Of a stretch of DNA of 64,000 nucleotides, positions 1 to 64,000 are shown in pieces (position 1 is the stretch's first letter; each line of letters opens with the position of its first letter). The notes below the pieces were generated by a model. That model did not search any database. It saw only the letters and a program-made list of their open reading frames with translations, and had not been told where the DNA came from. The position numbers and the translations under genes were made by a program. Origin of the DNA: Bacteroidota bacterium (GTDB lineage Bacteria > Bacteroidota > Ignavibacteria > Ignavibacteriales > Ignavibacteriaceae); the NCBI GenBank assembly GCA_021815405.1, contig JAKAGV010000018.1, positions 62,001 through 126,000 on the forward strand, read 5' to 3'.

Positions 1-245
1 ACATTAATTATTTGCTGCGGCATCATCGGTTCTCCCCACTTACCGGTATTCGGAATGAATCCAAATTGAAAATTTATCTTGCGGTAATTTTGTCCGTTTA
101 TATTGACTACTGAGGAATCTGAATAGCTTGGAGTAAATTCTATTACTATAGAACTCCTATCCGATGATATGACTTTTAAATTCTGCTGAGGAAAAGCTCG
201 AATTGTACAGATCAAAATAATTATTATTAAGAATTTGCTATTCAT
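1..245 (-). CDS. secreted protein, N-terminus only (cut by window edge)
   Basis: An open frame starts at the ATG complementary to 243..245 and runs off the left edge, giving about 81 codons. It begins MNSKFLIIIILICTIRAFPQQ, a short typical signal peptide, so the product is exported. The mature start (VISSDRSSIVIEFTPSYSD, then a segment with GKWGEPMMP) resembles the pro-region found at the N-terminus of gingipain/PorU-like C25 peptidases of T9SS organisms. That likeness is from memory of the family and no catalytic region is visible. It could be another T9SS surface protein. It is divergent in spacing from the peroxiredoxin gene and has 176 bp of A/T-rich DNA before it. Confidence 0.5.
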   Translation of the reverse strand, partial: MNSKFLIIIILICTIRAFPQQNLKVISSDRSSIVIEFTPSYSDSSVVNINGQNYRKINFQFGFIPNTGKWGEPMMPQQIIN

Positions 246-421
246 TATTATTTTTAATTATATCCTGCTAGCGGGTTCCTTTTAAACGAGATAATTCTCT
301 TTCCCGTTAACATCTTTTTAATGTAGCAAATTCTCTAATTATTTCTCCTAAAGTTTAAGCCAAATTTAGCTAAGTATTTGATAAATTGTCAAGTCTGTTA
401 TAAACATTTTTTCTTTTATCA

Positions 422-859
422 TCAGACTTCTTTAATCATTTCGAAAATCTTCTCAGCATCAATGTACATGATAGGAAAAACACTTTTCTCAAAAATTACT
501 TTTCGATCAGTTCCGATTAACACAAGTTTTCTTTTATTCATTCCGAATAAATTCAATGCCGAAAATTTTTTGCTGATATTTTTTGTTTCGTCGCAGAGAA
601 GTCTAATGCCTTCACCAACTGCAGTGCAAAAATTTTTATGAGATTTACAACTTCCCGTATTTATTCCAATCATAATAATTCCAAGTTTTTCAAACTCACT
701 TTTGAAACTATTGTAATTGGTAAGTTGTTTTGTGCATACTGGTGAATCATCTTTTGGATAAAAAACAAGTAGGATTTTCTTATCTAAATTTCTATAAAGA
801 TTAAATTCATTGTCGTCCTGATCTTTAAGAGTAAAGTCTTCAGCAATATCGCCAATCAT
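422..859 (-). CDS. peroxiredoxin, BCP/PrxQ-like
   Basis: A 145-residue AhpC/TSA thioredoxin-fold protein that would reduce hydroperoxides in the cytoplasm. The peroxidatic cysteine is C42 in PKDDSPVCTKQ, where the family usually has PKDxTPGCTxE, so this is a diverged member. The resolving cysteine that PrxQ proteins carry five residues later is absent. C71, C78 and C89 are the other cysteines, so it is either a 1-Cys enzyme or uses an unusual resolving cysteine. The start overlaps the stop of the upstream HD gene by one base (TAATG arrangement), which points to coupled translation. Confidence 0.85.
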   Translation of the reverse strand: MIGDIAEDFTLKDQDDNEFNLYRNLDKKILLVFYPKDDSPVCTKQLTNYNSFKSEFEKLGIIMIGINTGSCKSHKNFCTAVGEGIRLLCDETKNISKKFSALNLFGMNKRKLVLIGTDRKVIFEKSVFPIMYIDAEKIFEMIKEV

Positions 860-1425
860 TAGAGTCCTAATTCTTCTTTATTTTCCTTCATGGCATTTAT
901 ACAAAATTCAATGTGCTCGTCAAGCGGAACGCTAAGCTCTTCTGCACCGTTAATAATATCTTCACGACTTACTGTTCGTGCAAAAGCTTTATCTTTCATC
1001 TTCTTTTTAACCGACTTCACTTCAACTTCATCAATTGTTTTATTTGGTCTTACATAAGTTACCGCCGTGATAAATCCGGCTAACTCATCGCAGGCAAAAA
1101 GTGTTTTGGATAATAAATTATCCCTCGGTATCCCTGAATAACTAGCATGCGATAAGATTGCGTTTCTAAAATTATCATCAAAACCTTTTTCTTTTAAAAT
1201 CTCTGCGCCCTTAAACGGATGTTCTTCTGCAGTCGGATACATTTCATAATCGAAATCATGAAGCAGTGCAACATTTCCCCAATAGTTTTCATCCTCGCCG
1301 AATTTTCTTGCATATGCTTTTACGCAAGTTTCAACGGCAAAGGCATGCTTTAATAGACTGTCGGATTTCGAATACTCTTTTAGGATTGATAAACAGTACT
1401 CGCGGTCCTGCGATTTTTCAGACAT
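859..1425 (-). CDS. HD-domain phosphohydrolase
   Basis: A 188-residue soluble protein with the HD metal-dependent phosphohydrolase signature: H27 in LLKHAFAVE, the HD pair H56-D57 in ALLHDFDYE, then H69 and a conserved EEHPFKGAEIL and ILSHAS region. HD proteins of this size hydrolyse phosphoester bonds, often in nucleotides. The substrate here cannot be read from sequence. It is the first gene of a two-gene unit with the peroxiredoxin, with a one-base overlap. It lies 26 bp downstream of the nth stop, so the whole stretch from the ferredoxin gene to the peroxiredoxin could be one transcript. Confidence 0.8.
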   Translation of the reverse strand: MSEKSQDREYCLSILKEYSKSDSLLKHAFAVETCVKAYARKFGEDENYWGNVALLHDFDYEMYPTAEEHPFKGAEILKEKGFDDNFRNAILSHASYSGIPRDNLLSKTLFACDELAGFITAVTYVRPNKTIDEVEVKSVKKKMKDKAFARTVSREDIINGAEELSVPLDEHIEFCINAMKENKEELGL

Positions 1426-1451
1426 GATTTTCTCCTATGAAATTTTTTGTA

Positions 1452-2123
1452 CTATTCAAAGTTGGGATTAAAGCTTGGGCATAAATCGCCGACTACACAT
1501 TGTATACAATGAGGTCGTTTAGCAGCACATATTTTTCTTCCATGCGTAATCAGGTAATGCGTAGTATATACCCAGTCTTTTTGGGGAAACAATTCTTTTA
1601 ACCTCATTTCTATTTTAAATGGATCTTCGGAATCTATAAATCCTAGACGGTTTGAAATTCTTTTTACATGAGTATCAACAGCAATTGCAGGAATTCCAAA
1701 TGCATTGCCCGCCACAACTGAAGCAGTCTTTCTTCCTACACCAGGCAAATTTTCTAATGCTTCAAAATCGTCTGGAACTTTTCCGTTATGATGATCGATC
1801 AAAGCTTGACAGCATTGTTTTACACTCTTGGCTTTTTGTTTATAGAAGCCGGTTGAATAAATATCTTTTTCCAATTCTTCGTTCGAAACTTTTAAGTAAT
1901 CTTTTGGAGATGTATATTTTTTGAAAAGAGTTTTTGTTACTATGTTTACCCGAGCATCGGTGCATTGAGCTGAAAGAATGGTGGCTACTAGAAGCTCAAA
2001 TGGTGTAGTAAAGTCAAGTGCAATTCTTACAGAGGGATATTCTTTTTTTAATCTTGCAAAAATTTCTTTTGCACGGACTATTTCAGATTTAAGAGAATCA
2101 GCTGTCTTTTTCGATGATGACAT
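1452..2123 (-). CDS. nth: endonuclease III
   Basis: DNA glycosylase/AP lyase of base-excision repair that removes oxidised pyrimidines. It shows the helix-hairpin-helix LPGVGRKTA with the catalytic lysine, the catalytic aspartate in VDTHVKRISNRLG, and the C-terminal [4Fe-4S] ligand pattern C-x6-C-x2-C-x5-C (CAAKRPHCIQCVVGDLC). The frame is open upstream to 2171, but the start at 2123 (MSSSKK) is preferred because AAAGG lies just upstream and it gives about 223 residues, close to the usual 210-220. The gene overlaps the end of the ferredoxin gene by 26 bp, so the two are probably cotranscribed. Confidence 0.95.
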   Translation of the reverse strand: MSSSKKTADSLKSEIVRAKEIFARLKKEYPSVRIALDFTTPFELLVATILSAQCTDARVNIVTKTLFKKYTSPKDYLKVSNEELEKDIYSTGFYKQKAKSVKQCCQALIDHHNGKVPDDFEALENLPGVGRKTASVVAGNAFGIPAIAVDTHVKRISNRLGFIDSEDPFKIEMRLKELFPQKDWVYTTHYLITHGRKICAAKRPHCIQCVVGDLCPSFNPNFE

Positions 2124-2451
2124 CTTTATGAAACCTTTGATCTTTAATGAATAATCTTTCAACCGGTACATCTTTGATGATGTGACTCTGAATTATCTCT
2201 TCCACATCTTCAACTTTAACGCCGCCGTACCAAATTTGTTCTGGGTAAACTACAACGCTTACTCCAAATTCACAAGCATCGAGGCAGCCTGAGGCATTAG
2301 CTCGAACCTGGTGATTAAGTCCTAGTTCTTTAATTCTCTTTTTGAATTTTTCTCTAACTTCGGCGCTACCTTTGTCCAGGCAGCAGCCGCGCGGATGTCC
2401 ATCGGGTCTTTTATTTTCACAAACAAAAATGTGTTTTTCAAATCGTTTCAT
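2098..2451 (-). CDS. thioredoxin-like [2Fe-2S] ferredoxin
   Basis: A 117-residue protein with the cysteine layout of thioredoxin-fold [2Fe-2S] ferredoxins: C11, C23/C24, and C56-x3-C60 (GCLDACEFG). The ending VKVEDVEEIIQSHI is also typical. It is a small soluble electron carrier whose partner is unknown. It is the promoter-proximal gene of the ferredoxin-nth pair and sits 61 bp downstream of tRNA-Glu on the same strand. It lies outside the proposed integrated element. Confidence 0.85.
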   Translation of the reverse strand: MKRFEKHIFVCENKRPDGHPRGCCLDKGSAEVREKFKKRIKELGLNHQVRANASGCLDACEFGVSVVVYPEQIWYGGVKVEDVEEIIQSHIIKDVPVERLFIKDQRFHKDVIIEKDS

Positions 2452-2512
2452 TGAGGATAGTGTGATAGGTTAATATTCCGGATTATTAGCTTAATGTTGA
2501 TTTGTAAAAAAT

Positions 2513-2590
2513 TGGTAGCGCGTACGGGATTCGAACCCATGATCTCCGCCTTGAGAGGGCGGCGTCCTAAGCCAGCTAGACGAACGCGCC
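2513..2590 (-). tRNA. tRNA-Glu (anticodon CTC)
   Basis: On the minus strand a full cloverleaf can be folded. The acceptor GGCGCGT pairs with ACGCGCT (first pair G-T). The D arm GTC...GGAC, the anticodon stem CCGCC/GGCGG around loop CTCTCAA (anticodon CTC), the T arm GGG-TTCGAAT-CCC and an encoded CCA end are all present. The TTCGTCTAG and CCGCCCTCTCA segments are characteristic of glutamate tRNAs. It lies 28 bp from a truncated tRNA-Gln copy, and that spacing matters for the integration model. Confidence 0.93.
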
Positions 2591-2617
2591 GGTAAAAATT
2601 CAGTTTTATAAATTTTC

Positions 2618-2663
2618 GCTGCCCTGCTATGGCTCGAACCTAGACTTTTCTGATCCAGAGTCA
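2618..2663 (-). repeat. truncated tRNA-Gln 3' end, putative attachment site (left)
   Basis: These 46 bp match 58476..58521 with one difference, from the anticodon stem of tRNA-Gln(CTG) to just past its 3' end. The 5' half of the tRNA is missing: after the shared block the sequence turns into unrelated A/T-rich DNA. The single change falls in the T stem (CATAG for CCTAG) and breaks a base pair, so this copy is not a working tRNA. It has the position and form expected for the distal attachment site of an element integrated in a tRNA gene. Confidence 0.8.
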
Positions 2664-2839
2664 TCAGGATTATTGATTTTTAGCTCTTATTTAATTTGTA
2701 TTTATAAAAAGTACATACATAAGACATACACTGCATACAAAAAGTAAAAACCATGTGTGTTGTAAAAATCACAAGATAAAGCTATTACCAAATAGTTTAT
2801 TTTGTTAATGGTAAAAGAACAACCAGATCAACAAAAAAA

Positions 2840-3781
2840 GTATCCTTGAAGAAGCAGAGCAAGTACTATCAAAATTTCAGGAATCATTTTCCTCAATCTA
2901 TGAGGTAATTCCTATTAAAAACAGTCCCAAAAATATACTATCCTTTAAAGATTTCCAAACAGAGTATTTGGGTTATGTCCGCCCCATCAAATCTAAAAAG
3001 TATTTGATTTCGATAAATCTTTCTATTACTCAATTTATTTTCTTTTGTGTTAATTAGAACATTGATGAGATTAACACGCTCACAATAGATAAATTTATCA
3101 CTTCTACATTTGCACGAACACAGCACAGAACTCATCAATATTACCGCACTCTAAAAGCTGCATTTAATAAAGCTCTGCAATGGAATTATATTTCCGTTAA
3201 TCAATTTACAAAAGTTAAATTTCCAAAACTTTCAAAATCATATCTTGCTTTTATTACCGAAGATAATTTTTTTATAATTGTCTCTAATACTTTCTATCAA
3301 TATTAAAAGATATTTTCATTACTTCTTTTTATACAGGCTTACGCCTTGGTGAAATAATAAATATGAAATGGTCTTGGATTGACTTCATTCAAAACTATAT
3401 TTCTATTGAAGGTTCAGAAAGCTTCCAGACTAAAAGTAAAAAGATAGAATAATCCCAATATCAGAAAAAGTTCGTACTCTTTTAACAAGTCGATTTCAAA
3501 CTAATCTCAATAGTCCCGAAGAATTTGTATCCTATCATTTAAAAGGTAAAAAACTTCATCCAAAACAATAAGCAAGCAATTCAAAGGTGTTGTACGGAAA
3601 CAAACCTTGACGATAAAATTCATTTTCACATATTGCGTCACTCATTCGCTTCAATGTTAGTTCAGCGTGGAGTGTCTCTATACGTAGTAAAAGAATTGTT
3701 AGGTCATGAAGATTTGAGAACTACTCAAATTTATTCTCTTTTGCAAAGTTAGAATTTAAAAGATGCATTAAACCTTTTATA
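2840..3781 (+). pseudogene. decayed tyrosine recombinase (phage/ICE-type integrase)
   Basis: Reading the three plus frames in turn gives a nearly complete integrase broken by stops and frame changes. There is an N-terminal SAM-like part (FKDFQTEYLGYVRPIKSKKY), a core segment YYRTLKAAFNKALQWNYI, catalytic box I TGLRLGEIINMKWSWID (Arg codon 3342..3344), [17 protein letters not shown] with the HxxR box (3627..3638), and [15 protein letters not shown] with the nucleophile Tyr at 3732..3734. In-frame stops occur near 3054 and 3302, with more frame changes after 3430 and near 3560. It lies directly inside the left tRNA-Gln repeat and reads inward. It is probably non-functional. Confidence 0.85.
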
Positions 3782-3825
3782 GCAGGGATATTTCTAAACT
3801 TTGCTTTTCTTTTAATAAATTTTTA

Positions 3826-3847
3826 TATTCAATTAATCAATTGAATA
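3826..3847. promoter_or_regulatory. ArsR-family operator
   Basis: A perfect 9-bp inverted repeat with a 4-bp centre (TATTCAATT-AATC-AATTGAATA) lies 18 bp before the ArsR-rhodanese start. TTTG about 25 bp upstream could serve as the -33 element, so the palindrome would cover the -7 region. The size and A/T-rich form fit ArsR/SmtB sites. Autoregulation is inferred. Confidence 0.7.
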
Positions 3848-3865
3848 ATTTATTGAGATAATGCT

Positions 3866-4528
3866 ATGACCGGCAGAGAATTTAAAGACATCACGTTCCA
3901 GCAGCTATCAAACATAGCTTCAGCTTTCGCAAGTCCCAAAAGACTTGAAATCCTAGACCTTCTTTCACAAGGTGAAAAAGATGTTGACTCGCTTTCAAAA
4001 GAAACCAGTATGAATTTCGCTAATACTTCCCGGCATCTTCAAATCTTAAAGAATGCGAAAATAGTCCAGACCAGAAAAGAAGGGATTCGTGTTATATATT
4101 CCCTTGCGTCGGATGAAGTAATAAAATACTGGAAAAGCCTTCAAACTCTCGCTGAGCAAAGCGCTGCAGAATTAAGGGAAGCCGTAAAAGGATTCCTTGA
4201 AGAAAGAAACGTATTTGAGCCTATCTCCATGAAAGAATTAAAGTCAAAAATAAATAAAGATGAAGTTACTATTATTGATGTCAGACCGAAAGAAGAATAT
4301 CTAAATGGACATCTGCCTGGTGCAGTTTCTATACCGATGTCTGAATTAAAGAATAAAATAAAAAACTTACCCGCCGGTAAAGAAATTATAGCTTATTGCC
4401 GCGGAAAATATTGTGTAATGGCTCCCGAAGCGGCAAAGATATTAACTGCCAAAGGATTTAAGACAAGTATTATGCAGGATGACGTTAACTCGTGGCGCTT
4501 TGCCGGACTAAAGATTGAAACGAATTAA
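3866..4528 (+). CDS. ArsR-family regulator fused to a rhodanese domain
   Basis: A 220-residue fusion. Residues 10-100 form a winged-helix ArsR/SmtB domain (LASPKRLEILDLL-like start, recognition helix NFANTSRHLQILKNA). Residues 120-215 form a rhodanese domain with DVRPKEEYLNGHLPGA and the active-site loop YCRGKYCVMA. C178 would carry the persulfide and C183 is a second cysteine in the loop. Such fusions are known and presumably couple DNA binding to sulfur or redox state. There are no ArsR-type CxC metal ligands. It is first in an operon with a second small HTH gene, a methyltransferase and a DsrE protein, and a palindromic operator lies just upstream. Confidence 0.88.
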   Translation: MTGREFKDITFQQLSNIASAFASPKRLEILDLLSQGEKDVDSLSKETSMNFANTSRHLQILKNAKIVQTRKEGIRVIYSLASDEVIKYWKSLQTLAEQSAAELREAVKGFLEERNVFEPISMKELKSKINKDEVTIIDVRPKEEYLNGHLPGAVSIPMSELKNKIKNLPAGKEIIAYCRGKYCVMAPEAAKILTAKGFKTSIMQDDVNSWRFAGLKIETN

Positions 4529-4547
4529 AATCAGATTAGGTAAATAT

Positions 4548-4838
4548 ATGATGAATCCAAAATCAAATGAGCTAATCGCCGGACTATTTTCAGATGTTCT
4601 AAACATTCAAATATTATGCTCGATTTATGATAATGAAGTTACAGCAGACGCTATTGCAAATCTGCTAAATCTAAGCGAAGAAGAAATAAAAAGCCATCTT
4701 GAAACGCTTTGCAAAATACCTCTTGTTATCAAAAGGCAAAATGGAAATAACATTGTATATGGTCTGATCAATTCTAGAGTATGTGATTCCATTTTATCGC
4801 TTAGAGATTCAATTGAATATTCGGGCAGAACAATATAA
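4548..4838 (+). CDS. small winged-helix (ArsR-like) protein
   Basis: About 96 residues (MMNPKSNELIAGLFSDVLNI...) with a predicted helix-turn-helix around TADAIANLLNLSEEEIKSHLETL, followed by a strand pair (LVIKRQNGNNIVYGLINSRV) as in the wing of ArsR proteins. The frame opens earlier at 4515, but AGG about 9 bases before the ATG at 4548 supports the later start, which also removes the overlap with the previous gene. It has no cysteine ligand motif. It may act with the adjacent ArsR-rhodanese protein. The methyltransferase start follows its stop by one base, suggesting coupled translation. Confidence 0.7.
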   Translation: MMNPKSNELIAGLFSDVLNIQILCSIYDNEVTADAIANLLNLSEEEIKSHLETLCKIPLVIKRQNGNNIVYGLINSRVCDSILSLRDSIEYSGRTI

Positions 4839-4839
4839 T

Positions 4840-5433
4840 ATGAAAGTTCGTGACAGCGGCATGCCTGAAGAATCCTACTGGGAAACTTTTTTCAACCCTC
4901 AATACATTTTTTCGAAGCTTAAATTGGATAATAAGATTAATAATGCAGCAGAATTTGGCTCCGGCTATGGCACATTTACAATTCCTGCTGCTAAAATCAT
5001 AAAGGGTACTTTGCATGCCTTCGATATTGAGCCTGAAATGATTTCTATTCTAAAAGGAAAAGTAGACAAAGAGAAAATTTCAAATATTAAAATTCATAAA
5101 ATTGATTTTGTAAAAGAAGGAACAAAGCTTAAAGACGAATCGGTTGATTATGTAATCCTCTTTAATATACTTCATGCAGAAGACCCGATTGCCTTGTTAC
5201 AGGAAGCTTACCGGGTTTTACAACGTGAAGGCAAGGTTGGTGTCATTCATTGGATTTATTCTAAATCAACTCCAAGAGGTCCCTCTCTAGATATAAGACC
5301 AAAGCCGGAACAATGCATTGACTGGATGAAATCCGCCGGATTCAAAATTGAAAGTGGAATTATTTCACTCCCGCCTTATCATTATGGGATAATTGGAATT
5401 AGAAAACAATTACACAAAAAAATCTATAAATAA
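4840..5433 (+). CDS. class I SAM-dependent methyltransferase
   Basis: About 197 residues. Motif I AAEFGSGYGTFTIPAA binds S-adenosylmethionine, the following acidic strand end is HAFDIEPEM, and motif post-II/III YVILFNILHAEDP, then AYRVLQREGKVGVIHW complete the Rossmann-fold pattern. The start at 4840 is preferred over an upstream one at 4783 because it begins one base after the previous stop and matches the usual N-terminal length. The substrate is unknown. It lacks the cysteines of ArsM, so arsenite methylation is not indicated. It sits between an ArsR-type HTH gene and a DsrE gene, so a role in thiol or sulfide detoxification is possible but is inference. Confidence 0.8.
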   Translation: MKVRDSGMPEESYWETFFNPQYIFSKLKLDNKINNAAEFGSGYGTFTIPAAKIIKGTLHAFDIEPEMISILKGKVDKEKISNIKIHKIDFVKEGTKLKDESVDYVILFNILHAEDPIALLQEAYRVLQREGKVGVIHWIYSKSTPRGPSLDIRPKPEQCIDWMKSAGFKIESGIISLPPYHYGIIGIRKQLHKKIYK

Positions 5434-5448
5434 AAATGGTTAACATAC

Positions 5449-5802
5449 ATGAAATATCTAATCATCATTAACGATGCACCTTACGGAACAGAAAAAGCAT
5501 ATAACGCGCTTCGTCTTGCTATGACTCTTCAAAAAGAATTCCCAGAAAATGAAGTAAGAATTTTTCTTATGGCAGATGCTGCTACATGTGCTTTGCCAAA
5601 TCAGAATACTGCTTCTGGCTATTATAACATTGAAAGGATGCTGAAGTCTGTATTGAATAAAGGTGGATTTGTAAAAATCTGCGGCACATGCGCAGATGCC
5701 AGAGGAATTAAAAATCTTCCATTAATCGAAGGCGCACAAATTAGCACGATGGCAGAGCTAACTGCTTGGACTGTCGATTCGGATAAAGTAATTACATTTT
5801 AA
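5449..5802 (+). CDS. DsrE/DsrF-family protein
   Basis: A 117-residue protein with the DsrE/YchN fold pattern: KYLIIINDAPYGTEKAYNALRLAMTL at the start, a central VRIFLMADAATCALP, and KGGFVKICGTCADARGI near the end. C47 and C78/C81 are candidate sulfur-carrying cysteines, as in the family where a conserved cysteine transiently holds persulfide. It is probably a cytoplasmic sulfur-relay protein. It is the last gene of the ArsR-rhodanese operon, 15 bp after the methyltransferase, so rhodanese and DsrE domains are co-encoded. Confidence 0.82.
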   Translation: MKYLIIINDAPYGTEKAYNALRLAMTLQKEFPENEVRIFLMADAATCALPNQNTASGYYNIERMLKSVLNKGGFVKICGTCADARGIKNLPLIEGAQISTMAELTAWTVDSDKVITF

Positions 5803-6164
5803 TTAGGAGTGATAGTATTTACTTGCAGCAGTCATTCTGCAATTATATTTTTTAAAAAGTAATAAATAATAACATTAATAACTTTATTTACAACTCAAAC
5901 ATTCTGAATAAGAGAAATGGAGTAATTGAATTCATTATTCTTCTTAAGAAATATTTTCTCATACTAACTGAACATAAGTGATAACGTGGGTAGTACAAAG
6001 AGGTTTCATAATCTTCATATCGCTAGCTCGTCGAGAATAACAATTGCCAGCAGTGCTTCAATCTCTTTCTCTACAGAACATCATCTTTACTTTTCTCTTG
6101 ATAAAAACTCAGCCGGCAAATGCAAACAGTAAGTTCAATATAAATTGATGAAATATCTTGTACA
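5803..6164. other. intergenic stretch, nothing recognised
   Basis: 362 bp between the DsrE gene and the convergent ccdA gene. No open frame with a credible start, no RNA gene and no strong inverted repeat was seen on either strand. Confidence 0.5.
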
Positions 6165-6866
6165 TTAATTCGTCTGGGTAATTAAATAAACACCACCAAG
6201 TATCACCAGCACTCCGCAAATCCTCTTTATCCACAAAATAGTTTTTGATCCTTCGCTCCAATTTAAATATTTCTGAACCTTCCCTGTTAATGTTCCAGCG
6301 CCAACAATAACCGAGCAATGCCCTATTCCAAATGCAAGAAGAAAAATTATCGCAAGGAAATAATTTGTCTGCGCAGTTTGAAAAACTACACCAAGCACCG
6401 GCGCCATGTAAGCAAACGTGCAAGGTCCTAATGCAATCCCGAATAATAAACCAAGTATTAAAGCTGCAAGCAGACCTTTGGTTTTTGTTTGTTTTAATCC
6501 AACGGTGTTCCAATCAAATTTTATTATATCTAAAAGATATAAACCGACGATGAAGAAAATTCCAGCAACAAGATAATTACCAACATTTCCAACATCTCCC
6601 ATTAAGCGTCCAAGCGATGCGGTAATAATTCCGATCAATGCAATTGTAATAAGTATTCCAATTGAAAAGATTAGCGAAATTTTAAATGTTCTTCCGATTG
6701 ATATTTTCCCTTGTGAACTTATAAAACCAACAACGAGCGGAATACTTGAAAGATGGCATGGCGAAAGAAGAATTGATAATACTCCCCACGCAAAAGAAGC
6801 CAGTACCGCTATCAAAACAGCGCCGGTCATTGCTTCGTAAAGTGTAGTAAATAAACTATCAATCAT
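6165..6866 (-). CDS. ccdA: CcdA/DsbD-type membrane electron carrier
   Basis: About 233 residues with six hydrophobic segments. It has the paired cysteines of CcdA: C37 in LLSPCHLSSIPL and C149 in ALGPCTFAYMAP. The protein carries electrons from cytoplasmic thioredoxin across the inner membrane to periplasmic thiol proteins. The frame is open to 7028, but the upstream part translates a dispersed palindromic repeat. The ATG at 6866 is preceded by AAAGGA and gives the normal family length. The secreted thioredoxin gene upstream (7130..7525) is the obvious partner. Confidence 0.9.
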   Translation of the reverse strand: MIDSLFTTLYEAMTGAVLIAVLASFAWGVLSILLSPCHLSSIPLVVGFISSQGKISIGRTFKISLIFSIGILITIALIGIITASLGRLMGDVGNVGNYLVAGIFFIVGLYLLDIIKFDWNTVGLKQTKTKGLLAALILGLLFGIALGPCTFAYMAPVLGVVFQTAQTNYFLAIIFLLAFGIGHCSVIVGAGTLTGKVQKYLNWSEGSKTILWIKRICGVLVILGGVYLITQTN

Positions 6867-6887
6867 AAAAATCCTTTTTGAATAGTT

Positions 6888-7017
6888 GTCATTGCGAACG
6901 AGCCTGCATGTCGGTAGAGGGTGTAGCAGAACTACTTGGCTGTCATTCCAGTGAAAACGTGGATCTATTATTTCTACATTTTCGGACAAACTGGATTCCC
7001 ACTTTCGTGGGAATGAC
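6888..7017. repeat. two dispersed repeats between ccdA and a thioredoxin gene
   Basis: From 6888 there is a copy of the repeat family beginning GTCATTGCGAAC. At 6942..7017 there is a copy of the other family: GTCATTCC... followed by a perfect hairpin ending GGGAATGAC. Both families recur in many gaps of this window. The second one creates a false N-terminal extension of ccdA. Confidence 0.75.
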
Positions 7018-7129
7018 AGCCTAAACATTGGTGCGACAGACTCGGCAGACAGGTCTTTGAGCGAAGCAATTTCATTTTTTTAGATTGCTTCATCTCAATA
7101 AAATCGGAACTCGCAATTACTGTTTAGAT

Positions 7130-7525
7130 TCAGCCTTTTATGTCTAATTTAGCTCCTTTGCTTTGCAATATTTTATCCACCTCTGCTTCCGGATAAAATC
7201 CCTCATGACGATAAAATTCTTTTCCATTTTTATCAAGAAAAATTTGAGTTGGGATTAGTTTAATTCCGTATTTTTCAGCATACGGTCTTTGCTCTTGCGT
7301 CCATACATCATAAAAAATAACTTTTACCTGATTGCCGTATTTCTTCTCAATGTTTTTCATAACTGGCTGCATCATCCTGCAAGGGATACAATTTACCGAG
7401 CCAAGCTCAATGAATGTAACCTTAGGTTTAACTGCGCTGTTCTTCTTTTCTTTTGATTGAGCGGAAATATTAATTCCGATAAACAAAATTATAAGTAAAG
7501 TTGATATTAGAATTTTTGTATTCAT
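7130..7525 (-). CDS. secreted thioredoxin-family protein
   Basis: 131 residues with a signal peptide (MNTKILISTLLIILFIGINI, cleavage near SAQS) and a thioredoxin domain carrying the active site C46-IP-C49 and the cis-proline region LIPTQIFLD. It should act in the periplasm as a disulfide reductase or isomerase. It is separated from ccdA by a repeat-filled gap of about 260 bp but is on the same strand, and CcdA is the known type of electron donor for such proteins. The target is unknown. Confidence 0.88.
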   Translation of the reverse strand: MNTKILISTLLIILFIGINISAQSKEKKNSAVKPKVTFIELGSVNCIPCRMMQPVMKNIEKKYGNQVKVIFYDVWTQEQRPYAEKYGIKLIPTQIFLDKNGKEFYRHEGFYPEAEVDKILQSKGAKLDIKG

Positions 7526-7570
7526 TTTGCCTTCTCTATTTTTAATTTATTTTCTAATTATTTAGTTCTG

Positions 7571-7655
7571 AAATTGCGAAGGAGTCTTCGGCTGAAGCAA
7601 TCCCAAACTTAAAATATGAGATTGCTTCGCTCCCAAAGCATTGCTCGCAATGACA
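7571..7655. repeat. dispersed repeat, GATTGCTTCG/CGCAATGACA family
   Basis: An imperfect inverted repeat between two thioredoxin-fold genes. It has the recurring ends GATTGCTTCG... and ...CGCAATGACA, seen also near 6888, 9014, 10126 and 46914. Confidence 0.65.
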
Positions 7656-7665
7656 ACAAATTTTT

Positions 7666-7905
7666 TTAATTTTCTTTTAGCCAGTTGAGAAGTTGATCAT
7701 CTTTAGGAATAATGCCGCTGCTTTTTAACTTTTCATTTATTACCAAACCAGGCGTCATCATTATTCCATATCCCATCATTTCTTGAATGTCTTCAACTTT
7801 AATTACTTCTGCTTCAAGATTGTTTTTACTGATTAAGTCTCTAACTTTTGCCTCAAGAGATCTGCACTTGGAGCAGCCGGTGCCGAGAATTTTTACTGAA
7901 GTCAT
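7666..7905 (-). CDS. small thioredoxin-fold protein (redox-active disulfide protein type)
   Basis: 79 residues, only the core of a thioredoxin fold, with active site C11-SK-C14 (GTGCSKCRSL) and the MMTPGLVINEKL strand that carries the cis-proline. Such mini-thioredoxins occur beside ArsP/SO_0444 permeases and arsenic genes. A close paralogue sits in the arsenic operon at 18569..18826 and shares the YGIMxTPGLVIN block. It is probably cytoplasmic, as no signal peptide is seen. Its start overlaps the stop of the gene before it by four bases, so it is translated with that gene. Confidence 0.88.
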   Translation of the reverse strand: MTSVKILGTGCSKCRSLEAKVRDLISKNNLEAEVIKVEDIQEMMGYGIMMTPGLVINEKLKSSGIIPKDDQLLNWLKEN

Positions 7906-8216
7906 TTTTTCTCCTTATTAATTTTTTGAATAATCTTTTCTCTGATTAACTCTGCCGAAGGTACGCCGCCAGGATAAAATCTACATGCAAGTTGTGGATT
8001 CTCTGGCACAGAAGCACCTACAATATCTTCACCATTAATCAACAATGTTGGCGAGCCAATAAATCCAACTCGCTTTGCAGTAACTTCATCTTCTACTAAG
8101 ATTTCTTTTAAGTCTATTTTATCTTCTAGTCCTTTAATAGCTTCTTTAAGATTGCCGCTCATTTTTTTATGATTTGGACATCCTTCAAAATACTGGAAAT
8201 CAAGTTTTATTTTCAT
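7902..8216 (-). CDS. thioredoxin-fold protein with CP motif, function unknown
   Basis: 104 residues. The start KLDFQYFEGCPNHKKM resembles DF-family (seleno)proteins and other thioredoxin-fold proteins where a single cysteine (C13) replaces the CxxC pair. GFIGSPTLLINGEDI has the cis-proline strand, and a second cysteine, C78, lies in QLACRFYPGG. It is probably a cytoplasmic redox or metal-binding protein. It overlaps both neighbours by four bases, which places it firmly in the redox operon. The exact family is uncertain. Confidence 0.75.
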   Translation of the reverse strand: MKIKLDFQYFEGCPNHKKMSGNLKEAIKGLEDKIDLKEILVEDEVTAKRVGFIGSPTLLINGEDIVGASVPENPQLACRFYPGGVPSAELIREKIIQKINKEKK

Positions 8217-8539
8217 TTATTCTCTACTAAAATTTCTAAAGAATTTGCAATTGTATCATTAACCGTTGCTTGTTTCATATAACGGGCAACTTGCATTGCT
8301 TCAACAATCTCGTCGTTTGTAACTCCGTTTTGTTTTGCCATATTGGTCCACATTTTAGTACAAGTATCACTACCTAATGCGGCGGCAACTCCTATTCCAA
8401 TTAGCATTTTATATTTATTAGGTAACTTTTGATATTTCTCATTTTCAAAGATGAGAGATTTTTCTTCCATTTGATTCTGAGCAAATTCCGGTGCAAATAG
8501 CTTTAGTAATTCCATCGGGGTTTTTTGATTTATTGACAT
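8213..8539 (-). CDS. AhpD/carboxymuconolactone decarboxylase-like protein
   Basis: 108 residues, all helical, with the pattern of the CMD/AhpD family (LPNKYKMLIGIGVAAALGSDTCTKMW, then NGVTNDEIVEAMQVARYM). AhpD proteins use a CxxC pair for peroxidase reduction. Here only C60 remains and the usual second cysteine and histidine are replaced, so the catalytic chemistry is unclear. A disulfide-reductase helper role is suggested by the thioredoxin-rich operon. It overlaps the next gene by four bases. Confidence 0.8.
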   Translation of the reverse strand: MSINQKTPMELLKLFAPEFAQNQMEEKSLIFENEKYQKLPNKYKMLIGIGVAAALGSDTCTKMWTNMAKQNGVTNDEIVEAMQVARYMKQATVNDTIANSLEILVENK

Positions 8540-8548
8540 TGTTTCTCC

Positions 8549-8950
8549 TTAATGTAATTTTTCAGTGTGGTCAATTATTGTTCCATCAATAACCGCTTTA
8601 ACAGCATCATCTATTTTTCTTATGTCTGTTACAACTGGTTTATTATTTAATTGAAGCATACTTTGATAAGCACCTGCGCCCATGCCGCGTGCAAGCAATA
8701 TTTTGCAATCCTTAATTGCTTCAGCCATACTAACATGTTTGTTGTGCGATGATTCATCAAAGCCGTGCCGCTCATTTGAGTGGTGATGTTCTTCTTGAGC
8801 AAAATTATGATGCCCCATTTTTTCGCGTCGTTCTCTTTTAACTATCTTGCCATTTTCAATTGAAAGCACTTCATAATACATTGCTCTTCCAAAATGCTGA
8901 CTAATAGTTTCGCCGTCATCTGTTACTGCTGCTACTTTGTAATTTTCCAT
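8549..8950 (-). CDS. NifX/NifB-like cofactor-binding domain protein, His-rich
   Basis: 133 residues matching the dinitrogenase iron-molybdenum cofactor-binding fold: KVAAVTDDGETISQHFGRAMYYEVL at the start and KDCKILLARGMGAGAYQSML then PVVTDIRKIDDAVKAVIDG at the end. A histidine-rich insertion lies in the middle (MGHHNFAQEEHHHSNERHG). No nif genes are present, so this is one of the many stand-alone family members in anaerobes and probably binds a metal or an Fe-S cluster. Its place in the redox/permease cluster suggests metal handling. Confidence 0.85.
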   Translation of the reverse strand: MENYKVAAVTDDGETISQHFGRAMYYEVLSIENGKIVKRERREKMGHHNFAQEEHHHSNERHGFDESSHNKHVSMAEAIKDCKILLARGMGAGAYQSMLQLNNKPVVTDIRKIDDAVKAVIDGTIIDHTEKLH

Positions 8951-9013
8951 TTTCTTTTTCCTTTATTTGATTAATTCTAAATTCATTCAAGTGCATCTTA
9001 AAAAATATCATTG

Positions 9014-9047
9014 GATTGCTTCGAGACTATCGTCTCTCACAATGACA
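9014..9047. repeat. dispersed repeat, short copy
   Basis: A compact hairpin-forming copy of the GATTGCTTCG...AATGACA family (GAGACTATCGTCTC forms the tip), located between the NifX-like gene and the next thioredoxin-fold gene. Confidence 0.65.
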
Positions 9048-9068
9048 CTCCTTTTAGATTTTCGAGAT

Positions 9069-9626
9069 TCATTCATCCCAAAAATACATTCTTGCTTCAA
9101 GGGAATCAGGATACTTTTGCTGAATCTCTTTCATCGTTTTCATAAATGTACTTTTATCTTTTGTCCTTATGTAATTTGAAATTCCATTTTGCGCCAACAA
9201 CTTTGGAAGCAAAGGATTGTTGTTTTTAAATTGATCAATTTCTTTATTCATAACTTGAGAAGCTTCGGCATATTTTCCTTTCGGTATCATTGCATCCGCA
9301 TAACCAAGCCTCAAAATAATTCTGAACTCATCCGCCGGCAGATATCCGTTAAAATTATAATATGATTTCCCGGTATGGTCTAAAAAATAAAACGAAGGCG
9401 TCCAGTAAGCGGCAAGCTCGCGCCTTATATCTCTGTCTTTTATTAAATCAAGTTTGAGAAGAACAAACCACTCGTTCATTTCTTCTTCGACTTTCGGATC
9501 CGGATAAGTTTCGGCATATAATTTTTTGCAGCCGCCGCAGCCGTCCATTTCAAATTGAAGCAGAATCGGTTTATGAGATTTTAATGATTCTTCTTTTGCC
9601 TCATCAAGATTTTTTAACCATTCCAT
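9069..9626 (-). CDS. thioredoxin-fold protein with CGGC active site
   Basis: 185 residues. The N-terminal half is a thioredoxin-like domain (HKPILLQFEMDGCGGCKKL, active site C30-GG-C33, and YWTPSFYFLDHTGKS with the cis-proline). The C-terminal half is helical and TPR-like (YAEASQVMNKEIDQF...KYPDSLEARMYFWDE). No signal peptide is seen, so it is cytoplasmic. It is the fifth thioredoxin-fold gene in this cluster. It resembles the Thioredoxin_7/DUF255 style of protein, but the partner is unknown. Confidence 0.82.
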   Translation of the reverse strand: MEWLKNLDEAKEESLKSHKPILLQFEMDGCGGCKKLYAETYPDPKVEEEMNEWFVLLKLDLIKDRDIRRELAAYWTPSFYFLDHTGKSYYNFNGYLPADEFRIILRLGYADAMIPKGKYAEASQVMNKEIDQFKNNNPLLPKLLAQNGISNYIRTKDKSTFMKTMKEIQQKYPDSLEARMYFWDE

Positions 9627-9642
9627 AATTCATCCTTTCAAA

Positions 9643-10092
9643 TTATTCTCTCACTACGGTAATTTTAGTATCAGCTTTAATATTGTCTGTAACTGGGCAG
9701 CGGCTTTCAGTTTCTTTAAGCCACGCCTCTTTTCCCTCTTCAGACGCGCCGGGAATATCTGCTTTAACAGTCACAATAATATTTTGAAACCCAGCACGCT
9801 CTTCAAAAGAGCAGCCGAGGAAAGTACAGGGATTCATAACACCTTCAATTTTTACTTTCATGCTGTTCAACTTCAATCCTTTTTGCCGCGCAATTTCGTG
9901 TCCGGTAACATTTAAGCAGCCGGCAAGCGACATAAGCAATACTTGAATTGGCGAAGGACCTTCGTCAGTTCCACCCATTCCTTTCGGCTCGTCAATTATT
10001 AAATTGAATTTACCAGCATGAATGTTCATCTTTGTCGGGTTTTCACTTTCGCCGGTTATCAATACTTTCATTTCTCTTTTTTGTGTTGCCAT
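9643..10092 (-). CDS. OsmC-family peroxidase
   Basis: 149 residues with both reactive cysteines of OsmC/Ohr proteins: C59 in LLMSLAGCLNVTG and C132 in ESRCPVTDNI. C89 and C94 are additional cysteines. The family reduces organic hydroperoxides with thiols and acts in the cytoplasm. The GGTDEGPSPIQVLL segment is the usual substrate-pocket strand and helix. It is 16 bp upstream of the CGGC thioredoxin gene on the same strand, which could supply its reducing power. Confidence 0.9.
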   Translation of the reverse strand: MATQKREMKVLITGESENPTKMNIHAGKFNLIIDEPKGMGGTDEGPSPIQVLLMSLAGCLNVTGHEIARQKGLKLNSMKVKIEGVMNPCTFLGCSFEERAGFQNIIVTVKADIPGASEEGKEAWLKETESRCPVTDNIKADTKITVVRE

Positions 10093-10125
10093 ATTTTCTT
10101 ACTTACTTTGCTTTTTACTGTTAAT

Positions 10126-10253
10126 AGATTGCTGCGAGATTATCGTCTCTCGCAATGACTGTATCACTGTTTCTGTCATTGCGAACAAAGTGAAGCAATC
10201 TACTGATTTTTAAATAATTTCTTCGCCTCGATAGAATCGAGACTCGCAATGAC
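10126..10253. repeat. tandem copies of the GATTGCT/GCAATGAC repeat
   Basis: At least two imperfect copies fill the gap between the OsmC gene and the secreted thioredoxin-like gene: one ends in CTCTCGCAATGAC near 10160, then comes GTCATTGCGAACAAAG and GAAGCAATC, then GACTCGCAATGAC near 10253. Confidence 0.65.
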
Positions 10254-10281
10254 TATCTCCATTTTAGTTTTTAATTGACTT

Positions 10282-10956
10282 TCATTCTTTAACATTTAGT
10301 ATTGAGACTAACTTGTCATACAATTTTTCAACTCTTACAAACCTTTTTATTTCTTTATTGGTTGAATCGACTAAAATCACCGCCGGTATAAATCCAACTT
10401 CATACTCATTTTGCAAATCATAATTTGAATATGAATCCACAACCGCATAATCAAACGAATCCGGATTCTCTTTAAGAAGCTTTTGAACCTCACATTCCTG
10501 CCGGTAACACATTTCAAGTGTGCATTCGCAAGACATTGATGTTGAGAAGATGATTATTTTTTTCTTTGGGAAATTCTTTAATTCATCTAAAAAATATTTC
10601 CCAAAGACAGAGTTGAATTCATTATTTACAGCATGAAAAACTTTCTTTAATGTATCAACTTCCGGTTTGTTATTATAGAATTTTTCGAATGCCTTGAATG
10701 ATTTGATTAGTTGACTGGATTTGAGTTTATAATCTTTTTTGTCAACAACGGAATCTGCATATATATTTTTATCTTTCAGTTCTACAAATAATTTATCAAG
10801 CTCACTTACAAATAATTTATCCGGTAATCTGTTTTCATAAAAAGAAATATTGATTTGTGAAATCTTTTCTCTTGTCTCTTTAATCAAATCAGATGTTGAA
10901 TCTGCTTTTATTAAGCTGGTAAAAATCAATATAGTTGCAAGCAATTTTATCAGCAT
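10282..10956 (-). CDS. secreted thioredoxin-like protein with a CxCxxxxC cluster
   Basis: 224 residues with an N-terminal signal peptide (MLIKLLATILIFTSLIKA). Residues 20-130 form a helical region. The C-terminal part is thioredoxin-like: KKIIIFSTSMSCECTLEMC, a cluster of C143, C145, C150 and C155, then YEVGFIPAVILVDSTNKEI with the cis-proline. It is probably periplasmic. The cysteine cluster is more like a metal or metalloid site than a simple CxxC. It starts five bases after the permease stop, so the two genes are cotranscribed. No exact family is recognised. Confidence 0.75.
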   Translation of the reverse strand: MLIKLLATILIFTSLIKADSTSDLIKETREKISQINISFYENRLPDKLFVSELDKLFVELKDKNIYADSVVDKKDYKLKSSQLIKSFKAFEKFYNNKPEVDTLKKVFHAVNNEFNSVFGKYFLDELKNFPKKKIIIFSTSMSCECTLEMCYRQECEVQKLLKENPDSFDYAVVDSYSNYDLQNEYEVGFIPAVILVDSTNKEIKRFVRVEKLYDKLVSILNVKE

Positions 10957-10960
10957 AATC

Positions 10961-12061
10961 TTAATAAATTAAATTAAAAAGATAACCGACGATAACTATT
11001 CCAACGGCTACAACACCAACGAATGTTAGAATCAACGGCAGCTTCAATACTTTTTTTAGAATAATCGCTTCCGGGAAAGACAGACCTATAACCGACATCA
11101 TAAATGCCAGCACTGTTCCAAGCGAGGCGCCTTTCTCAAGCAAGGCTTGAACTATAGGAATTATTCCAGCAGCATTTGAATACATCGGTACACCAAGCAT
11201 AACGGCAATCGGAACAGACCACCATGCGCTTTTTCCCATCAAGCCAGCCATAAAGTTTTGCGGCACGTAACCATGAATACCCGCGCCGACTGCAATTCCG
11301 ATTACAATATAAATCCAAACCTTGCCGACAATCTCTTTAACAGCATCTACACCGGCAGTAATTCTTTCTGCAAAGGTTGGTTTCACTTCTTCCATTTGAA
11401 CTTGACCGGCTTTTATTTTATAAACCCAATCTTCAACATACTTTTCAAGTTTTAATCTTCCGATTACAAAGCCGGAAATCATCGCTATAATTAATCCGGT
11501 GGACATATATAAAAGCGCTGTCTTCCATCCGAACAAACCAAAGAGAAGAACAACTGCAACTTCATTTATCATTGGTGCAGCAATCAAAAATGAAAATGTA
11601 ACTCCAAGCGGAACGCCGCTTTCTACAAACCCAAGGAACAGCGGTATTGCTGAACAAGAACAGAACGGTGTTACAATACCGAGCAGACTTGCAGAAACGT
11701 TTCCAGCAAAAAGCTTTTTACCGCCGAGCATTTTTCTAGTTCTTTCCGGTGAGAAATAACTTCTTACAATACCAACAGCAAAAACAATTAATATTAAGAG
11801 CATCAATACCTTCGGCACTTCAAACACAAAAAACGAAACAGCACCTGTAATATGAGTACCTTTAGTCATACCAAATATCGAGTAAACTAAGAAATCCGAA
11901 ATAGTTTCTAAATTGATATAAAGGAAAAACCACAGCGGCAGCAATAAAAACGGTAGTGTTGTTCTATTTAATTTTATTAAGATTCTACTCTTCTTCTCAG
12001 AATCTTTATTTATTTTTTCTTCAATTTCTTTTTCAATTAAATAATCATCTAATTTGTTCAT
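10961..12061 (-). CDS. permease, ArsP/SO_0444 family
   Basis: 366 residues with eight to ten membrane segments. The signature TPFCSCSAIPLFLGF near the middle of the first half, and GVPMYSNAAGIIPIVQALL in the second half, are those of the two-repeat ArsP/DUF318 permeases. Family members export methylated or other organic arsenicals, or copper and zinc. The CSC pair would bind the soft substrate. It is preceded by its own palindromic site at 12146..12165 and by a same-strand arsR gene, so it is probably induced by a metalloid. The arsM gene elsewhere in the window would provide methylated arsenic as substrate. Confidence 0.88.
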   Translation of the reverse strand: MNKLDDYLIEKEIEEKINKDSEKKSRILIKLNRTTLPFLLLPLWFFLYINLETISDFLVYSIFGMTKGTHITGAVSFFVFEVPKVLMLLILIVFAVGIVRSYFSPERTRKMLGGKKLFAGNVSASLLGIVTPFCSCSAIPLFLGFVESGVPLGVTFSFLIAAPMINEVAVVLLFGLFGWKTALLYMSTGLIIAMISGFVIGRLKLEKYVEDWVYKIKAGQVQMEEVKPTFAERITAGVDAVKEIVGKVWIYIVIGIAVGAGIHGYVPQNFMAGLMGKSAWWSVPIAVMLGVPMYSNAAGIIPIVQALLEKGASLGTVLAFMMSVIGLSFPEAIILKKVLKLPLILTFVGVVAVGIVIVGYLFNLIY

Positions 12062-12145
12062 TTCTTTGAATCCTCTTTGCTAATCCAATAATGGTATTAT
12101 CAGTACGTTGTATTCATTATTATTAAACCAAAATCTGTTTCAATT

Positions 12146-12165
12146 ATATGAGTGATTACTCATAT
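12146..12165. promoter_or_regulatory. ArsR operator upstream of the permease
   Basis: A perfect 8-bp inverted repeat (ATATGAGT-GATT-ACTCATAT) lies 85 bp before the permease start and 17 bp past the arsR stop. A close variant lies upstream of that arsR at 12575..12592, which suggests one regulator binds both. Confidence 0.72.
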
Positions 12166-12181
12166 TACACTTTAAAAAATT

Positions 12182-12517
12182 TTATACTTCAGCTAACTCT
12201 TTAACTAGTTCTATTTTCTTCAAAGCTATTTTTTCAGCAAGGTCAAGAATTTGCAAAATTCTTTCGTCGGCGATATTGTATCTAACCATCAATCCATCTT
12301 TCCATGAAACGAGTATCCCGCTTTTCTCCATGCTTTTAAGGTGGCGTGAAAGGTTCGATTGCTCAAGTCCAAGCAGAGGCATCATTTCACAATTACACAA
12401 CGCTTGTTTCTTAAGAGTTTTGATAATCTTTATTCTATTGGGATGACATATTGCAGACAGCACATCTGACTGTAAATCTTCTCTGGTCTTTCCGGAATTA
12501 TAAGTTTTACTTGTCAT
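12182..12517 (-). CDS. arsR: ArsR-family metalloregulator
   Basis: 111 residues, a single winged-helix domain (AICHPNRIKIIKTLKK, recognition helix LEQSNLSRHLKSMEKSGIL). The LCNCEM motif gives C41 and C43 at the helix that forms the As(III) site in classical ArsR. The family releases DNA when arsenite or related thiophilic ligands bind. The inverted repeats at 12146..12165 and 12575..12592 are the likely targets, controlling the permease and this gene. It differs clearly from the other arsR genes in the window. Confidence 0.92.
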   Translation of the reverse strand: MTSKTYNSGKTREDLQSDVLSAICHPNRIKIIKTLKKQALCNCEMMPLLGLEQSNLSRHLKSMEKSGILVSWKDGLMVRYNIADERILQILDLAEKIALKKIELVKELAEV

Positions 12518-12574
12518 ATTTTAATTCTCTTTCACTAAACATTATAAATATATACACCAACTTATCGTATGACT

Positions 12575-12592
12575 ATATGATTCATTACTCAT
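12575..12592. promoter_or_regulatory. second ArsR operator, upstream of arsR
   Basis: ATATGATTCATTACTCAT matches the permease operator at 12146 except for two bases, and lies 58 bp before the arsR start. Probable autoregulation. Confidence 0.6.
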
Positions 12593-12778
12593 GAAGCATG
12601 CCAATAACGATTATAGATAATTCAATATTTTTTAGAGATTTTTTTAAGCATTATCTAAATAAAAAGAATATTTAGTTTTTGTTTTATCATATTTGAAAAT
12701 TAAAAATCCAATAGTATAAATGAGTTCAATCTAAAAAGCTAAGTGTCGGGATCGATCCAAAAGTAATTTAAGATGTAC

Positions 12779-12848
12779 GTCATTTCCACAAAAGTGGAAA
12801 TCCATTTTATTTTGGCACAAATAGATTCCCATTTATACGGGAATAACT
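12779..12848. repeat. degenerate palindromic repeat (two hairpins)
   Basis: A worn copy of the two-hairpin repeat: GTCATTTCCAC-AAAA-GTGGAAATC, then 20 bp, then GATTCCC...GGGAATAAC. It lies in the 990-bp gap between arsR and the proton ATPase. Confidence 0.65.
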
Positions 12849-12973
12849 TTTTAAACATGACACATATAGGTTTAGAAAATAATCTCGCAATGCAGTGATT
12901 TGAGAGTGGTGTTTATTTATTATAGCATGAATTGATTAGGCATAGCAGCAGCAAAATAAATGAATATATTTTT

Positions 12974-13128
12974 CATGTAACTGAAGTTACGCCAAAAGAC
13001 CTTTTGATGCCTGGTACTGTCATTCCCACGAAAGTGGGGATCTATTTTTTGCATATTTTAGCTTACTGGATACCCGCTTTCGCGGGTATGACACTTTCCC
13101 AAAGCCAGTTTGCGTAACTTCAGTCATG
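12974..13128. repeat. MITE-like element with terminal inverted repeats
   Basis: A ~155-bp unit bounded by inverted ends (CATGTAACTGAAGTTACGC at the left, the complement starting GCGTAACTTCAGTCATG at the right, with a 2-bp gap). Inside are two hairpins starting GTCATTCCCACG and ending GCGGGTATGAC. A second full copy is at 23431..23580. Translating through it gives a chance open frame (VIPTKVGI...PAFAGMT type), which is not a gene. Confidence 0.72.
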
Positions 13129-13417
13129 TAAATAAAAAATCTTTACGAAAGATATTAAGACTTCTAGACAAAACGATTCAACAACTAAATAAAAAATAAA
13201 CGTAATTAATTGCGCCTATATAACAAGTTTGGTATTTTAAGAGCAAAATAATAGTAATTACTTTAATTTGGTGAAATTTTATTGCAAGTTATTTTTGAAG
13301 AACTTTTATACAAATACTTTTGTTAAGGAAGATAAATAAAATAACTCAACTCAAGCTAAATATTTGGGTCAATTAGGTGAACAGAGCAATTACAATATAC
13401 ACCACACAATTCAGAAT

Positions 13418-13435
13418 GACACCATCACTGGTGTC
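13418..13435. other. short perfect hairpin before the proton ATPase
   Basis: GACACCA-TCAC-TGGTGTC, a 7-bp perfect stem 75 bp before the ATPase start. It could be an operator or a leader hairpin. The rest of 12849..13510, apart from the repeat above, shows nothing recognisable. Confidence 0.4.
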
Positions 13436-13510
13436 GGCAAAATAAAATATTTGTTTTATGTTCTTACAAGTTTTTCGATTTACAAAAGATAATAATAGTT
13501 AGGAGTTTTC

Positions 13511-15871
13511 ATGGCTCAAATTAAAGATACTGCAGGTATTGAAAATTCATATCAAGGTACTGGACTTAATCAAGCCGATATTCAGTCTAAACGGAATCAA
13601 TATGGTTACAATGAAATTCCGGAGAAGCAAGTTGGTCCGGTTATGGGGGTCCTAAAACGAATGTGGGGACCAATCCCCTGGCTACTTGAGGCAGCCATGA
13701 TTTTTGAATTGGTTCTCGGCAAAGGCGTTCAAGCTGCAATTATTTTCCTGTTGCTTATTTTTTCCGCTGTCGTTGGAGAAGTTCAAGAGAAGCGTGCAAA
13801 AAACGCAATTAGATTTTTACACCAGCAACTTCAAATTAGCGTTAGAACATTTAGAGACGGGGTTTGGCAGATAATACTGTCTCGCGAACTGGTACCCGGA
13901 GACATAGTACACGCTCGAGTTGGAGATATTGTACCGGCTGATATGGAAATCATTAAAGGAACCGTGAGCGTGGATGAGTCGCCACTTACTGGTGAATCGA
14001 TTGATGTAACAAAAGAAACTGGAGCAACAATATTTTCTGCATCTACGATTAGCCACGGTGAGGCAATTGCTAGAGTAACAGCAATCGGTACAAAAAGCTC
14101 ATACGGCAAAATTGCCGAGTTGGTTCGAACTGCTGAATCTCCAGGACGATTGCAATCGTTGCTGTTCACCATAGTCAAATATCTTGCGTATTTGGATGTT
14201 GTTCTTGCTGTTATCCTAATCATTGCTGCGTTAGCTAATGGAACTCCCTGGCAGGAATTACTTCCATTTCTAGTAATTTTATTCATTGCAACAATTCCAA
14301 TCTCCATGCCTTCCAGCTTCGTTGTAGCAAATTCATTAGAGGCTAAGAATTTAGCTAAACAGCACGTTTTGGTTACTGGGCTTACGGGAATTCAGGAAGC
14401 TGCAAGCCTCGAAATTTTACTAGTCGATAAGACGGGAACATTGACGAACAATCACCCTGAAGTCGCCGAAATAAGCTCATTTGATCATCAGACAGATGAT
14501 GAATTGTTAAGGTTGGCGGCTTCCGCGAGTGACGACACATCCAACGACTCCATTAGCACTGCAATACTTGGAGCTTTTAGAGAACGAAAATTAATCTTGC
14601 ATGAGAGAACATCATTTACAGCATTCGATCCGGTTCATAAATTATCCAAGTCTCGTATCAACCAAAATGGTAACCAGTTGAATGTGGTTCTTGGTTCTCC
14701 AGCAGTCGTTGCTGAGATTGCAAAAACGCCAGATCAATTTATGGCTCAAGTTGATAGACTAAGTTCGAAAGGCTCTAGGGTTTTGGCAGTAGCTTCGGGA
14801 GAAGACGAAAAACTGATTTGTAGAGGGCTGATTGCATTGGCTGATTCACCACGAAATGACGCCAAAGAATCAATTGCAAAGATTAAAGAATTGGGCATCA
14901 GAGTGCTAATGCTAACTGGCGACACAGCGGGTACCGCTAAGTCGATTGCCGAGCAAGTGGGAATCGGCAGCAGAATTGGAACCTTGGAAGATGCATTATC
15001 TAATCCATTGGATTTCGACGGATTTGCTAATGTTTATCCTGAAGACAAGTACAAGATTGTCCGCTCTATACAAAAATTAGGAATGGTAGTCGGCATGACT
15101 GGCGATGGAATCAATGATGCGCCTGCTCTAAAACAGGCGGACGTTGGTATTGCGGTTAGTACTGCCACCGATGTTGCAAAGTCGGCTGCTAAAGTTGTTC
15201 TAACAAAACCTCAATTATCAGATATCACTAAAGTTATCGATGGCGGGCACAATGTTTATCGTAGAATGATGACTTGGACAATAACAAAATTAGCTCGTAC
15301 CGCAGAATTAGCAGCACTTCTAACTTTTGGATTTATCTTTACTGGAGTTTTTCCGGTTTCACTGAGTCTCATTGTGTTCATTGTGGTTATGAATGATATG
15401 GTTACACTAACATTGGGAACCGACAAAGCTTGGCCGACAACAGTTCCAGAAAAATGGAACATGCCTGAGCTTGCTAAGATCTCCGCTATCTTCACTATCG
15501 GCTGGCTGGTTCTCGGTCTTGTACTAATAGGATACTATCTCAAAATTCAAGGATTAAGTGCAGATCAAGTAAGTTCTTTAATGTTCCTCTATTTAATTTT
15601 TTCTGCCATGGAAACAATTATTATGACGCGTACCCGGGACTCATTCTGGTCATTTTTGCCAAGTAAATGGGTAAGCGGCATGATTATAATAAACATTGTT
15701 CTTGCCATATTAATGGCTGCTTTTGGTTTGGTAATGTCGCCAGTTTCTTTGCAGTATATTGTTGTACTTTTTGTTATCACGCTTCTTGCCATGTTAATCT
15801 TAGACGGTTTGAAAATATGGTACTACAGAGTAACAGGAATTTTAGGAACTGAACGACATGCCCATAAATAG
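13511..15871 (+). CDS. plasma-membrane H+-ATPase, P-type (P3A)
   Basis: 786 residues. It has the cation-ATPase N-domain (GLNQADIQSKRNQYGYNEIP), the actuator loop DESPLTGES, the phosphorylation site DKTGTLT with Asp306, MLTGDTAGTAK, and the hinge MTGDGINDAPALKQADVG. About ten membrane segments are present, and the M4 segment reads IATIPISMPSSF. These are the marks of P3A proton pumps, known from fungi and plants and from some archaea and bacteria. Like prokaryotic members it lacks the long C-terminal regulatory tail. TAGGAGT precedes the ATG. It would build a proton gradient at ATP cost. Its base use looks slightly less A/T-rich than its neighbours. Confidence 0.92.
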   Translation: MAQIKDTAGIENSYQGTGLNQADIQSKRNQYGYNEIPEKQVGPVMGVLKRMWGPIPWLLEAAMIFELVLGKGVQAAIIFLLLIFSAVVGEVQEKRAKNAIRFLHQQLQISVRTFRDGVWQIILSRELVPGDIVHARVGDIVPADMEIIKGTVSVDESPLTGESIDVTKETGATIFSASTISHGEAIARVTAIGTKSSYGKIAELVRTAESPGRLQSLLFTIVKYLAYLDVVLAVILIIAALANGTPWQELLPFLVILFIATIPISMPSSFVVANSLEAKNLAKQHVLVTGLTGIQEAASLEILLVDKTGTLTNNHPEVAEISSFDHQTDDELLRLAASASDDTSNDSISTAILGAFRERKLILHERTSFTAFDPVHKLSKSRINQNGNQLNVVLGSPAVVAEIAKTPDQFMAQVDRLSSKGSRVLAVASGEDEKLICRGLIALADSPRNDAKESIAKIKELGIRVLMLTGDTAGTAKSIAEQVGIGSRIGTLEDALSNPLDFDGFANVYPEDKYKIVRSIQKLGMVVGMTGDGINDAPALKQADVGIAVSTATDVAKSAAKVVLTKPQLSDITKVIDGGHNVYRRMMTWTITKLARTAELAALLTFGFIFTGVFPVSLSLIVFIVVMNDMVTLTLGTDKAWPTTVPEKWNMPELAKISAIFTIGWLVLGLVLIGYYLKIQGLSADQVSSLMFLYLIFSAMETIIMTRTRDSFWSFLPSKWVSGMIIINIVLAILMAAFGLVMSPVSLQYIVVLFVITLLAMLILDGLKIWYYRVTGILGTERHAHK

Positions 15872-16198
15872 TAATACACTGTAGCTTGTGATGATCTGTT
15901 TGCTCTTGCTAAAAATCGACTTTTGAAATATGTATTTTACATATTTGATCAGCATTTGCTGTGCTGCTGTAAATAAGTATTATGGCTCATACTTTTTTAA
16001 GGTATACGAAATTATGTTTTACAGTTTTATTAAATAATGATTTCTCTATTATTATCGTTCCATTGTACCTGCTTGCCGGTAGGCAAGAGTAGGAGCCTCT
16101 TAAAAAATCCAAAGATTCCCGTTTCTAAGGTAATGACACTTTGAATTTTTCAGAAGTTTCAACTATTTATTCAAGTAAAATATTTTGAGGAAATTAAG
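15872..16198. other. intergenic stretch with a repeat remnant
   Basis: 327 bp between the proton ATPase and the DUF211 gene. It contains a perfect 6-bp hairpin, CTTGCC-GGTA-GGCAAG at 16072..16087, and a worn repeat end (GATTCCCG...AATGACAC) near 16110. No gene was seen. Confidence 0.5.
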
Positions 16199-16483
16199 AT
16201 GAATATTAGACGACTTGTTCTTGATGTAGATAAAGCAGTGTCAAGACCATCGATTATTGAAATCGCTAAAGCTCTTGACAAATGTGTAGGCGTTGAAGCA
16301 GTAAATATAACAGTAGGAGAAATTGATATAGAAACAGTCGGTATGGACATAAGTATTGAAGGTGAGAACTTAAATTATGAACAGATTGCATCTGCTATTG
16401 AAGCGACAGGAGCCGTTGTACATAGTATCGACGAACTTGTCTGCGGTGAACGAATAATAGATCGGATTAAACGGGTTCGATGA
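16199..16483 (+). CDS. DUF211-family protein
   Basis: 94 residues with the complete DUF211 pattern: RRLVLDVDKAVSRPSIIEIAKAL, GVEAVNITVGEIDIETV, the GENLNYEQIASAIEATGA helix and the ending VVHSIDELVCGERI. DUF211 proteins are small ferredoxin-like-fold proteins, mostly archaeal, of unknown biochemical role. GAGGAA precedes the ATG. Its stop overlaps the start of the next gene by four bases (ATGA), so the two are translated together. The neighbour is VIT-like, and this gene pair is familiar from archaea, which suggests inter-domain transfer. Confidence 0.88.
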   Translation: MNIRRLVLDVDKAVSRPSIIEIAKALDKCVGVEAVNITVGEIDIETVGMDISIEGENLNYEQIASAIEATGAVVHSIDELVCGERIIDRIKRVR

Positions 16484-17022
16484 ATAAAATCAAAAAAGTA
16501 TTTAAGAAAAACTTACGTGTATTAATTTCAGGTTTTAGCGATGGAATTCTTACGGCATTAACTATAGCTGCGCATAGAATTATAGAATCCAATTCCATCA
16601 TTAATTTAGATCTAGCATTACGTGTTTCAATTGCTGGTGCAAGTTCAAGTGCATTTATTTTTGCGGTTGCACAATATGCTCAACTACGAAGTGAATTAGT
16701 GGAAGCTGAAAAGCAACTAAACCTAACTTCACATGGTAAATTGGTCAGTTCAAATCTTGGCAGAGCAGTATTTTTTGAATCAATAATATCAGCATTGTTA
16801 GGTAGTTCTGCTGGTTTTTTAGGCGCTTTATTTCCTTTGTATTTAGGGATTGTAGTACCAGATATCCGTTGGTTTTCGATTGCAAGCGCACTTATAGTTT
16901 TGGCAATTTTAGGATTACTCCTTGCAATTACGGTTCACGGAAGAAAAATATTATGGGCACTTTGCCTTACAGCGGCGGGTGTTGTTTTTACGTACCTTGG
17001 AATGCAATTAAAACTTTTATAA
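16480..17022 (+). CDS. VIT/CCC1-like membrane transporter
   Basis: 180 residues with about five hydrophobic segments. The start LISGFSDGILTALTIAAHRII resembles the first helix of VIT1/CCC1 iron and manganese transporters (GxxDGI), and AVAQYAQLRSELVEAEKQLNL resembles the cytoplasmic amphipathic part. It matches the archaeal type that travels with DUF211. The transported ion is unknown, with Fe(II) or Mn(II) the family precedent. Downstream of the proton pump it could run as an H+ antiporter, which is inference. Confidence 0.72.
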   Translation: MNKIKKVFKKNLRVLISGFSDGILTALTIAAHRIIESNSIINLDLALRVSIAGASSSAFIFAVAQYAQLRSELVEAEKQLNLTSHGKLVSSNLGRAVFFESIISALLGSSAGFLGALFPLYLGIVVPDIRWFSIASALIVLAILGLLLAITVHGRKILWALCLTAAGVVFTYLGMQLKLL

Positions 17023-17161
17023 ATACTTACAAAAGATATTCATTGTTTATTTATCTGTATAAAATCTGTTAAAACAAATTTCGGTCTTCCAGCCATTTTT
17101 TTAATGAAGATTGGAACTTTGATTAAGCAGTTCTTTGCATATTTTAATTTTTATAAATCAG

Positions 17162-17479
17162 CTAAATCCTCCTTTCATCTTTTTTTTCAATTTCTTCTCT
17201 AATAATTCTATCAGATAGCTTACCGCCGGATTGAATTATCTTATCATTTAAAGTCACTACCGGAGTTTGTAGTTTTTCTTGTTGAATACCTATGATGATT
17301 TCTTTGAATAAAAAAGATTTGGGAGAAAAAATTTCAATCAGTTTCATATCAAAAATTTTTCCTAAGCGGTTGTTTAATTTTTTTGAAATTAAATCAACTG
17401 CATATTGCCAGCTTTTTTCGTAGCTGCAAGCTCCAACCGGCATAACAAATATTTTTATATCGAATTTCTTATTCTTCAA
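17162..17479 (-). CDS. hypothetical thioredoxin-fold protein at the end of the ars operon
   Basis: 105 residues, not firmly recognised. The ending LQTPVVTLNDKIIQSGGKLSDRIIREEIE looks like the cis-proline strand and last helix of a small thioredoxin fold. The start IKIFVMPVGACSYEKSWQYAVDLI keeps a single cysteine (C18) where CxxC would be. It follows acr3 by 10 bp on the same strand and is the last gene of the arsenic operon. It may act as an arsenic-delivery or redox accessory protein, by analogy with ArsD, but it has no ArsD cysteine motif. Confidence 0.6.
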   Translation of the reverse strand: MKNKKFDIKIFVMPVGACSYEKSWQYAVDLISKKLNNRLGKIFDMKLIEIFSPKSFLFKEIIIGIQQEKLQTPVVTLNDKIIQSGGKLSDRIIREEIEKKDERRI

Positions 17480-17489
17480 AATAAATAAT

Positions 17490-18545
17490 TTAAGCTGGCT
17501 TCACTGCAACAAAATATTTTTTCTGAAACCATAAGGCTACATTCACCAAGCTTATCATAACAGGAACTTCTACAAGCGGACCAATAACCGCAGCAAATGC
17601 TTCGCCGCTGTTTATTCCGAATACGGCAACTGCAACCGCAATGGCTAGTTCGAAATTGTTGCTTGCAGCGGTAAATGATAATGTTGTAGTTTTTGAATAA
17701 TCCGCACCGATTTTCTTTCCCATAAAAAATGAAACGAAAAACATTATAACAAAATAGAACATAAGCGGTATCGCAATACGAACAACATCCAATGGTATTT
17801 TTACAATGAATTCACCTTTCAGCGAGAACATTACAATAATTGTAAACAAAAGAGCAATCAAAGTAATTGGAGAAATCTTTGGAATAAATTTTTGCTGATA
17901 CCATTCTTTGTTTTTCAATTTTATTAATGTGAAACGTGTAATTATTCCGGCAATAAATGGAATTCCCAAATAAATAAAAACGCTTTCTGCAATTTGACCG
18001 ATCGTAATATCTACTTTAAATGTTTTCAATCCCAATGCCGAAGGAAGAACAGTTAGAAACACATAAGCGTAAATAGAAAAGAATAATACTTGAAATATTG
18101 AGTTGAACGCAACTAAACCGGCGGCATACTCGGTATCGCCTTTTGCAAGTTCATTCCACACAATAACCATCGCAATGCAGCGCGCAAGACCAATCATAAT
18201 TAATCCCGCCATATATTCCGGGTAGCCTTGCAAAAATATTATTGCTAATAAAAACATTAATATTGGTCCGATTATCCAGTTTTGAATTAGCGAAAGTGAG
18301 AGCACCTTAACATTTTTAAAAACGTCTCCAAGTTCTTCATATTTAACTTTGGCAAGCGGAGGATACATCATCAATATCAATCCAATTGCAATGGGAATGT
18401 TAGTAGTGCCGCTCTGAAACTTATTCCAGAAATCAACAATGCCCGGGAAAAGATATCCGGAGAATACCCCGATAAACATCGCAAGAAAAATCCAAAGAGT
18501 TAAATATCTATCGAGGAAAGATAACTTCTTAGTTATGTTACTCAT
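17490..18545 (-). CDS. acr3: ACR3-family arsenite efflux transporter
   Basis: About 351 residues and ten membrane segments. [51 protein letters not shown] (with the essential cysteine of the family in TM4) and [18 protein letters not shown] identify Acr3, which extrudes As(III) by proton antiport. The frame opens at 18560, but the ATG at 18545 has GGAG nine bases before it. The operon order is arsR, arsC, mini-thioredoxin, acr3, hypothetical, which is a complete arsenate reduction and export pathway. Confidence 0.95.
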
Positions 18546-18568
18546 TCTACTATTCTCCATACTAAAGG

Positions 18569-18826
18569 CTAAATATTTTCTTGTGCAATAGCATTCATAA
18601 GCCAGTGCGTTAATGTTGTTTTAGTAGGCAGCTTTCCGCTTAATACTACTTTCCCATTTATTACAAGTCCCGGTGTACTCATTATTCCGTAGCTCATTAT
18701 TTCTTTGAAGTCAGTTACTTTTTCAATTACTGCATCAATCCGGTTTTCAGATGTTACTTCACGGCAAAGCTTTTCTAAATTCAAACAATTTGTACAGCCA
18801 GAACCGAGAACTTTTATATATAACAT
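18569..18826 (-). CDS. small thioredoxin-fold protein of the ars operon
   Basis: 85 residues with active site C11-TN-C14 ([10 protein letters not shown]) and the [16 protein letters not shown] strand. It is a clear paralogue of the mini-thioredoxin at 7666..7905. It sits between arsC and acr3 and starts two bases after the arsC stop. Because this ArsC is thioredoxin-dependent, this protein is a good candidate for its reductant, though that is inferred from position only. Confidence 0.9.
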
Positions 18827-18827
18827 T

Positions 18828-19250
18828 TTAATTCCTTTCTAATTCAGACAGATAAAATTCATAGAAATCTTTTTTTATTTCCTCTCTTACTTTTCTAAAC
18901 ACAGAAAGAATTTCTTCTTCTGTTCCGGTGGCTTCTGCGGGGTCTTCAAATCCCATGTGAAGCCGGTTAGAAACTTTTCCTACAAATACCGGACATGTTT
19001 CTTTTGCATTGTCGCAAACAGTAATTACATAATCAAAAGAATCTCCTAAAAATTGCTCAACGCTTTTCGGCAAGCTTTTACTTAAATCAATTCCAACTTC
19101 ATTCATTACTTGTATTGCCCGCGGATGAACTTGTTTGGATGGATTTGTTCCGGCAGAATAAACATCCAATTCGGAATCAAACGATTTCAAAAATCCTTCC
19201 GCCATTTGACTGCGGCAGCTATTGCCTGTGCAAAGAATTAAAATTTTCAT
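18828..19250 (-). CDS. arsC: arsenate reductase, thioredoxin-coupled
   Basis: 140 residues of the low-molecular-weight phosphatase fold. The P-loop is C7-TGNSC-R13, with catalytic C7. The relay cysteines C79 and C86 (ITVCDNAKETCPVF) match the C82/C89 pair of the staphylococcal enzyme, so reduction is through thioredoxin rather than glutathione. FEDPAEATGTEEE holds the general-acid aspartate. It reduces As(V) to As(III) in the cytoplasm for export by Acr3, two genes downstream. Confidence 0.95.
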   Translation of the reverse strand: MKILILCTGNSCRSQMAEGFLKSFDSELDVYSAGTNPSKQVHPRAIQVMNEVGIDLSKSLPKSVEQFLGDSFDYVITVCDNAKETCPVFVGKVSNRLHMGFEDPAEATGTEEEILSVFRKVREEIKKDFYEFYLSELERN

Positions 19251-19302
19251 GTACTCCTACTTATATTTTGCTAACTATCGAAATGTAGAATAAAAAAATA
19301 TA

Positions 19303-19659
19303 TTACCTCCCGCATACTACATTTCTATCTACCTTTTGAATTTTCTGTTTATCCGAGATAATTACACTATCATCTGAAATCCAGAAATCAAGTGTCGAAA
19401 GGACAGATGAGATTCTTTGGTCAGACGGTCTAGGGTTGATCATATAATTAACCCACTTACCATCCTTTTCTTCAATAATAAATCCGGTGTCTCGTAATAT
19501 GCTGAGATGCTTTGAAACAGTCGAAGTTGCTAATTTCAGAACATCGGTTATTTCACAAACACAGAGAGATTTAGTTTGAAGAATCTTCAGAATTCTTAAT
19601 CTGTTTGTGTCTGAAAGAGCTTTGAACAATCTTGTATTTTCTTTAATTGATGCAGCCAT
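19303..19659 (-). CDS. arsR: ArsR-family arsenite-responsive repressor
   Basis: 118 residues. The winged helix (LFKALSDTNRLRILKILQ, recognition helix LATSTVSKHLSILRDTGFI) carries the classical SLCVCEI site with C33 and C35, the arsenite ligands of ArsR. It is 52 bp upstream of arsC on the same strand and heads the operon. A promoter with an overlapping inverted repeat at 19683..19714 lies just before it, which fits autoregulation. A tail of about 20 residues (KIQKVDRNVVCGR) with an extra cysteine follows the domain. Confidence 0.95.
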   Translation of the reverse strand: MAASIKENTRLFKALSDTNRLRILKILQTKSLCVCEITDVLKLATSTVSKHLSILRDTGFIIEEKDGKWVNYMINPRPSDQRISSVLSTLDFWISDDSVIISDKQKIQKVDRNVVCGR

Positions 19660-19682
19660 ATAATTTCATTTCGTTAATAGGC

Positions 19683-19714
19683 GAAATATATGATTTATTT
19701 CATAAATTAACAAA
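19683..19714 (-). promoter_or_regulatory. promoter and operator of the arsenic operon
   Basis: On the minus strand, TTTG (19711..19714) and TATATTTC (19683..19690) are separated by 20 bp, close to the Bacteroidota promoter pattern (TTTG, then TAnnTTTG). The -7 element lies within an inverted repeat, GAAATA-N7-TATTTC (19683..19701), the likely ArsR site. Confidence 0.6.
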
Positions 19715-19791
19715 CTAATTTATCGTGTATTTTATTTTACTTTTGTACCTTCGAAATTATTTTTTGATGTATATTACTTAACCGCTTGCGA

Positions 19792-19831
19792 CATTTCCCA
19801 GCTTTAGATGCGGGAAATGGCTCTTTTTTTT
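19792..19831 (+). terminator. hairpin plus T-run (terminator-like)
   Basis: CATTTCCC-N12-GGGAAATG is a perfect 8-bp stem followed four bases later by eight T. It is oriented for plus-strand transcription, yet no plus-strand gene precedes it. CCGCTT before and AAGCGG after it could pair around the whole unit, so it may be part of a small RNA. The rest of the 19660..20074 gap shows no gene. Confidence 0.5.
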
Positions 19832-20074
19832 GATCTAAGTTTAAGCGGCTGCTTAAAGTATGCAGCTTATTTTCGAAAGTTTAGTTTTTGAGGGAATTTT
19901 ATTATGACATTACTTATTTATTTATAATGGCTTAGAAAAATGGCGAATGCAGGCAGCCCTGCTTTTTCGAAAATGAATTTTCGAATGATTTTTGTGAGAG
20001 GTTAAATTGTTACAGTAAAACAAAATATAAGAAGTTGATAAATTTGGCTCCTTATAAGTTCTTTATTCTCTACG

Positions 20075-20110
20075 GTTTCCTATAATATACATTATGAGAA
20101 ATCAATCTAC
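20075..20110. repeat. 36-bp direct repeat, left copy
   Basis: Matches 21620..21655 with one difference (a T/C change after GTTTC). The two copies bracket the T9SS protein gene. The right copy contains the stop codon of the HEPN gene, so this left copy is probably the displaced continuation of that gene's downstream DNA. Confidence 0.8.
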
Positions 20111-20115
20111 GAAGG

Positions 20116-20151
20116 AAAAGAGGTTCAGCTATAAAAAGTTGAACCTCTTTT
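20116..20151 (-). terminator. intrinsic terminator of the T9SS protein gene
   Basis: A perfect 12-bp inverted repeat (AAAAGAGGTTCA / TGAACCTCTTTT) begins five bases after the stop at 20156. It gives a strong hairpin with T-rich sequence on the minus strand. Confidence 0.75.
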
Positions 20152-20155
20152 GGAA

Positions 20156-21589
20156 TCACTTCAAAAGAACCATCTTTTTCGTAATAGAGAAGCCGGAGCT
20201 TGTCTCTAAACGATAAAGGTAGGTGCCGCTGGGAAGCGAGCCAGCAGCAAAGGTCACTTCATGACTTCCTTGATTCATTTCACCTTGGACAAGAGTTTTG
20301 ATCTCTTGTCCTAGAATGTTGTAAATCTTCAAAGTCACGAAAGTCCTTTTTGGAACCGAGAACTGAATAGTGGTCGTAGGATTAAATGGATTCGGGTAGT
20401 TCTGAGAGAGGTGGAAGGTGGAAACGGTAGTCGATGGGACGTTATCAACATCAGTAATTATACCTGGCAAAGGAGTACTGCTTTTCCAAACGCTTACCGG
20501 ATCGCCTACATAAAGGTAGAGCGAATCGTCGAGCGCGAGAGACCAAAGTATTTTACCCCTGTTCAGCATCCCGAGATATGTCCAGTGTTTGCCGAGATCC
20601 TGAGTCACATAGACACCGCCGTTATCGGTACTTATTCCGTGATCATCATAGGCTACCACCAGACCTACCCTTGAATCAGCTAAGAGTGTCCACACGGCTT
20701 TCTGCGAGCTGGGATTTGGAATCATGTTCCAGGTACTCCCGTTGTCTTTCGAAACGAAAATACCCTCCGAAGTGCCGGCAAAGACATTACCGGAATCGTC
20801 GCTCACAACCGCATGGGTGAAAACACTGTCGAAGCCGACGTCAGTCCAGGAAATCCCGTCATCCGTTGACCTAAAAAGTCCGTCACCAACAACAATGGAC
20901 CAATTTGATGGATCCGCAATCTCTCCCGTAGATATAAATACGGATTTGCTCTTCCTATTAAAACAGGAAGCTGTAATAGCGGCAGACTTCCATTGATCTC
21001 CGCTAAACCGGAATCCTGTATTAGAACAAGTCCAACTCGATCCGTCATTCGTTGATCTGTAAATTCCGCCATTATCCCAACTCGTGAGAATAAGAGTTCC
21101 TTTATCAGTCTTCAAGAGTGACGTACCATAAATAGGAGACGGAAGACCAATGGTGTCAAGAGACCAGGTGTTACCATTGTTGAGTGACTTCTGGAATCCA
21201 TGCCAGAAGGTTGCTAGAAAGATATTGGATCCATCAGCAACTATCCCATGAATTTCCTGATCTTCCAAACCGTCATTGGGATCCAACGGCGGCCCATCAG
21301 GTGTCCATGACTTACCTCCATTAGAAGATCTCCATAAGCCCGAGGAAACGGTGCCCGCAAATAAGGTGTCCCCATATCCTTTTGCGGATAAAGAAGACAC
21401 ATTATACCAATGCGATTCCATCGAATCCGGCCACATGGAATGAAATACCCCTGTATCACCAAGACCTGGTCCAGAACCCATTACACTGTATATAATACCG
21501 TGACGAGGGGTGGATGCAGGCGCTTGATGCGGAGATAGAGATAAGAATTGGAGAAAAAGAATAACGAGCGCTAACATCACGCACCTCAC
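20156..21589 (-). CDS. T9SS-secreted beta-propeller (BNR-repeat) protein
   Basis: 477 residues. Signal peptide MRCVMLALVILFLQFLSL. The middle holds several BNR/sialidase-type repeats of the S-x-D-x-G-x-x-W form (RSTNDGSSWT, RSTDDGISWT, VSKDNGSTWN, VTQDLGKHWT), typical of a photosystem-II-assembly or sortilin-like propeller. The last ~85 residues are a T9SS sorting domain starting with SQNYPNPFNPTTTIQFSVP and ending SITKKMVLLK. It should be exported and anchored or released at the surface. By eye it is markedly more GC-rich than its neighbours and is bracketed by a 36-bp direct repeat, so it was probably acquired separately. Its ligand is unknown. Confidence 0.88.
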   Translation of the reverse strand: MRCVMLALVILFLQFLSLSPHQAPASTPRHGIIYSVMGSGPGLGDTGVFHSMWPDSMESHWYNVSSLSAKGYGDTLFAGTVSSGLWRSSNGGKSWTPDGPPLDPNDGLEDQEIHGIVADGSNIFLATFWHGFQKSLNNGNTWSLDTIGLPSPIYGTSLLKTDKGTLILTSWDNGGIYRSTNDGSSWTCSNTGFRFSGDQWKSAAITASCFNRKSKSVFISTGEIADPSNWSIVVGDGLFRSTDDGISWTDVGFDSVFTHAVVSDDSGNVFAGTSEGIFVSKDNGSTWNMIPNPSSQKAVWTLLADSRVGLVVAYDDHGISTDNGGVYVTQDLGKHWTYLGMLNRGKILWSLALDDSLYLYVGDPVSVWKSSTPLPGIITDVDNVPSTTVSTFHLSQNYPNPFNPTTTIQFSVPKRTFVTLKIYNILGQEIKTLVQGEMNQGSHEVTFAAGSLPSGTYLYRLETSSGFSITKKMVLLK

Positions 21590-21619
21590 TTTCTTGTTTA
21601 TTTCCTAATATTTTATTTA

Positions 21620-21655
21620 GTTTCTTATAATATACATTATGAGAAATCAATCTAC
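21620..21655. repeat. 36-bp direct repeat, right copy
   Basis: Second copy of the repeat at 20075..20110 (35/36 identical). Its right end includes the stop codon of the HEPN gene (21652..21654). Confidence 0.8.
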
Positions 21656-22086
21656 TTATCTCGTTCATAAAAATGGAATCCATCTTTTTCCAAAAGCTCA
21701 CCTAAAACTTGTTTTGTTAATTCAGCAAGTTGTACGGCTTCAACTGCATCTGCCTTACTTGTTTTTCTCAATTCGCCCGGGTATCTTTTTGCTACTGCAT
21801 AGTTGGTTAATTTAAAGGTGCTGAGTAGTTTATTCATTAAATCTAATTCGGGGGGACACAATTTTACCAATTCGTCTATGCTGTGTGTATAAGGAAAATC
21901 AATCAATCTACTAACAAGAAAAGCCAAAAGGTATTTTTCTGCACATTGCTGTGCATGATAACAAATTACTCTGTAAGGAATATTTGAACTTAAGGTAAAA
22001 GCGTGGTTGGTTAAAATTAAATCTTCTTCTGCAATCTCTACCCATTTGAAGACTTGTTCTTCAAGTTCTTTTCGTTCATCGTTCAT
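21652..22086 (-). CDS. HEPN-domain protein (putative toxin)
   Basis: 144 residues, helical, with the HEPN pattern KWVEIAEEDLILTNHAF...RVICYHAQQCAEKYLLAFLV. RVICYH gives the R-x4-H motif of active HEPN ribonucleases. Its start overlaps the stop of the adjacent MNT nucleotidyltransferase by 11 bp, the standard HEPN/MNT toxin-antitoxin arrangement. Its stop codon lies inside the 36-bp repeat that borders the T9SS gene, so something inserted right at its 3' end without truncating it. Confidence 0.85.
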   Translation of the reverse strand: MNDERKELEEQVFKWVEIAEEDLILTNHAFTLSSNIPYRVICYHAQQCAEKYLLAFLVSRLIDFPYTHSIDELVKLCPPELDLMNKLLSTFKLTNYAVAKRYPGELRKTSKADAVEAVQLAELTKQVLGELLEKDGFHFYERDK

Positions 22087-22390
22087 ACAAAATTATACCC
22101 TCTTTTGTTGCGTACCTTGCAACCGTACCGGGATACTTCTTATCTTTTTCAAATTCAGCATTAGTTAGAACGATTACATCGAACGCATAGTTTATCGGAA
22201 GCAAAGCATGCCTCATCTGATCCATTAAACTAAATTTATCTTCTGTAGATTCGCTTTTAATAAGCAAATCTACATCGCTTCTGTTATCAGCCGTACCGCG
22301 TGCCTGCGAGCCAAACAAAATAATTTTATCGGGATTAAACTTCTCCAGCAATCTTTCTTTTATTTGGTCCTTTACTATTTCGCTTAACAT
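22076..22390 (-). CDS. MNT-type nucleotidyltransferase (antitoxin)
   Basis: 104 residues with the minimal nucleotidyltransferase signature GSQARGTADNRSDVDLLI: the GS pair and the DxD metal-binding aspartates, then a third acidic strand YAFDVIVL. MNT proteins neutralise HEPN toxins, in studied cases by adding AMP to them. It is upstream of its HEPN partner and overlaps it by 11 bp. It stands back to back with another MNT gene at 22443..22772, both on the minus strand. Confidence 0.88.
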   Translation of the reverse strand: MLSEIVKDQIKERLLEKFNPDKIILFGSQARGTADNRSDVDLLIKSESTEDKFSLMDQMRHALLPINYAFDVIVLTNAEFEKDKKYPGTVARYATKEGIILYER

Positions 22391-22442
22391 AAGCTTTATT
22401 TTTTGATTCTAAAATTATTCTTGTAATTAGTATCTCACTATT

Positions 22443-22772
22443 TCAAATTATCTTAATTCCGGTTCTTAAAATTTCAGCGACAAATGGATTATCTTCTGTA
22501 AATTCTTCTGTTTTATAAGGATGTATTTCGAAATCAACGAATGGTAAATCCGGATAAGTTTCATCGATGATAATTCTTGAAAGCTTTGAACCGTCAATAA
22601 ATCTTATTCCTTCAAATTCCCCCGACAAGACAGCTATATCAATGTCACTGTCTTTATGCGGATTTCCTTTTGCGTAAGAGCCAAAAAGATATATTCCATC
22701 TATCTTTATTTGTCGCGAGATTAATATATATAAATCACGGATTTTCTTTTCTATATCTCTTTGCGCAAACAT
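22443..22772 (-). CDS. MNT-type nucleotidyltransferase (second pair)
   Basis: 109 residues. GSYAKGNPHKDSDIDIAVL carries the GS and DxD motifs, and PFVDFEIHPY supplies the third acidic position. It overlaps the HEPN gene upstream by 22 bp. It shares only motifs with the neighbouring MNT at 22076..22390, so the two pairs are separate families rather than a recent duplication. Confidence 0.85.
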   Translation of the reverse strand: MFAQRDIEKKIRDLYILISRQIKIDGIYLFGSYAKGNPHKDSDIDIAVLSGEFEGIRFIDGSKLSRIIIDETYPDLPFVDFEIHPYKTEEFTEDNPFVAEILRTGIKII

Positions 22773-23143
22773 TGATATAACTCTTTTATTCTTTTTATTT
22801 TCTCTTCTGTAAATTCTTTAGTACATAGTCTGTAAAAAGTAAGTTTAGTTTCAGGATACCTTCCTTCTAAATTGAATTCACTCACTTCATTAAGAAAGAC
22901 AATATCGTCTTTATTTAACAACAACAAATTCGACTCTTGATATAACTTAACAAGATTATGAATTTTAGGCGGCGTGATATTCTCGTTATTTCTCACCCAA
23001 TGTGCTTTAAGAATTTTCTCTAAAGCTAAATGCCCAACAAACAGAGCCCAGTCATATTTGCCTGCCTCGAAAATACCTTGCATGGCATCAAGGTCGTGCT
23101 CGGCGGTTTTAATCCAATATTCTATATGTTCTTCTTTTGTCAA
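22751..23143 (-). CDS. HEPN-domain protein (second pair)
   Basis: 130 residues with the HEPN layout (EYWIKTAEHDLDAMQGIFEAGKYDWALFVGHLALEKILKAHWV and a C-terminal tyrosine-rich helix). At the place of the R-x4-H ribonuclease motif it reads YDWALFVGH: the histidine is kept but the arginine is missing, so nuclease activity is doubtful. It precedes its MNT partner, the reverse of the other pair. Confidence 0.82.
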   Translation of the reverse strand: MTKEEHIEYWIKTAEHDLDAMQGIFEAGKYDWALFVGHLALEKILKAHWVRNNENITPPKIHNLVKLYQESNLLLLNKDDIVFLNEVSEFNLEGRYPETKLTFYRLCTKEFTEEKIKRIKELYQCLRKEI

Positions 23144-23280
23144 CTCAGCTTTTATTAATCTATTATTTATCTTAATTAGCTTTTTGCTTAATGCACAAAA
23201 TGCAGTTCTTTATAGATTTTGACTTGATATAATTTATAACTAAAAACATAATTAAACAAGCATTTATACAAATTTTGCAA

Positions 23281-23430
23281 CTAACTTTTATATCGCCTTC
23301 TATGCGGAATCGAAGTCCTTGGAGCCGGTCTTATAATTTCATAAACTTTCCGGCCGCCGCTGTTTTTCTTGCCTAGACGAAAAGAGTCTCGCCTTAAAAC
23401 ATATTGCTGCCTTGTATATTTTTTTTATAA
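23281..23430 (-). pseudogene. remnant of a small basic protein
   Basis: An open stretch of about 47 codons on the minus strand ends with a stop at 23281..23283 and reads ...QQYVLRRDSFRLGKKNSGG and KVYEIIRPAPRTSIPHRRRY. It is very rich in arginine and lysine. No start codon exists, because a stop and then the MITE-like element at 23431 come first. It may be the C-terminus of a gene cut by that element, or chance. Nothing else is seen in 23144..23430. Confidence 0.25.
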
Positions 23431-23580
23431 TAACTCACGTTACGCAAAATCATAAAGCGTAAGTGTCATACCCGCGAAGGCGGGTATCCACATTGCGAAA
23501 ATGGACAAGAAATGGATTCCCACTTTCGTGGGAATGACGATGCCGGACATCAAAATGTATTCATGCGTAATATGAATAAT
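23431..23580. repeat. MITE-like element, second full copy
   Basis: A 150-bp unit with TTACGC/GCGTAA ends and the same two internal hairpins as 12974..13128 (CATACCCGCGAAGGCGGGTATCC-type, then GATTCCC...GGGAATGAC). It lies between the HEPN block and arsM. Confidence 0.72.
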
Positions 23581-23594
23581 AATAAATTTAGAAA

Positions 23595-24401
23595 TTATTC
23601 TTTATATCCCACTACAGTAATACTAAAAATTCCTTTTAAATTTTCTTTATATTCTTTCAACCCTTGTTCAGTAAGATATTCTTTCAATAATTCTCCAGGT
23701 AATTCAATCTTCTTTGCCTTTTTTATTTCGATATCTTTGAATCCCGCATTTTCTATTTTTTGAAGATACTCATCCTGCCGCAATGCTCCTGATACACAAC
23801 CCGCATAAAGTTCTGCCGATTTCTTTAATTCTTCTGTCATTTCTCCATGTATCACTACATCGGAGACACAAAAATGCGCGCCGGGTTTAAGAATTCTGTA
23901 AATTTCTGCAAACGCTTTTTGTTTATCCGGAACAAGGTTCAAAACACAATTACTGATTACGACATCAGCAGTATTGTTGTCAATCGGCATTGCTTCGATT
24001 TCGCCAAACTTAAATTCAATATTTGAATAACCCGATTTTTCTTTGTTCTTATTTGCCTTATCAATCATCTCTTCGGTCATATCAATTCCGATTACTTTTC
24101 CTTTCTCTCCTACAATTGACCGTGCAACAAAAACATCGTTACCGGCGCCGCTGCCAAGGTCAACTACTGTATCGCCTTTTTTTATTCCGGCATATTCGGT
24201 CGGCATCCCACAGCCAAGACCAAGGTCAGCATCTGCAACGTATCCATTCAGATTAGAATAGTCATCTTGAAAAACTGTGTAATCACTTTTATCCGGTGTA
24301 CAACAACTTGTGGGTCCGCAGCATCCAGCGCTACCGGCGCTTTTAGCAATCTCGCCATATTTGTTTTTAACTATTAACTTGATTTCTTCCGGTGTATTCA
24401 T
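23595..24401 (-). CDS. arsM: arsenite methyltransferase
   Basis: 268 residues. The SAM-binding motif is DTVVDLGSGAGNDVFVA. The three cysteines that bind As(III) in ArsM are in place: C64 (GLGCGMPTEY), C152 (ISNCVLNLVPD) and C202 (YAGCVSGALR). Near the N-terminus there are also CC pairs in SAGCCGPTSCCTPDKSD, common in this bacterial subgroup. It methylates arsenite using SAM in the cytoplasm. It is 22 bp downstream of its own arsR, apart from the main ars operon, and may feed the ArsP-like permease at 10961..12061. Confidence 0.94.
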   Translation of the reverse strand: MNTPEEIKLIVKNKYGEIAKSAGSAGCCGPTSCCTPDKSDYTVFQDDYSNLNGYVADADLGLGCGMPTEYAGIKKGDTVVDLGSGAGNDVFVARSIVGEKGKVIGIDMTEEMIDKANKNKEKSGYSNIEFKFGEIEAMPIDNNTADVVISNCVLNLVPDKQKAFAEIYRILKPGAHFCVSDVVIHGEMTEELKKSAELYAGCVSGALRQDEYLQKIENAGFKDIEIKKAKKIELPGELLKEYLTEQGLKEYKENLKGIFSITVVGYKE

Positions 24402-24423
24402 GGTTTAATCCTTTCGTTTATTT

Positions 24424-24741
24424 TTAACAATTACAAATAATTGAATATAATTTATCCATTTCTTTTTTTGCTTTGATAAGAGTTTTATTATTGATGCAAT
24501 AACAAACTTTTGGTCCGTCTATCTCGCCATCAATTAAACCTACCCGCTTTAATTCTTTCAAATGCTGCGATACAGTTGATTGCGACAACGGAAGCTGTTC
24601 AACAATGTTTCCCACCATACATGAATTCATTGAAGTTAATATTTTAAGAATTCTAATTCTTGCCGGATGAGCCAATGCCTTGGCAATATCCGCCAGCCAC
24701 ATATCTTCTTTCGTAAATTCTTCTTTCTTTGAAAATGCCAT
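24424..24741 (-). CDS. arsR: ArsR-family regulator of arsM
   Basis: 105 residues. Winged helix with [17 protein letters not shown] and recognition helix [19 protein letters not shown]. The cysteines differ from classical ArsR: C41 alone at the usual CxC place, a CYC pair (C80, C82) in the wing, and CNC at the very end (C103, C105). A wing and C-tail site resembles other ArsR subtypes where metal-site cysteines have moved. GAGGA precedes the start and a palindrome lies at 24765..24780. Confidence 0.92.
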
Positions 24742-24764
24742 TTTTATTAATTCCTCAATCGTTC

Positions 24765-24780
24765 ATCGTAAATATACGAT
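24765..24780. promoter_or_regulatory. operator and promoter of the arsR-arsM unit
   Basis: A perfect inverted repeat ATCGTA-AATA-TACGAT lies 23 bp before the arsR start. On the minus strand TTGACA lies about 21 bp upstream of TATATTTA, which falls inside the palindrome, so a repressor bound there would block the promoter. Confidence 0.65.
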
Positions 24781-24873
24781 ATATTTTCCTTTCATGTCAA
24801 TTGGAATAATTTTATCATTTGTCCCCATGATAAATATTACCGTCTTATTTCAAATAATTTTTCTGTAAGCCTC

Positions 24874-24921
24874 TTGACTTTAAAATTTAATTCTATATTT
24901 TTGTAAGTAAATGATTACATA
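24874..24921 (+). promoter_or_regulatory. promoter and TetR operator of the tetR gene
   Basis: TTG (24874..24876) and TATTTTTG (24896..24903) are 19 bp apart, a near-ideal Bacteroidota promoter. Directly after it is TAAGTAA-N4-TTACATA (24904..24921), one base short of a perfect 7-4-7 palindrome. The perfect version is upstream of the FmdE operon at 25551..25568. Confidence 0.75.
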
Positions 24922-24941
24922 TTTATTTTTAGAGATAAAAG

Positions 24942-25532
24942 ATGCCAAGAGAATCAACAGACGTAAGACAAGAACAGATTAAGAAAGCTGTACTTGAAAT
25001 AATCGCTGACGAGGGGCTGAACAATGTTTCTACCAGAAATCTTGCTAAAAGAATCGGCTTAACTGAAGGCGCAATATTTCGGCACTTCCCCACAAAGCGC
25101 GATATTATAAAAGGAATAATGGATGACGTGGCTAATGGACTTGTTGGGCAATTGCGCAGCATTGCTTTAAGCCCGGTAAAGGCTGAAGACAAACTGTTTG
25201 ATTTCTTGTGTAAGCATGTTACTTACCTCAAAGAAAATAGGGGCATTACTATACTTTTATTTTCCGAGGCGGCGCATCTTGGCGACAAGGAGTTAAAAGA
25301 TAAATTAAGTCAGATTTTATCCGAACAAAAGCAGCTCGTTTCTAAAATTGTTAAAGACGGAATAGCGGAAGGAGTCTGGGATAAGAATGTCAACGCTGAA
25401 GATATTGCCGTTATCTATATGGGCATACCTATAACATTTAATATTGAGCTGGTTTTAAATAAAAGCGGTTTGAACATGAATAACTTCTGTAAAAGAATGT
25501 TTGCTTTGATTTTGAGGTCATTAAAAAAATAA
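24942..25532 (+). CDS. TetR-family transcriptional regulator
   Basis: 196 residues. The N-terminal helix-turn-helix is IKKAVLEIIADEGLNNVSTRNLAKRIGLTEGAIFRHFPTKRDII, split as in all TetR proteins. The rest is the helical ligand and dimer domain (TILLFSEAAHLGDKELKDKLSQIL is like AcrR/SlmA-type C-domains). Matching palindromes before its own gene and before the next gene mean that it most likely represses itself and the FmdE-TauE-porin genes. The ligand is unknown. Confidence 0.9.
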   Translation: MPRESTDVRQEQIKKAVLEIIADEGLNNVSTRNLAKRIGLTEGAIFRHFPTKRDIIKGIMDDVANGLVGQLRSIALSPVKAEDKLFDFLCKHVTYLKENRGITILLFSEAAHLGDKELKDKLSQILSEQKQLVSKIVKDGIAEGVWDKNVNAEDIAVIYMGIPITFNIELVLNKSGLNMNNFCKRMFALILRSLKK

Positions 25533-25550
25533 AAAATTTACCCAATTATG

Positions 25551-25568
25551 TAAGTAATTGTTTACTTA
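25551..25568. promoter_or_regulatory. TetR operator before the FmdE operon
   Basis: A perfect 7-bp inverted repeat with a 4-bp centre (TAAGTAA-TTGT-TTACTTA), 24 bp before the FmdE start. It has the same half-sites and spacing as the site in front of tetR. Confidence 0.75.
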
Positions 25569-25591
25569 TCTTGATAGAAAGGAATGAAAAA

Positions 25592-26269
25592 ATGTCGAAC
25601 AATGAAAAATCTAAATTAACAAAATTTAATTTGCCGGAATGGACTTTCGAATTTCACGGGCACAGATGCCCTTTTATGCCCATTGGCTTTCGAATGGGAA
25701 CACTCGCATTAGAAAAACTTGGCGTAGGTAAAAGTTTTGACCATCAAATGCACGTATTTTCCGAAATGGGCGTTGGTCATCCACAAGGATGTATGCAGGA
25801 TGGAATCATGTCCGCTACCGGCGCAACCTTTGGAAAAGGCATGATTGAAAAACTTAATTACGGTAAAGTTGCCGCAATTTTTTGGTATCCAGGGAAAAAG
25901 GATGCTGTAAGGATATTTCTGAAAAATGAATTCCAGGATAAACTTGCGCCGCACGAATTCTTCAAATACCGAAAACAAGGAATCGAACCTTCCGGAATTC
26001 CAGAGGAAGTTAGGAAAGACATTATCGATATAGTTCTCAATGCAACAAATGAAGAACTATTTAATGTAACTATTCTTGAAAATTTCAAATACACTCCGGT
26101 TAAAGGTTCTTTCAATAAAGCTAAATGCGAAGTATGCGGTGAATATGTTTTTGAAAGATACTTGAGAGTTAAAGACGGAAAGAAGGTGTGCATCGCTTGT
26201 TCGGAAAGAGAATCAGAAGAAGCAATAATACATTTACCAAACTCGCTAATTTCCAAAAGCGCAAAATAG
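25592..26269 (+). CDS. FmdE-family protein with C-terminal zinc ribbon (copy 1)
   Basis: About 225 residues. The FmdE domain starts at FEFHGHRCPFMPIGFRMG, with the conserved HGHxCP, and continues through EMGVGHPQGCMQDGIMSATGATFGKG. The C-terminal part is a zinc ribbon (CEVCGEYVFERY...KKVCIAC). FmdE proteins are named from the formylmethanofuran dehydrogenase operon but their biochemical role is unclear. No such dehydrogenase is present. The ATG at 25592 is preferred over 25571 because AAAGGA precedes it. It is first in the operon, followed nine bases later by a TauE/SafE exporter, and has a paralogue at 30181..30783. Confidence 0.9.
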   Translation: MSNNEKSKLTKFNLPEWTFEFHGHRCPFMPIGFRMGTLALEKLGVGKSFDHQMHVFSEMGVGHPQGCMQDGIMSATGATFGKGMIEKLNYGKVAAIFWYPGKKDAVRIFLKNEFQDKLAPHEFFKYRKQGIEPSGIPEEVRKDIIDIVLNATNEELFNVTILENFKYTPVKGSFNKAKCEVCGEYVFERYLRVKDGKKVCIACSERESEEAIIHLPNSLISKSAK

Positions 26270-26278
26270 GAGTAGAAA

Positions 26279-27052
26279 ATGGATATTAATAGTGCGCTTT
26301 TAATGGCGGTAATTTTCTCTTTTATTCTTGCATTTATATTTTCAATGTTCGGGCAAGGCGGAGGTTCTGTTTACTCTCCCCTCCTTATTCTGCTCGGCTT
26401 CACGGTGTTAATTTCAACTTCAACTTCGTTAGTTCTAAACTTGATAACATCAATGTCTGCCGGTTATATATTTTATAAGAATAAAATGATTGACATGAAA
26501 GCATCTTTCATGTTTGTGCCGGGGATTGTTGTAGGCGCTTTTGCAGGCGGCTTTTATGCTAAGTATGTTAATGCAAATATATTGTTGTGGCTGTTTGTGT
26601 CATTTCTAATAATTCTTGGAGCAAGAATGATTTTAACATATTGGCAGAAAGGAAATGATACTGATGATGAGCCAATGCCGCAGCGTACTTTTGGAATGTA
26701 TGTGCTGATCGTAATTTTTAGTTTTGCGGTTGGAATTATCTCCGGCTTGCTTGGTGTTGGAGGCGGTGTATTGGTTGTTCCTTTTATGACTTACGTTCTT
26801 AAATATCCCACAAAGTCCGCAGCCGGTTCTTCGCATTTAATAATCTCATTCTCCGCGCTTGCTGGAATATTAGGACATGCAGCTAATCAACGGCTCGATT
26901 ATCCATTAATAATAATAGTCGGAATTGCTGTTCTTGTCGGTGGAAACCTTGGTGCAAGATTCAGTCTTAGGGTTAAACCGAAAATGATAAAAGCCGGACT
27001 CGGTCTAATAATGTGGGCGCTTGCTGCGCAAATCTTAATCAAACTAGTTTGA
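26279..27052 (+). CDS. TauE/SafE-family anion exporter (copy 1)
   Basis: 257 residues with eight hydrophobic segments in two homologous halves. Each half has the family glycine-rich turn: MFGQGGGSVYSPLLILLGF in the first and GLLGVGGGVLVVPFMTYVL in the second. TauE/SafE proteins export small sulfur-containing anions such as sulfite, sulfoacetate or thiosulfate. The substrate here is unknown. It is flanked by an FmdE gene and an outer-membrane porin gene on the same strand, forming an apparent cytoplasm-to-outside route. Confidence 0.9.
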   Translation: MDINSALLMAVIFSFILAFIFSMFGQGGGSVYSPLLILLGFTVLISTSTSLVLNLITSMSAGYIFYKNKMIDMKASFMFVPGIVVGAFAGGFYAKYVNANILLWLFVSFLIILGARMILTYWQKGNDTDDEPMPQRTFGMYVLIVIFSFAVGIISGLLGVGGGVLVVPFMTYVLKYPTKSAAGSSHLIISFSALAGILGHAANQRLDYPLIIIVGIAVLVGGNLGARFSLRVKPKMIKAGLGLIMWALAAQILIKLV

Positions 27053-27074
27053 AATAAATAATGGATGCTATAAA

Positions 27075-28085
27075 ATGAATATTAAACTTAGAGTAGCTAC
27101 TTCAATTTTTATAATTTTATTTTTTGCGCTTGGATTAAATAATTTGTTCGGTCAGTCTAACTCAAACAATGGATTTCCGAAAATAACTCCATTCATTAAT
27201 ATATTTTCGGATTTCAATAGTAATTTAAACTCCAACAACACTTTGGGTGGTTTTGAATTAACAAGAGCTCACCTTGGATTAAAAGCTTCTTTAAGCGATA
27301 ATATTGATGGAATCGTTTGCTACGACGCTACAAGCCCAAATGACGGCAGCAGATTAGATAGAACCGGATACCTTAAGCAGGCTTACCTTCGCTTTTATAC
27401 TAAACAGATTGCATTAAATTTTGGAATGATACCTCTTAAGCAAATGGACTTGCTGGAGAACTTTTGGGGACACCGATATGTTTATAGGTCTTTTCAAGAA
27501 CAATATGGCTTCGGTTACTTTTATGATTTAGGAACAACATTAGAATATAAACCTAGCGCGGAATTTTCTTTCGACGCCTCTTTTATGAACGGCGAAGGAA
27601 TTTTTTCTAATCAAAAAGATAATACGTACAAAGGCGGTTTAGGCGTAACTTATTTCTTGGATAAATGGCTCGTTGTTAGAGAATATGCTGACGTTACCGC
27701 CAAGTCGGCAACACAATCTACTCTATCTTCATTCATTGGCATTACGCCAGCTGAAAGCTTTTCTCTCGGCGGCGAATTTAATTACCAATGGAATAATAAT
27801 TATTTAATCAATCATAATTTTTACGGTTTCTCATTTTATTCAACTTATAACATTACAAATAAATATGATGTCTTTGCACGATACGACTACCTTAAATCGG
27901 ACAAGGTTGGTGTTAGTCTTACTGATTGGAATGAAAATAATGACGGTGAAAAAATAATCGTCGGCGCTGAATATAAAATTTTAAGCAATGTGAGATTTTC
28001 AGTTAATTATCAGAACTGGCTTCCATCTTTAAGTGAAGTTAAGAATATACAAAAATTGTACTTGGATTTTGAAATAAAATATTAA
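27075..28085 (+). CDS. outer-membrane porin, phosphate-selective-porin type (copy 1)
   Basis: 336 residues. Signal peptide up to FFALGLNNLFGQS. The mature part is a row of amphipathic strands typical of a 16-strand barrel (GFELTRAHLGLKASLSDNID, ALNFGMIPLKQMDLLENFWG) and ends YLDFEIKY, with a terminal aromatic as outer-membrane barrels need. The ELTRAHLGLKA and LNFGMIPLKQ blocks recall OprO/OprP-like porins. It follows the TauE gene by 22 bp and presumably lets the exported anion out, or admits it. Confidence 0.82.
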   Translation: MNIKLRVATSIFIILFFALGLNNLFGQSNSNNGFPKITPFINIFSDFNSNLNSNNTLGGFELTRAHLGLKASLSDNIDGIVCYDATSPNDGSRLDRTGYLKQAYLRFYTKQIALNFGMIPLKQMDLLENFWGHRYVYRSFQEQYGFGYFYDLGTTLEYKPSAEFSFDASFMNGEGIFSNQKDNTYKGGLGVTYFLDKWLVVREYADVTAKSATQSTLSSFIGITPAESFSLGGEFNYQWNNNYLINHNFYGFSFYSTYNITNKYDVFARYDYLKSDKVGVSLTDWNENNDGEKIIVGAEYKILSNVRFSVNYQNWLPSLSEVKNIQKLYLDFEIKY

Positions 28086-28120
28086 GGTTAATTTCATAGG
28101 AAAAAGTTTGGAGAAATAAA

Positions 28121-28290
28121 ATGGCACGGTTATCAACTAAAGATAAAGATCCCCGGGCATCCTTTGGTTTACCTTGCAATAATTCTGGAACCAATAGTTG
28201 AACTGCCTATACTTCTTATTTTATCCCGCTTATTGTTAGGATTAAAAACGCATTTGTGGAAGACTAAAACTTCAACACAAACGGTTTAAA
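28121..28290 (+). pseudogene. remnant of a membrane-protein gene
   Basis: Between the first porin and the second TauE there is a short region with a ribosome-binding site (GGAG) and ATG at 28121 that stops within 30 codons. A second frame (28152..28290) reads HPLVYLAIILEPIVELPILL and ends LGLKTHLWKTKTSTQTV. It looks like the C-terminal helix and tail of a permease after a frameshift. The parent family cannot be named. Confidence 0.35.
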
Positions 28291-28330
28291 TGAAATTAAA
28301 ATAAAAAGTAAAATATAAGGATAAAAATTT

Positions 28331-29092
28331 ATGTTAAACATTGCTCATTTAATTGCACATATAGTAAACTTTATTGCCGCCTTGCTGTTTGGAATGCTTG
28401 GTGTTGGCGCTGCACCGGTGTTTATTGTAACATTGCAGTCGCTTGGCTTTGCAACGGTAGCAACAGTTTTTCCGATTGCAATACTTCTAAATGGAGTAAA
28501 CAGCGGATTTGCGCTAATTCCATTTTCACGAGGTAAAAGTGTTGACTGGTCTAACGGCAGCATCTTGTCAATACCGGCTGCGGTGTTTTCATTTTTAGGC
28601 GCATATTTAGCTGCTTACGTACCGGTTCATATTTTGCTTTATGCATTAGTTATAGTGCTGGCAATTCTTGGCATTCGCACATTAATAATGGTAAAAAGAA
28701 AAGAACCGGAAGAAGATCCTGATAAAAAGAAAATAATGACTATCGGAATTCCGGCAGCTGCTTTTGCCGGTTTCTTTGGCGGATTGTTGGCAGTCGGAGG
28801 CGGAGGAATACTTGCGCCTTTTCTATTAATTATAGGTTACAAAATGAAGAAGGCTGCGGGCACTACTGCGCTGGTAGCAACAGTTGCAAGCTTTGCAGGC
28901 TTTCTTGGTTTTGCTGCACATGCCAATATTCCCGTCGTTTTCCTAATTGAATCGATTGTTATTATATCAGTTGGTTCAATACTCGGCGCTCTTTTAGCCA
29001 TGAAAATTGCAAAGCCTTCATGGCTTAGACTCATATTGGGTATAATAATTTTAATTTCGGCTTTAAGAATGTTCGTTATGCTGATTAAATAG
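28331..29092 (+). CDS. TauE/SafE-family anion exporter (copy 2)
   Basis: 253 residues with about eight hydrophobic segments. The two half-repeats carry LLFGMLGVGAAPVFIVTLQ and GGLLAVGGGGILAPFLLII. It is diverged from copy 1 (26279..27052), so the duplication is old or the two were recruited separately. It is followed by its own porin gene and then an FmdE gene, so the same three families are present again in a different order. Confidence 0.9.
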   Translation: MLNIAHLIAHIVNFIAALLFGMLGVGAAPVFIVTLQSLGFATVATVFPIAILLNGVNSGFALIPFSRGKSVDWSNGSILSIPAAVFSFLGAYLAAYVPVHILLYALVIVLAILGIRTLIMVKRKEPEEDPDKKKIMTIGIPAAAFAGFFGGLLAVGGGGILAPFLLIIGYKMKKAAGTTALVATVASFAGFLGFAAHANIPVVFLIESIVIISVGSILGALLAMKIAKPSWLRLILGIIILISALRMFVMLIK

Positions 29093-29121
29093 AAAGAAGA
29101 TTAACAATGAGAGAAATTTAT

Positions 29122-30123
29122 ATGAAAAAGAAAACTTTACTTAAAATGATTATTGTGATTTTATTAATTATTATGTCTGATGCCGCTACTTTTGCCCAGC
29201 AAAAAGTAAACTGGAACGGCTATTTACAATATCGTTTTTCAGATAACTATTTGAACCAAACTAATTTTTCTGTAAGAAGAGCTAAGTTTTGGGTTGATGG
29301 ATTACTTCCCGCAGATGAAGGAAATTGGAGTTATAAACTGCAGGCAAATTTTCTTCAGCAGGTTAAATTTCAATTTCTACTCCAGGATGTATTAGTAAGT
29401 TATAAGATAAATAATTTTGAAGTTACCGCCGGACAGTTTGTGCCGGACTTCAGCTTGCAAAGAAAACAACCCGATTACTCTATCCCTCTTGATGAAAGAG
29501 CAGATGTTGTCAATGCACTTGTTCCAGGCGCAGAAACAATGGCAAGAGACATCGGTATTGAACTAAAATTAGCTGATAATAAAACCGGTTCTTTTAGCTT
29601 TGGTTTCTTTAACGGAAACGGCGCTAATACAGTTTCAAACCAAAGGAACTTCCTTTACGTGAACCGCGGCAGTTTGTTCCTTTTGAACAACTCAAAATCC
29701 AAGTTGGAATTAGGTTACAATCTTTCCTACCGGGACGCTCACGATTTACAATTCACCAAAATATTTGGGAATAATTTTTCTTTTTCCGGAAATGATTTCC
29801 GTTTCGGTTTTGAAGGAAAATTAAATCTCGGCAGCTTTGAACTGCAGTCGGAATATATTCAAGCTAATCTCGGAGCCAAAAAAGCTCACGGATATTATGC
29901 ACTTGCCGATTATCTATTTGCTAAAAAGAATTTAGTTACGCTTTCAGTTGAACAATATAATGACTTAAATCCTTCAACGGTTGATGATCCATGGTATGTA
30001 GTTGGTTATTCATACTTAATAAAAGGAAATGATATTAAGCTTTCTTTAGATAACAAGTTTCAGTTTGCATCAAATAAAACTAATGCATTAACAACTTTGC
30101 AAATTCAATATTTCTTTAATTAA
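29122..30123 (+). CDS. outer-membrane porin, phosphate-selective-porin type (copy 2)
   Basis: About 333 residues. The start at 29122 (MKKKTLLKMIIVILLIIMSD) gives a normal signal peptide cleaved near ATFAQQ and has GAGAG before it; an ATG at 29107 in the same frame is possible. The mature part is barrel-like (GYLQYRFSDNYLNQTNFSVR with the RRAKFWVDG block, then FEVTAGQFVPDFSLQRKQP) and ends LQIQYFFN. The Q-F-x-P-x-x-x-Q motif resembles phosphate-selective porins. It probably pairs with the TauE gene just upstream. Confidence 0.82.
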   Translation: MKKKTLLKMIIVILLIIMSDAATFAQQKVNWNGYLQYRFSDNYLNQTNFSVRRAKFWVDGLLPADEGNWSYKLQANFLQQVKFQFLLQDVLVSYKINNFEVTAGQFVPDFSLQRKQPDYSIPLDERADVVNALVPGAETMARDIGIELKLADNKTGSFSFGFFNGNGANTVSNQRNFLYVNRGSLFLLNNSKSKLELGYNLSYRDAHDLQFTKIFGNNFSFSGNDFRFGFEGKLNLGSFELQSEYIQANLGAKKAHGYYALADYLFAKKNLVTLSVEQYNDLNPSTVDDPWYVVGYSYLIKGNDIKLSLDNKFQFASNKTNALTTLQIQYFFN

Positions 30124-30138
30124 TAATATGTTCAAATA

Positions 30139-30162
30139 GATTCCCGCTTTCGCGGGAATGAC
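30139..30162. repeat. single palindromic hairpin of the MITE family
   Basis: A perfect 24-bp palindrome (GATTCCCGCTTT and its complement-type continuation CGCGGGAATGAC) just before the second FmdE gene. It is the internal hairpin of the MITE-like family found alone. Confidence 0.75.
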
Positions 30163-30180
30163 AATTTAGGAGAAACAAAA

Positions 30181-30783
30181 ATGACAAATCCACAAGAATG
30201 GTTAGAATTCGGACAAAAATTTCATGGACACAAATGCCCTGCAATGCCGATGGGCTTAAAAGTAGGCGCCGCCGCAATGAACGCTCTCGGCGTTGAAAGA
30301 GCTAAAGACGGACAAATATTAGCATTTGTAGATCTTGGTGAAAACCACTGCGCTACATGCTATGCAGATGGTTTGCAAGTAATTATGGGAACAACTTTCG
30401 GTAAAGGAAACATAAAGAAAACTCATAAAGGTAAATGGGCAGTTACGCTTGTTGACAGAGCATCTGGCAAAGCAGTTCGTGTTACACCAAAGGCGGAAGC
30501 AATGCTTCAGAATAAGCAATCGGCATTTTTCAAAGATTACAGAGAAAAAGGAATTCCCGCAAGCAAAGTTCCAGCAGAGGTTGTTGATCCTTTGATTGTA
30601 AATGTTATGGCGGCTCCAAATGAAAGACTTCTGAATATCTCAAAAGTATTTGATTACAAACTTGAACCTCACAGCGATAACTTTAATGGCTTTGTCTGCG
30701 ATGAATGCGGCGAGATGACGGTTGAAAGCTATGGCAGAATTAAAAGCGGTAAGCACGTTTGTATTGACTGCGCTGCGAAATAA
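30181..30783 (+). CDS. FmdE-family protein with C-terminal zinc ribbon (copy 2)
   Basis: 200 residues. The FmdE domain begins FGQKFHGHKCPAMPMGLKVG and continues DLGENHCATCYADGLQVIMG with TTFGKGNI. The zinc ribbon is CDECGEMTVESYG...KHVCIDC. TTTAGGAG precedes the start. It is about a third identical by eye to copy 1 at 25592..26269, with the same domain order, and is 25 residues shorter. It follows the second porin gene and precedes the interrupted helical gene and the two-component system. Confidence 0.9.
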   Translation: MTNPQEWLEFGQKFHGHKCPAMPMGLKVGAAAMNALGVERAKDGQILAFVDLGENHCATCYADGLQVIMGTTFGKGNIKKTHKGKWAVTLVDRASGKAVRVTPKAEAMLQNKQSAFFKDYREKGIPASKVPAEVVDPLIVNVMAAPNERLLNISKVFDYKLEPHSDNFNGFVCDECGEMTVESYGRIKSGKHVCIDCAAK

Positions 30784-30795
30784 AAAATTATGTCA

Positions 30796-30877
30796 TGGAA
30801 TAATGGAGTGTTGGAGTAATGGAATAATGTCTGAAAAAAATCTGGGATTTGAATTACTCCAATATTCCATTACTCCA
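30796..30877. repeat. 25-bp inverted repeat (stem-loop)
   Basis: Arms at 30796..30820 and 30853..30877 are complementary at about 22 of 25 positions and are built from repeated TGGAATA/TGGAGTAAT units. This forms a long hairpin directly after the second FmdE gene, where it may act as a terminator. Confidence 0.7.
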
Positions 30878-30930
30878 TTTTCTATGTTAATAATGAACTA
30901 TTTCAATTAACTAACAAAAGGAAAAATAAA

Positions 30931-31629
30931 ATGAAAAATCTAAGAGTATTATTATTGGCGGTTGTTTTAATAACTGTTTCTCTATTTGCTCAAACGCAAT
31001 TCGATAAAGATGCTGCAGTATTTCACAAAAAAGCAATCATGGTATGTGGAATAATGAAAACGGCAGATCCAAATGCAGAACAAGTTTCTAAATTAATTTC
31101 TTCAGCCTCGGAAGAACTAAAAAGTTTAACGCAATAGTATAAAGACAACCCTCCCGCTGAATATAAAAAAGACCCCTTGTGGAAATCTTATTTTGAAGAC
31201 TGGGCAGATAATTTAACATTAGTTAAAACATTTGCAGACCAAAAAAATTACAAATTAGTTTCAAAATACTGTAACACATTTTGCCAGATATTTGTTAGAA
31301 TGCATAAGAATGACGGAACGACAGATTTAACCGATTTGCTGTTCACGCTTAACATGCAATTAAAACTTACAACCGATATTTCTAATGCAGGCAATGTAAA
31401 AGGTGTAAAAGAAAATATTGGGATGTTAAAAAATATGCTAAAGAATACTTCTGCAAAAGTTAAAAGTTCAAACAATAAAAATATTGAAGAGATGTATTCT
31501 CCGCTTTATAAAACAGCACAAAGTTTAATAAAGGCGCTGGAAGATTCTGATTCGCAAAAAGCTAATTCATTATATTCGTCTTTTATGAAAGATTTTCCTA
31601 AATTGTTTATGGCTTCTACTTCAATTTAG
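30931..31629 (+). pseudogene. secreted helical protein, frame interrupted by one TAG
   Basis: The frame begins with a signal peptide (MKNLRVLLLAVVLITVSLFA) and runs 68 codons to TAG at 31135..31137. The same frame then continues without another stop to 31629 (YKDNPPAEYKKDPLWKSYFE...), giving about 232 codons in all. The parts read as one helical-bundle protein with C..C-like pairs (KYCNTFCQIFVRMHKN), vaguely like a cytochrome c'-type bundle but without CxxCH. The family is not recognised. Either one point mutation inactivated it or the TAG is read through. AAAGGA precedes the start. Confidence 0.65.
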
Positions 31630-31648
31630 ATTAAAATAATCTAACTCA

Positions 31649-33769
31649 ATGAACGTATATGCTTTACCGTCAATATTAGCCTTTACGATAAATTTCAGCA
31701 TAGCATTTATTATCTTGCTGGATAATCCGAAGTCAAAGGTAAACCGCTGGTTTACGGCTTTTGTAATGGCATTTGTCTTATGGAATCTTGCCGAAATATT
31801 AATACTTACAACATCTAATTTTAATGAAGCTTTATTCGGCGCTCAAATATTGTATAGAATTATTTTTTTAATGCCCGCTTTCTTTGTATCAATTGCTTAC
31901 AACTTCCCGGTTCAGACTTCAAAATTGGCAAGTAAAACTTATTTCTATTTTATTTTGTTTGCCATTCCGATAATTCCATTAGCTTCGTCCTTTCCGCATT
32001 TTAAGATTCAAATTATTCGGTTCGCAAATGAGCCGGAAGGTTATTTCTATAAGCTTATATCTACATCCGAACCATTATTTATCATTCAATTAATTATTAC
32101 TTCCGCTTATGTTATTTGGGGAACCGCAATATTGGCGATGAAAATTCCAAAGCTCCGAACTATTAAACAAAAAAATCAAACTAATTTTTTATTAGTCGGT
32201 TTCCTTGTTTCAATTATTTACTTTGTATTAATAAATATCTTCCGGATATATCTTACTTCGGAATTTTCTACCTATTTCTTAAACACTGTTTTTGTTTTGT
32301 TAATAAATATTTTATTCCTATCTATTTTGGTTCATTATAAAACCTTCAACACAAAAAGCATCTTAAAGAGCGGAATTTTATATTCGATTGTTTACATCAT
32401 CATTTTGACTGTTTACTTTATTATTGTAGATAAACTAAGCGAAGTCTTTAATGTTCTTCTCGGTATAAATTCTTTTTATTCATATGCTTTTATAATAATA
32501 TTGTTGGTAGCTGCCATAAGACCTTTGGAGAAAAAACTTCAATTATTATTGGATAAAATATTTCAAAAAGATTTAACTCAATACAGACATAATTTTGTTG
32601 CGTTTACAACAGAGTTGCAAAATTCTTTAGGACTTAAAGAGTTACTTACAAAAATTAAAACTTTTATTAAAAAAAATTACCTTGTTGAAGAAGTTGTATG
32701 TTATCAAAAAGATGAAGCGGGCAATTATTTTTGCAGCAACAACTTAAATGAAGTAATTCTTTCTGATACGATTAAGCCCTATCTGGATTTATTCCTTTCT
32801 GCTAAAGCCACAATTGAAATTTATGAACTTGAAGAGAAGGATAGCAGTTCTTCATTATTAAATTTATTGAAGAAGAAAAAAATGGAGTTAATATTGCCGT
32901 TAGTGTTCCAGAACGAAATATTATCTTTCATCTTTCTTTCAAAGAAAAGGTATGATAACAAATTTTCGGCCGATGAATTAGAAAGGCTTACGCTGTTAAC
33001 TAAAGAATTGGTTTTGGTTTATCATCGCAATAAAATATTTGAAGATTTGAAAGCAAAAAAAGAAGAGCAGTTCAAGTTGGAAAAGCTTGCTGCAATCGGT
33101 CAAATGACTGCCGGCATTGCTCACGAAATTAAAAATCCTTTAAATACAATTTCCGTTTCTGCACAAAATATTAAAAAAGGAAATTTGGACCCGGAAGAAA
33201 ATTCGGAATTGCTGGATTATATTATTACCGAAGTAAACCGGCTTGATAAGTTATTAAAAGACTTCTTAAAATTATCCCGTACTATTGATATAAATTATCA
33301 AGTTGTAGAAATCGGAACTTTATTCGCCAAGGCAATAACCGCTGCAGAAGCCAAAAATATAAATCATATAAAAATTTCTTGCGACTGCGGAAATAAAACT
33401 TTTCTTAAAACCGATCCAGACCTTCTATATCAAGTTTTGCTAAATATCGGCTTGAATGGAATTGACGCAATTATAGAACGATGCAAGAAAGATAGCAGCT
33501 TTACTTGCCCGAATGGATTACTTCAGTTTTCAACTGAAGAATACGGAAACAAAATTTTAATTAAAATAGAAGATAACGGAATCGGCATACCGGAAGAAAA
33601 GTTGAACGAAATATTTAATCCTTTCTTCACTACAAAGGAAGAAGGCACCGGACTCGGCTTATCAATCGTTCATAATATTGTTACCAGCATGGGCGGAACA
33701 ATTACAGTTAATTCTAAACCGGAATCAACTCGGTTTGTTATATCATTTCCTATTAACAAAAAGGACTAA
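31649..33769 (+). CDS. membrane sensor histidine kinase
   Basis: 706 residues. Residues 1-290 hold eight or so membrane helices (a histidine-kinase N-terminal 7TM-type sensor). About 310-460 is GAF-like ([18 protein letters not shown]). The dimerisation domain has [20 protein letters not shown] with the phospho-acceptor His492. The ATPase domain has [10 protein letters not shown] (N box), [17 protein letters not shown] (G1) and [12 protein letters not shown] (G2). The response regulator starts one base after its stop. The signal is unknown. The position after the FmdE/TauE/porin genes suggests that it senses the same compound at the envelope. Confidence 0.92.
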
Positions 33770-33770
33770 T

Positions 33771-35192
33771 GTGGAAAATCAAAAAGCAACTATAATAATC
33801 GTTGACGATGATGACAAAGAAAGACGCGTTATTAGTTTAAGTTTAAAGTCAAATTATAATATCCTAATTGCGCAAAACGGCAAGCAGGCAGTCGAACTGA
33901 TAAACAATAACCGCGTTCATCTAATACTTACCGATTTTAACATGCCCGAAATGAACGGGCTGGAACTGCTTCGCTGGGCAAAAGAAAATTATAAAACTAT
34001 TCCGGTAATAATTATGACCGCATTCGGCAGCATTGAGAACGCAGTTGAAGCAATGAAGATGGGCGCGCACGATTATATTTCCAAGCCAATCAAAATAGAC
34101 GAGCTTGAAGCTGTAATTGAAAAATCACTTCAGTTCGGAAAGCTGCTGGAAGAGAATTTATCACTCAAAGAAAAAATTAAAAAGTACGAAGGATTTAATG
34201 AAATAATTACTATCAATCCGCAAATGAAATCGTTGATGGAATTGATGGGACAGGTTGCTCAAACGCCGGCAACAATTTTAATTGAAGGTGAATCCGGAAC
34301 CGGTAAAATGCTGTTTGCCCGTGCAGTGCATTATTTAAGCAGCCGTGCCGATAATCCGTTTATTGAAATTAATTGCGGAGCTATTCCACACGACTTGCTG
34401 GAAAGCGAACTCTTCGGACATGAGCGAGGCGCTTTTACCGGCGCAGTTAATATGAAAAAAGGAAAGTTTGAACTTGCCAGCGGCGGCACTTTATTCCTTG
34501 ATGAAATAGGCGAACTGCCTCTTGACTTGCAGGTAAAGCTTCTTCACGTTTTGGAAAATCAAAAATTTACGCGCGTTGGCGGAACGCAGTTTATTACTAC
34601 CAACGCAAGAATTGTTGCTGCTACAAATAAAAATTTGAAGAGTGAAGTTGATAAAGGAAATTTTAGGCAGGACTTGTATTACCGGCTTCGCGTTGTTTAT
34701 TTGCGTATTCCTCCTTTAAGGGAAAGGAAGGAAGATATTCCTCTTCTCATTGAACATTTTCTAAAAAAATATTCAAGCATGAACAAAAATGAAAACTTGG
34801 TTATTGTAGAAAAAGCGAGAAAGATTTTGCAAAGCTATAATTGGTCTGGCAACATACGCGAGCTGGAAAATGTAATGCAGCAGTCCATTATTTTTTCATT
34901 TGATGGGAGAATTACTCCGGAAACTTTACCTGAAGAAGTTTTAGCTGCATACAAAGAAGAATCCATATCTGAGGAAGAATACATTCCTTTAACTAAAGAT
35001 GAACTTCAAGAAGAAAAGAGAAAAAGAACCGACAGCATTCTCGACGAATTAGAAAACAAATTTCTGATCAAACTATTAAACTCCACACAAGGCAACGTAA
35101 CCCGCGCATCCGAAATAAGCGGCTACGACCGGCGCCAAATTCAAAACCTACTAAGCAAACATAACATCGATGCGGAGAAGTTTAGGAAGTAA
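33771..35192 (+). CDS. NtrC-family sigma-54-dependent response regulator
   Basis: 473 residues from a GTG start at 33771 that has AGGA just before it; the frame is open further upstream inside the kinase gene. The receiver domain has VDDDDKERR and the phosphorylated Asp55 in [13 protein letters not shown]. The AAA+ domain has Walker A GESGTGK, the sigma-54 loop GAFTGA and Walker [15 protein letters not shown] Fis-type HTH ends the protein ([21 protein letters not shown]). It is the cognate partner of the kinase one base upstream and would activate sigma-54 promoters. Two weak candidates are at 42710 and 54183. Confidence 0.94.
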
Positions 35193-35219
35193 TTTTATTA
35201 ATGTGTCGGCTCCCAAAAG

Positions 35220-35290
35220 GTCATTCCTTTGAAAACGGGAATCTAAGAGACCTTATTTATAGAATAGATTCCCACTTTCGTGGGAATGAC
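35220..35290. repeat. palindromic two-hairpin repeat
   Basis: GTCATTCCTTTGAAAACGGG..., then GATTCCCACTTTCG with its complement GTGGGAATGAC: one degenerate and one perfect hairpin, the same layout as 6942..7017. It follows the response-regulator gene. The rest of 35193..35488 shows no gene. Confidence 0.7.
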
Positions 35291-35488
35291 ATTTCGAGAA
35301 TTTGTGCTTTTTAGGGCGGACCCATTTATAATAAATTTTTAACATCGCTGCGTAAATCCATTTCGCACTTGAAATATCCTTTCTTTCTAAAGTCCTATAA
35401 GTCAATTCATTTAAGCAAGATAACTTTCTGAAATTTTTCGGCATTACAATTGTGTTTATCCAAATAATAAAAATTTGGACAAGAAATA

Positions 35489-35848
35489 ATGATACAGAAA
35501 AAGATTATTGGAGTGATTGGAATATGGCTGCTTGTTTCAGCAATTTTACTGCAATCCGACACAGCCAATACTATGAATTTAATTATAGTAGGAATCATTT
35601 CGGCAATATCAGGCTTTACGCTTACTTTAGAAAAATCAATTGAAAGCTGGATAGGTGCGGCTTTAGGTTTATGGTTAATCATTTCGGCTTTTATACCTTC
35701 ACTTGAAAATGTCCCTTATAAATATTGTAACGCTTTTGCAGTAGGAATAATTTTTATATTGGTCGGATTTGTAAAGACAAAGGAAGATGAAGATTTGATT
35801 ACGCCATATAATTATAACAATAAAGTTCATTCACACAGAAATTTATAA
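35489..35848 (+). CDS. SPW-repeat-type small membrane protein
   Basis: 119 residues with four membrane helices arranged as two hairpins. The second contains SIESWIGAALGLWLIISAFIP, close to the SPW repeat (WxxxxLGxWLxxSPW/F). The function of SPW proteins is unknown. It has a hydrophilic C-terminal tail (KTKEDEDLITPYNYNNKVH). It precedes the RND efflux operon by 21 bp and may be cotranscribed with it. Confidence 0.7.
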   Translation: MIQKKIIGVIGIWLLVSAILLQSDTANTMNLIIVGIISAISGFTLTLEKSIESWIGAALGLWLIISAFIPSLENVPYKYCNAFAVGIIFILVGFVKTKEDEDLITPYNYNNKVHSHRNL

Positions 35849-35869
35849 TTTAAATAATAAGGATACTTA

Positions 35870-37231
35870 ATGAGAACACAAATTATTAAACGTCTTAAAA
35901 AGCATTTAGGACAAATAAAGTATTGCGGAAGTTTTATAATTCTTCTGCTGTTTACTTTATTTTTGACAAATAGCCGGGCACAAACAGCAAACTTAGGAAA
36001 GCTTCTTCATCAAGTTGAAGTTAATGCCCCGGCTCTAAAGGCGGCTAATGCAAACGCAAAAATTTACTCTGCTAACCGTCTGGAAGGATTGGGAAGATTG
36101 TTCGGCTCCGTAGATGCGATTGGGCAGTTACAATATTTTAACGACAATAGATTGACACAACCAATTTCTCCACCAATCAATTTCGCAACTCTGCCTTACG
36201 ATTCAAGACAAATCGGATACGGCTTGTCGCTTACTCTTCCGCTTGATATAAATGGACAAATGATAACACAGCTAAGCTCACTTGCCCATCAAGAACACGC
36301 CGCAGCTTACGATGCCGCTAATGTGCGGCTTGCTGTACTTAATCAAGCAGCTGCGCTGTTCCACGGAATAGAATCAATATCTGGAAAACTTAGCGCTCTT
36401 AATAAACAGGCTGATGCAATTCGCAAGCAGCTTAAGGTTACTATTGTTGCAATAAAAGTTGGTAGAAGAGCGCCGGTTGATAGTCTTAGAATGGAATCGG
36501 AACTAAGCAATATTGAAGGTCAGATTGCCGATGCCAACGGAACAAACTTAAGGCTGCGCGCATATCTTGCTTCTTTGCTAAATCAACAATCTTTTCCGGA
36601 TTCTGTTTCACCGCCGGCAAACCAGCCAATAAATCTTCAAGACTCTCCATTTGAAATAAATAACCGACCGGATATAATGTCTATTGAAGAAAAAGTTTTA
36701 GCAGCAAATTCAGGTGTAGCCGCTGCATGGGAAGCATTCTTGCCAAAAGCATTTATTCAAGGAAGCTGGATGGAAAACCAGGGCTTTAATGGCAAAGGTA
36801 AAGACTCACCTTTCTGGCAGATCGGTCTTACGGTTGATTTTCCTATATGGACTGGCTTAACACGAGTAGCGCACATTCAGGAAGCTGATGCAAGAAAGTT
36901 AGCCGTTACAGAACAAAGAAACGTTTTGAAGAATTCAGCAAATGCAGAACTAGTTTCTTCTATTGGCGATTGGAACTCAAGTAAAGCTCAGTTTATATCT
37001 GCTGAAAGCTCACTTAAAGCAGCATCAGAAGTAGAACGAATCCAAACAGAACAATTCAACCAAGGACGACTTTCCGTAACTGACTATTTAGATGCGGAAG
37101 CAAAGCTTGCTTTTGCACGAGCTTCTTACTACGCCGCGCTATCTCACTGGTGGCAGGCGGATGATTCGCTGCGCTTTGCTCAGGGTTTACCGCCTATAGC
37201 TTATACTAATTATACTGAAATAAGTAAATGA
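35870..37231 (+). CDS. outer-membrane efflux protein, TolC family
   Basis: 453 residues. The signal peptide region ends near NSRAQTANL. The mature protein has the two OEP repeats of long helices and barrel strands (GYGLSLTLPLDINGQMITQL, then WQIGLTVDFPIWTGLTRVAH) and the alpha-helical end region EQFNQGRLSVTDYLDAEAKL that is nearly diagnostic of TolC-like proteins. It forms the outer-membrane duct of the tripartite pump encoded with the two following genes. Confidence 0.92.
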   Translation: MRTQIIKRLKKHLGQIKYCGSFIILLLFTLFLTNSRAQTANLGKLLHQVEVNAPALKAANANAKIYSANRLEGLGRLFGSVDAIGQLQYFNDNRLTQPISPPINFATLPYDSRQIGYGLSLTLPLDINGQMITQLSSLAHQEHAAAYDAANVRLAVLNQAAALFHGIESISGKLSALNKQADAIRKQLKVTIVAIKVGRRAPVDSLRMESELSNIEGQIADANGTNLRLRAYLASLLNQQSFPDSVSPPANQPINLQDSPFEINNRPDIMSIEEKVLAANSGVAAAWEAFLPKAFIQGSWMENQGFNGKGKDSPFWQIGLTVDFPIWTGLTRVAHIQEADARKLAVTEQRNVLKNSANAELVSSIGDWNSSKAQFISAESSLKAASEVERIQTEQFNQGRLSVTDYLDAEAKLAFARASYYAALSHWWQADDSLRFAQGLPPIAYTNYTEISK

Positions 37232-37264
37232 ATTTTATTAACATAAAAAATTTGGAATAAGAAT

Positions 37265-38398
37265 ATGGAAAACAAAAACAAACCAAAGAAACGATTAACC
37301 TGGATTTTTGTTGTGGTAGCAGCGGTTATTTTAATCTCGCTTGTTATTATACGCATAAAGCAGGTTCAACATATACCTTCTCAAATAATTACTCCATGGG
37401 CATTAAATACTGCTGTTGCTCATGAAGCTTCTGTAACTGATGGTTATCCCGTACTTGCAACTTTGATAACGCAGGGAAATGTTACTCTAACTGCACAAAT
37501 TGGAGGAACTCTTGTTAGCATGGGTCCTCGTGAAGGAGTTGCTGTGCATGCAGGCAGTTTTCTTGCACAAATTGATACCCGCACAATTCAGGATAATCTT
37601 GCCGGACTTAAAGCAAGACTAACCGCTGCACAGGCTGATATGAAACGAAAGAACGACGAGTACGTAAGAGAGCAGAATCTTTTTAACAGCGGCGGAAGCA
37701 GCCAATCTTCTCTGGATGCCTACCACACTGCTTCAATCGGCGCGACAAACGAAGTTACTTCAATTGAAAATCAAATTAAAGCATTAAGCGTTAATGAAGA
37801 ATACGGCAGGATTACTGCTCCAGTCAGCGGTATTATTTCGGCACGCTTTCATGAGCCGGGCGATGTTATAATGCCGGGACAGCCTATCTATCAAATTACA
37901 ACAACAAGCGGCGCCAGAATTCATGTCGAATTTCCACAAGAGATTTTAAGACAACTTAAAGTCGGCGCTGATCTTCAGCTCTTCCACGGCGGCGACACAC
38001 TTAATGTTAAGTTGAATAGAATATTCCCGCTGCTTAATGGATTTGATTTAGGCGCTGCAGAGGCTGACCTATCGCAAATTCCTTTTAATCTTGCTAATGG
38101 AGAAAGAATAACCGGCAGAATAGTTTTACAGCGTAGTGCTGTTGGAACTCTGGTACCTCAAGAAGCAATTCTTACCGGAGATGCGAATAACTCAAGCTTC
38201 CTTTTTAAAATAATTTCAAACGGCAATACAAACATCATAAAAAAAGTTCCGGTAATAATTCAACTTACCGGCAGAAACGGCGTTGCAGTTACCGGTGATA
38301 TTCATTCGGGAGACAAAGTAGTAGTTGCTCAAGAAAGCGTTCTGCTTAGCTTGAGAGATGGCGACCCTGTCATCATCAACAAAGGAGGCTTGCAATGA
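37265..38398 (+). CDS. RND efflux periplasmic adaptor (membrane-fusion protein)
   Basis: 377 residues. One N-terminal membrane helix (WIFVVVAAVILISLVIIRI). The lipoyl half-motifs are TLTAQIGGTLVSMGPREGVAVHAG and YGRITAPVSGIISARFHEPG, with a coiled-coil hairpin between them (LAGLKARLTAAQADMKRKND) and a beta-barrel and membrane-proximal domain after. This is the HlyD/AcrA family that bridges the inner-membrane pump and TolC. Its stop overlaps the start of the pump gene by four bases. Confidence 0.92.
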   Translation: MENKNKPKKRLTWIFVVVAAVILISLVIIRIKQVQHIPSQIITPWALNTAVAHEASVTDGYPVLATLITQGNVTLTAQIGGTLVSMGPREGVAVHAGSFLAQIDTRTIQDNLAGLKARLTAAQADMKRKNDEYVREQNLFNSGGSSQSSLDAYHTASIGATNEVTSIENQIKALSVNEEYGRITAPVSGIISARFHEPGDVIMPGQPIYQITTTSGARIHVEFPQEILRQLKVGADLQLFHGGDTLNVKLNRIFPLLNGFDLGAAEADLSQIPFNLANGERITGRIVLQRSAVGTLVPQEAILTGDANNSSFLFKIISNGNTNIIKKVPVIIQLTGRNGVAVTGDIHSGDKVVVAQESVLLSLRDGDPVIINKGGLQ

Positions 38399-41300
38399 AT
38401 TTTTTTGAAAGAATGCTGCGCAAGCCGCATGCAATAATTGCGATAACTTTAGTTACGGTACTGGCGGGAATCATTGCTTACATTACTTTGCCAATGAATC
38501 TTTTCCCGGATACTAACCGTCCCGTTGTTGCAGTTATTACGCAATGGCCCGGCGCTGCAGCCAATGATGTAGCTACTGATGTTACTCATCCTATTGAAGT
38601 TCGTATGAAGGCGATAGATGGAGTAAGAAGAGTAACATCAACTTCACGCGACCAGGTTTCGGCTGTTCAGATTGAATTTCATTACGGAAATAATATTGAT
38701 GAAGCTGCAACAAAAGTTACAACTGAACTACCCCGTGTGCGAAGTATTTTGCCGCAGGGAATTAAAGATCCGTTGATATTTAAAATAACCGACGCAGCAA
38801 GACCTTTGGAAGTTTTAGCTGTTACTTCGGCAAAAGGATATAACCTAAGTCTGCCTCAAATAAGAAGACTTGCAGAAAATCAACTGCGTGATGAACTTCT
38901 GCAAATACCCGGCGTTGCCGAAGCTGAAGTTTTTGGCAGCCAAGAACGCCAGGTTGCAGTTGACCTTGACCGCAATAAATTAGAAGCTTATAATCTTAAT
39001 GTTGGTCAAGTTGCTTTGGCTTTAGCAAAAGCAAATATCTCCACGCCTTCGGGATTGATTTACCAACACGGCAACCGATATTTGCTTAATACGCAGGTGC
39101 TCGCAAAGGGTCCGGATGATATATCTCAAATATTAATTCCACTGCCTAAAGGAAATTTTATTCGCGTAGGAGATCTTGGCGAAGTAAAATGGGGCAAGGC
39201 AGATATAACATCGATTTATCGCGGCAATGGAAAGCCGGCAATTGCAGTCTCATTATTACGCGGTGAAGAAGGTCATGCCCGCGAAATTATTTCTGAAATA
39301 ACCAAACAGCTTCCTAAAATTGAACAGCAATTTCCTATGCTGCATATCGAGCAGGCAGATACGCAAGGTCGATTAATCGATCTTACAGTTGATAATATGC
39401 TCGGCGCTTTAAGAGATGCCGTTATAATGACCATCTTAGTAATACTTCTTTTCCTCGGCGATACAAGAGCCGCATTTATTACGGCGCTTTCTCTTCCGTT
39501 TACTTATCTGCTTACTTTTGCTGTGCTAAATATGTTTGGCTATGAGTTCGATATGGTAACTCTTACAGCTATTATTATTGCCGTCGGACTTCTTGCCGAT
39601 GATGCGATAGTTGTAATTGAAAATATTGAACGAACGATTCGCGTTACCGGCGACAGCAGTGTTGTTACTGCCGCAAAAGGTACGCAAGAAATATTTCTTG
39701 CTGCAGCTTCCGGAACCATCAGCGTAATTGTAGTTTTAATTCCGATTATGTTCATCGGTGGTTATGTTCAAACAGTATTACGCCCGCTGGCGGTAACTCT
39801 TTCCGTAGCTTTAATGGCTTCACTTATTGTTTCGGTTACTATAATTCCTTTGCTGGTGCCTTACTTGCTGAGACCGGGCAAAAGAGATCCGCTTTATAGA
39901 ATATTGCATCCGTTTGAAACGCATGTTCTTGATCCTCTAAAACGCTTCTACGCCCGTATTGTAAGCTGGGGCTTGGAACATCGAGGTTTAGTCCTCTCAT
40001 CATTTGCGGTTTTGTTTGTAATTTCATTGGCTTTGATGAATGTAGTTGGACGCGAGTTGATGCCTCTAATGGACAGTGGAACTTTTCTCGTTAATTATGA
40101 AGCTCAGCCAGATATGGATGCGCCAGGTGTTGAAAAAATTGCCGGACAAATTGAACAAGCTGTTAAAAGTTCGCTCAAACCTGGATGGCTGCTTTCAATG
40201 TCCGGCGTTGATGGTGCTGAAGCCGGCGTAAAATCTTTCGGCGCTGACCGCGTTCTTCAGCATGGACAAATTACAGTTAACATTATCGACCGCTTTCACC
40301 GCAATCAGTCAATCTATCAAATTGAAGAAGCAGTGAGAGAAAAAATTCGAAGAATCCCCGGTTTAATTTCCTCAAACGTTACAGAATTCGGCGCAACGCC
40401 CCTTTCATCTATCCGCAGCACTGTTGATATGATGATCACTGGACCTGATCCAAGTACGCTTGATCAATTAGCGGACTCGGTATTGAACAGACTTAAATAT
40501 GTTCGCGGTTTAACCGGCACGGAAAGAACATGGCAGGGAAAATCCAGAAGAATAAATCTTCAAATTAACGAAGCAAAGGCGCGCTTGTACGGCTTAACTC
40601 CGCAGGATGTTGCTGGACAGGTAGCGCAAGCAGTAGGCGGTACACCGGGCGGCAACCTTCGTGTAACCGGTGAAATTCCAATACCCGTTTGGGTTCGGCT
40701 TGAAGCTAATCAAAGGTCTAATAATGAAGACATAGCAGCTATTCCAATAAGAACAATGGACGGTTCGTTAATTCCGCTGTCTTCCTTTGCAAGCCCAAAG
40801 GTTGTTTACGAGCCAACAGCAGAAACTCATGAAGCTCTTCTGCCGACAGTAGACGTGCTTGGATACAGAAGCAATATTTCGGTTACGCAGTTAAACAAAA
40901 ATGTTGAAGCTGCATTAAAAGGTTTAAAAATGCCGCGTGGTTATTCAATTTCAGACCATGGTGAGATAATGCAGCTCAACGAATCTTTTGCTGCTCTGTT
41001 AAAATCATTTGCTATGGGTGTTGCGCTTCTTTACTTAATGCTTGTAATTGTATTTAAATCATTCCGCGATCCGGTAGCAATAATGGCAAGCCTTCCACTT
41101 GCGCTTATCGGAGCTTCGTGGGCAATGCTTATTGCAAACAAGCACGGCTGTCTGCCTTCATTTATGGGACTGATTTTGCTTATGGGCATAATTGTAAAGA
41201 ACGGAATCTTACTTGTTGATTTTGCTAAAGTAGCAATGGAAAATGGTAAATCTCCAAGAGAAGCAATACTTGAAGCGGTGCAGCTCAGAACTCGTCCAAT

Positions 41301-41511
41301 TCTAATGACGGCGGGTGCTGCGGCTGTCGGTATGATTCCAATTGCTTTGGAATGGGCTGTTGGTATTGAACGATTATCACCGCTTGCAGTTGTTGCAATC
41401 GGCGGACTAATTACCGGAACTTTCTTAACTCTGCTTGCGGTACCGGTATTTCATTTAATGCTTGAGCAAAGCCATAGAAATCGCTTAGAGAAAAGATTAG
41501 CTAAGCAGTAG
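38395..41511 (+). CDS. RND efflux pump, inner-membrane transporter
   Basis: 1038 residues with 12 membrane helices and two large periplasmic loops. The N-terminus is typical (PLPMNLFPDTNRPVV-like: ITLPMNLFPDTNRPVVAVIT). TM4 has VGLLADDAIVVIENIERT with the paired aspartates of the proton relay, and a second-half motif is LMGIIVKNGILLVDFAK. It belongs to the AcrB/HAE1-like branch rather than CusA, since no methionine or histidine metal triad is obvious. It exports a still unknown compound through the adaptor and TolC protein encoded upstream. Confidence 0.93.
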   Translation: MNFFERMLRKPHAIIAITLVTVLAGIIAYITLPMNLFPDTNRPVVAVITQWPGAAANDVATDVTHPIEVRMKAIDGVRRVTSTSRDQVSAVQIEFHYGNNIDEAATKVTTELPRVRSILPQGIKDPLIFKITDAARPLEVLAVTSAKGYNLSLPQIRRLAENQLRDELLQIPGVAEAEVFGSQERQVAVDLDRNKLEAYNLNVGQVALALAKANISTPSGLIYQHGNRYLLNTQVLAKGPDDISQILIPLPKGNFIRVGDLGEVKWGKADITSIYRGNGKPAIAVSLLRGEEGHAREIISEITKQLPKIEQQFPMLHIEQADTQGRLIDLTVDNMLGALRDAVIMTILVILLFLGDTRAAFITALSLPFTYLLTFAVLNMFGYEFDMVTLTAIIIAVGLLADDAIVVIENIERTIRVTGDSSVVTAAKGTQEIFLAAASGTISVIVVLIPIMFIGGYVQTVLRPLAVTLSVALMASLIVSVTIIPLLVPYLLRPGKRDPLYRILHPFETHVLDPLKRFYARIVSWGLEHRGLVLSSFAVLFVISLALMNVVGRELMPLMDSGTFLVNYEAQPDMDAPGVEKIAGQIEQAVKSSLKPGWLLSMSGVDGAEAGVKSFGADRVLQHGQITVNIIDRFHRNQSIYQIEEAVREKIRRIPGLISSNVTEFGATPLSSIRSTVDMMITGPDPSTLDQLADSVLNRLKYVRGLTGTERTWQGKSRRINLQINEAKARLYGLTPQDVAGQVAQAVGGTPGGNLRVTGEIPIPVWVRLEANQRSNNEDIAAIPIRTMDGSLIPLSSFASPKVVYEPTAETHEALLPTVDVLGYRSNISVTQLNKNVEAALKGLKMPRGYSISDHGEIMQLNESFAALLKSFAMGVALLYLMLVIVFKSFRDPVAIMASLPLALIGASWAMLIANKHGCLPSFMGLILLMGIIVKNGILLVDFAKVAMENGKSPREAILEAVQLRTRPILMTAGAAAVGMIPIALEWAVGIERLSPLAVVAIGGLITGTFLTLLAVPVFHLMLEQSHRNRLEKRLAKQ

Positions 41512-41538
41512 CCTAAAATTATTGTTTGTAAATTTAGT

Positions 41539-41590
41539 AGCACAGATTTATTACCTTTTGCAGGAATAAGTCTGTGCTGTTTTTATTTTA
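41539..41590 (+). terminator. intrinsic terminator of the RND operon
   Basis: AGCACAGA-TT-TATT pairs with AATA-AG-TCTGTGCT across a 12-base loop, followed by GTTTTTATTTTAT, 28 bp after the pump stop. Confidence 0.8.
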
Positions 41591-41724
41591 TATCTTTAAC
41601 CAGCAATTTAATTGCTTAATCTTACGTTTAGTTTAAGGACTAAAATTATTAAATTAGTATCAAGTATGAATCAGAATTTTTTCTTTTGAGCTTGATTCAC
41701 TTAAAAAATTAGAAAATATTATTT

Positions 41725-42012
41725 ATGTCACTATCAAAACTTAAAAAGTATAAAAAGGATATTCTAAAAATTGCCTCATTGCATGGAGCGAAAAATATTA
41801 AAGTGTTTGGTTCAGTTGCCAGAGGCGAACAAGACCAAAACAGTGATATAGATTTTATAGTTGAAATGGAAAAAGGGAAAACTATTTTGAATAGAATAGC
41901 TTTGATGCAAGATTTAAAGAATTTGCTGGGACAAGAAGTTGATGTTGTTACCTACAAATCTTTAAGGGAAAGAGTTAAACAAGAAATTATTAAAGACGCT
42001 ATAGAATTATGA
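41725..42012 (+). CDS. mntA: MntA-type nucleotidyltransferase antitoxin
   Basis: 95 residues. GSVARGEQDQNSDIDFIVEM carries the GS-x10-DxD motif, and VDVVTYKSL gives the third acidic strand. MntA antitoxins AMPylate a tyrosine near the active site of the HepT toxin. The next gene is a HepT homologue whose start overlaps this stop by four bases, so the pair is a complete MntA-HepT module. Confidence 0.9.
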   Translation: MSLSKLKKYKKDILKIASLHGAKNIKVFGSVARGEQDQNSDIDFIVEMEKGKTILNRIALMQDLKNLLGQEVDVVTYKSLRERVKQEIIKDAIEL

Positions 42013-42344
42013 GGGAGCAAAAAGAATGGCTAAAGGATATTTTAGAAGCTATTGAGCAGATTGAGAAATATGCTGCTAAAGGCGAAAAAGAATATTCGCA
42101 AAATGAGCTAATTCAAAAATGGATGATATATCATCTTCAAATAATCGGTGAAGCCTCCAGCAAAATATCTTATGAAATACAAATTAAATATGCTTCAATA
42201 CCCTGGTCCCAAATTGTTGGTCTAAGGAATATTATTGTGCACGAATATTTTGGAATTGACCTTGAAGAAGTTTGGAATACTATTACAATTGATATCCCAA
42301 ATTTAAAAATTGAAATATTAAAAATAATTGAAAAATTAAAATAA
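42009..42344 (+). CDS. hepT: HepT-type HEPN ribonuclease toxin (DUF86)
   Basis: 111 residues. RNIIVHEYFGID contains the R-x4-H-x-Y motif: Arg and His are the ribonuclease residues, and the tyrosine is the site modified by MntA in studied systems. IIGEASSKIS upstream is the usual DUF86 helix. Active-site residues are intact, so this toxin is probably functional. It is the third HEPN/MNT pair in the window and unlike the other two. Confidence 0.9.
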   Translation: MREQKEWLKDILEAIEQIEKYAAKGEKEYSQNELIQKWMIYHLQIIGEASSKISYEIQIKYASIPWSQIVGLRNIIVHEYFGIDLEEVWNTITIDIPNLKIEILKIIEKLK

Positions 42345-42709
42345 CTTTTAAGAAAGAGATAAATAATTTACATCCGCTTTTTATACACTTATGAGTCTAC
42401 TCAAAAAAGTCTAATTATAGAAAATAACCCTTTTAGTGGACTTATACAGATAAAAAAATGCTATAAAAGCAAAGTCTTACATTAACATTGTAATATCAAA
42501 ACTATCCTCACAATACCTATCTCCAAATTCCACTTCAGTTACAAAAAAATATTCCGGCAATTCTATTTCGCACTATAAACTCAAATATATAACTGCTTAA
42601 TAATTTTTAAAGATTATTTAGGCAATAGCACTTCGCACTATCTCCGATTAAAAACATCTTTCTCTTCTAACTTATTATAAAATATAGAATTGAAATGACA
42701 TAAAGCTTA

Positions 42710-42726
42710 TGGCATGTATGTTGAAA
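42710..42726 (+). promoter_or_regulatory. possible sigma-54 promoter before the radical-SAM leader
   Basis: TGGCAT-GTATG-TTGAA has GG and GA at the -24/-12 distance of sigma-54 promoters (consensus TGGCAC-N5-TTGCA) with two mismatches. A transcript starting about 12 bp on would include both hairpins of the leader. An NtrC-type activator is encoded at 33771..35192. Confidence 0.3.
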
Positions 42727-42772
42727 ATTTGTCCTAAGAATTTTGATAACTATTTATAACAAAAAATATTCA

Positions 42773-42968
42773 GATGGGAAGAAGAAAATGTACATTGAGA
42801 ATTCACTCCATAGTTTGGTTAATTCCAAAAATAATCTTGAGTGCGTTCTTAATTTCCTCTTCCCATCGCGATAAAGATTTTATAAAAACAATTTGCGTTT
42901 AGGCGGTCTAATGTTTTGGTCGCTCCAAACTACTAAGTCCCCTTGCCCTAAGTAATGACCGCCTAAAC
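42773..42968 (+). promoter_or_regulatory. structured 5' leader before a radical-SAM gene
   Basis: Two long inverted repeats lie in tandem in a 658-bp gap. The first is GATGGGAAGA (42773..42782) with TCTTCCCATC (42858..42867), extended by imperfect pairing to about 17 bp. The second is a perfect 12-bp pair, GTTTAGGCGGTC (42897..42908) with GACCGCCTAAAC (42957..42968). Both have large loops (about 48-75 bases). The second ends 34 bp before the radical-SAM start, which has a strong AGGAGG site. This looks like a cis-acting RNA, but it matches no riboswitch known to me. The part 42345..42709 holds nothing recognised. Confidence 0.45.
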
Positions 42969-43002
42969 ATAATTTTTAACAACTTATTCAAGGAGGTTCA
43001 AA

Positions 43003-44547
43003 ATGAACTTTTTACAAAAACAATTTCGTAAGTCCGCACCGGACGTAATTAGCACGATGCTCGGCAGCAGTATTCTGCGAAAAAAAGCCGCTGACTATGC
43101 GCGTAAGTATATGTATAAATCCATTGTCGAGGATGATGATGAGTTCACTAAGCAAATCCGCTTTGAGAGATACACTATACTATCCAACTTAGTCGGCACG
43201 CTCGAAAAAGCTCTAACCAATAAAAACATTTCTGCTTCAGTTAGGAAAAAACTCCTTAATACATTTATTGGAAGAGTTTTTGTTGAAGCAGATAAAAATC
43301 AACAATCCGTTCAGGACTTTATAAAAGAATTCGGTCAAGAGCCTCCGGGATTTGTAACTATTAGTCCAGGTAAAAAGTGCAACTTAAAATGTACAGGCTG
43401 TTACGCATCAAGCAGCGGTGCTAATGCAGAAAAATTGGATTACGCAACTGTCGATAGAATTGTAAAAGAGAAAACAAAATTATGGAATTCCTACTTTACC
43501 GTTATTTCCGGTGGCGAACCGCTGCTTTGGAAATCTGAAGGTAAAGACTTGCTGGACTTAGCCAAAGATAATCCCGACAACTATTTTATGTTTTACACCA
43601 ATGGAACGCTTATCGATAAAAAGATGGCTGCAAGATTAGCTGAAGTTGGTAACCTAACTCCTGCAATTTCTGTTGAAGGCTTTGCAGAAGAAACCGATGA
43701 AAGACGCGGCAAAGGCGTGTTCAAAAAAATTCTTGAAGCAATGGCGAACTTAAGAGAAGTAGGCGTGCCTTTCGGAATTTCTGTTACTGCTACAAGATAC
43801 AATGTAGAGAAAATTGTTTCCGATGAATTTGTAGACTTCTTTTATAACGAGCAGGGTGCAATTTACGGATGGATATTCCAATACATGCCTATTGGTCGCG
43901 CGCAAACTTTAGATTTAATGGTTACTCCCGAACAGCGCAAGTGGATGTACGAACAGGAAAAACATATAATCCATGATAGAGGTGTTTTCTTACCCGACTT
44001 CTGGAACGGCGGCGTTTATTCAAGCGGATGTCTTGCCGGCGGAAGATCCGGCGGTTATATCTACATCGAATGGAATGGCAACATTACTCCGTGCGTTTTC
44101 TATCCTTATTCAAAAAATAATATCAAAGATATTTATGCAAACGGCGGCACTATTAACGATGCACTAAAATCCGATTTAATGGTTGGCATTAGAAAATGGC
44201 AAAAGGATTATGGCTTCGGCAAGAAAGGTAAAGAAGTAAACAACCTGATTGCGCCATGCGGAATAAGAGACCATTATGAATTCACACGCAAGCATCTTGA
44301 AACAACCAAGCCTATGCCGATTGACGAAAGCGCTGCCGAAGCTGTTGTTGATCAAGAATATTATAATGGATTAACAGCTTACAACAAAAAGTTCTCAGCA
44401 TTGATGGACCCTATCTGGCAGCGAGAATTTATCGGTAACGAGCTTGTCCTTTCCAGAAAAGATATTAAAAGAAATGGAAATGGCGAGGCAGAAATTGAAG
44501 ATAATGAGCTTGCAGAAGTTGAAGAATCCGTAGAAGAGAATCAATAA
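43003..44547 (+). CDS. radical-SAM protein with SPASM-like C-terminal region
   Basis: 514 residues. The [4Fe-4S] motif C126-x3-C130-x2-C133 (KKCNLKCTGCYASS) and SGGEPLLW define a radical-SAM enzyme. Later cysteines (SSGCLAGG, ITPCVFYPYS, APCGIRDHYEF) are placed like the auxiliary-cluster ligands of SPASM/twitch proteins. An unusual ~120-residue helical domain precedes the core and an acidic tail follows (AEIEDNELAEVEESVEENQ). SPASM enzymes usually modify peptides or proteins; no precursor peptide gene is evident, though the 78-residue protein at 45024 is a conceivable target. The start is fixed by AGGAGG. A 14-bp hairpin spans the stop codon. Confidence 0.85.
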   Translation: MNFLQKQFRKSAPDVISTMLGSSILRKKAADYARKYMYKSIVEDDDEFTKQIRFERYTILSNLVGTLEKALTNKNISASVRKKLLNTFIGRVFVEADKNQQSVQDFIKEFGQEPPGFVTISPGKKCNLKCTGCYASSSGANAEKLDYATVDRIVKEKTKLWNSYFTVISGGEPLLWKSEGKDLLDLAKDNPDNYFMFYTNGTLIDKKMAARLAEVGNLTPAISVEGFAEETDERRGKGVFKKILEAMANLREVGVPFGISVTATRYNVEKIVSDEFVDFFYNEQGAIYGWIFQYMPIGRAQTLDLMVTPEQRKWMYEQEKHIIHDRGVFLPDFWNGGVYSSGCLAGGRSGGYIYIEWNGNITPCVFYPYSKNNIKDIYANGGTINDALKSDLMVGIRKWQKDYGFGKKGKEVNNLIAPCGIRDHYEFTRKHLETTKPMPIDESAAEAVVDQEYYNGLTAYNKKFSALMDPIWQREFIGNELVLSRKDIKRNGNGEAEIEDNELAEVEESVEENQ

Positions 44548-44567
44548 TGATTCTCTTCTACAATTTT
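44530..44567 (+). terminator. perfect hairpin across the radical-SAM stop codon
   Basis: GTAGAAGAGAATCA-ATAA-TGATTCTCTTCTAC is a perfect 14-bp stem with a 4-base loop holding the TAA stop (44545..44547), followed by AATTTTAATT. It may terminate or attenuate transcription before the rhodanese gene 27 bp on. Confidence 0.65.
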
Positions 44568-44587
44568 AATTGTTAGTAATTGAATAA

Positions 44588-44974
44588 ATGAACTTAGAAA
44601 ATTATTTAGAAAATTTTGACTACGCAGCTCGGAAAGAAATGAAAATTAGTATTCCGGAATTGCTGGAACTGTTGAAAAAAAATCAGGCACAATTTATAGA
44701 TATACGATTTAAAGAAGAATTTGAAATGTGGCATTTTTCTTTTTCTAAAAATATTCCGCTTAACGAACTGCCGGGCAGGTTAAATGAAATAGACAAAAAT
44801 AAAATTGTTGTAACAGCCTGCCCGCATTACGATAGAGCATTAATTGGAAGAATATTTTTATTAGAAAAAGGATTTAAGGTTAAGTATCTGGTTGAGGGAC
44901 TTTTAGGGCTTGCTGATTGTCTAAGAGGCGATAACGCCAAAGAATTATTTGATTCGCTAAATAGAAATAAATGA
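44588..44974 (+). CDS. rhodanese-like domain protein
   Basis: 128 residues, one rhodanese domain: QFIDIRFKEEFEMWHFSFSKNIPLNEL is the N-terminal strand-helix pair and VVTACPHYDRALIG is the active-site loop with C78. The loop is longer and less basic than in thiosulfate transferases, and the H of the usual GHIPGA is replaced (WHFSFSKNI), so its substrate may differ. It follows the radical-SAM gene closely and could deliver sulfur for or sense its product. Confidence 0.8.
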   Translation: MNLENYLENFDYAARKEMKISIPELLELLKKNQAQFIDIRFKEEFEMWHFSFSKNIPLNELPGRLNEIDKNKIVVTACPHYDRALIGRIFLLEKGFKVKYLVEGLLGLADCLRGDNAKELFDSLNRNK

Positions 44975-45023
44975 ATTTATATCGGCAATAAACTGTTCTT
45001 CAAACATTGTTTAAGGATAGGAG

Positions 45024-45260
45024 ATGAATATGTTGATGATAATGTTAATATTATTTTATATGGTTCTTAGCGCCGCCGGCATTATAGTAATAACAATTTT
45101 AATGATAAAGGCGCCGGCAGGATGGGAAGATAAAGACGGATTTCATTTCGGTAAGAAAAGCCCGGCAAGCTTAAATGACACTAATAAACAATACTTAAGA
45201 GAATACTTTCTTAAGTACTATTATATGCCAATAACCGGAAATAAAGTTCATCTGTTCTGA
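45024..45260 (+). CDS. small single-span membrane protein, unknown
   Basis: 78 residues: an N-terminal membrane helix (MLILFYMVLSAAGIIVITIL), then a polar tail with KAPAGWEDKDGFHFGKKSPAS and NKQYLREYFLKYYYMPITGN. TAGGAG precedes the start. No family is recognised. Between a radical-SAM/rhodanese pair and a B12-type radical-SAM gene, it could be a partner or substrate of one of them, but nothing in its sequence proves it. Confidence 0.65.
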   Translation: MNMLMIMLILFYMVLSAAGIIVITILMIKAPAGWEDKDGFHFGKKSPASLNDTNKQYLREYFLKYYYMPITGNKVHLF

Positions 45261-45338
45261 ATTTATTTTTTTTCTGTGGCTCGTTTTAACTAAAAGTTTA
45301 TTCTCCATTTTTCTGACTTAAAATAAAACTGGATTAAC

Positions 45339-46844
45339 ATGAATGTTTTATTAATAAATCCCGGTGCATCAAACATATACAGCAAAGTAGAAGCAAATCT
45401 TCCGCCATTAGGAATTGCTTATCTTGCGGCTGTTGCAAGAGAAGGCGGGCATCATGTTAAGATAGTGGATTTGAATATTGATAAGAGAGCCTTAACCGAA
45501 ATAAATCTTAATTATTTTGACGTTGTCGGCATTACAACCGATACGCCCCGTTATTATGAAGCATTAAGAATTGCAAAAGAAATAAAAAAATCCGGTAAGT
45601 TAATTGTAATGGGCGGTTATCATGTAACTTTTTTAGATGAAGAAGTTTTATCAACTGGTTATGTTGATATTGTGGTAAGAGGAGAAGGCGAAGAAATATT
45701 TTTGAATATATTGAACTCATTGGAAAATAATACCGGACTAAAAAATATCCCCGGCATTTCTTATATCGTTGATAATAAATTTATTAGAAACGATGATGCA
45801 CTTCCTCCGCAAAATTTAGATAAACTTCCCTTCCCTGCCAGAGATTTGATGCCGCTTAGAAAATATAAGACCACATTAAACGGCGTTCCTTCCGCAAATT
45901 TAATTACAAGCAGAGGCTGCCCTTATAATTGTTATTTCTGCGCTTCATCAAAATTCGGCGGTATAAAATGGCGTGCAAGAAGCGCAAAAAATATTGTCGA
46001 TGAAATGGAGATGCTGCGTAACCAATACGGTTATAGAGCGTTTGAATTTCTTGACGACAACTTTACTCTAAGTAAAAAAAGAATATTTGAGTTTGCCGAT
46101 GAATTAGAAAAACGGAATATGACCGATATTATCTGGTGGTGCTTTGCCCGCGTTGATACGATTGCAAAAAACGAAGCTATGGTAAAAAGGATGGCAGAGG
46201 TTGGCGCGTATAGAGTTTTTCTCGGATTGGAAAGCGTAAATGCAAGCGTATTGGATAATTACGGTAAAGGCATTGAAAACAATCAGCAAATAGAAGCAAT
46301 TAATATTTTAAGAAAGTACGGCATTGGAATTCATGGCAGTTTTATTATCGGCGATATGAATGAGACGAAAGAAATGGTAATGAAAACGGTAAACTTTGCA
46401 AAGAAAATGAATCCGCAGCTTGCTCAATTTTCTTTGCTTGTCCCCTTCCCCGGAACGCAGCTTTACGATGACATGAAAAAAGAAAATAAATTTTTACACA
46501 AAGATTGGCGGCTGTTTGATGCGCTGCATCCCACAATAAAGCTTAATAATATTTCGCCGCTTGAAGCCCAAAAGCTAATTATTAAAAGCTACAGAAAATT
46601 TTATGTCAGCTTTTCAAGATTTTCCCATAGACCGAAGCCGTACTTTAAAGAAGGAATGCCGAAAGGTAAATTCAAAATGTTTGATTCAATTTTTGCACCT
46701 ATCATTTTATTCATGCAATTCCGTAACGAGATGCGAAGAAATTCAAAAGTAATACGCAATGCTGCTAATAAAGGAATATATATAGAACCCCAAATTATTT
46801 CTGATGAAGAAAAAACAATTCCAGTTCCGGTAAAAATAAAATGA
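45339..46844 (+). CDS. B12-binding-domain radical-SAM protein (copy 1)
   Basis: 501 residues. Residues 1-150 are a cobalamin-binding-type Rossmann domain (MNVLLINPGA, PPLGIAYLAAVAREGGHHVKI, VMGGYHVTFLDEEVL), without the DxHxxG motif, as usual in this class. The radical-SAM core has C194-x3-C198-x2-C201 (SRGCPYNCYFCASS). The HPN/BchE-like group performs methylations or ring changes on lipids, bacteriochlorophyll or peptides. A 50-residue tail follows. A close paralogue is at 48413..49801 with only a MATE transporter gene between. Confidence 0.9.
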   Translation: MNVLLINPGASNIYSKVEANLPPLGIAYLAAVAREGGHHVKIVDLNIDKRALTEINLNYFDVVGITTDTPRYYEALRIAKEIKKSGKLIVMGGYHVTFLDEEVLSTGYVDIVVRGEGEEIFLNILNSLENNTGLKNIPGISYIVDNKFIRNDDALPPQNLDKLPFPARDLMPLRKYKTTLNGVPSANLITSRGCPYNCYFCASSKFGGIKWRARSAKNIVDEMEMLRNQYGYRAFEFLDDNFTLSKKRIFEFADELEKRNMTDIIWWCFARVDTIAKNEAMVKRMAEVGAYRVFLGLESVNASVLDNYGKGIENNQQIEAINILRKYGIGIHGSFIIGDMNETKEMVMKTVNFAKKMNPQLAQFSLLVPFPGTQLYDDMKKENKFLHKDWRLFDALHPTIKLNNISPLEAQKLIIKSYRKFYVSFSRFSHRPKPYFKEGMPKGKFKMFDSIFAPIILFMQFRNEMRRNSKVIRNAANKGIYIEPQIISDEEKTIPVPVKIK

Positions 46845-46913
46845 TAAATCGTTTTACACATATTGTTGTTGTGAGGTGTTCCGAAATAACCAGAATAAAT
46901 TCCACCGCCTCAA

Positions 46914-46988
46914 AGCAATCACTTACAATGAGTAAGATTGCTTCGTTCGAAGACCTATCTGCAGACAGGCAGGCTCGATAGCAATGAC
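46914..46988. repeat. dispersed repeat, GATTGCTTCG/GCAATGACA family
   Basis: GCAATCACTTACAATG... then GATTGCTTCG and CTGCAGACAGGCAGG, ending GCAATGACA, in the gap before the MATE gene. Similar to copies at 6888, 7571, 9014 and 10126. Confidence 0.6.
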
Positions 46989-47030
46989 AATCAGCGAAAG
47001 AAAAATTAGTAAGAAAATGAAAATACGATT

Positions 47031-48404
47031 ATGACACTTAGAGTAGGAGAAAATAAAAAAGTAATTTTACAATTGGCTCTGCCGGTCATTGCCGGTTTAT
47101 CTGTACAAACAGTGCTTTCTTTGGTAGACACAGCAATAATCGGAAGGCTGCCGGATGCGAAGTTTGCGCTTGCCGCGCTTGGGATCGCTTTTTATGCCAC
47201 ATGGGCGGTAATAAGTTTTTTCTCAAGTTTATCAAATGGCACACAGGTATTAGTCTCAAGAAATTATGGAAGTAAAAATTATGAAGAATGCGGCAGCGTA
47301 TTAAACTCTTCCATTTTTATGGCGATTACAATCGGTATAATCGTTTCTGTTACCGTTGTTTATTTCTCTTCAAATATAGCTAATATTTTTGCTGCAGATA
47401 AAACAGTTGGAAGTTATGCGGGCAGCTATTTGTTTTATCGATTTATGGGACTTCCCTTTTTTCTTGCATCAGTTTCTTACCGTGGTTTCTATTTCGGAAT
47501 AGGCAAAACAAAAATATTTATGATTGCCGGAGTGTTCGCAAACTTAGCAAACATCTTTCTCGATTACACACTTGTATTCGGAGCATTTGGTTTGAAAGGA
47601 ATGGGATTAGCAGGCGCTGGTCTCGGTTCAGCCATTGCTACTGCGCTTGAAACCTCAGTCTATGTGGTTGTAAGCATGATGAAAAGTTACCGGGTTAAAT
47701 ATTCATTGTTCAAAAATTATCGTTTTAATCTGCCATCGCCAAAATCGGGTTTCGGCATAATAAAAACTATATTAAAACTTTCTTTACCTATTTCATTTCA
47801 AAGTATTTTTACTTTAACCGGACTTTTGTTATTCATTTCCATAATCGGTTTAATGGGCACAGCGCAGCAAGCCGCCAGTCAGGTAGTCCTTTCCGCAATG
47901 TTCTTATCTTTTATGCCTTCAATGGGTTTTGGAGTTGCGGCTCAAACTTTGGTTGGAAATCAATTAGGTGATAATAACATAAAAGCTGCTAAGAGCTGGG
48001 GATTTGAGACGAGCAAAATTTCTACTACTTACACTTTTTTACTCGGAGTTATTTTTGTGCTATTCCCGGGAACTGTCGTTTCAATCCTAACTACAAACAC
48101 TGGAATAATTAATATTGCTGTACCGGTATTACGAATCGCTGGCTTTGCTCAAATCTTTTTCGGAATAGGTTTTGTACTCGCCAACGGACTTCTTGCAGCC
48201 GGCGAATCTTTTTTTGTTATGCTTACCGATGTTACAATAAATTGGTTTGTATTTGTTCCTTTAGCTTACCTTCTGGGTGTGGTTTTTAATTTTGGTTTGA
48301 TTGGTGTATGGACGGCGATGCCTTTCTATACAAGTCTATATGCGCTAATAATTTTCTTAAAATTTAATTCCAAATCTTCAATGAAAAAAGTTATTCAATA
48401 TTAG
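47031..48404 (+). CDS. MATE-family efflux transporter
   Basis: 457 residues with 12 membrane helices. The two-fold MATE pattern is clear: LQLALPVIAGLSVQTVLSLVDTAIIG in the first half and LSLPISFQSIFTLTGLLLFISIIG opening the second, plus GFGVAAQTLVGNQLGDNN. It exports a drug-like or metabolite cation by H+ or Na+ antiport. It lies between two B12-type radical-SAM genes on the same strand, so it may export or flip their product. It starts at an ATG without an obvious strong ribosome-binding site. Confidence 0.92.
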   Translation: MTLRVGENKKVILQLALPVIAGLSVQTVLSLVDTAIIGRLPDAKFALAALGIAFYATWAVISFFSSLSNGTQVLVSRNYGSKNYEECGSVLNSSIFMAITIGIIVSVTVVYFSSNIANIFAADKTVGSYAGSYLFYRFMGLPFFLASVSYRGFYFGIGKTKIFMIAGVFANLANIFLDYTLVFGAFGLKGMGLAGAGLGSAIATALETSVYVVVSMMKSYRVKYSLFKNYRFNLPSPKSGFGIIKTILKLSLPISFQSIFTLTGLLLFISIIGLMGTAQQAASQVVLSAMFLSFMPSMGFGVAAQTLVGNQLGDNNIKAAKSWGFETSKISTTYTFLLGVIFVLFPGTVVSILTTNTGIINIAVPVLRIAGFAQIFFGIGFVLANGLLAAGESFFVMLTDVTINWFVFVPLAYLLGVVFNFGLIGVWTAMPFYTSLYALIIFLKFNSKSSMKKVIQY

Positions 48405-48412
48405 GAAATTCA

Positions 48413-49801
48413 ATGAATGTTTTATTGGTCTCTCCGTATAGAGGCGCTATCTTTGAGTACTCCGGCGTTAAAATTCAGCCGCTTGGAGTTTCTTATATCG
48501 GCGCTGCTTTGAGACATGCAGGACACAACGTTCAAATAGAACTTCTGGAAAATTCAGATTCCGTTCCGGATTTTACTGGCGCAGATGTGGTTGGCATTTC
48601 TTGCAACACAGTTCAATTCAAAGCGGGACTTCGCGTTGCTAAAGCAGCTAAAGAAGAAGGCAAAATTGTTATTATGGGCGGACCGCATCCTACAAGCAGC
48701 CCGGAAGAAACTCTTCGCAGCGGATACGTAGATTATGCAGTCCGTGCCGAAGGCGAAGTAACTGCCGTTGAATTGTTAGCTGGAATAAAGTCCGGAAAGA
48801 ATTTTAGTCCGCGAAATGTTTTAGGCTTATCCTACATTGATAAAGAATCCGGAACAGTTGTGAACAACCCCGACAGACCTTTCATTCAGAATCTTGATAA
48901 CGTTCCCTTCCCTATTAGAGAAGCAAACTGGCGGTATAGTAAGAATAGTAAATCAGTTAATACCGGAGTTATTGAATATCCTTTAATAACCACGCGCGGC
49001 TGCCCTTACGGCTGCAATTTCTGCGATGTGCATTTATTAGCTGGAAGAAAATTCCGCGCCCGCTCTATTGAAAATACAGTAAGAGAGATTGAAGAAATTA
49101 TAACCAAATATAACGCAGAGCGAATTTTAATTGTTGACGACATAATCAACTTTAACGATGAAAGATTAATTGAATTGTTTGAAGAATTAATAAAAAGAAA
49201 TTTACCCGTTGTACGCTGGGTTATGGGACGCTCAGATCATCTTGTAAAAAAGCCGGAGACGGCTGAAGTAATGGGCAGAGCCGGAGTGCGTCAAATGTTT
49301 CTCGGAATAGAAAGTCCTAATGAACGAATTCTAAAGGCGTATAAAAAAGGCGGCAAGATTTCTTTAGATTATTCTGTTAAAGCTGTTGAGCTTTTAAAAC
49401 AAAATGATATTGAAACATGGGGTGCGTTTCTTCTTGGTGAGCCTTCGGAAACGGAAGAAGATATTAAACGCACAATTGAGTTTGCGAAATTTATAAATCC
49501 CGGTATTGCCCAGTTTTCAATATTAACACCGTACCCCGGAACCGGTTTATGGCATGATGTAGAGAATAAAATTTTTACCAAAGATTGGGATAAGTACGAT
49601 GCAATGCATTCTGTTTTTATGACAGATAACATGGAGCCCGAAGTTTTAGAGAAAATGCTTATGAAGGCATACATCAATTTTTACCGGCAACCAAAACGAA
49701 TCTTCCATGAAATATTTAATAAGAATCACTACGGCAGACCGGACTTAAAAAGAATTTTTGAAATTCTTAAAGCATTAAAAATAGTTTTTAGCCACGCTTA
49801 G
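48413..49801 (+). CDS. B12-binding-domain radical-SAM protein (copy 2)
   Basis: 462 residues. The N-terminal cobalamin-binding-type domain reads MNVLLVSPYRG, QPLGVSYIGAALRHAGHNVQI, VIMGGPHPTSSPEETL. The radical-SAM core has C197-x3-C201-x2-C204 (TRGCPYGCNFCDVH). It shares layout and many positions with copy 1 (45339..46844) but has a shorter C-terminus. It starts eight bases after the MATE stop and is followed six bases later by the lipid ABC transporter genes, so MATE, this enzyme and the Mla genes look like one operon. Confidence 0.9.
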   Translation: MNVLLVSPYRGAIFEYSGVKIQPLGVSYIGAALRHAGHNVQIELLENSDSVPDFTGADVVGISCNTVQFKAGLRVAKAAKEEGKIVIMGGPHPTSSPEETLRSGYVDYAVRAEGEVTAVELLAGIKSGKNFSPRNVLGLSYIDKESGTVVNNPDRPFIQNLDNVPFPIREANWRYSKNSKSVNTGVIEYPLITTRGCPYGCNFCDVHLLAGRKFRARSIENTVREIEEIITKYNAERILIVDDIINFNDERLIELFEELIKRNLPVVRWVMGRSDHLVKKPETAEVMGRAGVRQMFLGIESPNERILKAYKKGGKISLDYSVKAVELLKQNDIETWGAFLLGEPSETEEDIKRTIEFAKFINPGIAQFSILTPYPGTGLWHDVENKIFTKDWDKYDAMHSVFMTDNMEPEVLEKMLMKAYINFYRQPKRIFHEIFNKNHYGRPDLKRIFEILKALKIVFSHA

Positions 49802-49806
49802 ATGAA

Positions 49807-50583
49807 ATGAAAAAATTTTTTGAAAATATCGGCGCTTACACAATTTCGGCTTTTACTAAAATCGGTGCCATAACTATCTTAATATCTCAGGCGCTTTCAT
49901 CAATTGTAAAAGCTCCAAAGTATATTACGCAAATTGTAGAACAGTTCATTTACATCGGCAGAAGATCTCTAATGTTGGTTATTGTAATTTCAATATTTGT
50001 CGGACTTGCAATCGGTGTTGAAGTTGGATTTCAGATGACTGGCTTTACACCGCATTGGATGGCTGGCGGATTAATACTGCGGACAATTTTAATTGACATC
50101 GGACCACTCACACTTGGTTTAGTTTTGTCTGGAAGAATTTCTGCTGGTATTGCATCTGAACTTGGCACAATGAAAGTTACAGAGCAAATTGATGCGCTGC
50201 GCAGCTTTGCAATCGACCCGGTAGAATACTTAGTTACTCCGCGTTTAATTGCGGCAATGTTTGCGGTTCCAACCTTACTTATATTTTCAAATTTTATTTC
50301 CGTTTATTTCGGTTATTATTCATGTCACATGACGATCAGTCTTTCATGGAATTCTTTTGTAAAAGGTCTTCGCTTTTCATACAACTTTAAAGATATAATT
50401 ATCAGCCTTATCAAAGCATTCACATTTGGAATTGCTATTGTCATTTCCGGAGCATACTATGGATTGAATTCCCAGCGCGGCGCAAAGGGCGTCGGGAAAG
50501 CTACAACTCAAGCGGTGGTCTTGGCATCTATCATGGTTTTTATTTTAAGTTATTTAGTATCGTTAATTATGTTTTATATATGA
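49807..50583 (+). CDS. mlaE: MlaE-type ABC transporter permease
   Basis: 258 residues with about six hydrophobic segments. GVEVGFQMTGFTPHWMAGGL, LTLGLVLSGRISAGIASELGTMKVTEQIDAL and ISGAYYGLNSQRGAKGVGKATTQAVV are the signature MlaE/YrbE stretches. Together with the ATPase and MCE genes that follow, it forms a phospholipid or hydrophobic-molecule transporter at the inner membrane. It overlaps the ATPase gene by four bases. Confidence 0.93.
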   Translation: MKKFFENIGAYTISAFTKIGAITILISQALSSIVKAPKYITQIVEQFIYIGRRSLMLVIVISIFVGLAIGVEVGFQMTGFTPHWMAGGLILRTILIDIGPLTLGLVLSGRISAGIASELGTMKVTEQIDALRSFAIDPVEYLVTPRLIAAMFAVPTLLIFSNFISVYFGYYSCHMTISLSWNSFVKGLRFSYNFKDIIISLIKAFTFGIAIVISGAYYGLNSQRGAKGVGKATTQAVVLASIMVFILSYLVSLIMFYI

Positions 50584-51323
50584 TAGAAATTAAGCAGCTA
50601 TATAAATCATTTGACAAACTCGATGTACTCAAAGGTGTCGACTTAACTATAAATGACGGTGAGATATTATCCGTTATCGGAAAAAGCGGCGTTGGAAAGT
50701 CTGTGCTTATTAAATCAATTATAAATTTAATTGAACCAGATGCTGGAACAATTATTATTGACAATATTGATGTTACCGGTTTTTCCGAAAAGCAGTTCAA
50801 TAAAATAATCCGTCCGAAATTTAGTTATGTTTTTCAGAATGGCGCGCTGTGGGATTCGCTTACTGTCGGCGGCAACATAGATCTTGCGCTGCAAATCGAA
50901 AGAAGGTTGGATGAAGCAGAAAGGAAACGCAGAATTAAAGAAAGTTTGCACATGGTTGAGCTTGCAGATATTGATAATGTTTATCCGGATGAACTAAGCG
51001 GGGGTATGCTTAAAAGAGCTTCAATTGCCAGAGCAATAGCCACACAGCCAAAATATTTACTTTATGATGAACCAACTACCGGGCTGGATCCAGTACTTGC
51101 TACAGTTATCAACACTTTGATTAAAAAATTAAATGAAGAGCTTGGGATTACTTCTATTATTATTACACATGATATTGCCGGAGCAAAAAAAATTTCCAAC
51201 CGGATTTCAATGCTGTTTGAAGGGAAAATAATTTTAACTTGTTCGGCGGATGAATTACGAAATCAAGATAACGAAATATTTAACAATTTTATTAGCGGTA
51301 AGGTGATTTATAATGGACACTAG
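50580..51323 (+). CDS. mlaF: MlaF-type ABC transporter ATPase
   Basis: 247 residues. Walker A GKSGVGKS, Q-loop YVFQNGALWDSLTV, signature LSGGMLKRASIARAI, Walker B YLLYDEPTTGLDP and the switch histidine in IIITHDIAG are all present. The FQNGALWDSLTV and LSGGMLKR forms are those of MlaF/Ttg2A rather than general importers. It energises the MlaE permease and overlaps both neighbours (by 4 bp and 11 bp). Confidence 0.94.
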   Translation: MIEIKQLYKSFDKLDVLKGVDLTINDGEILSVIGKSGVGKSVLIKSIINLIEPDAGTIIIDNIDVTGFSEKQFNKIIRPKFSYVFQNGALWDSLTVGGNIDLALQIERRLDEAERKRRIKESLHMVELADIDNVYPDELSGGMLKRASIARAIATQPKYLLYDEPTTGLDPVLATVINTLIKKLNEELGITSIIITHDIAGAKKISNRISMLFEGKIILTCSADELRNQDNEIFNNFISGKVIYNGH

Positions 51324-52176
51324 AAAAAATGAATTTATAATTGGTATTACAATTTCCGCCGCCATTGTTCTGCTTGTAGCCGCTACACTCTGGCTTGGCA
51401 AGTCCGACTTTTTTGCCAAAGGAATGCAGTTGAATTTAATTGTACAAAATGCGGATGGAATTCAAAAAGGCGATGAGATTTATTTCAGAGGTGTAAAGAT
51501 AGGCAACGTGCTTGAAAGCTCGATTATTAAAAACGGAGTTATGTTAAACTTGAAAATTGATGAACTCAATAGAATCCCAATTGACTCAAAATTTGAGATT
51601 AGCGATTTCAGTTTAATAAGCGGCAAGGCAATTCAAATAACTCCGGGCACTTCAGATAAATATTTTCAACCTCAAGACACTGTTTTAGGAAGCGCTGCTT
51701 ACGGCGTTAATCAAGCAATCGAATCAATAAAAGATTTAAGTCCTAAAATAGAAAAAGTTCTTACAAACTTAGATGCTCTAACCGGTAAGGATGTAAAAAA
51801 TAAAGTAGAGCTTACATTAAATAATTTGAACGGCACAATATTACAGTTGAAGGCTGAAGTTGATGGAAACCTTAACAATATTTTAACAAACGTAAACGAG
51901 ATTACTGCTAAGAACAAAGGCAATGTCGATTCGTTATTTCTATCGCTCAATAATAATTCAATTGAGCTTTCTAAATTTTTAAATAAATCTTCAACAGCAG
52001 TTGAGCAGCTTAATTCACTGCTTACAAGCATAAACGAAGGCAAAGGAAGTCTTGGTGGAATTGTGAATAACGATTCTCTATATCATAACTTGAATCATTC
52101 AATTGCTTCAATTGACTCTCTGGTTTCCGATATTAAACAGAATCCGAAGAAGTATATAAACGTAAGTGTATTCTAA
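51313..52176 (+). CDS. mlaD: MCE-domain (MlaD-like) protein
   Basis: 287 residues. One N-terminal membrane anchor (FIIGITISAAIVLLVAATLW), then an MCE domain (LNLIVQNADGIQKGDEIYFR, VKIGNVLESS, then ISDFSLISGKAIQI) and a long helical region with coiled-coil character (SPKIEKVLTNLDALTG...AEVDGNLNNILTNVNEIT). MCE proteins form a hexameric tunnel for lipids in the periplasm. No MlaC or MlaA gene follows, as is common outside Proteobacteria. Confidence 0.9.
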   Translation: MDTRKNEFIIGITISAAIVLLVAATLWLGKSDFFAKGMQLNLIVQNADGIQKGDEIYFRGVKIGNVLESSIIKNGVMLNLKIDELNRIPIDSKFEISDFSLISGKAIQITPGTSDKYFQPQDTVLGSAAYGVNQAIESIKDLSPKIEKVLTNLDALTGKDVKNKVELTLNNLNGTILQLKAEVDGNLNNILTNVNEITAKNKGNVDSLFLSLNNNSIELSKFLNKSSTAVEQLNSLLTSINEGKGSLGGIVNNDSLYHNLNHSIASIDSLVSDIKQNPKKYINVSVF

Positions 52177-52228
52177 AATCAGTGGTTTAATTATTTAATA
52201 TTACTTTAGAAATAATTAGAAGGTAAAA

Positions 52229-52693
52229 ATGAAAGTGAAAGACATTCTTGACAAAAATACTTTTACGGTTTACCCGGATACTTCTTTAAGAGAAGTGATA
52301 AAATTATTTTATGAATACAATCTTACTTCGATAATAATAGTGAATGAACATAATGAAGTAATTGGAATGTTTACTTATTCGGATTTGTTCAGGCTTTTAT
52401 TCCCCGACTATAATGAAATCCGCAATCATGGAGAATACTTATTTGACCCACAGTCTATTGAATTAAGAAATAAAATCTATTTAGACAGACCGGTTAAGCA
52501 TATGATGACGAGATTCCCCGAAATTATTGATTCGGAAATACCTGCAATTGAAGCCGCCGCAATAATGAAGTCATATAGAATAAAGCATCTACCAGTAACT
52601 GAAAACGGGAAGCTCATAGGCATGCTTTCAATTAAAAATCTTTTTGACAATTTAATTTTGGAAAATTTAGATAACGTATCAGCAATTAATTAA
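52229..52693 (+). CDS. stand-alone CBS-domain pair
   Basis: 154 residues made only of two CBS domains: VKDILDKNTFTVYPDTSLREVIKLF with GMFTYSDLFRLLF, and VKHMMTRFPEIIDSEIPAIEAAAIM with LPVTENGKLIGMLSIKNLFD. CBS pairs bind adenine nucleotides such as AMP, ATP or SAM and act as energy sensors. It is followed 17 bp later by a glycogen-binding CBM48 protein, a notable partner. Confidence 0.88.
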   Translation: MKVKDILDKNTFTVYPDTSLREVIKLFYEYNLTSIIIVNEHNEVIGMFTYSDLFRLLFPDYNEIRNHGEYLFDPQSIELRNKIYLDRPVKHMMTRFPEIIDSEIPAIEAAAIMKSYRIKHLPVTENGKLIGMLSIKNLFDNLILENLDNVSAIN

Positions 52694-52710
52694 ACCTTAG
52701 GAGGTTCATC

Positions 52711-53022
52711 ATGGCAATAATAAAAGAATATCAGAAAGATATTAATATCTGCAAAGTAACATTTACTCTACCGCATTATTTTGATGAAAGCTTTGAAAAA
52801 GCAAGTGTTGTTGGCGAATTTAATAATTGGGATGTAAATGCAAACCCATTAGAAAAAAATGAAAAGACTGGTCTTTATTCAGTCATACTTGAATTAGAAG
52901 GCGGCAAAGAATATAAGTTCAGATATCTTGTCGATGGCAAAACCTGGCTAAACGACGATGAAGCAGATCGCTTCGAAACTACACCATTCGGCGATTCTGA
53001 TAATTGCATAATTATTTTATAA
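52711..53022 (+). CDS. stand-alone CBM48 glycogen-binding protein
   Basis: 103 residues forming one CBM48/isoamylase-N-like domain: VTFTLPHYFDESFEKASVVGEFNNWD, PLEKNEKTGLYSVILELEGG, YKFRYLVDGKTWLNDDEADR. GEFNNWD and the KFRYLVDG strand match the AMPK-beta type glycogen-binding module, where these residues contact alpha-glucan. There is no catalytic domain. AGGAGG precedes the ATG. It lies between a CBS protein and a universal stress protein, 1.9 kb before glucan phosphorylase. Confidence 0.88.
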   Translation: MAIIKEYQKDINICKVTFTLPHYFDESFEKASVVGEFNNWDVNANPLEKNEKTGLYSVILELEGGKEYKFRYLVDGKTWLNDDEADRFETTPFGDSDNCIIIL

Positions 53023-53038
53023 AACTTGAGGAATCTTA

Positions 53039-53869
53039 ATGCTAAAAAAAATATTTCTGCCTTTCGAAAATTCCCCTTTTTCTATGGCTGCATTAAATTA
53101 TGCTTGTTTTATTGCTTCCAGGCAAAATGCCGTAGTAACAGGTGGAATATTTATTGATATTGAAAAGGTTAATTCATCTCTTGGTACCTTAAATGACGAT
53201 GAGACTGTAAATTGGCATAATGATCTATCGGATGAAATTATTTCCTTAGTCGAACCTACAGTAGAATATCTTATTCATTCAATTAAACAAAGATGTATCA
53301 AAAACGGTATAAAATACTCTTTTGAAAAAGAAATAGGAATGCCTGGAGCTCAAATTACTCGTCTTTCTAATTATTACGATATTGTGGTTACCGGGTTAAA
53401 GTCAGACTTTGGATTGATTAAAAAAAACAGCGGAAGCGCTTTTCTAAAAAAAATACTAACAGGTTCCGCTACATCTATCCTGGCAGTACCAAATTATTAT
53501 CGGGCAATCCGCAATGTAGTTGTTGCTTATGATTCAAGTATTTCGGCATCGCGAGCGCTTCAAAGGTTTGTTCATCTTGCTAACTTTTCGGAGTTAAATA
53601 TTACCATAATTACTTCTTCAAATAATTCGGTTTGGGCTGAAGATAATATAAAAAGGGCAAAGGAATATCTGCTATCATACGGTGCTTCAAATGTAATTAC
53701 CGATAGTACACATATTGAAATTATTAAAGTTTTACAGTCATCTTATTTCAGTGATACTGATTTAATTGTCCTTGGCTCGCATTCTCAAAGTATTAAAGAT
53801 ATTTTTATTGGAAGCGTAACAGAAAAACTAATTAATGATGCAAATAAACCTTTGCTTATAGGTATTTAG
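53039..53869 (+). CDS. universal stress protein, two tandem UspA domains
   Basis: 276 residues with two UspA domains (1-150 and 160-276). The second has the ATP-binding pattern VLGSHSQSIKDIFIGSVTEKLI. The first ends GSGSAFLKKILTGSATSILAV-like (SGSAFLKKILTGSATSILAV) and lacks the exact G-x2-G spacing, so may be degenerate. Tandem Usp proteins of this size bind nucleotides and help survival under stress or energy limitation. It follows the CBM48 gene by 16 bp. Confidence 0.88.
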   Translation: MLKKIFLPFENSPFSMAALNYACFIASRQNAVVTGGIFIDIEKVNSSLGTLNDDETVNWHNDLSDEIISLVEPTVEYLIHSIKQRCIKNGIKYSFEKEIGMPGAQITRLSNYYDIVVTGLKSDFGLIKKNSGSAFLKKILTGSATSILAVPNYYRAIRNVVVAYDSSISASRALQRFVHLANFSELNITIITSSNNSVWAEDNIKRAKEYLLSYGASNVITDSTHIEIIKVLQSSYFSDTDLIVLGSHSQSIKDIFIGSVTEKLINDANKPLLIGI

Positions 53870-54277
53870 TTTTTTAAATTATTTTTCAGCTTACTTCAAT
53901 AATTGATTAATTTTGGGCAAGATACTTATAGTATCAAATCATACTTAAGGGTAAAGAAAGCTTTTTATATCAATTCTATTTACTTCAACTATCACTCTAA
54001 TTCGCAGATTGCGACTGCATTTTAACTAATTGGCAAGTGAATCAATTTTTCTAGATCATAGCTAAGTCTGAACAAATCGATTCTATAAAAAAGCGTAATC
54101 TCATTTCACACCAAAAATTATTTAAGTAGAAAAAGTTCTTCAACTATTTTAATATCAATAAGATAAGAAAGTGATAGACTTTTGGCACATCTGTTGAATT
54201 GCTAATAATAGTTCTTTAATAAACAGAAAAAATGTTAAAGAGAAAAATAAATTCATAAAAACATAAGGAATAAAAAA
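53870..54277. other. intergenic stretch
   Basis: 408 bp of A/T-rich DNA between the Usp gene and the outer-membrane protein gene. Apart from the possible sigma-54 promoter at 54183, no gene, RNA or strong repeat was seen. Confidence 0.5.
54183..54198 (+). promoter_or_regulatory. possible sigma-54 promoter
   Basis: TGGCAC-ATCTG-TTGAA matches the sigma-54 consensus TGGCAC-N5-TTGCA except for one base of the -12 GC. GG and GA are exactly at the required distance. It lies 80 bp before the start of the outer-membrane protein gene. Confidence 0.4.
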
Positions 54278-54790
54278 ATGAAAAAGTTACTTTCAATCGT
54301 ATTTGGTGTATTATTTATAGCCGGCATTTCAAATGCACAATCTCTTCAGAGTTCAAACATTTTAAGTATCGGCACTCAGCTTAATTTCCCGATGAGTGAT
54401 TTTTCAAATGTAGCTACTACCGGCTGGGGCGTTACCGGTCAATATGAATTTCATCTCGGCGGTCCTTGGGATGGTACAGTAACAAGCGGTTACTTAGGCT
54501 TTGGTGAAAGCAATGGTTATACTTATTCTGCAGTACCGTTGGTTGTTGGTACAAAGCTCTACTTTCTAGGAGGCTGGTACGGAATGGTTGAAACCGGAGT
54601 TCATTTCTTCAATTTGACAGGTCCTAACAGTCTTTCAGATTCAAAAACTGAATGGGGCTTTAGTGTTGGAACCGGTTATGCAATTCCTCTAAGCGAAAAT
54701 ACCGGACTCGACCTATCAACAAAATACCAGTACAACAATGATAACCTTAGCTACTGGAACACTTATGCAAGCATTATGTTTGGCTTGTAA
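54278..54790 (+). CDS. small outer-membrane beta-barrel protein
   Basis: 170 residues. Signal peptide MKKLLSIVFGVLFIAGISNAQ. The mature part has eight or so alternating strands with aromatic ends (LSIGTQLNFPMSDFS, GWGVTGQYEFHLGG, KLYFLGGWYGMVETGVHFF, WGFSVGTGYAIPLSENTG) and closes YASIMFGL. It looks like an OmpA/OmpW-size barrel. The function is unknown. A strong terminator follows, and it may be a monocistronic gene under the candidate sigma-54 promoter. Confidence 0.8.
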   Translation: MKKLLSIVFGVLFIAGISNAQSLQSSNILSIGTQLNFPMSDFSNVATTGWGVTGQYEFHLGGPWDGTVTSGYLGFGESNGYTYSAVPLVVGTKLYFLGGWYGMVETGVHFFNLTGPNSLSDSKTEWGFSVGTGYAIPLSENTGLDLSTKYQYNNDNLSYWNTYASIMFGL

Positions 54791-54816
54791 AAAGGAAACA
54801 ATAACTACACTCTAAC

Positions 54817-54848
54817 GGGCGGCTGAAAAGCCGCTCTTATTTATTTTA
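54817..54848 (+). terminator. intrinsic terminator
   Basis: GCGGCT-GAAA-AGCCGC, a G/C-rich stem with a GNRA loop, followed by TCTTATTTATTTT, 27 bp after the barrel gene stop. Confidence 0.85.
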
Positions 54849-54888
54849 AAATTAGAATAACATTTGCACAATATAATTTGGAGATATG

Positions 54889-57438
54889 ATGGGAAAACAA
54901 ACTGAAACAACCAAACACAACATAAACAGTTTTTTAGCATTCGATGTGGAAGGTTTTGAATCTTTAGCCGAACTTGCGTTGGATTTACATTTTTCTTGGA
55001 ATCATTCCGCAGACGAAATTTGGAAACAAATTGATCCTGAACTTTGGAAGTTAACTCATAATCCATGGGGAATTTTACAGACTGTCTCCAAAGATAGAAT
55101 TGAAAGCTTATTAAAAGATTCTACATTTCACAAAAAGATTGATAAACTTCTAAAAGAAAAAAGAATATCTTCCGAAAAACCAGCCTGGTTTCAAAATGCT
55201 TATCCAAATGCTCCACTAAAAGGTGTTGCATATTTTAGTATGGAATTTATGTTAAGTGAAGCGCTGCCAATATACGCAGGAGGTCTCGGTAATGTTGCCG
55301 GTGATCAGTTAAAAGCTGCTAGCGATTTGGGAGTTCCAGTTATTGGTATCGGACTTTTATATCAACAAGGTTATTTCCGCCAGGTAATTGATAGGCAGGG
55401 TTCACAGCATGCAGTTTTCCCATATAACCATCCGGGGCAATTACCTATTACTCCTTTACGACAGGCAAACGGTGAATGGCTTCGTGTATTAATTGACCTT
55501 CCGGGCGGAACGGTTCGGCTTCGTGTATGGCAGGCAAAAGTTGGAAGAGTTGTTTTGTATTTGCTCGATAGTAATGATGTTGCAAATTTCCCAATTCACC
55601 GCGGCATAACAAGTGAATTATATGGCGGCGGACAAGAAATGCGCCTTCAGCAGGAAATTATTCTTGGGATTGGTGGATGGAAGTTACTCTCAGCGCTCGG
55701 AATTCAGCCGGAAGTTTGTCATCTAAACGAAGGTCATGCAGCTTTTGCTGTTCTTGAAAGAGCTCATAGTTTTATGGAAAAAACCGGGCAGTCTTTTAAC
55801 GTTGCGCTTACTGCAACGCGAGCCGGAAATCTTTTTACTACTCACACGGCTGTTGCCGCCGGGTTCGATGTTTTTCCACCCAATTTAATTGAACAATATT
55901 TAAACTCATATGCGATTAATAGTCTTAGAATTGGCATTAATGATTTACTTGCTCTTGGAAGAAAAGATCCCCATGATTCGTCAGAAAATTTTAATATGGC
56001 TTATCTTGCAATTAATGGCAGCGGCGCCGTGAACGGTGTTAGCAGGTTGCATGGAAAAGTAAGCAGGCAAATCTTTTCATCTTTATTTCCTAAATGGCCC
56101 GAAAGCGAAGTTCCGGTTAATCATGTTACTAACGGAGTACACATGTCAAGTTGGGATTCTGAAGCTGCAGATAAGTTATGGACTGAAGCATGCGGTAAAG
56201 ACCGTTGGCGCGGTACCTTCGAAATGCATGAACGTAATATTAATGAAATATCAGATGAACGATTGTGGCAAATGCGAAACGAATCAAAGTTAGCATTAAT
56301 AAAATTTGTACGTGAAAGATTGCTTAGGCAATTAAATTCAATTGGTTCTCAAAAAGAAAATTACTCCATTGTTGAAAATTTCTTTAATCCAAATACACTA
56401 ACACTTGGTTTTGCACGTCGATTCGCAACATATAAACGTCCTAATCTTCTATTGCATAACCCTGATCGATTACTAAAAATATTAACAAATCCTAAACGTC
56501 CAGTGCAGCTTATAATTGCGGGTAAAGCACATCCAGCCGACAAAGCCGGGCAAGATCTAATTCAGCAATGGATAAATTTTATCCGTAATACAGAAGCAAG
56601 AAATCATGTCATTTTCCTTTGCGATTATGATATGCACTTAACTGAACATTTAGTTCAAGGTGTTGATGTTTGGTTAAACACTCCACGAAGACCGTGGGAA
56701 GCCTGTGGAACGAGCGGTATGAAAGTACTTGTAAACGGCGGCATAAATATTTCCGAGCTCGACGGCTGGTGGGAAGAAGCCTACACACCTGAAGTTGGAT
56801 GGGCTTTAGGAGACGGACTTGAGCACGGCGACGCCCCTAATGTTGATGCCGAAGAAGCCGAAGCTCTATATGATATACTCGAAAATGAAGTAACAGCAGA
56901 ATATTATTCAAGAAACGAAAATGGAATTCCTACAAAATGGATTAAACGTATGCGCAAAAGTATGGCGCACTTAACCCCAAGATTTTCAGCTAACCGCGCT
57001 GTACGAGATTATACCGAACAATATTATTTACCTGCAGCACGGGAATATAATATGCGATCTTCGAAAGAAGCTAAAAAGTCTATTGCCATTATAGAATGGG
57101 AAAATGAGATTAAACATAAATGGCATGCAATCCGATTTACAAATTTAAAAGTCGATACAGAAAATGATCTGCATAATTTTGAAGTTCATGTATATCTCGA
57201 TGAACTTGATATTTCTAAAGTAAAAATTGAACTATTTGCTGATCAGATAAACGGCTTTAATTCCTTTTGTAAGGAAATGAAATTTAAAGGTAAATTAAGC
57301 GGCACAATAAATATTTACATTTTCACTGCGTCTGCTTCCGCTGAACGCCCTGCAGACGATTACACTCCAAGAATAATTCCGTATTTTTCGGGTGTAAATG
57401 TACCTTTAGAAAGTTCTCAAATACTTTGGCAAAAATGA
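54889..57438 (+). CDS. glgP: alpha-glucan (glycogen) phosphorylase
   Basis: About 849 residues of glycosyltransferase family 35. The N-terminal DUF3417 segment (LALDLHFSWNHSADEIWKQI) marks the archaeal/bacterial alpha-glucan phosphorylase type. YFSMEFMLSEALPIYAGGLG is the conserved start of the catalytic core. EACGTSGMKVLVNGGINISE contains the lysine that holds pyridoxal phosphate, and ARRFATYKRPNL is the phosphate-site region. It releases glucose-1-phosphate from glycogen. Two ATGs are adjacent; the second (54889) is better spaced from GGAG. The free CBM48 and CBS proteins upstream suggest shared glycogen control. Confidence 0.92.
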   Translation: MGKQTETTKHNINSFLAFDVEGFESLAELALDLHFSWNHSADEIWKQIDPELWKLTHNPWGILQTVSKDRIESLLKDSTFHKKIDKLLKEKRISSEKPAWFQNAYPNAPLKGVAYFSMEFMLSEALPIYAGGLGNVAGDQLKAASDLGVPVIGIGLLYQQGYFRQVIDRQGSQHAVFPYNHPGQLPITPLRQANGEWLRVLIDLPGGTVRLRVWQAKVGRVVLYLLDSNDVANFPIHRGITSELYGGGQEMRLQQEIILGIGGWKLLSALGIQPEVCHLNEGHAAFAVLERAHSFMEKTGQSFNVALTATRAGNLFTTHTAVAAGFDVFPPNLIEQYLNSYAINSLRIGINDLLALGRKDPHDSSENFNMAYLAINGSGAVNGVSRLHGKVSRQIFSSLFPKWPESEVPVNHVTNGVHMSSWDSEAADKLWTEACGKDRWRGTFEMHERNINEISDERLWQMRNESKLALIKFVRERLLRQLNSIGSQKENYSIVENFFNPNTLTLGFARRFATYKRPNLLLHNPDRLLKILTNPKRPVQLIIAGKAHPADKAGQDLIQQWINFIRNTEARNHVIFLCDYDMHLTEHLVQGVDVWLNTPRRPWEACGTSGMKVLVNGGINISELDGWWEEAYTPEVGWALGDGLEHGDAPNVDAEEAEALYDILENEVTAEYYSRNENGIPTKWIKRMRKSMAHLTPRFSANRAVRDYTEQYYLPAAREYNMRSSKEAKKSIAIIEWENEIKHKWHAIRFTNLKVDTENDLHNFEVHVYLDELDISKVKIELFADQINGFNSFCKEMKFKGKLSGTINIYIFTASASAERPADDYTPRIIPYFSGVNVPLESSQILWQK

Positions 57439-57453
57439 AATATAGGATATTAA

Positions 57454-58347
57454 GTGTCACACGAACATCATCATCATACAGAAGAAATAAACGGCGGCAG
57501 ATTATTAATAACCATGCTGCTTAATTTTTTTATTACAATAATTGAAATTATCGGCGGTATATTTTCCGGCAGCTTGTCTTTGCTATCGGATGCGTTTCAT
57601 AATTTTAGCGACGGCATAGCAATTATAATAAGTTACATTGCAATGAAGTTGAGCAAGAAGCCGCGTTCATTAAAATATACTTTCGGCTTAAAGCGTGCCG
57701 AGATTTTAGCCGCAATAATAAACTCCAGTGCGCTCATTATCATAAGCTTCTTCCTTATTAAAGAAGCCTTTGATAGGCTTTATAGCCCATCGGCAATTAA
57801 TGGTTCGTTAATGCTTATTGTAGCAGCCGGAGGACTTGCTGCAAATGTGGTTGGCACTGTCCTTCTAAAGAAAGGTTCCGATAAAAACATTAATCTCAAA
57901 GCTGCTTATCTTCACTTGTTAAGTGATGCTGTATCAAGTTTAGCAGTAATATTAGGAGCTGTGTTTATTATTTACTTCCATATTTATTGGCTCGATCCAA
58001 TTCTGACAATAATTATTTCATTGTATATTCTCAAAGAAGCCTACGGAATAGTCAAAGAAGCTCTTGAAATAATTATGATGTCATCTCCCGCAGAAATAGA
58101 TGTTCAATACTTAAATGAAGTAGTTAATTTAATACCTGGCATAAAAAACATTCACCATGTTCATCTATGGAAATTGAATGATAGCGATATTCATTTTGAA
58201 GCTCATGTAGAAACTGATAATATACTAATTGGTGATACTGGCATTATGCAAAAGCAAATTAAAGAACTGTTGCATGATAAATTTGAAATCACCCACACCA
58301 CCTTGCAGTTTGAATGCAACAACTGCACAACAAAAGAATTAGTCTAG
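57454..58347 (+). CDS. cation diffusion facilitator (zinc/cobalt/cadmium exporter)
   Basis: 297 residues from a GTG start with AGGA before it. The N-terminus has a histidine string (SHEHHHHTEE) that can bind metal. Six membrane helices follow, with the paired metal site SLLSDAFHNFSDGIAI in TM2 (HxxxD) and YLHLLSDAVSS in TM5. The cytoplasmic C-domain ends with cysteines (FECNNCTTKELV). It exports Zn(II) or similar ions by proton antiport, in line with the metal-resistance theme. It is the last coding gene before the tRNA end of the putative island. Confidence 0.93.
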   Translation: MSHEHHHHTEEINGGRLLITMLLNFFITIIEIIGGIFSGSLSLLSDAFHNFSDGIAIIISYIAMKLSKKPRSLKYTFGLKRAEILAAIINSSALIIISFFLIKEAFDRLYSPSAINGSLMLIVAAGGLAANVVGTVLLKKGSDKNINLKAAYLHLLSDAVSSLAVILGAVFIIYFHIYWLDPILTIIISLYILKEAYGIVKEALEIIMMSSPAEIDVQYLNEVVNLIPGIKNIHHVHLWKLNDSDIHFEAHVETDNILIGDTGIMQKQIKELLHDKFEITHTTLQFECNNCTTKELV

Positions 58348-58436
58348 AGGTAAAACATAAAACCTGTAAGAAAAAGTACAAGCAAACTCCATACACAAAA
58401 AACAAAGATCATCGGGATTCTTTCGACAGTTAAAAC

Positions 58437-58472
58437 AAAAAAGCTTGAAAATTATTCATTCTCAAGCTTTTT
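58437..58472 (-). terminator. terminator after tRNA-Gln, inside the island end
   Basis: AAGCTTGA-N13-TCAAGCTT is a perfect 8-bp stem (extended by AAA/TTT) followed on the minus strand by TTTTTTGTTTT. It begins right after the tRNA 3' end and lies on the island side of the repeat, so it replaces the readthrough into tRNA-Glu that the tandem order would have given. Confidence 0.75.
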
Positions 58473-58475
58473 ATA

Positions 58476-58521
58476 GCTGCCCTGCTAGGGCTCGAACCTA
58501 GACTTTTCTGATCCAGAGTCA
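58476..58521 (-). repeat. 3' part of tRNA-Gln, putative attachment site (right)
   Basis: These 46 bp are matched by 2618..2663 with one difference. They run from the anticodon stem of tRNA-Gln to one base past its 3' end, the segment that tRNA-targeting integrases usually duplicate. Confidence 0.8.
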
Positions 58522-58549
58522 GACGTGTTGCCAATTACACCACAGGGCA
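58477..58549 (-). tRNA. tRNA-Gln (anticodon CTG)
   Basis: A complete cloverleaf on the minus strand: acceptor TGCCCTG/CAGGGCA, D-arm segment GGTGTAATTGGCAACAC, anticodon stem TCTGA/TCAGA around CTCTGGA (anticodon CTG), T arm CTAGG-TTCGAGC-CCTAG and discriminator G. CCA is not encoded. The T-stem pairs are intact here but broken in the copy at 2618..2663. It is the presumed integration target. Confidence 0.94.
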
Positions 58550-58727
58550 AATAATATCTTACAAATTTTTCGAATCAAAAATATAACTTTTCTTTGAACC
58601 ACACAAATAAAAAGATATTCTAATTAGCTGCTTTTAGGCAAATCACTTACATAAATCAAATCAAAATTCATCTTTTGATTTACATTATTACCTCGTATTT
58701 TAATATTGATAAAATTGACTTAATAAG

Positions 58728-59600
58728 ATGTTTCCAAGATTTTTCTTCCGCTCTATAGTTTTTCTTCCATTAATCTTTCTATTTCATTCGACAGAAATTT
58801 ATTCACAGACCTTCGTTTACTCAAACTCTTTCGGAAAATTTAAAAGTGCAACTTCCTTTACTATTACTTCGGTTGGATTTTTCTACATAACAGATTCCGG
58901 TACCGATGAAGTTTATAAGCTTGATACCTTGGGTAACTTATTAAAATATGCCGGAGGTTACGGCTGGGATGAGGGTTTATTCGATAATCCTGCCGACGTT
59001 TATGCAAATCCTCTTTCAGTTTATGTTTGTGATAAAAATAATCACCGAATTGAGCGGTTCGATAAGGATCTGAATTTTATCTGGCAGCTTTACACGAGAA
59101 ACAGTGACACAACTGCACAGCGTTTTGGTTATCCACTAGGATGCTCTGTATCTTCTCAAGGCGATCTTTACGTTTTAGATTCCGAGAATAAACGAATCGT
59201 AAAATTTGATCTATTCGGAAATTTTAATCTAAATTTTGGAGGTTACGATGCCGGCATATACTCCCTTAATGATCCAAAAAAACTTGCTGTATCCGAGAAT
59301 AATGAAATCTATGTAGCTGACGGTAATCGAATTGTAATTTTCGATCAGTACGGTAACGGAATCTCTATAATTAAAATGAATGATAAAATTTCCGGATTAC
59401 GAATAATATTCAATAATCTTACAGTCAATAGTGATTCGACAATTTACCAGGCAAATCTTAACTTACACGATTTATCGTTATCAAAGATAAAGTTAATTAC
59501 ATCGGACATATCTTACCCGATTATCGAAAGCCTTATTTTCAACAATAAGCTTTATGTTTTAACAAGAAACAATATCGAAGTCTTTATTCCTTCTAATTAA
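58728..59600 (+). CDS. secreted NHL/six-bladed beta-propeller protein
   Basis: 290 residues. Signal peptide (MFPRFFFRSIVFLPLIFLFH, cleaved near YSQTF). The rest has NHL-type blades: GWDEGLFDNPADVYANPLSV, VYVCDKNNHRIERFDKDL, LYVLDSENKRIVKFDLFGN, SLNDPKKLAVSENNEIYVAD. It is a periplasmic or surface propeller of unknown ligand. It lies just outside the island end, on the opposite strand to tRNA-Gln, and probably begins the operon with the three membrane-protein genes that follow. Confidence 0.82.
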   Translation: MFPRFFFRSIVFLPLIFLFHSTEIYSQTFVYSNSFGKFKSATSFTITSVGFFYITDSGTDEVYKLDTLGNLLKYAGGYGWDEGLFDNPADVYANPLSVYVCDKNNHRIERFDKDLNFIWQLYTRNSDTTAQRFGYPLGCSVSSQGDLYVLDSENKRIVKFDLFGNFNLNFGGYDAGIYSLNDPKKLAVSENNEIYVADGNRIVIFDQYGNGISIIKMNDKISGLRIIFNNLTVNSDSTIYQANLNLHDLSLSKIKLITSDISYPIIESLIFNNKLYVLTRNNIEVFIPSN

Positions 59601-59623
59601 AAAAGCAAGTCAATAAAAGTATT

Positions 59624-60154
59624 ATGGAAGCTGTTCAAGGAAATACTTCGTTTAATAAAAATAAGAGATTATTACTTAATCTTATTGCTGGTTTTATTTC
59701 TCGTAAAAGAGCAATTAGAATATTTCTTTTTTTATCGTTGGTTCTTTGGTGCATCGGTTTTTCTTTCAACTCGCTTTTTAGCGGTACAGTAGCAGCCGGA
59801 ATTACTTATCCTTTCTTAAAAAAAATTTTTCATATGGTCTGCCATCAATTAGATGAAAAAACTTTTAACATAAACGGTGCTAAATTATTCGTTTGTGCAA
59901 GGTGCACAGGAATTTATTTAGGAGCTCTTGCTTCGTCAATCGCTTCATTGTTTTACATAAAGAGATTCTCGCTGAGACTTAAACTTCTTTACATCTCGAT
60001 GGTGCCGATGTTAATCGACGTAGCTGCAACAACATTTAAAATTTACGATTATTCTAAAATGTTAGCCTTTACTACCGGACTATTTTTTGGTTCCGTTGTA
60101 TTTATTTATATTTTGATTGCAATTGAAAATAATTTTATGGATGATTCCTATTAA
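59624..60154 (+). CDS. DUF2085-family membrane protein
   Basis: 176 residues with about four membrane helices. HMVCHQLDEKTFNINGAKLF followed by VCARCTGIYLGALA is the DUF2085 signature (CHQ ... CxRCxGIY). The cysteines could bind metal or heme, but no function is established. The next gene begins on the following base. Confidence 0.88.
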   Translation: MEAVQGNTSFNKNKRLLLNLIAGFISRKRAIRIFLFLSLVLWCIGFSFNSLFSGTVAAGITYPFLKKIFHMVCHQLDEKTFNINGAKLFVCARCTGIYLGALASSIASLFYIKRFSLRLKLLYISMVPMLIDVAATTFKIYDYSKMLAFTTGLFFGSVVFIYILIAIENNFMDDSY

Positions 60155-60664
60155 ATGAGCCAAAATAAATATCTACCTCCTTTAGTCTGCGGATTTGGTG
60201 CAGCAGTTCTTACAATTGTTCCCGGTATTAAATCTTTTTCTTGTTGTATGATAGTTCCTCTTGCGGGCGTACTTTCTATTTATCTTGATCATAAAATAAA
60301 TAAAACATCTCTTCCTGTGGGAATTAAATCTGCAATATGGTTCGGATTTATAACGGGTATTTTTGCCACATTGTTCGCTACTTCTTTGGATGTATTGTTA
60401 ACTTACCTGGCTCATACAAACGATTTTGTTCAGGCACTTCCACAGACCGAAGCAGTAGTTCGTCATTACAAGCTTAATGCTATGCTGGATCAAACAATGT
60501 CAATGCTTAAACAAATGTCAAACGATATTACGATTAACGGATTCTCCGCATTTTATACAGCGGGCATTCTTTTCAGTAATTTTATAATCAATACAATTTT
60601 CGGAATTTTAGGCGGGATTCTCGGAATGACTTTTATTAACAAACGAACCAAAGTACAAAACTAA
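60155..60664 (+). CDS. DUF4199-like membrane protein
   Basis: 169 residues with four membrane helices and a loop with LKQMSNDITINGFSAFYTAG between the third and fourth, resembling DUF4199 proteins common in Bacteroidota. The ATG follows the DUF2085 stop directly. The function is unknown. Confidence 0.75.
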   Translation: MSQNKYLPPLVCGFGAAVLTIVPGIKSFSCCMIVPLAGVLSIYLDHKINKTSLPVGIKSAIWFGFITGIFATLFATSLDVLLTYLAHTNDFVQALPQTEAVVRHYKLNAMLDQTMSMLKQMSNDITINGFSAFYTAGILFSNFIINTIFGILGGILGMTFINKRTKVQN

Positions 60665-60673
60665 TCTTTTATT

Positions 60674-60973
60674 ATGGTTTCTGCCGTAATCTTTACAGCT
60701 CATTTCCTTTTTGCTTTAATTATTTATACAAAAAAATGGCAGGAGGATTCCCTTTCAGCCGGGCTGCTTAATGTTGGATTAATTGCTATTTTATTTTCTG
60801 TAGGCTGGACAATTACGAGTATGATCTCGCAATTTTTAATGAACCCAAAGGGATTAGGAATATTTTTTACCGGCGATGATTTTTCTTTAACTCTTTTATC
60901 TCTTGGTGAATTCTTTTTCTACAAGATGTATTACAAGGATGTTTTTATCGGAGACGATAAGGAAACACAATAA
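60674..60973 (+). CDS. small membrane protein, unknown
   Basis: 99 residues with three hydrophobic segments (VSAVIFTAHFLFALIIYTKK, LNVGLIAILFSVGWTITSMI, LLSLGEFFFYKMYYK). It is not recognised. It follows the DUF4199-like gene by nine bases and is the last gene of that operon. Its end overlaps the end of the convergent TonB gene by 29 bp. Confidence 0.7.
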   Translation: MVSAVIFTAHFLFALIIYTKKWQEDSLSAGLLNVGLIAILFSVGWTITSMISQFLMNPKGLGIFFTGDDFSLTLLSLGEFFFYKMYYKDVFIGDDKETQ

Positions 60974-61637
60974 CCGCCGTCTGTTCCATTTGTTTTTGCC
61001 CTGGGGCGAGCGGTTCAAATCTCCATTGGCGCAGTGAGTTTATTGCTGCAGTTTCTAAACGTGTGTCAGCCTTAATTAAAGGAACTATTGTTCCTACTGT
61101 TCCATCCGGCATAATTGAAAACTTAAGCCTTATATCAATTTCTTTTTGAACTCCTTCAGGATAGGATGGCAAAATGTAATTATAAATTTTTCTTTGTCCC
61201 TGTCCGCCCCAGTCTATGTCATATCCAAAACTTCCGTTACCATTTAGTCTGTTGCCTTTTCCTTCGGCATTTATATCTGAATTAGCAGCGAGTTTATCTT
61301 CCTCTGTTTTCTTAAGTTTTTTTTCTTTCTTTTTCTCAGCAGTCTTTATAACATCCTCAGTCTGTGTATTTACTGCTTTCGGCAAATCCATCTTTTTTAC
61401 TTCTTCGCTTTTTGCTTGTGTCTGGTCCTCTTCCTGTTTCTTAGCTACTTGAGCTACATCATCAAGCTGGTTTCCGATCGCACCTGAAGAGCCCGGCAGA
61501 CCAGTATTGCCGAAAGATAATTCAACATACTTATCAGGTGGATAATCCGTACTAAATTTTACAAACAGTAGTATCACAATAAGTGCAGCATGAAAAACAA
61601 TAGATACGGATAACGAAAAATTTTTTGCAGCGTTCAT
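60945..61637 (-). CDS. tonB: TonB-family energy transducer
   Basis: 230 residues. One N-terminal membrane helix (SLSVSIVFHAALIVILLFVK), a charged linker (QEEDQTQAKSEEVKKMDLPK and a lysine-rich run) and a C-terminal TonB domain (YILPSYPEGVQKEIDIRLKF, then ETAAINSLRQWRFEPLAPGQ). It links the proton gradient to outer-membrane receptors; the end of one such receptor is encoded at 63544..64000. Its start overlaps the HU-SPOR gene stop by four bases. Confidence 0.9.
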   Translation of the reverse strand: MNAAKNFSLSVSIVFHAALIVILLFVKFSTDYPPDKYVELSFGNTGLPGSSGAIGNQLDDVAQVAKKQEEDQTQAKSEEVKKMDLPKAVNTQTEDVIKTAEKKKEKKLKKTEEDKLAANSDINAEGKGNRLNGNGSFGYDIDWGGQGQRKIYNYILPSYPEGVQKEIDIRLKFSIMPDGTVGTIVPLIKADTRLETAAINSLRQWRFEPLAPGQKQMEQTAVIVFPYRLR

Positions 61638-63454
61638 TTTGTCATACTTTTATTTAAAAATCCTTCAGCATCAGACAATTTTTTGAAGTCACCAACTTTC
61701 ACGCGGTACCAGGTTCCTCTTCCGGGAACTTCTGCAGTTTCTACAAAAGAATTATATCCTTTCTTACTATACTTAAGAGCTTCAGATTCTGCAATTGATC
61801 TAGATTTCCATGAAGAAATCTGAACTATATAATTTCCACCGGAGAGGTAAATATTAGGCTTTACTTTCCGGGAAGGAGTTGGATTTATCGGCGGCTTTGA
61901 AGTAGCTGAAGCAGTTTGATTTGTTTTGCTATTAAGTAATGAAGATAGATTACTTATCTGGTTTGATGATCTATTGTTAGCTGATGGATTATTCGTTTTA
62001 AAAACCTTAGGATCAATATCATTTCCAGTTATTTTGGCAGAATTATTTTTAGAGTAAGGATAAGTTACAGGTACTTCAAAGTTGCGATCAATAATTTCCG
62101 GCTTAATTTGTTTTGTTAATTGAGCCTTGGTTCCGAAAAATTGCTTTGACAGTTTGGTGAAGCTATTTCCTGTTAAATATACAACGACTACCGCACTAAC
62201 TGTTAAAATGGTTACCATGGCAATAAAAAATACAAACGGCGATCTGCTTTTTGTGTAAAAAAATTTATTAAGCTTTATTTCATTTGTTGATGCAGAAATC
62301 TCCGATTCGGAGTTTGTCATCTTGCCTTTATCAAAAACTTCTTCCTGCTTATCGGAACTTATGTTATCATTCCTATCAGCGTTCCAATCCTGTTCCAAAT
62401 TAATTTCATCAGTATTGGATTCAATAATTGTTTTTTCATCATTTAATTCTTCAGTATCATTAAGGTTATCAAAATCCCAGGAAAGATTTAATTCAGATTT
62501 TGTTAGTCCGAAATTGCTTTTTTCCGGTTCAAATTCCGAAGTAATAGATTTCACGCGTTCAAAATCATTATTGTCTGTATTTGATTCTACTTCCTTATTT
62601 TCTTCTTTTATTTCGTTTTCAACTTCATGTCCGAACTCTTCATCTATATTAATATTTGGATGAAATTCCTCTTTCTCTTCAGGAAATTGTTCAAATGGTA
62701 CTTCTAAATCTGCTTCCCATTCTGATTGACCGAAATCCCAACCTACTTCTTCCGGTTCTTCATTATTCTCAGTTGGTGAAAGCATGGTTGTTTCGCTGCT
62801 TATATCAAGTATAGATTCTTCTTCTATTTGTTTAGATAGATCTTCACCGAAATCCCAAGCAACATGTTCAAACTTGGAAACTTTGCCAGTTTCTTCTTGA
62901 TTTGCTTTTATGAAATCAGCTTTCCCACTGCTTAATTCAATATCGAATTGATCATCTGAAGTTTTATTAATTACCAGAAAATCATCTTCCTGTATTTTCT
63001 GTATTACAATTTCACATTCATTTAAAAGTTTTTCTGCTTTGGATTCAATTAATTTTTTAAGTTCGGCGCCTGTAGGCTGAAGATATATTTCGTTGTTTTT
63101 AACTCCCGCAAGCGGAATAACGGGCTTACCGATGCTTAAGCTGAAATACGAGTCAATCAAATTATATTTTTCATCCGGATTAGCAGGGATGTTAAATACC
63201 AGTGAGCCGGCTCCTTCAACTTTAGGCAAAAATAAAATTACATCACTTGGTTGTACTTTCTTATCAATTAAATTAGATGTTTTAACTACAGCCTGTCTCT
63301 GTTGGAAATAACCAAAATCGTTAACTTTAACTGCTTGGTTGGGTTGCAGGACTCCCAGAGCTTTTTGCAGAAAAGTCTCGAAAAAGTATTTTGCCTCGTA
63401 ATCGGGTACGCCGTTAAACTTAGCAATTTTTCTTATAAGTTCAGCTCTGGTCAT
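61634..63454 (-). CDS. HU-type DNA-binding domain fused to a SPOR domain
   Basis: 606 residues. Residues 1-100 look like an HU/IHF-family domain (TRAELIRKIAKFNGVPDYEA, then NQAVKVNDFGYFQQRQ). A long acidic disordered linker follows with repeated WDFG motifs (VAWDFGEDL, VGWDFGQSE, LSWDFDNLN). A single membrane helix is near 405-425 (FVFFIAMVTILTVSAVVVVY), and the last 75 residues are a SPOR domain (YIVQISSWKSRSIAESEALK) that binds septal peptidoglycan. The topology would place HU in the cytoplasm and SPOR in the periplasm, so the protein could link DNA to the division site. Confidence 0.85.
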   Translation of the reverse strand: MTRAELIRKIAKFNGVPDYEAKYFFETFLQKALGVLQPNQAVKVNDFGYFQQRQAVVKTSNLIDKKVQPSDVILFLPKVEGAGSLVFNIPANPDEKYNLIDSYFSLSIGKPVIPLAGVKNNEIYLQPTGAELKKLIESKAEKLLNECEIVIQKIQEDDFLVINKTSDDQFDIELSSGKADFIKANQEETGKVSKFEHVAWDFGEDLSKQIEEESILDISSETTMLSPTENNEEPEEVGWDFGQSEWEADLEVPFEQFPEEKEEFHPNINIDEEFGHEVENEIKEENKEVESNTDNNDFERVKSITSEFEPEKSNFGLTKSELNLSWDFDNLNDTEELNDEKTIIESNTDEINLEQDWNADRNDNISSDKQEEVFDKGKMTNSESEISASTNEIKLNKFFYTKSRSPFVFFIAMVTILTVSAVVVVYLTGNSFTKLSKQFFGTKAQLTKQIKPEIIDRNFEVPVTYPYSKNNSAKITGNDIDPKVFKTNNPSANNRSSNQISNLSSLLNSKTNQTASATSKPPINPTPSRKVKPNIYLSGGNYIVQISSWKSRSIAESEALKYSKKGYNSFVETAEVPGRGTWYRVKVGDFKKLSDAEGFLNKSMTK

Positions 63455-63543
63455 CTAAAAATATTAATTAACTAAAATCAAATCCGTCATTTAAATATAT
63501 TTTTCAAAAACACAATGCACAATTTAAAAATAATTCCGGTTCA

Positions 63544-64000
63544 TCACCAGTTATACTTTAGTCCTGCTGTAACATCAAGCGGTAGTTCTTTATAACCTCT
63601 CCACATATAATTATTTTGATTAAGCAAATTGGAAATTTTCAAAGTCAAGTAAAAACCTTGTTTAATCATATATCCGAAGGTACAACCAAGATTTATTATT
63701 GGATTAATCGAATTACTATTCTTAACATCTGAATACATTCCGGCAAGAAACTCCAAGCTTGCTTCAGCATCAAGACCATTCTTAAAATTGTAACCATAGT
63801 TCATCGTAACTTTTGCGCGTGGATAATAAGGAACGAAATTATTTGCAGTATCACGTGTATCGTTCAATTCGCCGGTAGCATAAAAAACTCCGTTCGGTCC
63901 GGGATGAAAAAGGAAGTTTGCAAATAGAGTAAAACTCTTAGCGCTCGTCGTTCCTAGATTAAACATACCGGCACTGGCAGTATCCAAGAAAAAAGGCAGA
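63544..64000 (-). CDS. outer-membrane receptor, C-terminal part (cut by window edge)
   Basis: The frame is open through the right edge (reading PFFLDTASAGMFNLGTTSAK) and ends at 63544. It contains the last strands of a large barrel (SFTLFANFLFHPGPNGVFYA, AKVTMNYGYNFKNGLDAEAS, LTLKISNLLNQNNYMWRGYK) and the terminal aromatic YNW. NLLNQNNYMWRGY is like the end of TonB-dependent receptors. The N-terminal plug lies outside the window. It is upstream of the HU-SPOR and tonB genes on the same strand. Confidence 0.8.
   Translation of the reverse strand, partial: LPFFLDTASAGMFNLGTTSAKSFTLFANFLFHPGPNGVFYATGELNDTRDTANNFVPYYPRAKVTMNYGYNFKNGLDAEASLEFLAGMYSDVKNSNSINPIINLGCTFGYMIKQGFYLTLKISNLLNQNNYMWRGYKELPLDVTAGLKYNW

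Follow-up and report, generated by a model that had tools for sequence, protein, structure and literature searches.

ArsP is reportedly a methylarsenite efflux permease, as Chen et al. are said to have described in 2015, and ArsEFG was reportedly described by Chen, Zhang & Rosen in 2019. In NCBIfam, ArsEFG is represented by models TIGR00412, NF040494 and NF040495. ArsEFG shares with the locus described here a mini-thioredoxin, an exported-type thioredoxin-like protein and a DsbD-type membrane protein, present as one set. The same three core families already occur in ars operons in the available part of Castillo & Saier (2010), so the view of the initial annotation that the core was not a described pathway is not upheld. 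The available part of PMC3534657 gives the ars operon of Melioribacter roseus as ArsR, a permease, ArsC, a small redox-active disulfide protein and an arsenite pump.

The locus lies in a 64,000-nucleotide stretch of an Ignavibacteriaceae genome (the window). All ten genes and the arsR gene proposed in the initial annotation are present as ORFs on the minus strand at 6165–12517. With a probability of about 0.6, we read them as an arsenic-resistance block in which a PF03773 permease would export trivalent (organo)arsenicals, served by its own inner-membrane thiol relay. We identified three relay genes. The first encodes a cytosolic mini-thioredoxin of the ArsE/MTH895 family (7666–7905; TIGR00412, 95.6 bits, cut-off 62; also PF13192, 89.2 bits). 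The second encodes a CcdA-type membrane protein (6165–6866) that has the two membrane cysteines of CcdA/DsbD_TM proteins and matches PF02683 (45.6 bits, cut-off 27.1). Its start was previously placed at 7028; 6866 is the most likely position, and the 54 added residues cross a dispersed repeat. The third encodes an exported-type thioredoxin with a CIPC motif (7130–7525; PF13098, 48.7 bits).

Of the nine junctions between the ten genes, five measure −4 to 16 bp, and dispersed repeats lie in the remaining ones (118, 140, 189 and 263 bp). Two terminator-like matches were found on the minus strand inside the block, both within genes. The grouping is more than chance because the gene set recurs in other loci. 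Elsewhere in the same island are separate arsR-arsC-mini-thioredoxin-ACR3 genes (17490–19659) and an arsR-arsM unit (23595–24741), both on the minus strand. Genes for a SAM-methyltransferase and a DsrE protein (4783–5802, plus strand) converge with the block; this pair recurs beside the permease in locus L041 and beside CcdA in L213.

The permease (10961–12061) is the only PF03773 gene detected in this genome. It matches ArsP_1 (PF03773) with 252.3 bits (cut-off 32.3) and carries C134-x-C136, with both cysteines kept in 97 of 97 aligned relatives. Family membership and a conserved C(S/T)C motif are what it has in common with the ArsP methylarsenite permease. Its motif TPFCSC fits cluster 2 in the available part of PMC4435449. 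The protein scores below the cut-offs for SaoE (NF040736, 142.2 vs 325) and for the SO_0444 Cu/Zn exporter (NF033936, 98.9 vs 300). As it fails both of the NCBIfam equivalogs that it resembles, the family leaves the substrate unfixed; methylarsenite, which ArsP reportedly exports, is a prediction only for this permease branch.

We compared 81 permease loci, namely the window and the best 80 of at least 436 confirmed matches, picked by permease similarity. The initial annotation had proposed a dedicated thiol and electron chain tied to an arsenic-type permease, with relatives carrying the permease without any helper as the finding that would speak against it. For the core the link holds: a mini-thioredoxin gene occurs within 5 kb of the permease at 79 of the 81 loci, and a CcdA- or ArsG-type protein, identified by profile, at 62. 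Of the latter, 61 are stand-alone and one (L066) is a full-length DsbD. The arsenic context is likewise supported, as ACR3 is near the permease at 46, ArsC at 37 and ArsM at 18 of these 81 loci. Many of the loci are on short contigs. Among the 35 with flanks of 6 kb or more on each side, the mini-thioredoxin is always present and a stand-alone CcdA or ArsG accompanies it in 30. In the reverse direction, 25 of 31 stand-alone CcdA proteins have a PF03773 permease encoded no more than 10 kb away, compared with 0 of 61 DsbD-type proteins among the matches listed; this count left out the second, long permease of genome G040. Thioredoxins matching the CIPC profile, other thioredoxins included, were found at 40 loci of the same set (window plus best 80 of at least 436); the actual CIPC motif occurs within 6 kb at 31, of which three have no CcdA or ArsG.

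The association is not absolute. CcdA and ArsG are both missing at 19 of the 81 loci (window plus best 80 of at least 436), four of them with complete flanks; L066, with its DsbD only, is a fifth complete locus that has no stand-alone carrier. Several permease loci within the window's genus (L035, L036 and L044, on 16–20 kb stretches) also have no CcdA or ArsG; thus, the relay is dispensable for the permease. Furthermore, PF03773 occurs in 114 of 247 genomes of the phylum and ArsG scores over its cut-off in 5, so there is no tie between ArsG and the family at large.

The cysteines that a relay would use are strongly conserved. Both residues of the CIPC thioredoxin CxxC are kept in 42 of 42 sequences, the two mini-thioredoxin cysteines in 111 and 112 of 112, and C37 and C149 of CcdA in 22 of 22. 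ArsG also has two invariant cysteines (34/34; 34 of 35 sequences were aligned, L104 being left out), and in both membrane proteins these residues adjoin prolines. Exported-type N-termini, called by a simple hydropathy rule rather than a signal-peptide predictor, are present in 61 of 62 CIPC thioredoxins, 28 of 28 ArsF and 12 of 12 SecCxC proteins, and in 1 of 143 mini-thioredoxins.

The partners are matched. CcdA is accompanied by a CIPC thioredoxin in 25 of 25 cases and by the ArsF motif in none of the 25. ArsG has a partner with the ArsF motif in 26 of 34 cases and a CIPC thioredoxin in one. The ArsG–ArsF pairing was scored by motif; a stricter adjacency motif finds 25 of 35 genes, and among its ten misses the L110 protein is ArsF by NCBIfam. 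Loci L076 and L081 have permeases that are 93% identical, ACR3 94% and mini-thioredoxins 78%, yet the same slot holds CcdA in one and ArsG in the other, and these two are 23% identical. Thus, thioredoxin plus CcdA and ArsF plus ArsG are two matched versions in one slot, which is new here. Neither the shared slot nor the reading of ArsG as a carrier was found in the open-licence literature, a scope outside which the original ArsEFG description falls.

We propose that the ArsE-family mini-thioredoxin would pass electrons from the cytosol to the cysteine pair of the CcdA-type protein, which would hand them on to the exported CIPC thioredoxin. This thioredoxin may keep thiols in the periplasm reduced, and its targets could include SecCxC and the permease side. 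The cytosolic CGGC, DF and AhpD-like proteins would be optional components that bind or reduce arsenic-blocked thiols. ArsM, the would-be source of methylarsenite, is near only 18 of the 81 permeases (window plus best 80 of at least 436), which counts against the proposal. ArsR (12182–12517; PF01022, HTH_5, 44.4 bits, cut-off 22) would repress the block via a palindrome before the permease gene. Two ArsR operators had been suggested. The site at 12146–12165, in the gap between arsR and the permease gene, stands as a candidate: its 8-bp arms form a perfect inverted repeat around a 4-nt loop, and 52 of 2,000 letter shuffles gave an equally good palindrome. The site near 12575 is unconvincing by itself (1,378 of 2,000 shuffles equally good), and across the window the operator motif is no more frequent than expected by chance (11 of 100 shuffles).

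The 2010 proposal implies a different use of the relay, namely that it recycles ArsC together with the mini-thioredoxin, the permease being a bystander. The available part of Castillo & Saier reports arsC in seven of eight such operons, and in the window, as in many relatives, arsC and ACR3 flank a mini-thioredoxin gene. However, the window block itself lacks ArsC, and no ArsC or ACR3 of the window's families was found within 6 kb in 10 of the 30 complete relay loci, so the relay tracks the permease better than it tracks arsenate reductase. A cytosolic ArsC would also not be served by an exported thioredoxin, a reason for which Castillo & Saier themselves, in the available text, question transmembrane flow. 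We consider recycling of ArsC decidedly unlikely as the purpose of the block. Five of the ten relay loci without ArsC or ACR3 are from Marinifilum. The separate mini-thioredoxin beside ArsC may well serve ArsC.

Another explanation, which we regard as unlikely, is that the small thiol proteins chaperone As(III) or organoarsenic(III) to exporters and that CcdA or ArsG is itself an exporter. NCBIfam names ArsG as an efflux permease, and PMC9144182, in the part available, lists it among efflux transporters. Set against this are the two invariant, proline-adjoining cysteines of both CcdA and ArsG and their travelling with exported-type thioredoxin-like proteins; a simple pump would not be expected to have such a partner. 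In addition, the first solved-structure match of an ArsG model in Foldseek is the CcdA electron carrier, a match resting on its probability and its rank in the list, the E-value being only 0.099. It is very improbable that the block is a generic soft-metal or thiol-stress island for Cu, Zn, Hg, or selenium or sulfur species. Sub-threshold NCBIfam relatives do include Cu/Zn exporter and selenoprotein-linked families, and sulfur-transfer genes are nearby (DsrE, rhodanese-ArsR and, in L207, a YeeE-like gene), but ACR3 and ArsC are the commonest of the neighbours sought, besides relay and ArsR genes.

Returning to the permease-linked relay, we tentatively extend it, at somewhat less than even odds, to ArsEFG. 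ArsG would be a CcdA-type transmembrane thiol carrier rather than an arsenical pump. ArsE-ArsG-ArsF and mini-thioredoxin-CcdA-thioredoxin would be interchangeable versions of a single relay exporting electrons for one PF03773 branch, as the source of ArsEFG resistance, and SecCxC may be a new periplasmic member of it that, in Ignavibacteria, belongs specifically to these permease loci. When CcdA and ArsG are compared in hhalign, their first membrane cysteines pair and their second are offset by two residues. With VIA-align, the ArsG model matches CcdA at Z 8.1, tied with NQR/RNF membrane subunits and under the advised trust level for helical models. Neither the CcdA nor the ArsG alignment gave a useful match in profile searches of the PDB. 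On a quick permease tree (19 of 78 inner branches starred), the distribution of ArsG and CcdA requires at least three changes; many of its 'none' labels stem from short contigs. Should ArsG be a carrier, a dedicated electron supply to the periplasm would form part of arsenic resistance, and the annotations of ArsG and ArsF would have to change. The block offers a direct test of pump versus electron carrier.

The remaining genes vary among loci. SecCxC (10282–10956) encodes an exported-type protein with a helical N-terminal part and a probable thioredoxin fold. The secreted CxCxxxxC motif noted earlier is only partly conserved: the CxC is invariant (C143 and C145, 12/12), and of the other cysteines C150 is kept in 9 and C155 in 1 of 12. 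In each of 12 genomes (12/12), SecCxC adjoins either the permease or the relay. It has no assigned family and offers a concrete target for study. Weak profile and model evidence suggests its fold: the best PDB profile match is a thioredoxin (E 0.0057), the low-confidence model (pLDDT 59.1) has a thioredoxin-like order of strands and helices, and thioredoxins top the fold search, with no match at E ≤0.001. The 'CP-motif' protein (7902–8216) is a thioredoxin-like DF-family protein just below the cut-offs of NF049942 (65.4 vs 70) and PF13192 (21.2 vs 24.8); its invariant cysteines are in fact two, C13 and C78 (10/10). Of the five thioredoxin folds first assigned, three score over family cut-offs, and the CP and secreted CxC proteins do not. 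The CGGC thioredoxin-fold protein (9069–9626; PF13098, 45.5 bits) has no exported-type N-terminus and its CxxC is kept in 6 of 6 sequences. The AhpD/CMD-like protein (8213–8539; PF02627, 48.0 bits) does have the single cysteine reported, C60 (5/5). We also identified a His-rich NifX/NifB-C-like protein (8549–8950; PF02579, Nitro_FeMo-Co, 50.4 bits) and an OsmC-family protein (9643–10092; PF02566, 73.7 bits).

The ten genes are not conserved jointly as a single unit. Across the 81 loci (window plus best 80 of at least 436), OsmC and the AhpD-like protein are near the permease in the window alone, and, window included, SecCxC and the CGGC thioredoxin in 2 each, NifX in 3 and DF in 5. SecCxC, CGGC, AhpD-like and DF genes recur patchily in other permease or relay loci from the same taxonomic order. 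Counting the window, 6 of 44 relay loci have a CGGC thioredoxin; the 63 accessory-gene loci were picked for holding one such gene, and shares among them are not frequencies. Several accessory-bearing loci carry a longer PF03773 permease. We dropped the idea that the helpers go with a second, unrelated permease, as the relay is the same at the longer-permease loci, most of which also have ars genes. Helpers, relay and permeases look like one modular system; OsmC and the NifX-like gene have a weak link to it. OsmC was rejected as a core part: of three strong matches, two (window and G094) have ars-type genes nearby and one (G037) does not. DF was rejected as ars-specific, with matches elsewhere, e.g., a second copy in its own genome (G000:C23) and in L214.

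A recurring and unexplained set of thiol proteins is now tied to arsenic-type permeases. The window block is not an ArsEFG operon. Only the ArsE family is shared, and the other two slots hold other families: the CcdA-type protein replaces ArsG (52.9 of the 200 bits required by NF040495), and the CIPC thioredoxin, for which the ArsF model NF040494 was not among matches up to E 0.1, replaces ArsF. In Bacteroides luti, the ArsEFG set is directly before an orthologous permease. For the Melioribacter roseus operon, the available part of PMC3534657 mentions neither CcdA nor an exported thioredoxin, whereas the window has both. The relay of Castillo & Saier was proposed to serve ArsC, and the available part mentions neither a permease tie nor an accessory set, both of which the window has. 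Thus, of the combination once regarded as undescribed, the core was known and the two-version slot is new. With the CcdA/DsbD thiol-disulfide carriers the window shares PF02683, two invariant membrane cysteines and an exported thioredoxin partner; the known carriers serve cytochrome c maturation, whereas the client of the window's CcdA is probably an arsenic permease locus.

We identified the ten minus-strand genes and the arsR reported in the initial annotation at 6165-12517. The start of CcdA is most likely at 6866; the longer open reading frame translates a dispersed repeat. Five of the nine junctions between genes of the block are overlaps or gaps of up to 16 bp, and the remaining four (118, 140, 189 and 263 bp) all contain dispersed repeats. 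These lie at 6867-7129, 7526-7665, 8951-9068 and 10093-10281, with another upstream of the block at 12640-13120; some appear as protein in naive ORF calls. Two terminator-like matches were identified on the minus strand inside the block, both within genes. The gap between arsR and the ArsP-type permease (PF03773; 10961-12061, minus strand) contains a perfect palindrome with 8-bp arms, equalled in 52 of 2000 shuffles. No second PF03773 gene was found in the 4.97-Mb genome. Further ars units are present at 17490-19659 (arsR, arsC, mini-thioredoxin and ACR3) and 23595-24741 (arsR and arsM), and the block therefore forms one part of an arsenic island. It is larger than the block at any other locus examined.

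Several other genes occur nearby. An ArsR-rhodanese fusion, a small HTH protein, a SAM-methyltransferase and DsrE are encoded on the plus strand at 3866-5802; the last two also adjoin the permease in locus L041 and are near CcdA in L213. A 105-aa protein next to ACR3 (17162-17479; only a sub-threshold DUF1462 match) has relatives in ars loci L218, L223 and L229. The region 24942-41511 encodes two FmdE, two TauE and an RND efflux set (GC 0.42 at 36-40 kb). The same kinds are found on plasmid pSCD of Sulfuricella denitrificans (L227; identities of 35-41%, 30-35% and 33%, respectively), which also carries ArsM, ArsC, thioredoxin, CcdA (56% identical to that of the window) and, by annotation, OsmC.

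Permease orthologues with at least 70% identity were identified in 22 of 59 genomes searched, including its own. From a public genome set we took the best 80 of 436 confirmed matches (81 loci with the window), hosted by Ignavibacteria, Bacteroidia, Smithella-type deltaproteobacteria, one spirochaete and Aminicenantes. Within 5 kb of the permease, 79 of these 81 loci (best 80 of 436 plus the window) encode a mini-thioredoxin, 62 a CcdA- or ArsG-type membrane protein (stand-alone in 61) and 40 a thioredoxin matching the CIPC profile. ACR3 (46), ArsC (37) and ArsM (18) occur within the same distance, as do the accessory proteins DF (5), NifX (3), SecCxC (2), CGGC (2), AhpD-like (1) and OsmC (1). 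A relay gene adjoins the permease on the same strand, with a gap below 400 bp, in 66/81 loci. Flanks beyond 5 kb (437 kb, versus 644 kb near the permease) contain a mini-thioredoxin in one locus and CcdA in one. Conversely, 25 of 31 stand-alone CcdA genes in relatives have a PF03773 permease no more than 10 kb away, and for two of the six others the same contig carries one at a distance of 19-23 kb; among the DsbD-type matches listed as a control, the count was 0/61. Seen from the permease, CcdA is within 10 kb of 16/23 short-type and 9/15 long-type genes. ArsG exceeds the cut-off in 5/247 genomes of the phylum, with PF03773 less than 1 kb away in four; the fifth (G303) lacks it. PF03773 is present in 114 of the 247, and therefore most PF03773 genes there occur without ArsG.

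The relay exists in two versions. Bacteroides luti encodes, in order, arsR, ArsE, ArsF, ArsG, permease, ArsC and ACR3 (ArsE, ArsF and ArsG score 118, 109 and 311 bits against cut-offs of 62, 60 and 200). In the lineage of the window, a CIPC thioredoxin takes the place of ArsF and a CcdA-type protein that of ArsG. CcdA is partnered by a CIPC thioredoxin in 25/25 loci and by the ArsF motif in none, and ArsG by the ArsF motif in 26/34 and a CIPC thioredoxin in 1/34. On a quick permease tree these labels require at least three changes. The clearest swap is within Smithella-type bacteria, where L076 (arsR, mini-thioredoxin, permease, CIPC thioredoxin, CcdA, ACR3) may be compared with L110 (arsR, mini-thioredoxin, permease, ArsF, ArsG, ACR3) and L081 (as L110, except for a reverse-strand ORF before ArsF). 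Between L076 and L081, identity is 93% for the permease, 94% for ACR3 and 78% for the mini-thioredoxin, versus 23% for the membrane proteins. Aminicenantes locus L091 has a third kind of CcdA, nearest DsbD (83.6 bits; PF02683 92.7), together with a CIPC thioredoxin. ORFs just before ArsG in L121 (2702-3286) and L134 (8534-9178) start as ArsE and reach ~194 and ~214 aa; these are possibly ArsE-ArsF fusions.

By a hydropathy rule, exported-type N-termini are predicted for CIPC (61/62), ArsF (28/28) and SecCxC (12/12), for only 1/143 mini-thioredoxins, and for none of DF (0/11), AhpD-like (0/6), CGGC (0/8), OsmC (0/3) or NifX (0/4). ArsG appears as an efflux transporter in a published listing (PMC9144182). 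We find that it looks like a carrier. Invariant cysteines are C30 and C147 in ArsG (34/34 aligned) and C37 and C149 in CcdA-type proteins (22/22); the two profiles are homologous (98.7%), with the second cysteines two residues apart. Both ArsG proteins tested exceed the cut-off for Pfam DsbD families. The first Foldseek match of the predicted ArsG model (pLDDT 73.6) is the NMR structure of the CcdA membrane electron transporter (probability 1.00, TM ~0.56, E 0.099), and VIA-align gives CcdA a Z of 8.1, equal to NQR/RNF subunits. Based on this cysteine, profile and model evidence, we propose that both versions may move thiol electrons outward.

SecCxC was identified in 12/97 genomes (own included), always beside the permease or relay (12/12). 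PF03773 is on 11 of the 12 stretches (partial, at a contig end, in G033), and ACR3, ArsC or ArsM on eight; that of G088 has ACR3, ArsC, ArsM and CcdA. Its invariant residues are the CxC and one proline, which we take to be the thioredoxin cis-Pro position, and its low-confidence model has thioredoxin-like order. Among 44 relay loci picked for these genes, CGGC is present in 6, DF in 5 and AhpD-like in 4. Combinations differ by locus (SecCxC-AhpD in L207, SecCxC-CGGC-DF in L208). Two small membrane-type proteins, the first PF04143 sulfur transport (YeeE-like), lie between mini-thioredoxin and DF in L207 (8464-9547). An ArsC-like protein scoring far below usual ArsC is directly 3' of CcdA in L213, L216 (209 aa, motif CTHNSRRS), L225, L231 and L235.

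In 2010 the trio was proposed to serve ArsC (PMC2963123). A mini-thioredoxin is present in every one of the 35 loci flanked by at least 6 kb on each side, and 30 of them also have stand-alone CcdA/ArsG; ArsC and ACR3 of the window's families are both absent within 6 kb in 10 of these 30, which speaks against the proposal. The ten are not all independent, because five are Marinifilum. Counting against our reading, CcdA/ArsG is lacking in 19/81 permease loci, four with complete flanks, and in several of the window's genus, and ArsM is near the permease in only a minority of loci (18/81). An arsenical substrate of this permease branch is putative. We infer electron export and its target. The thiol block put forward in the initial annotation is real and arsenic-linked; its core was already known, and it is only partly undescribed. 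What is new, as far as the open-licence literature searched shows, is the tie to the permease and the two-version relay.
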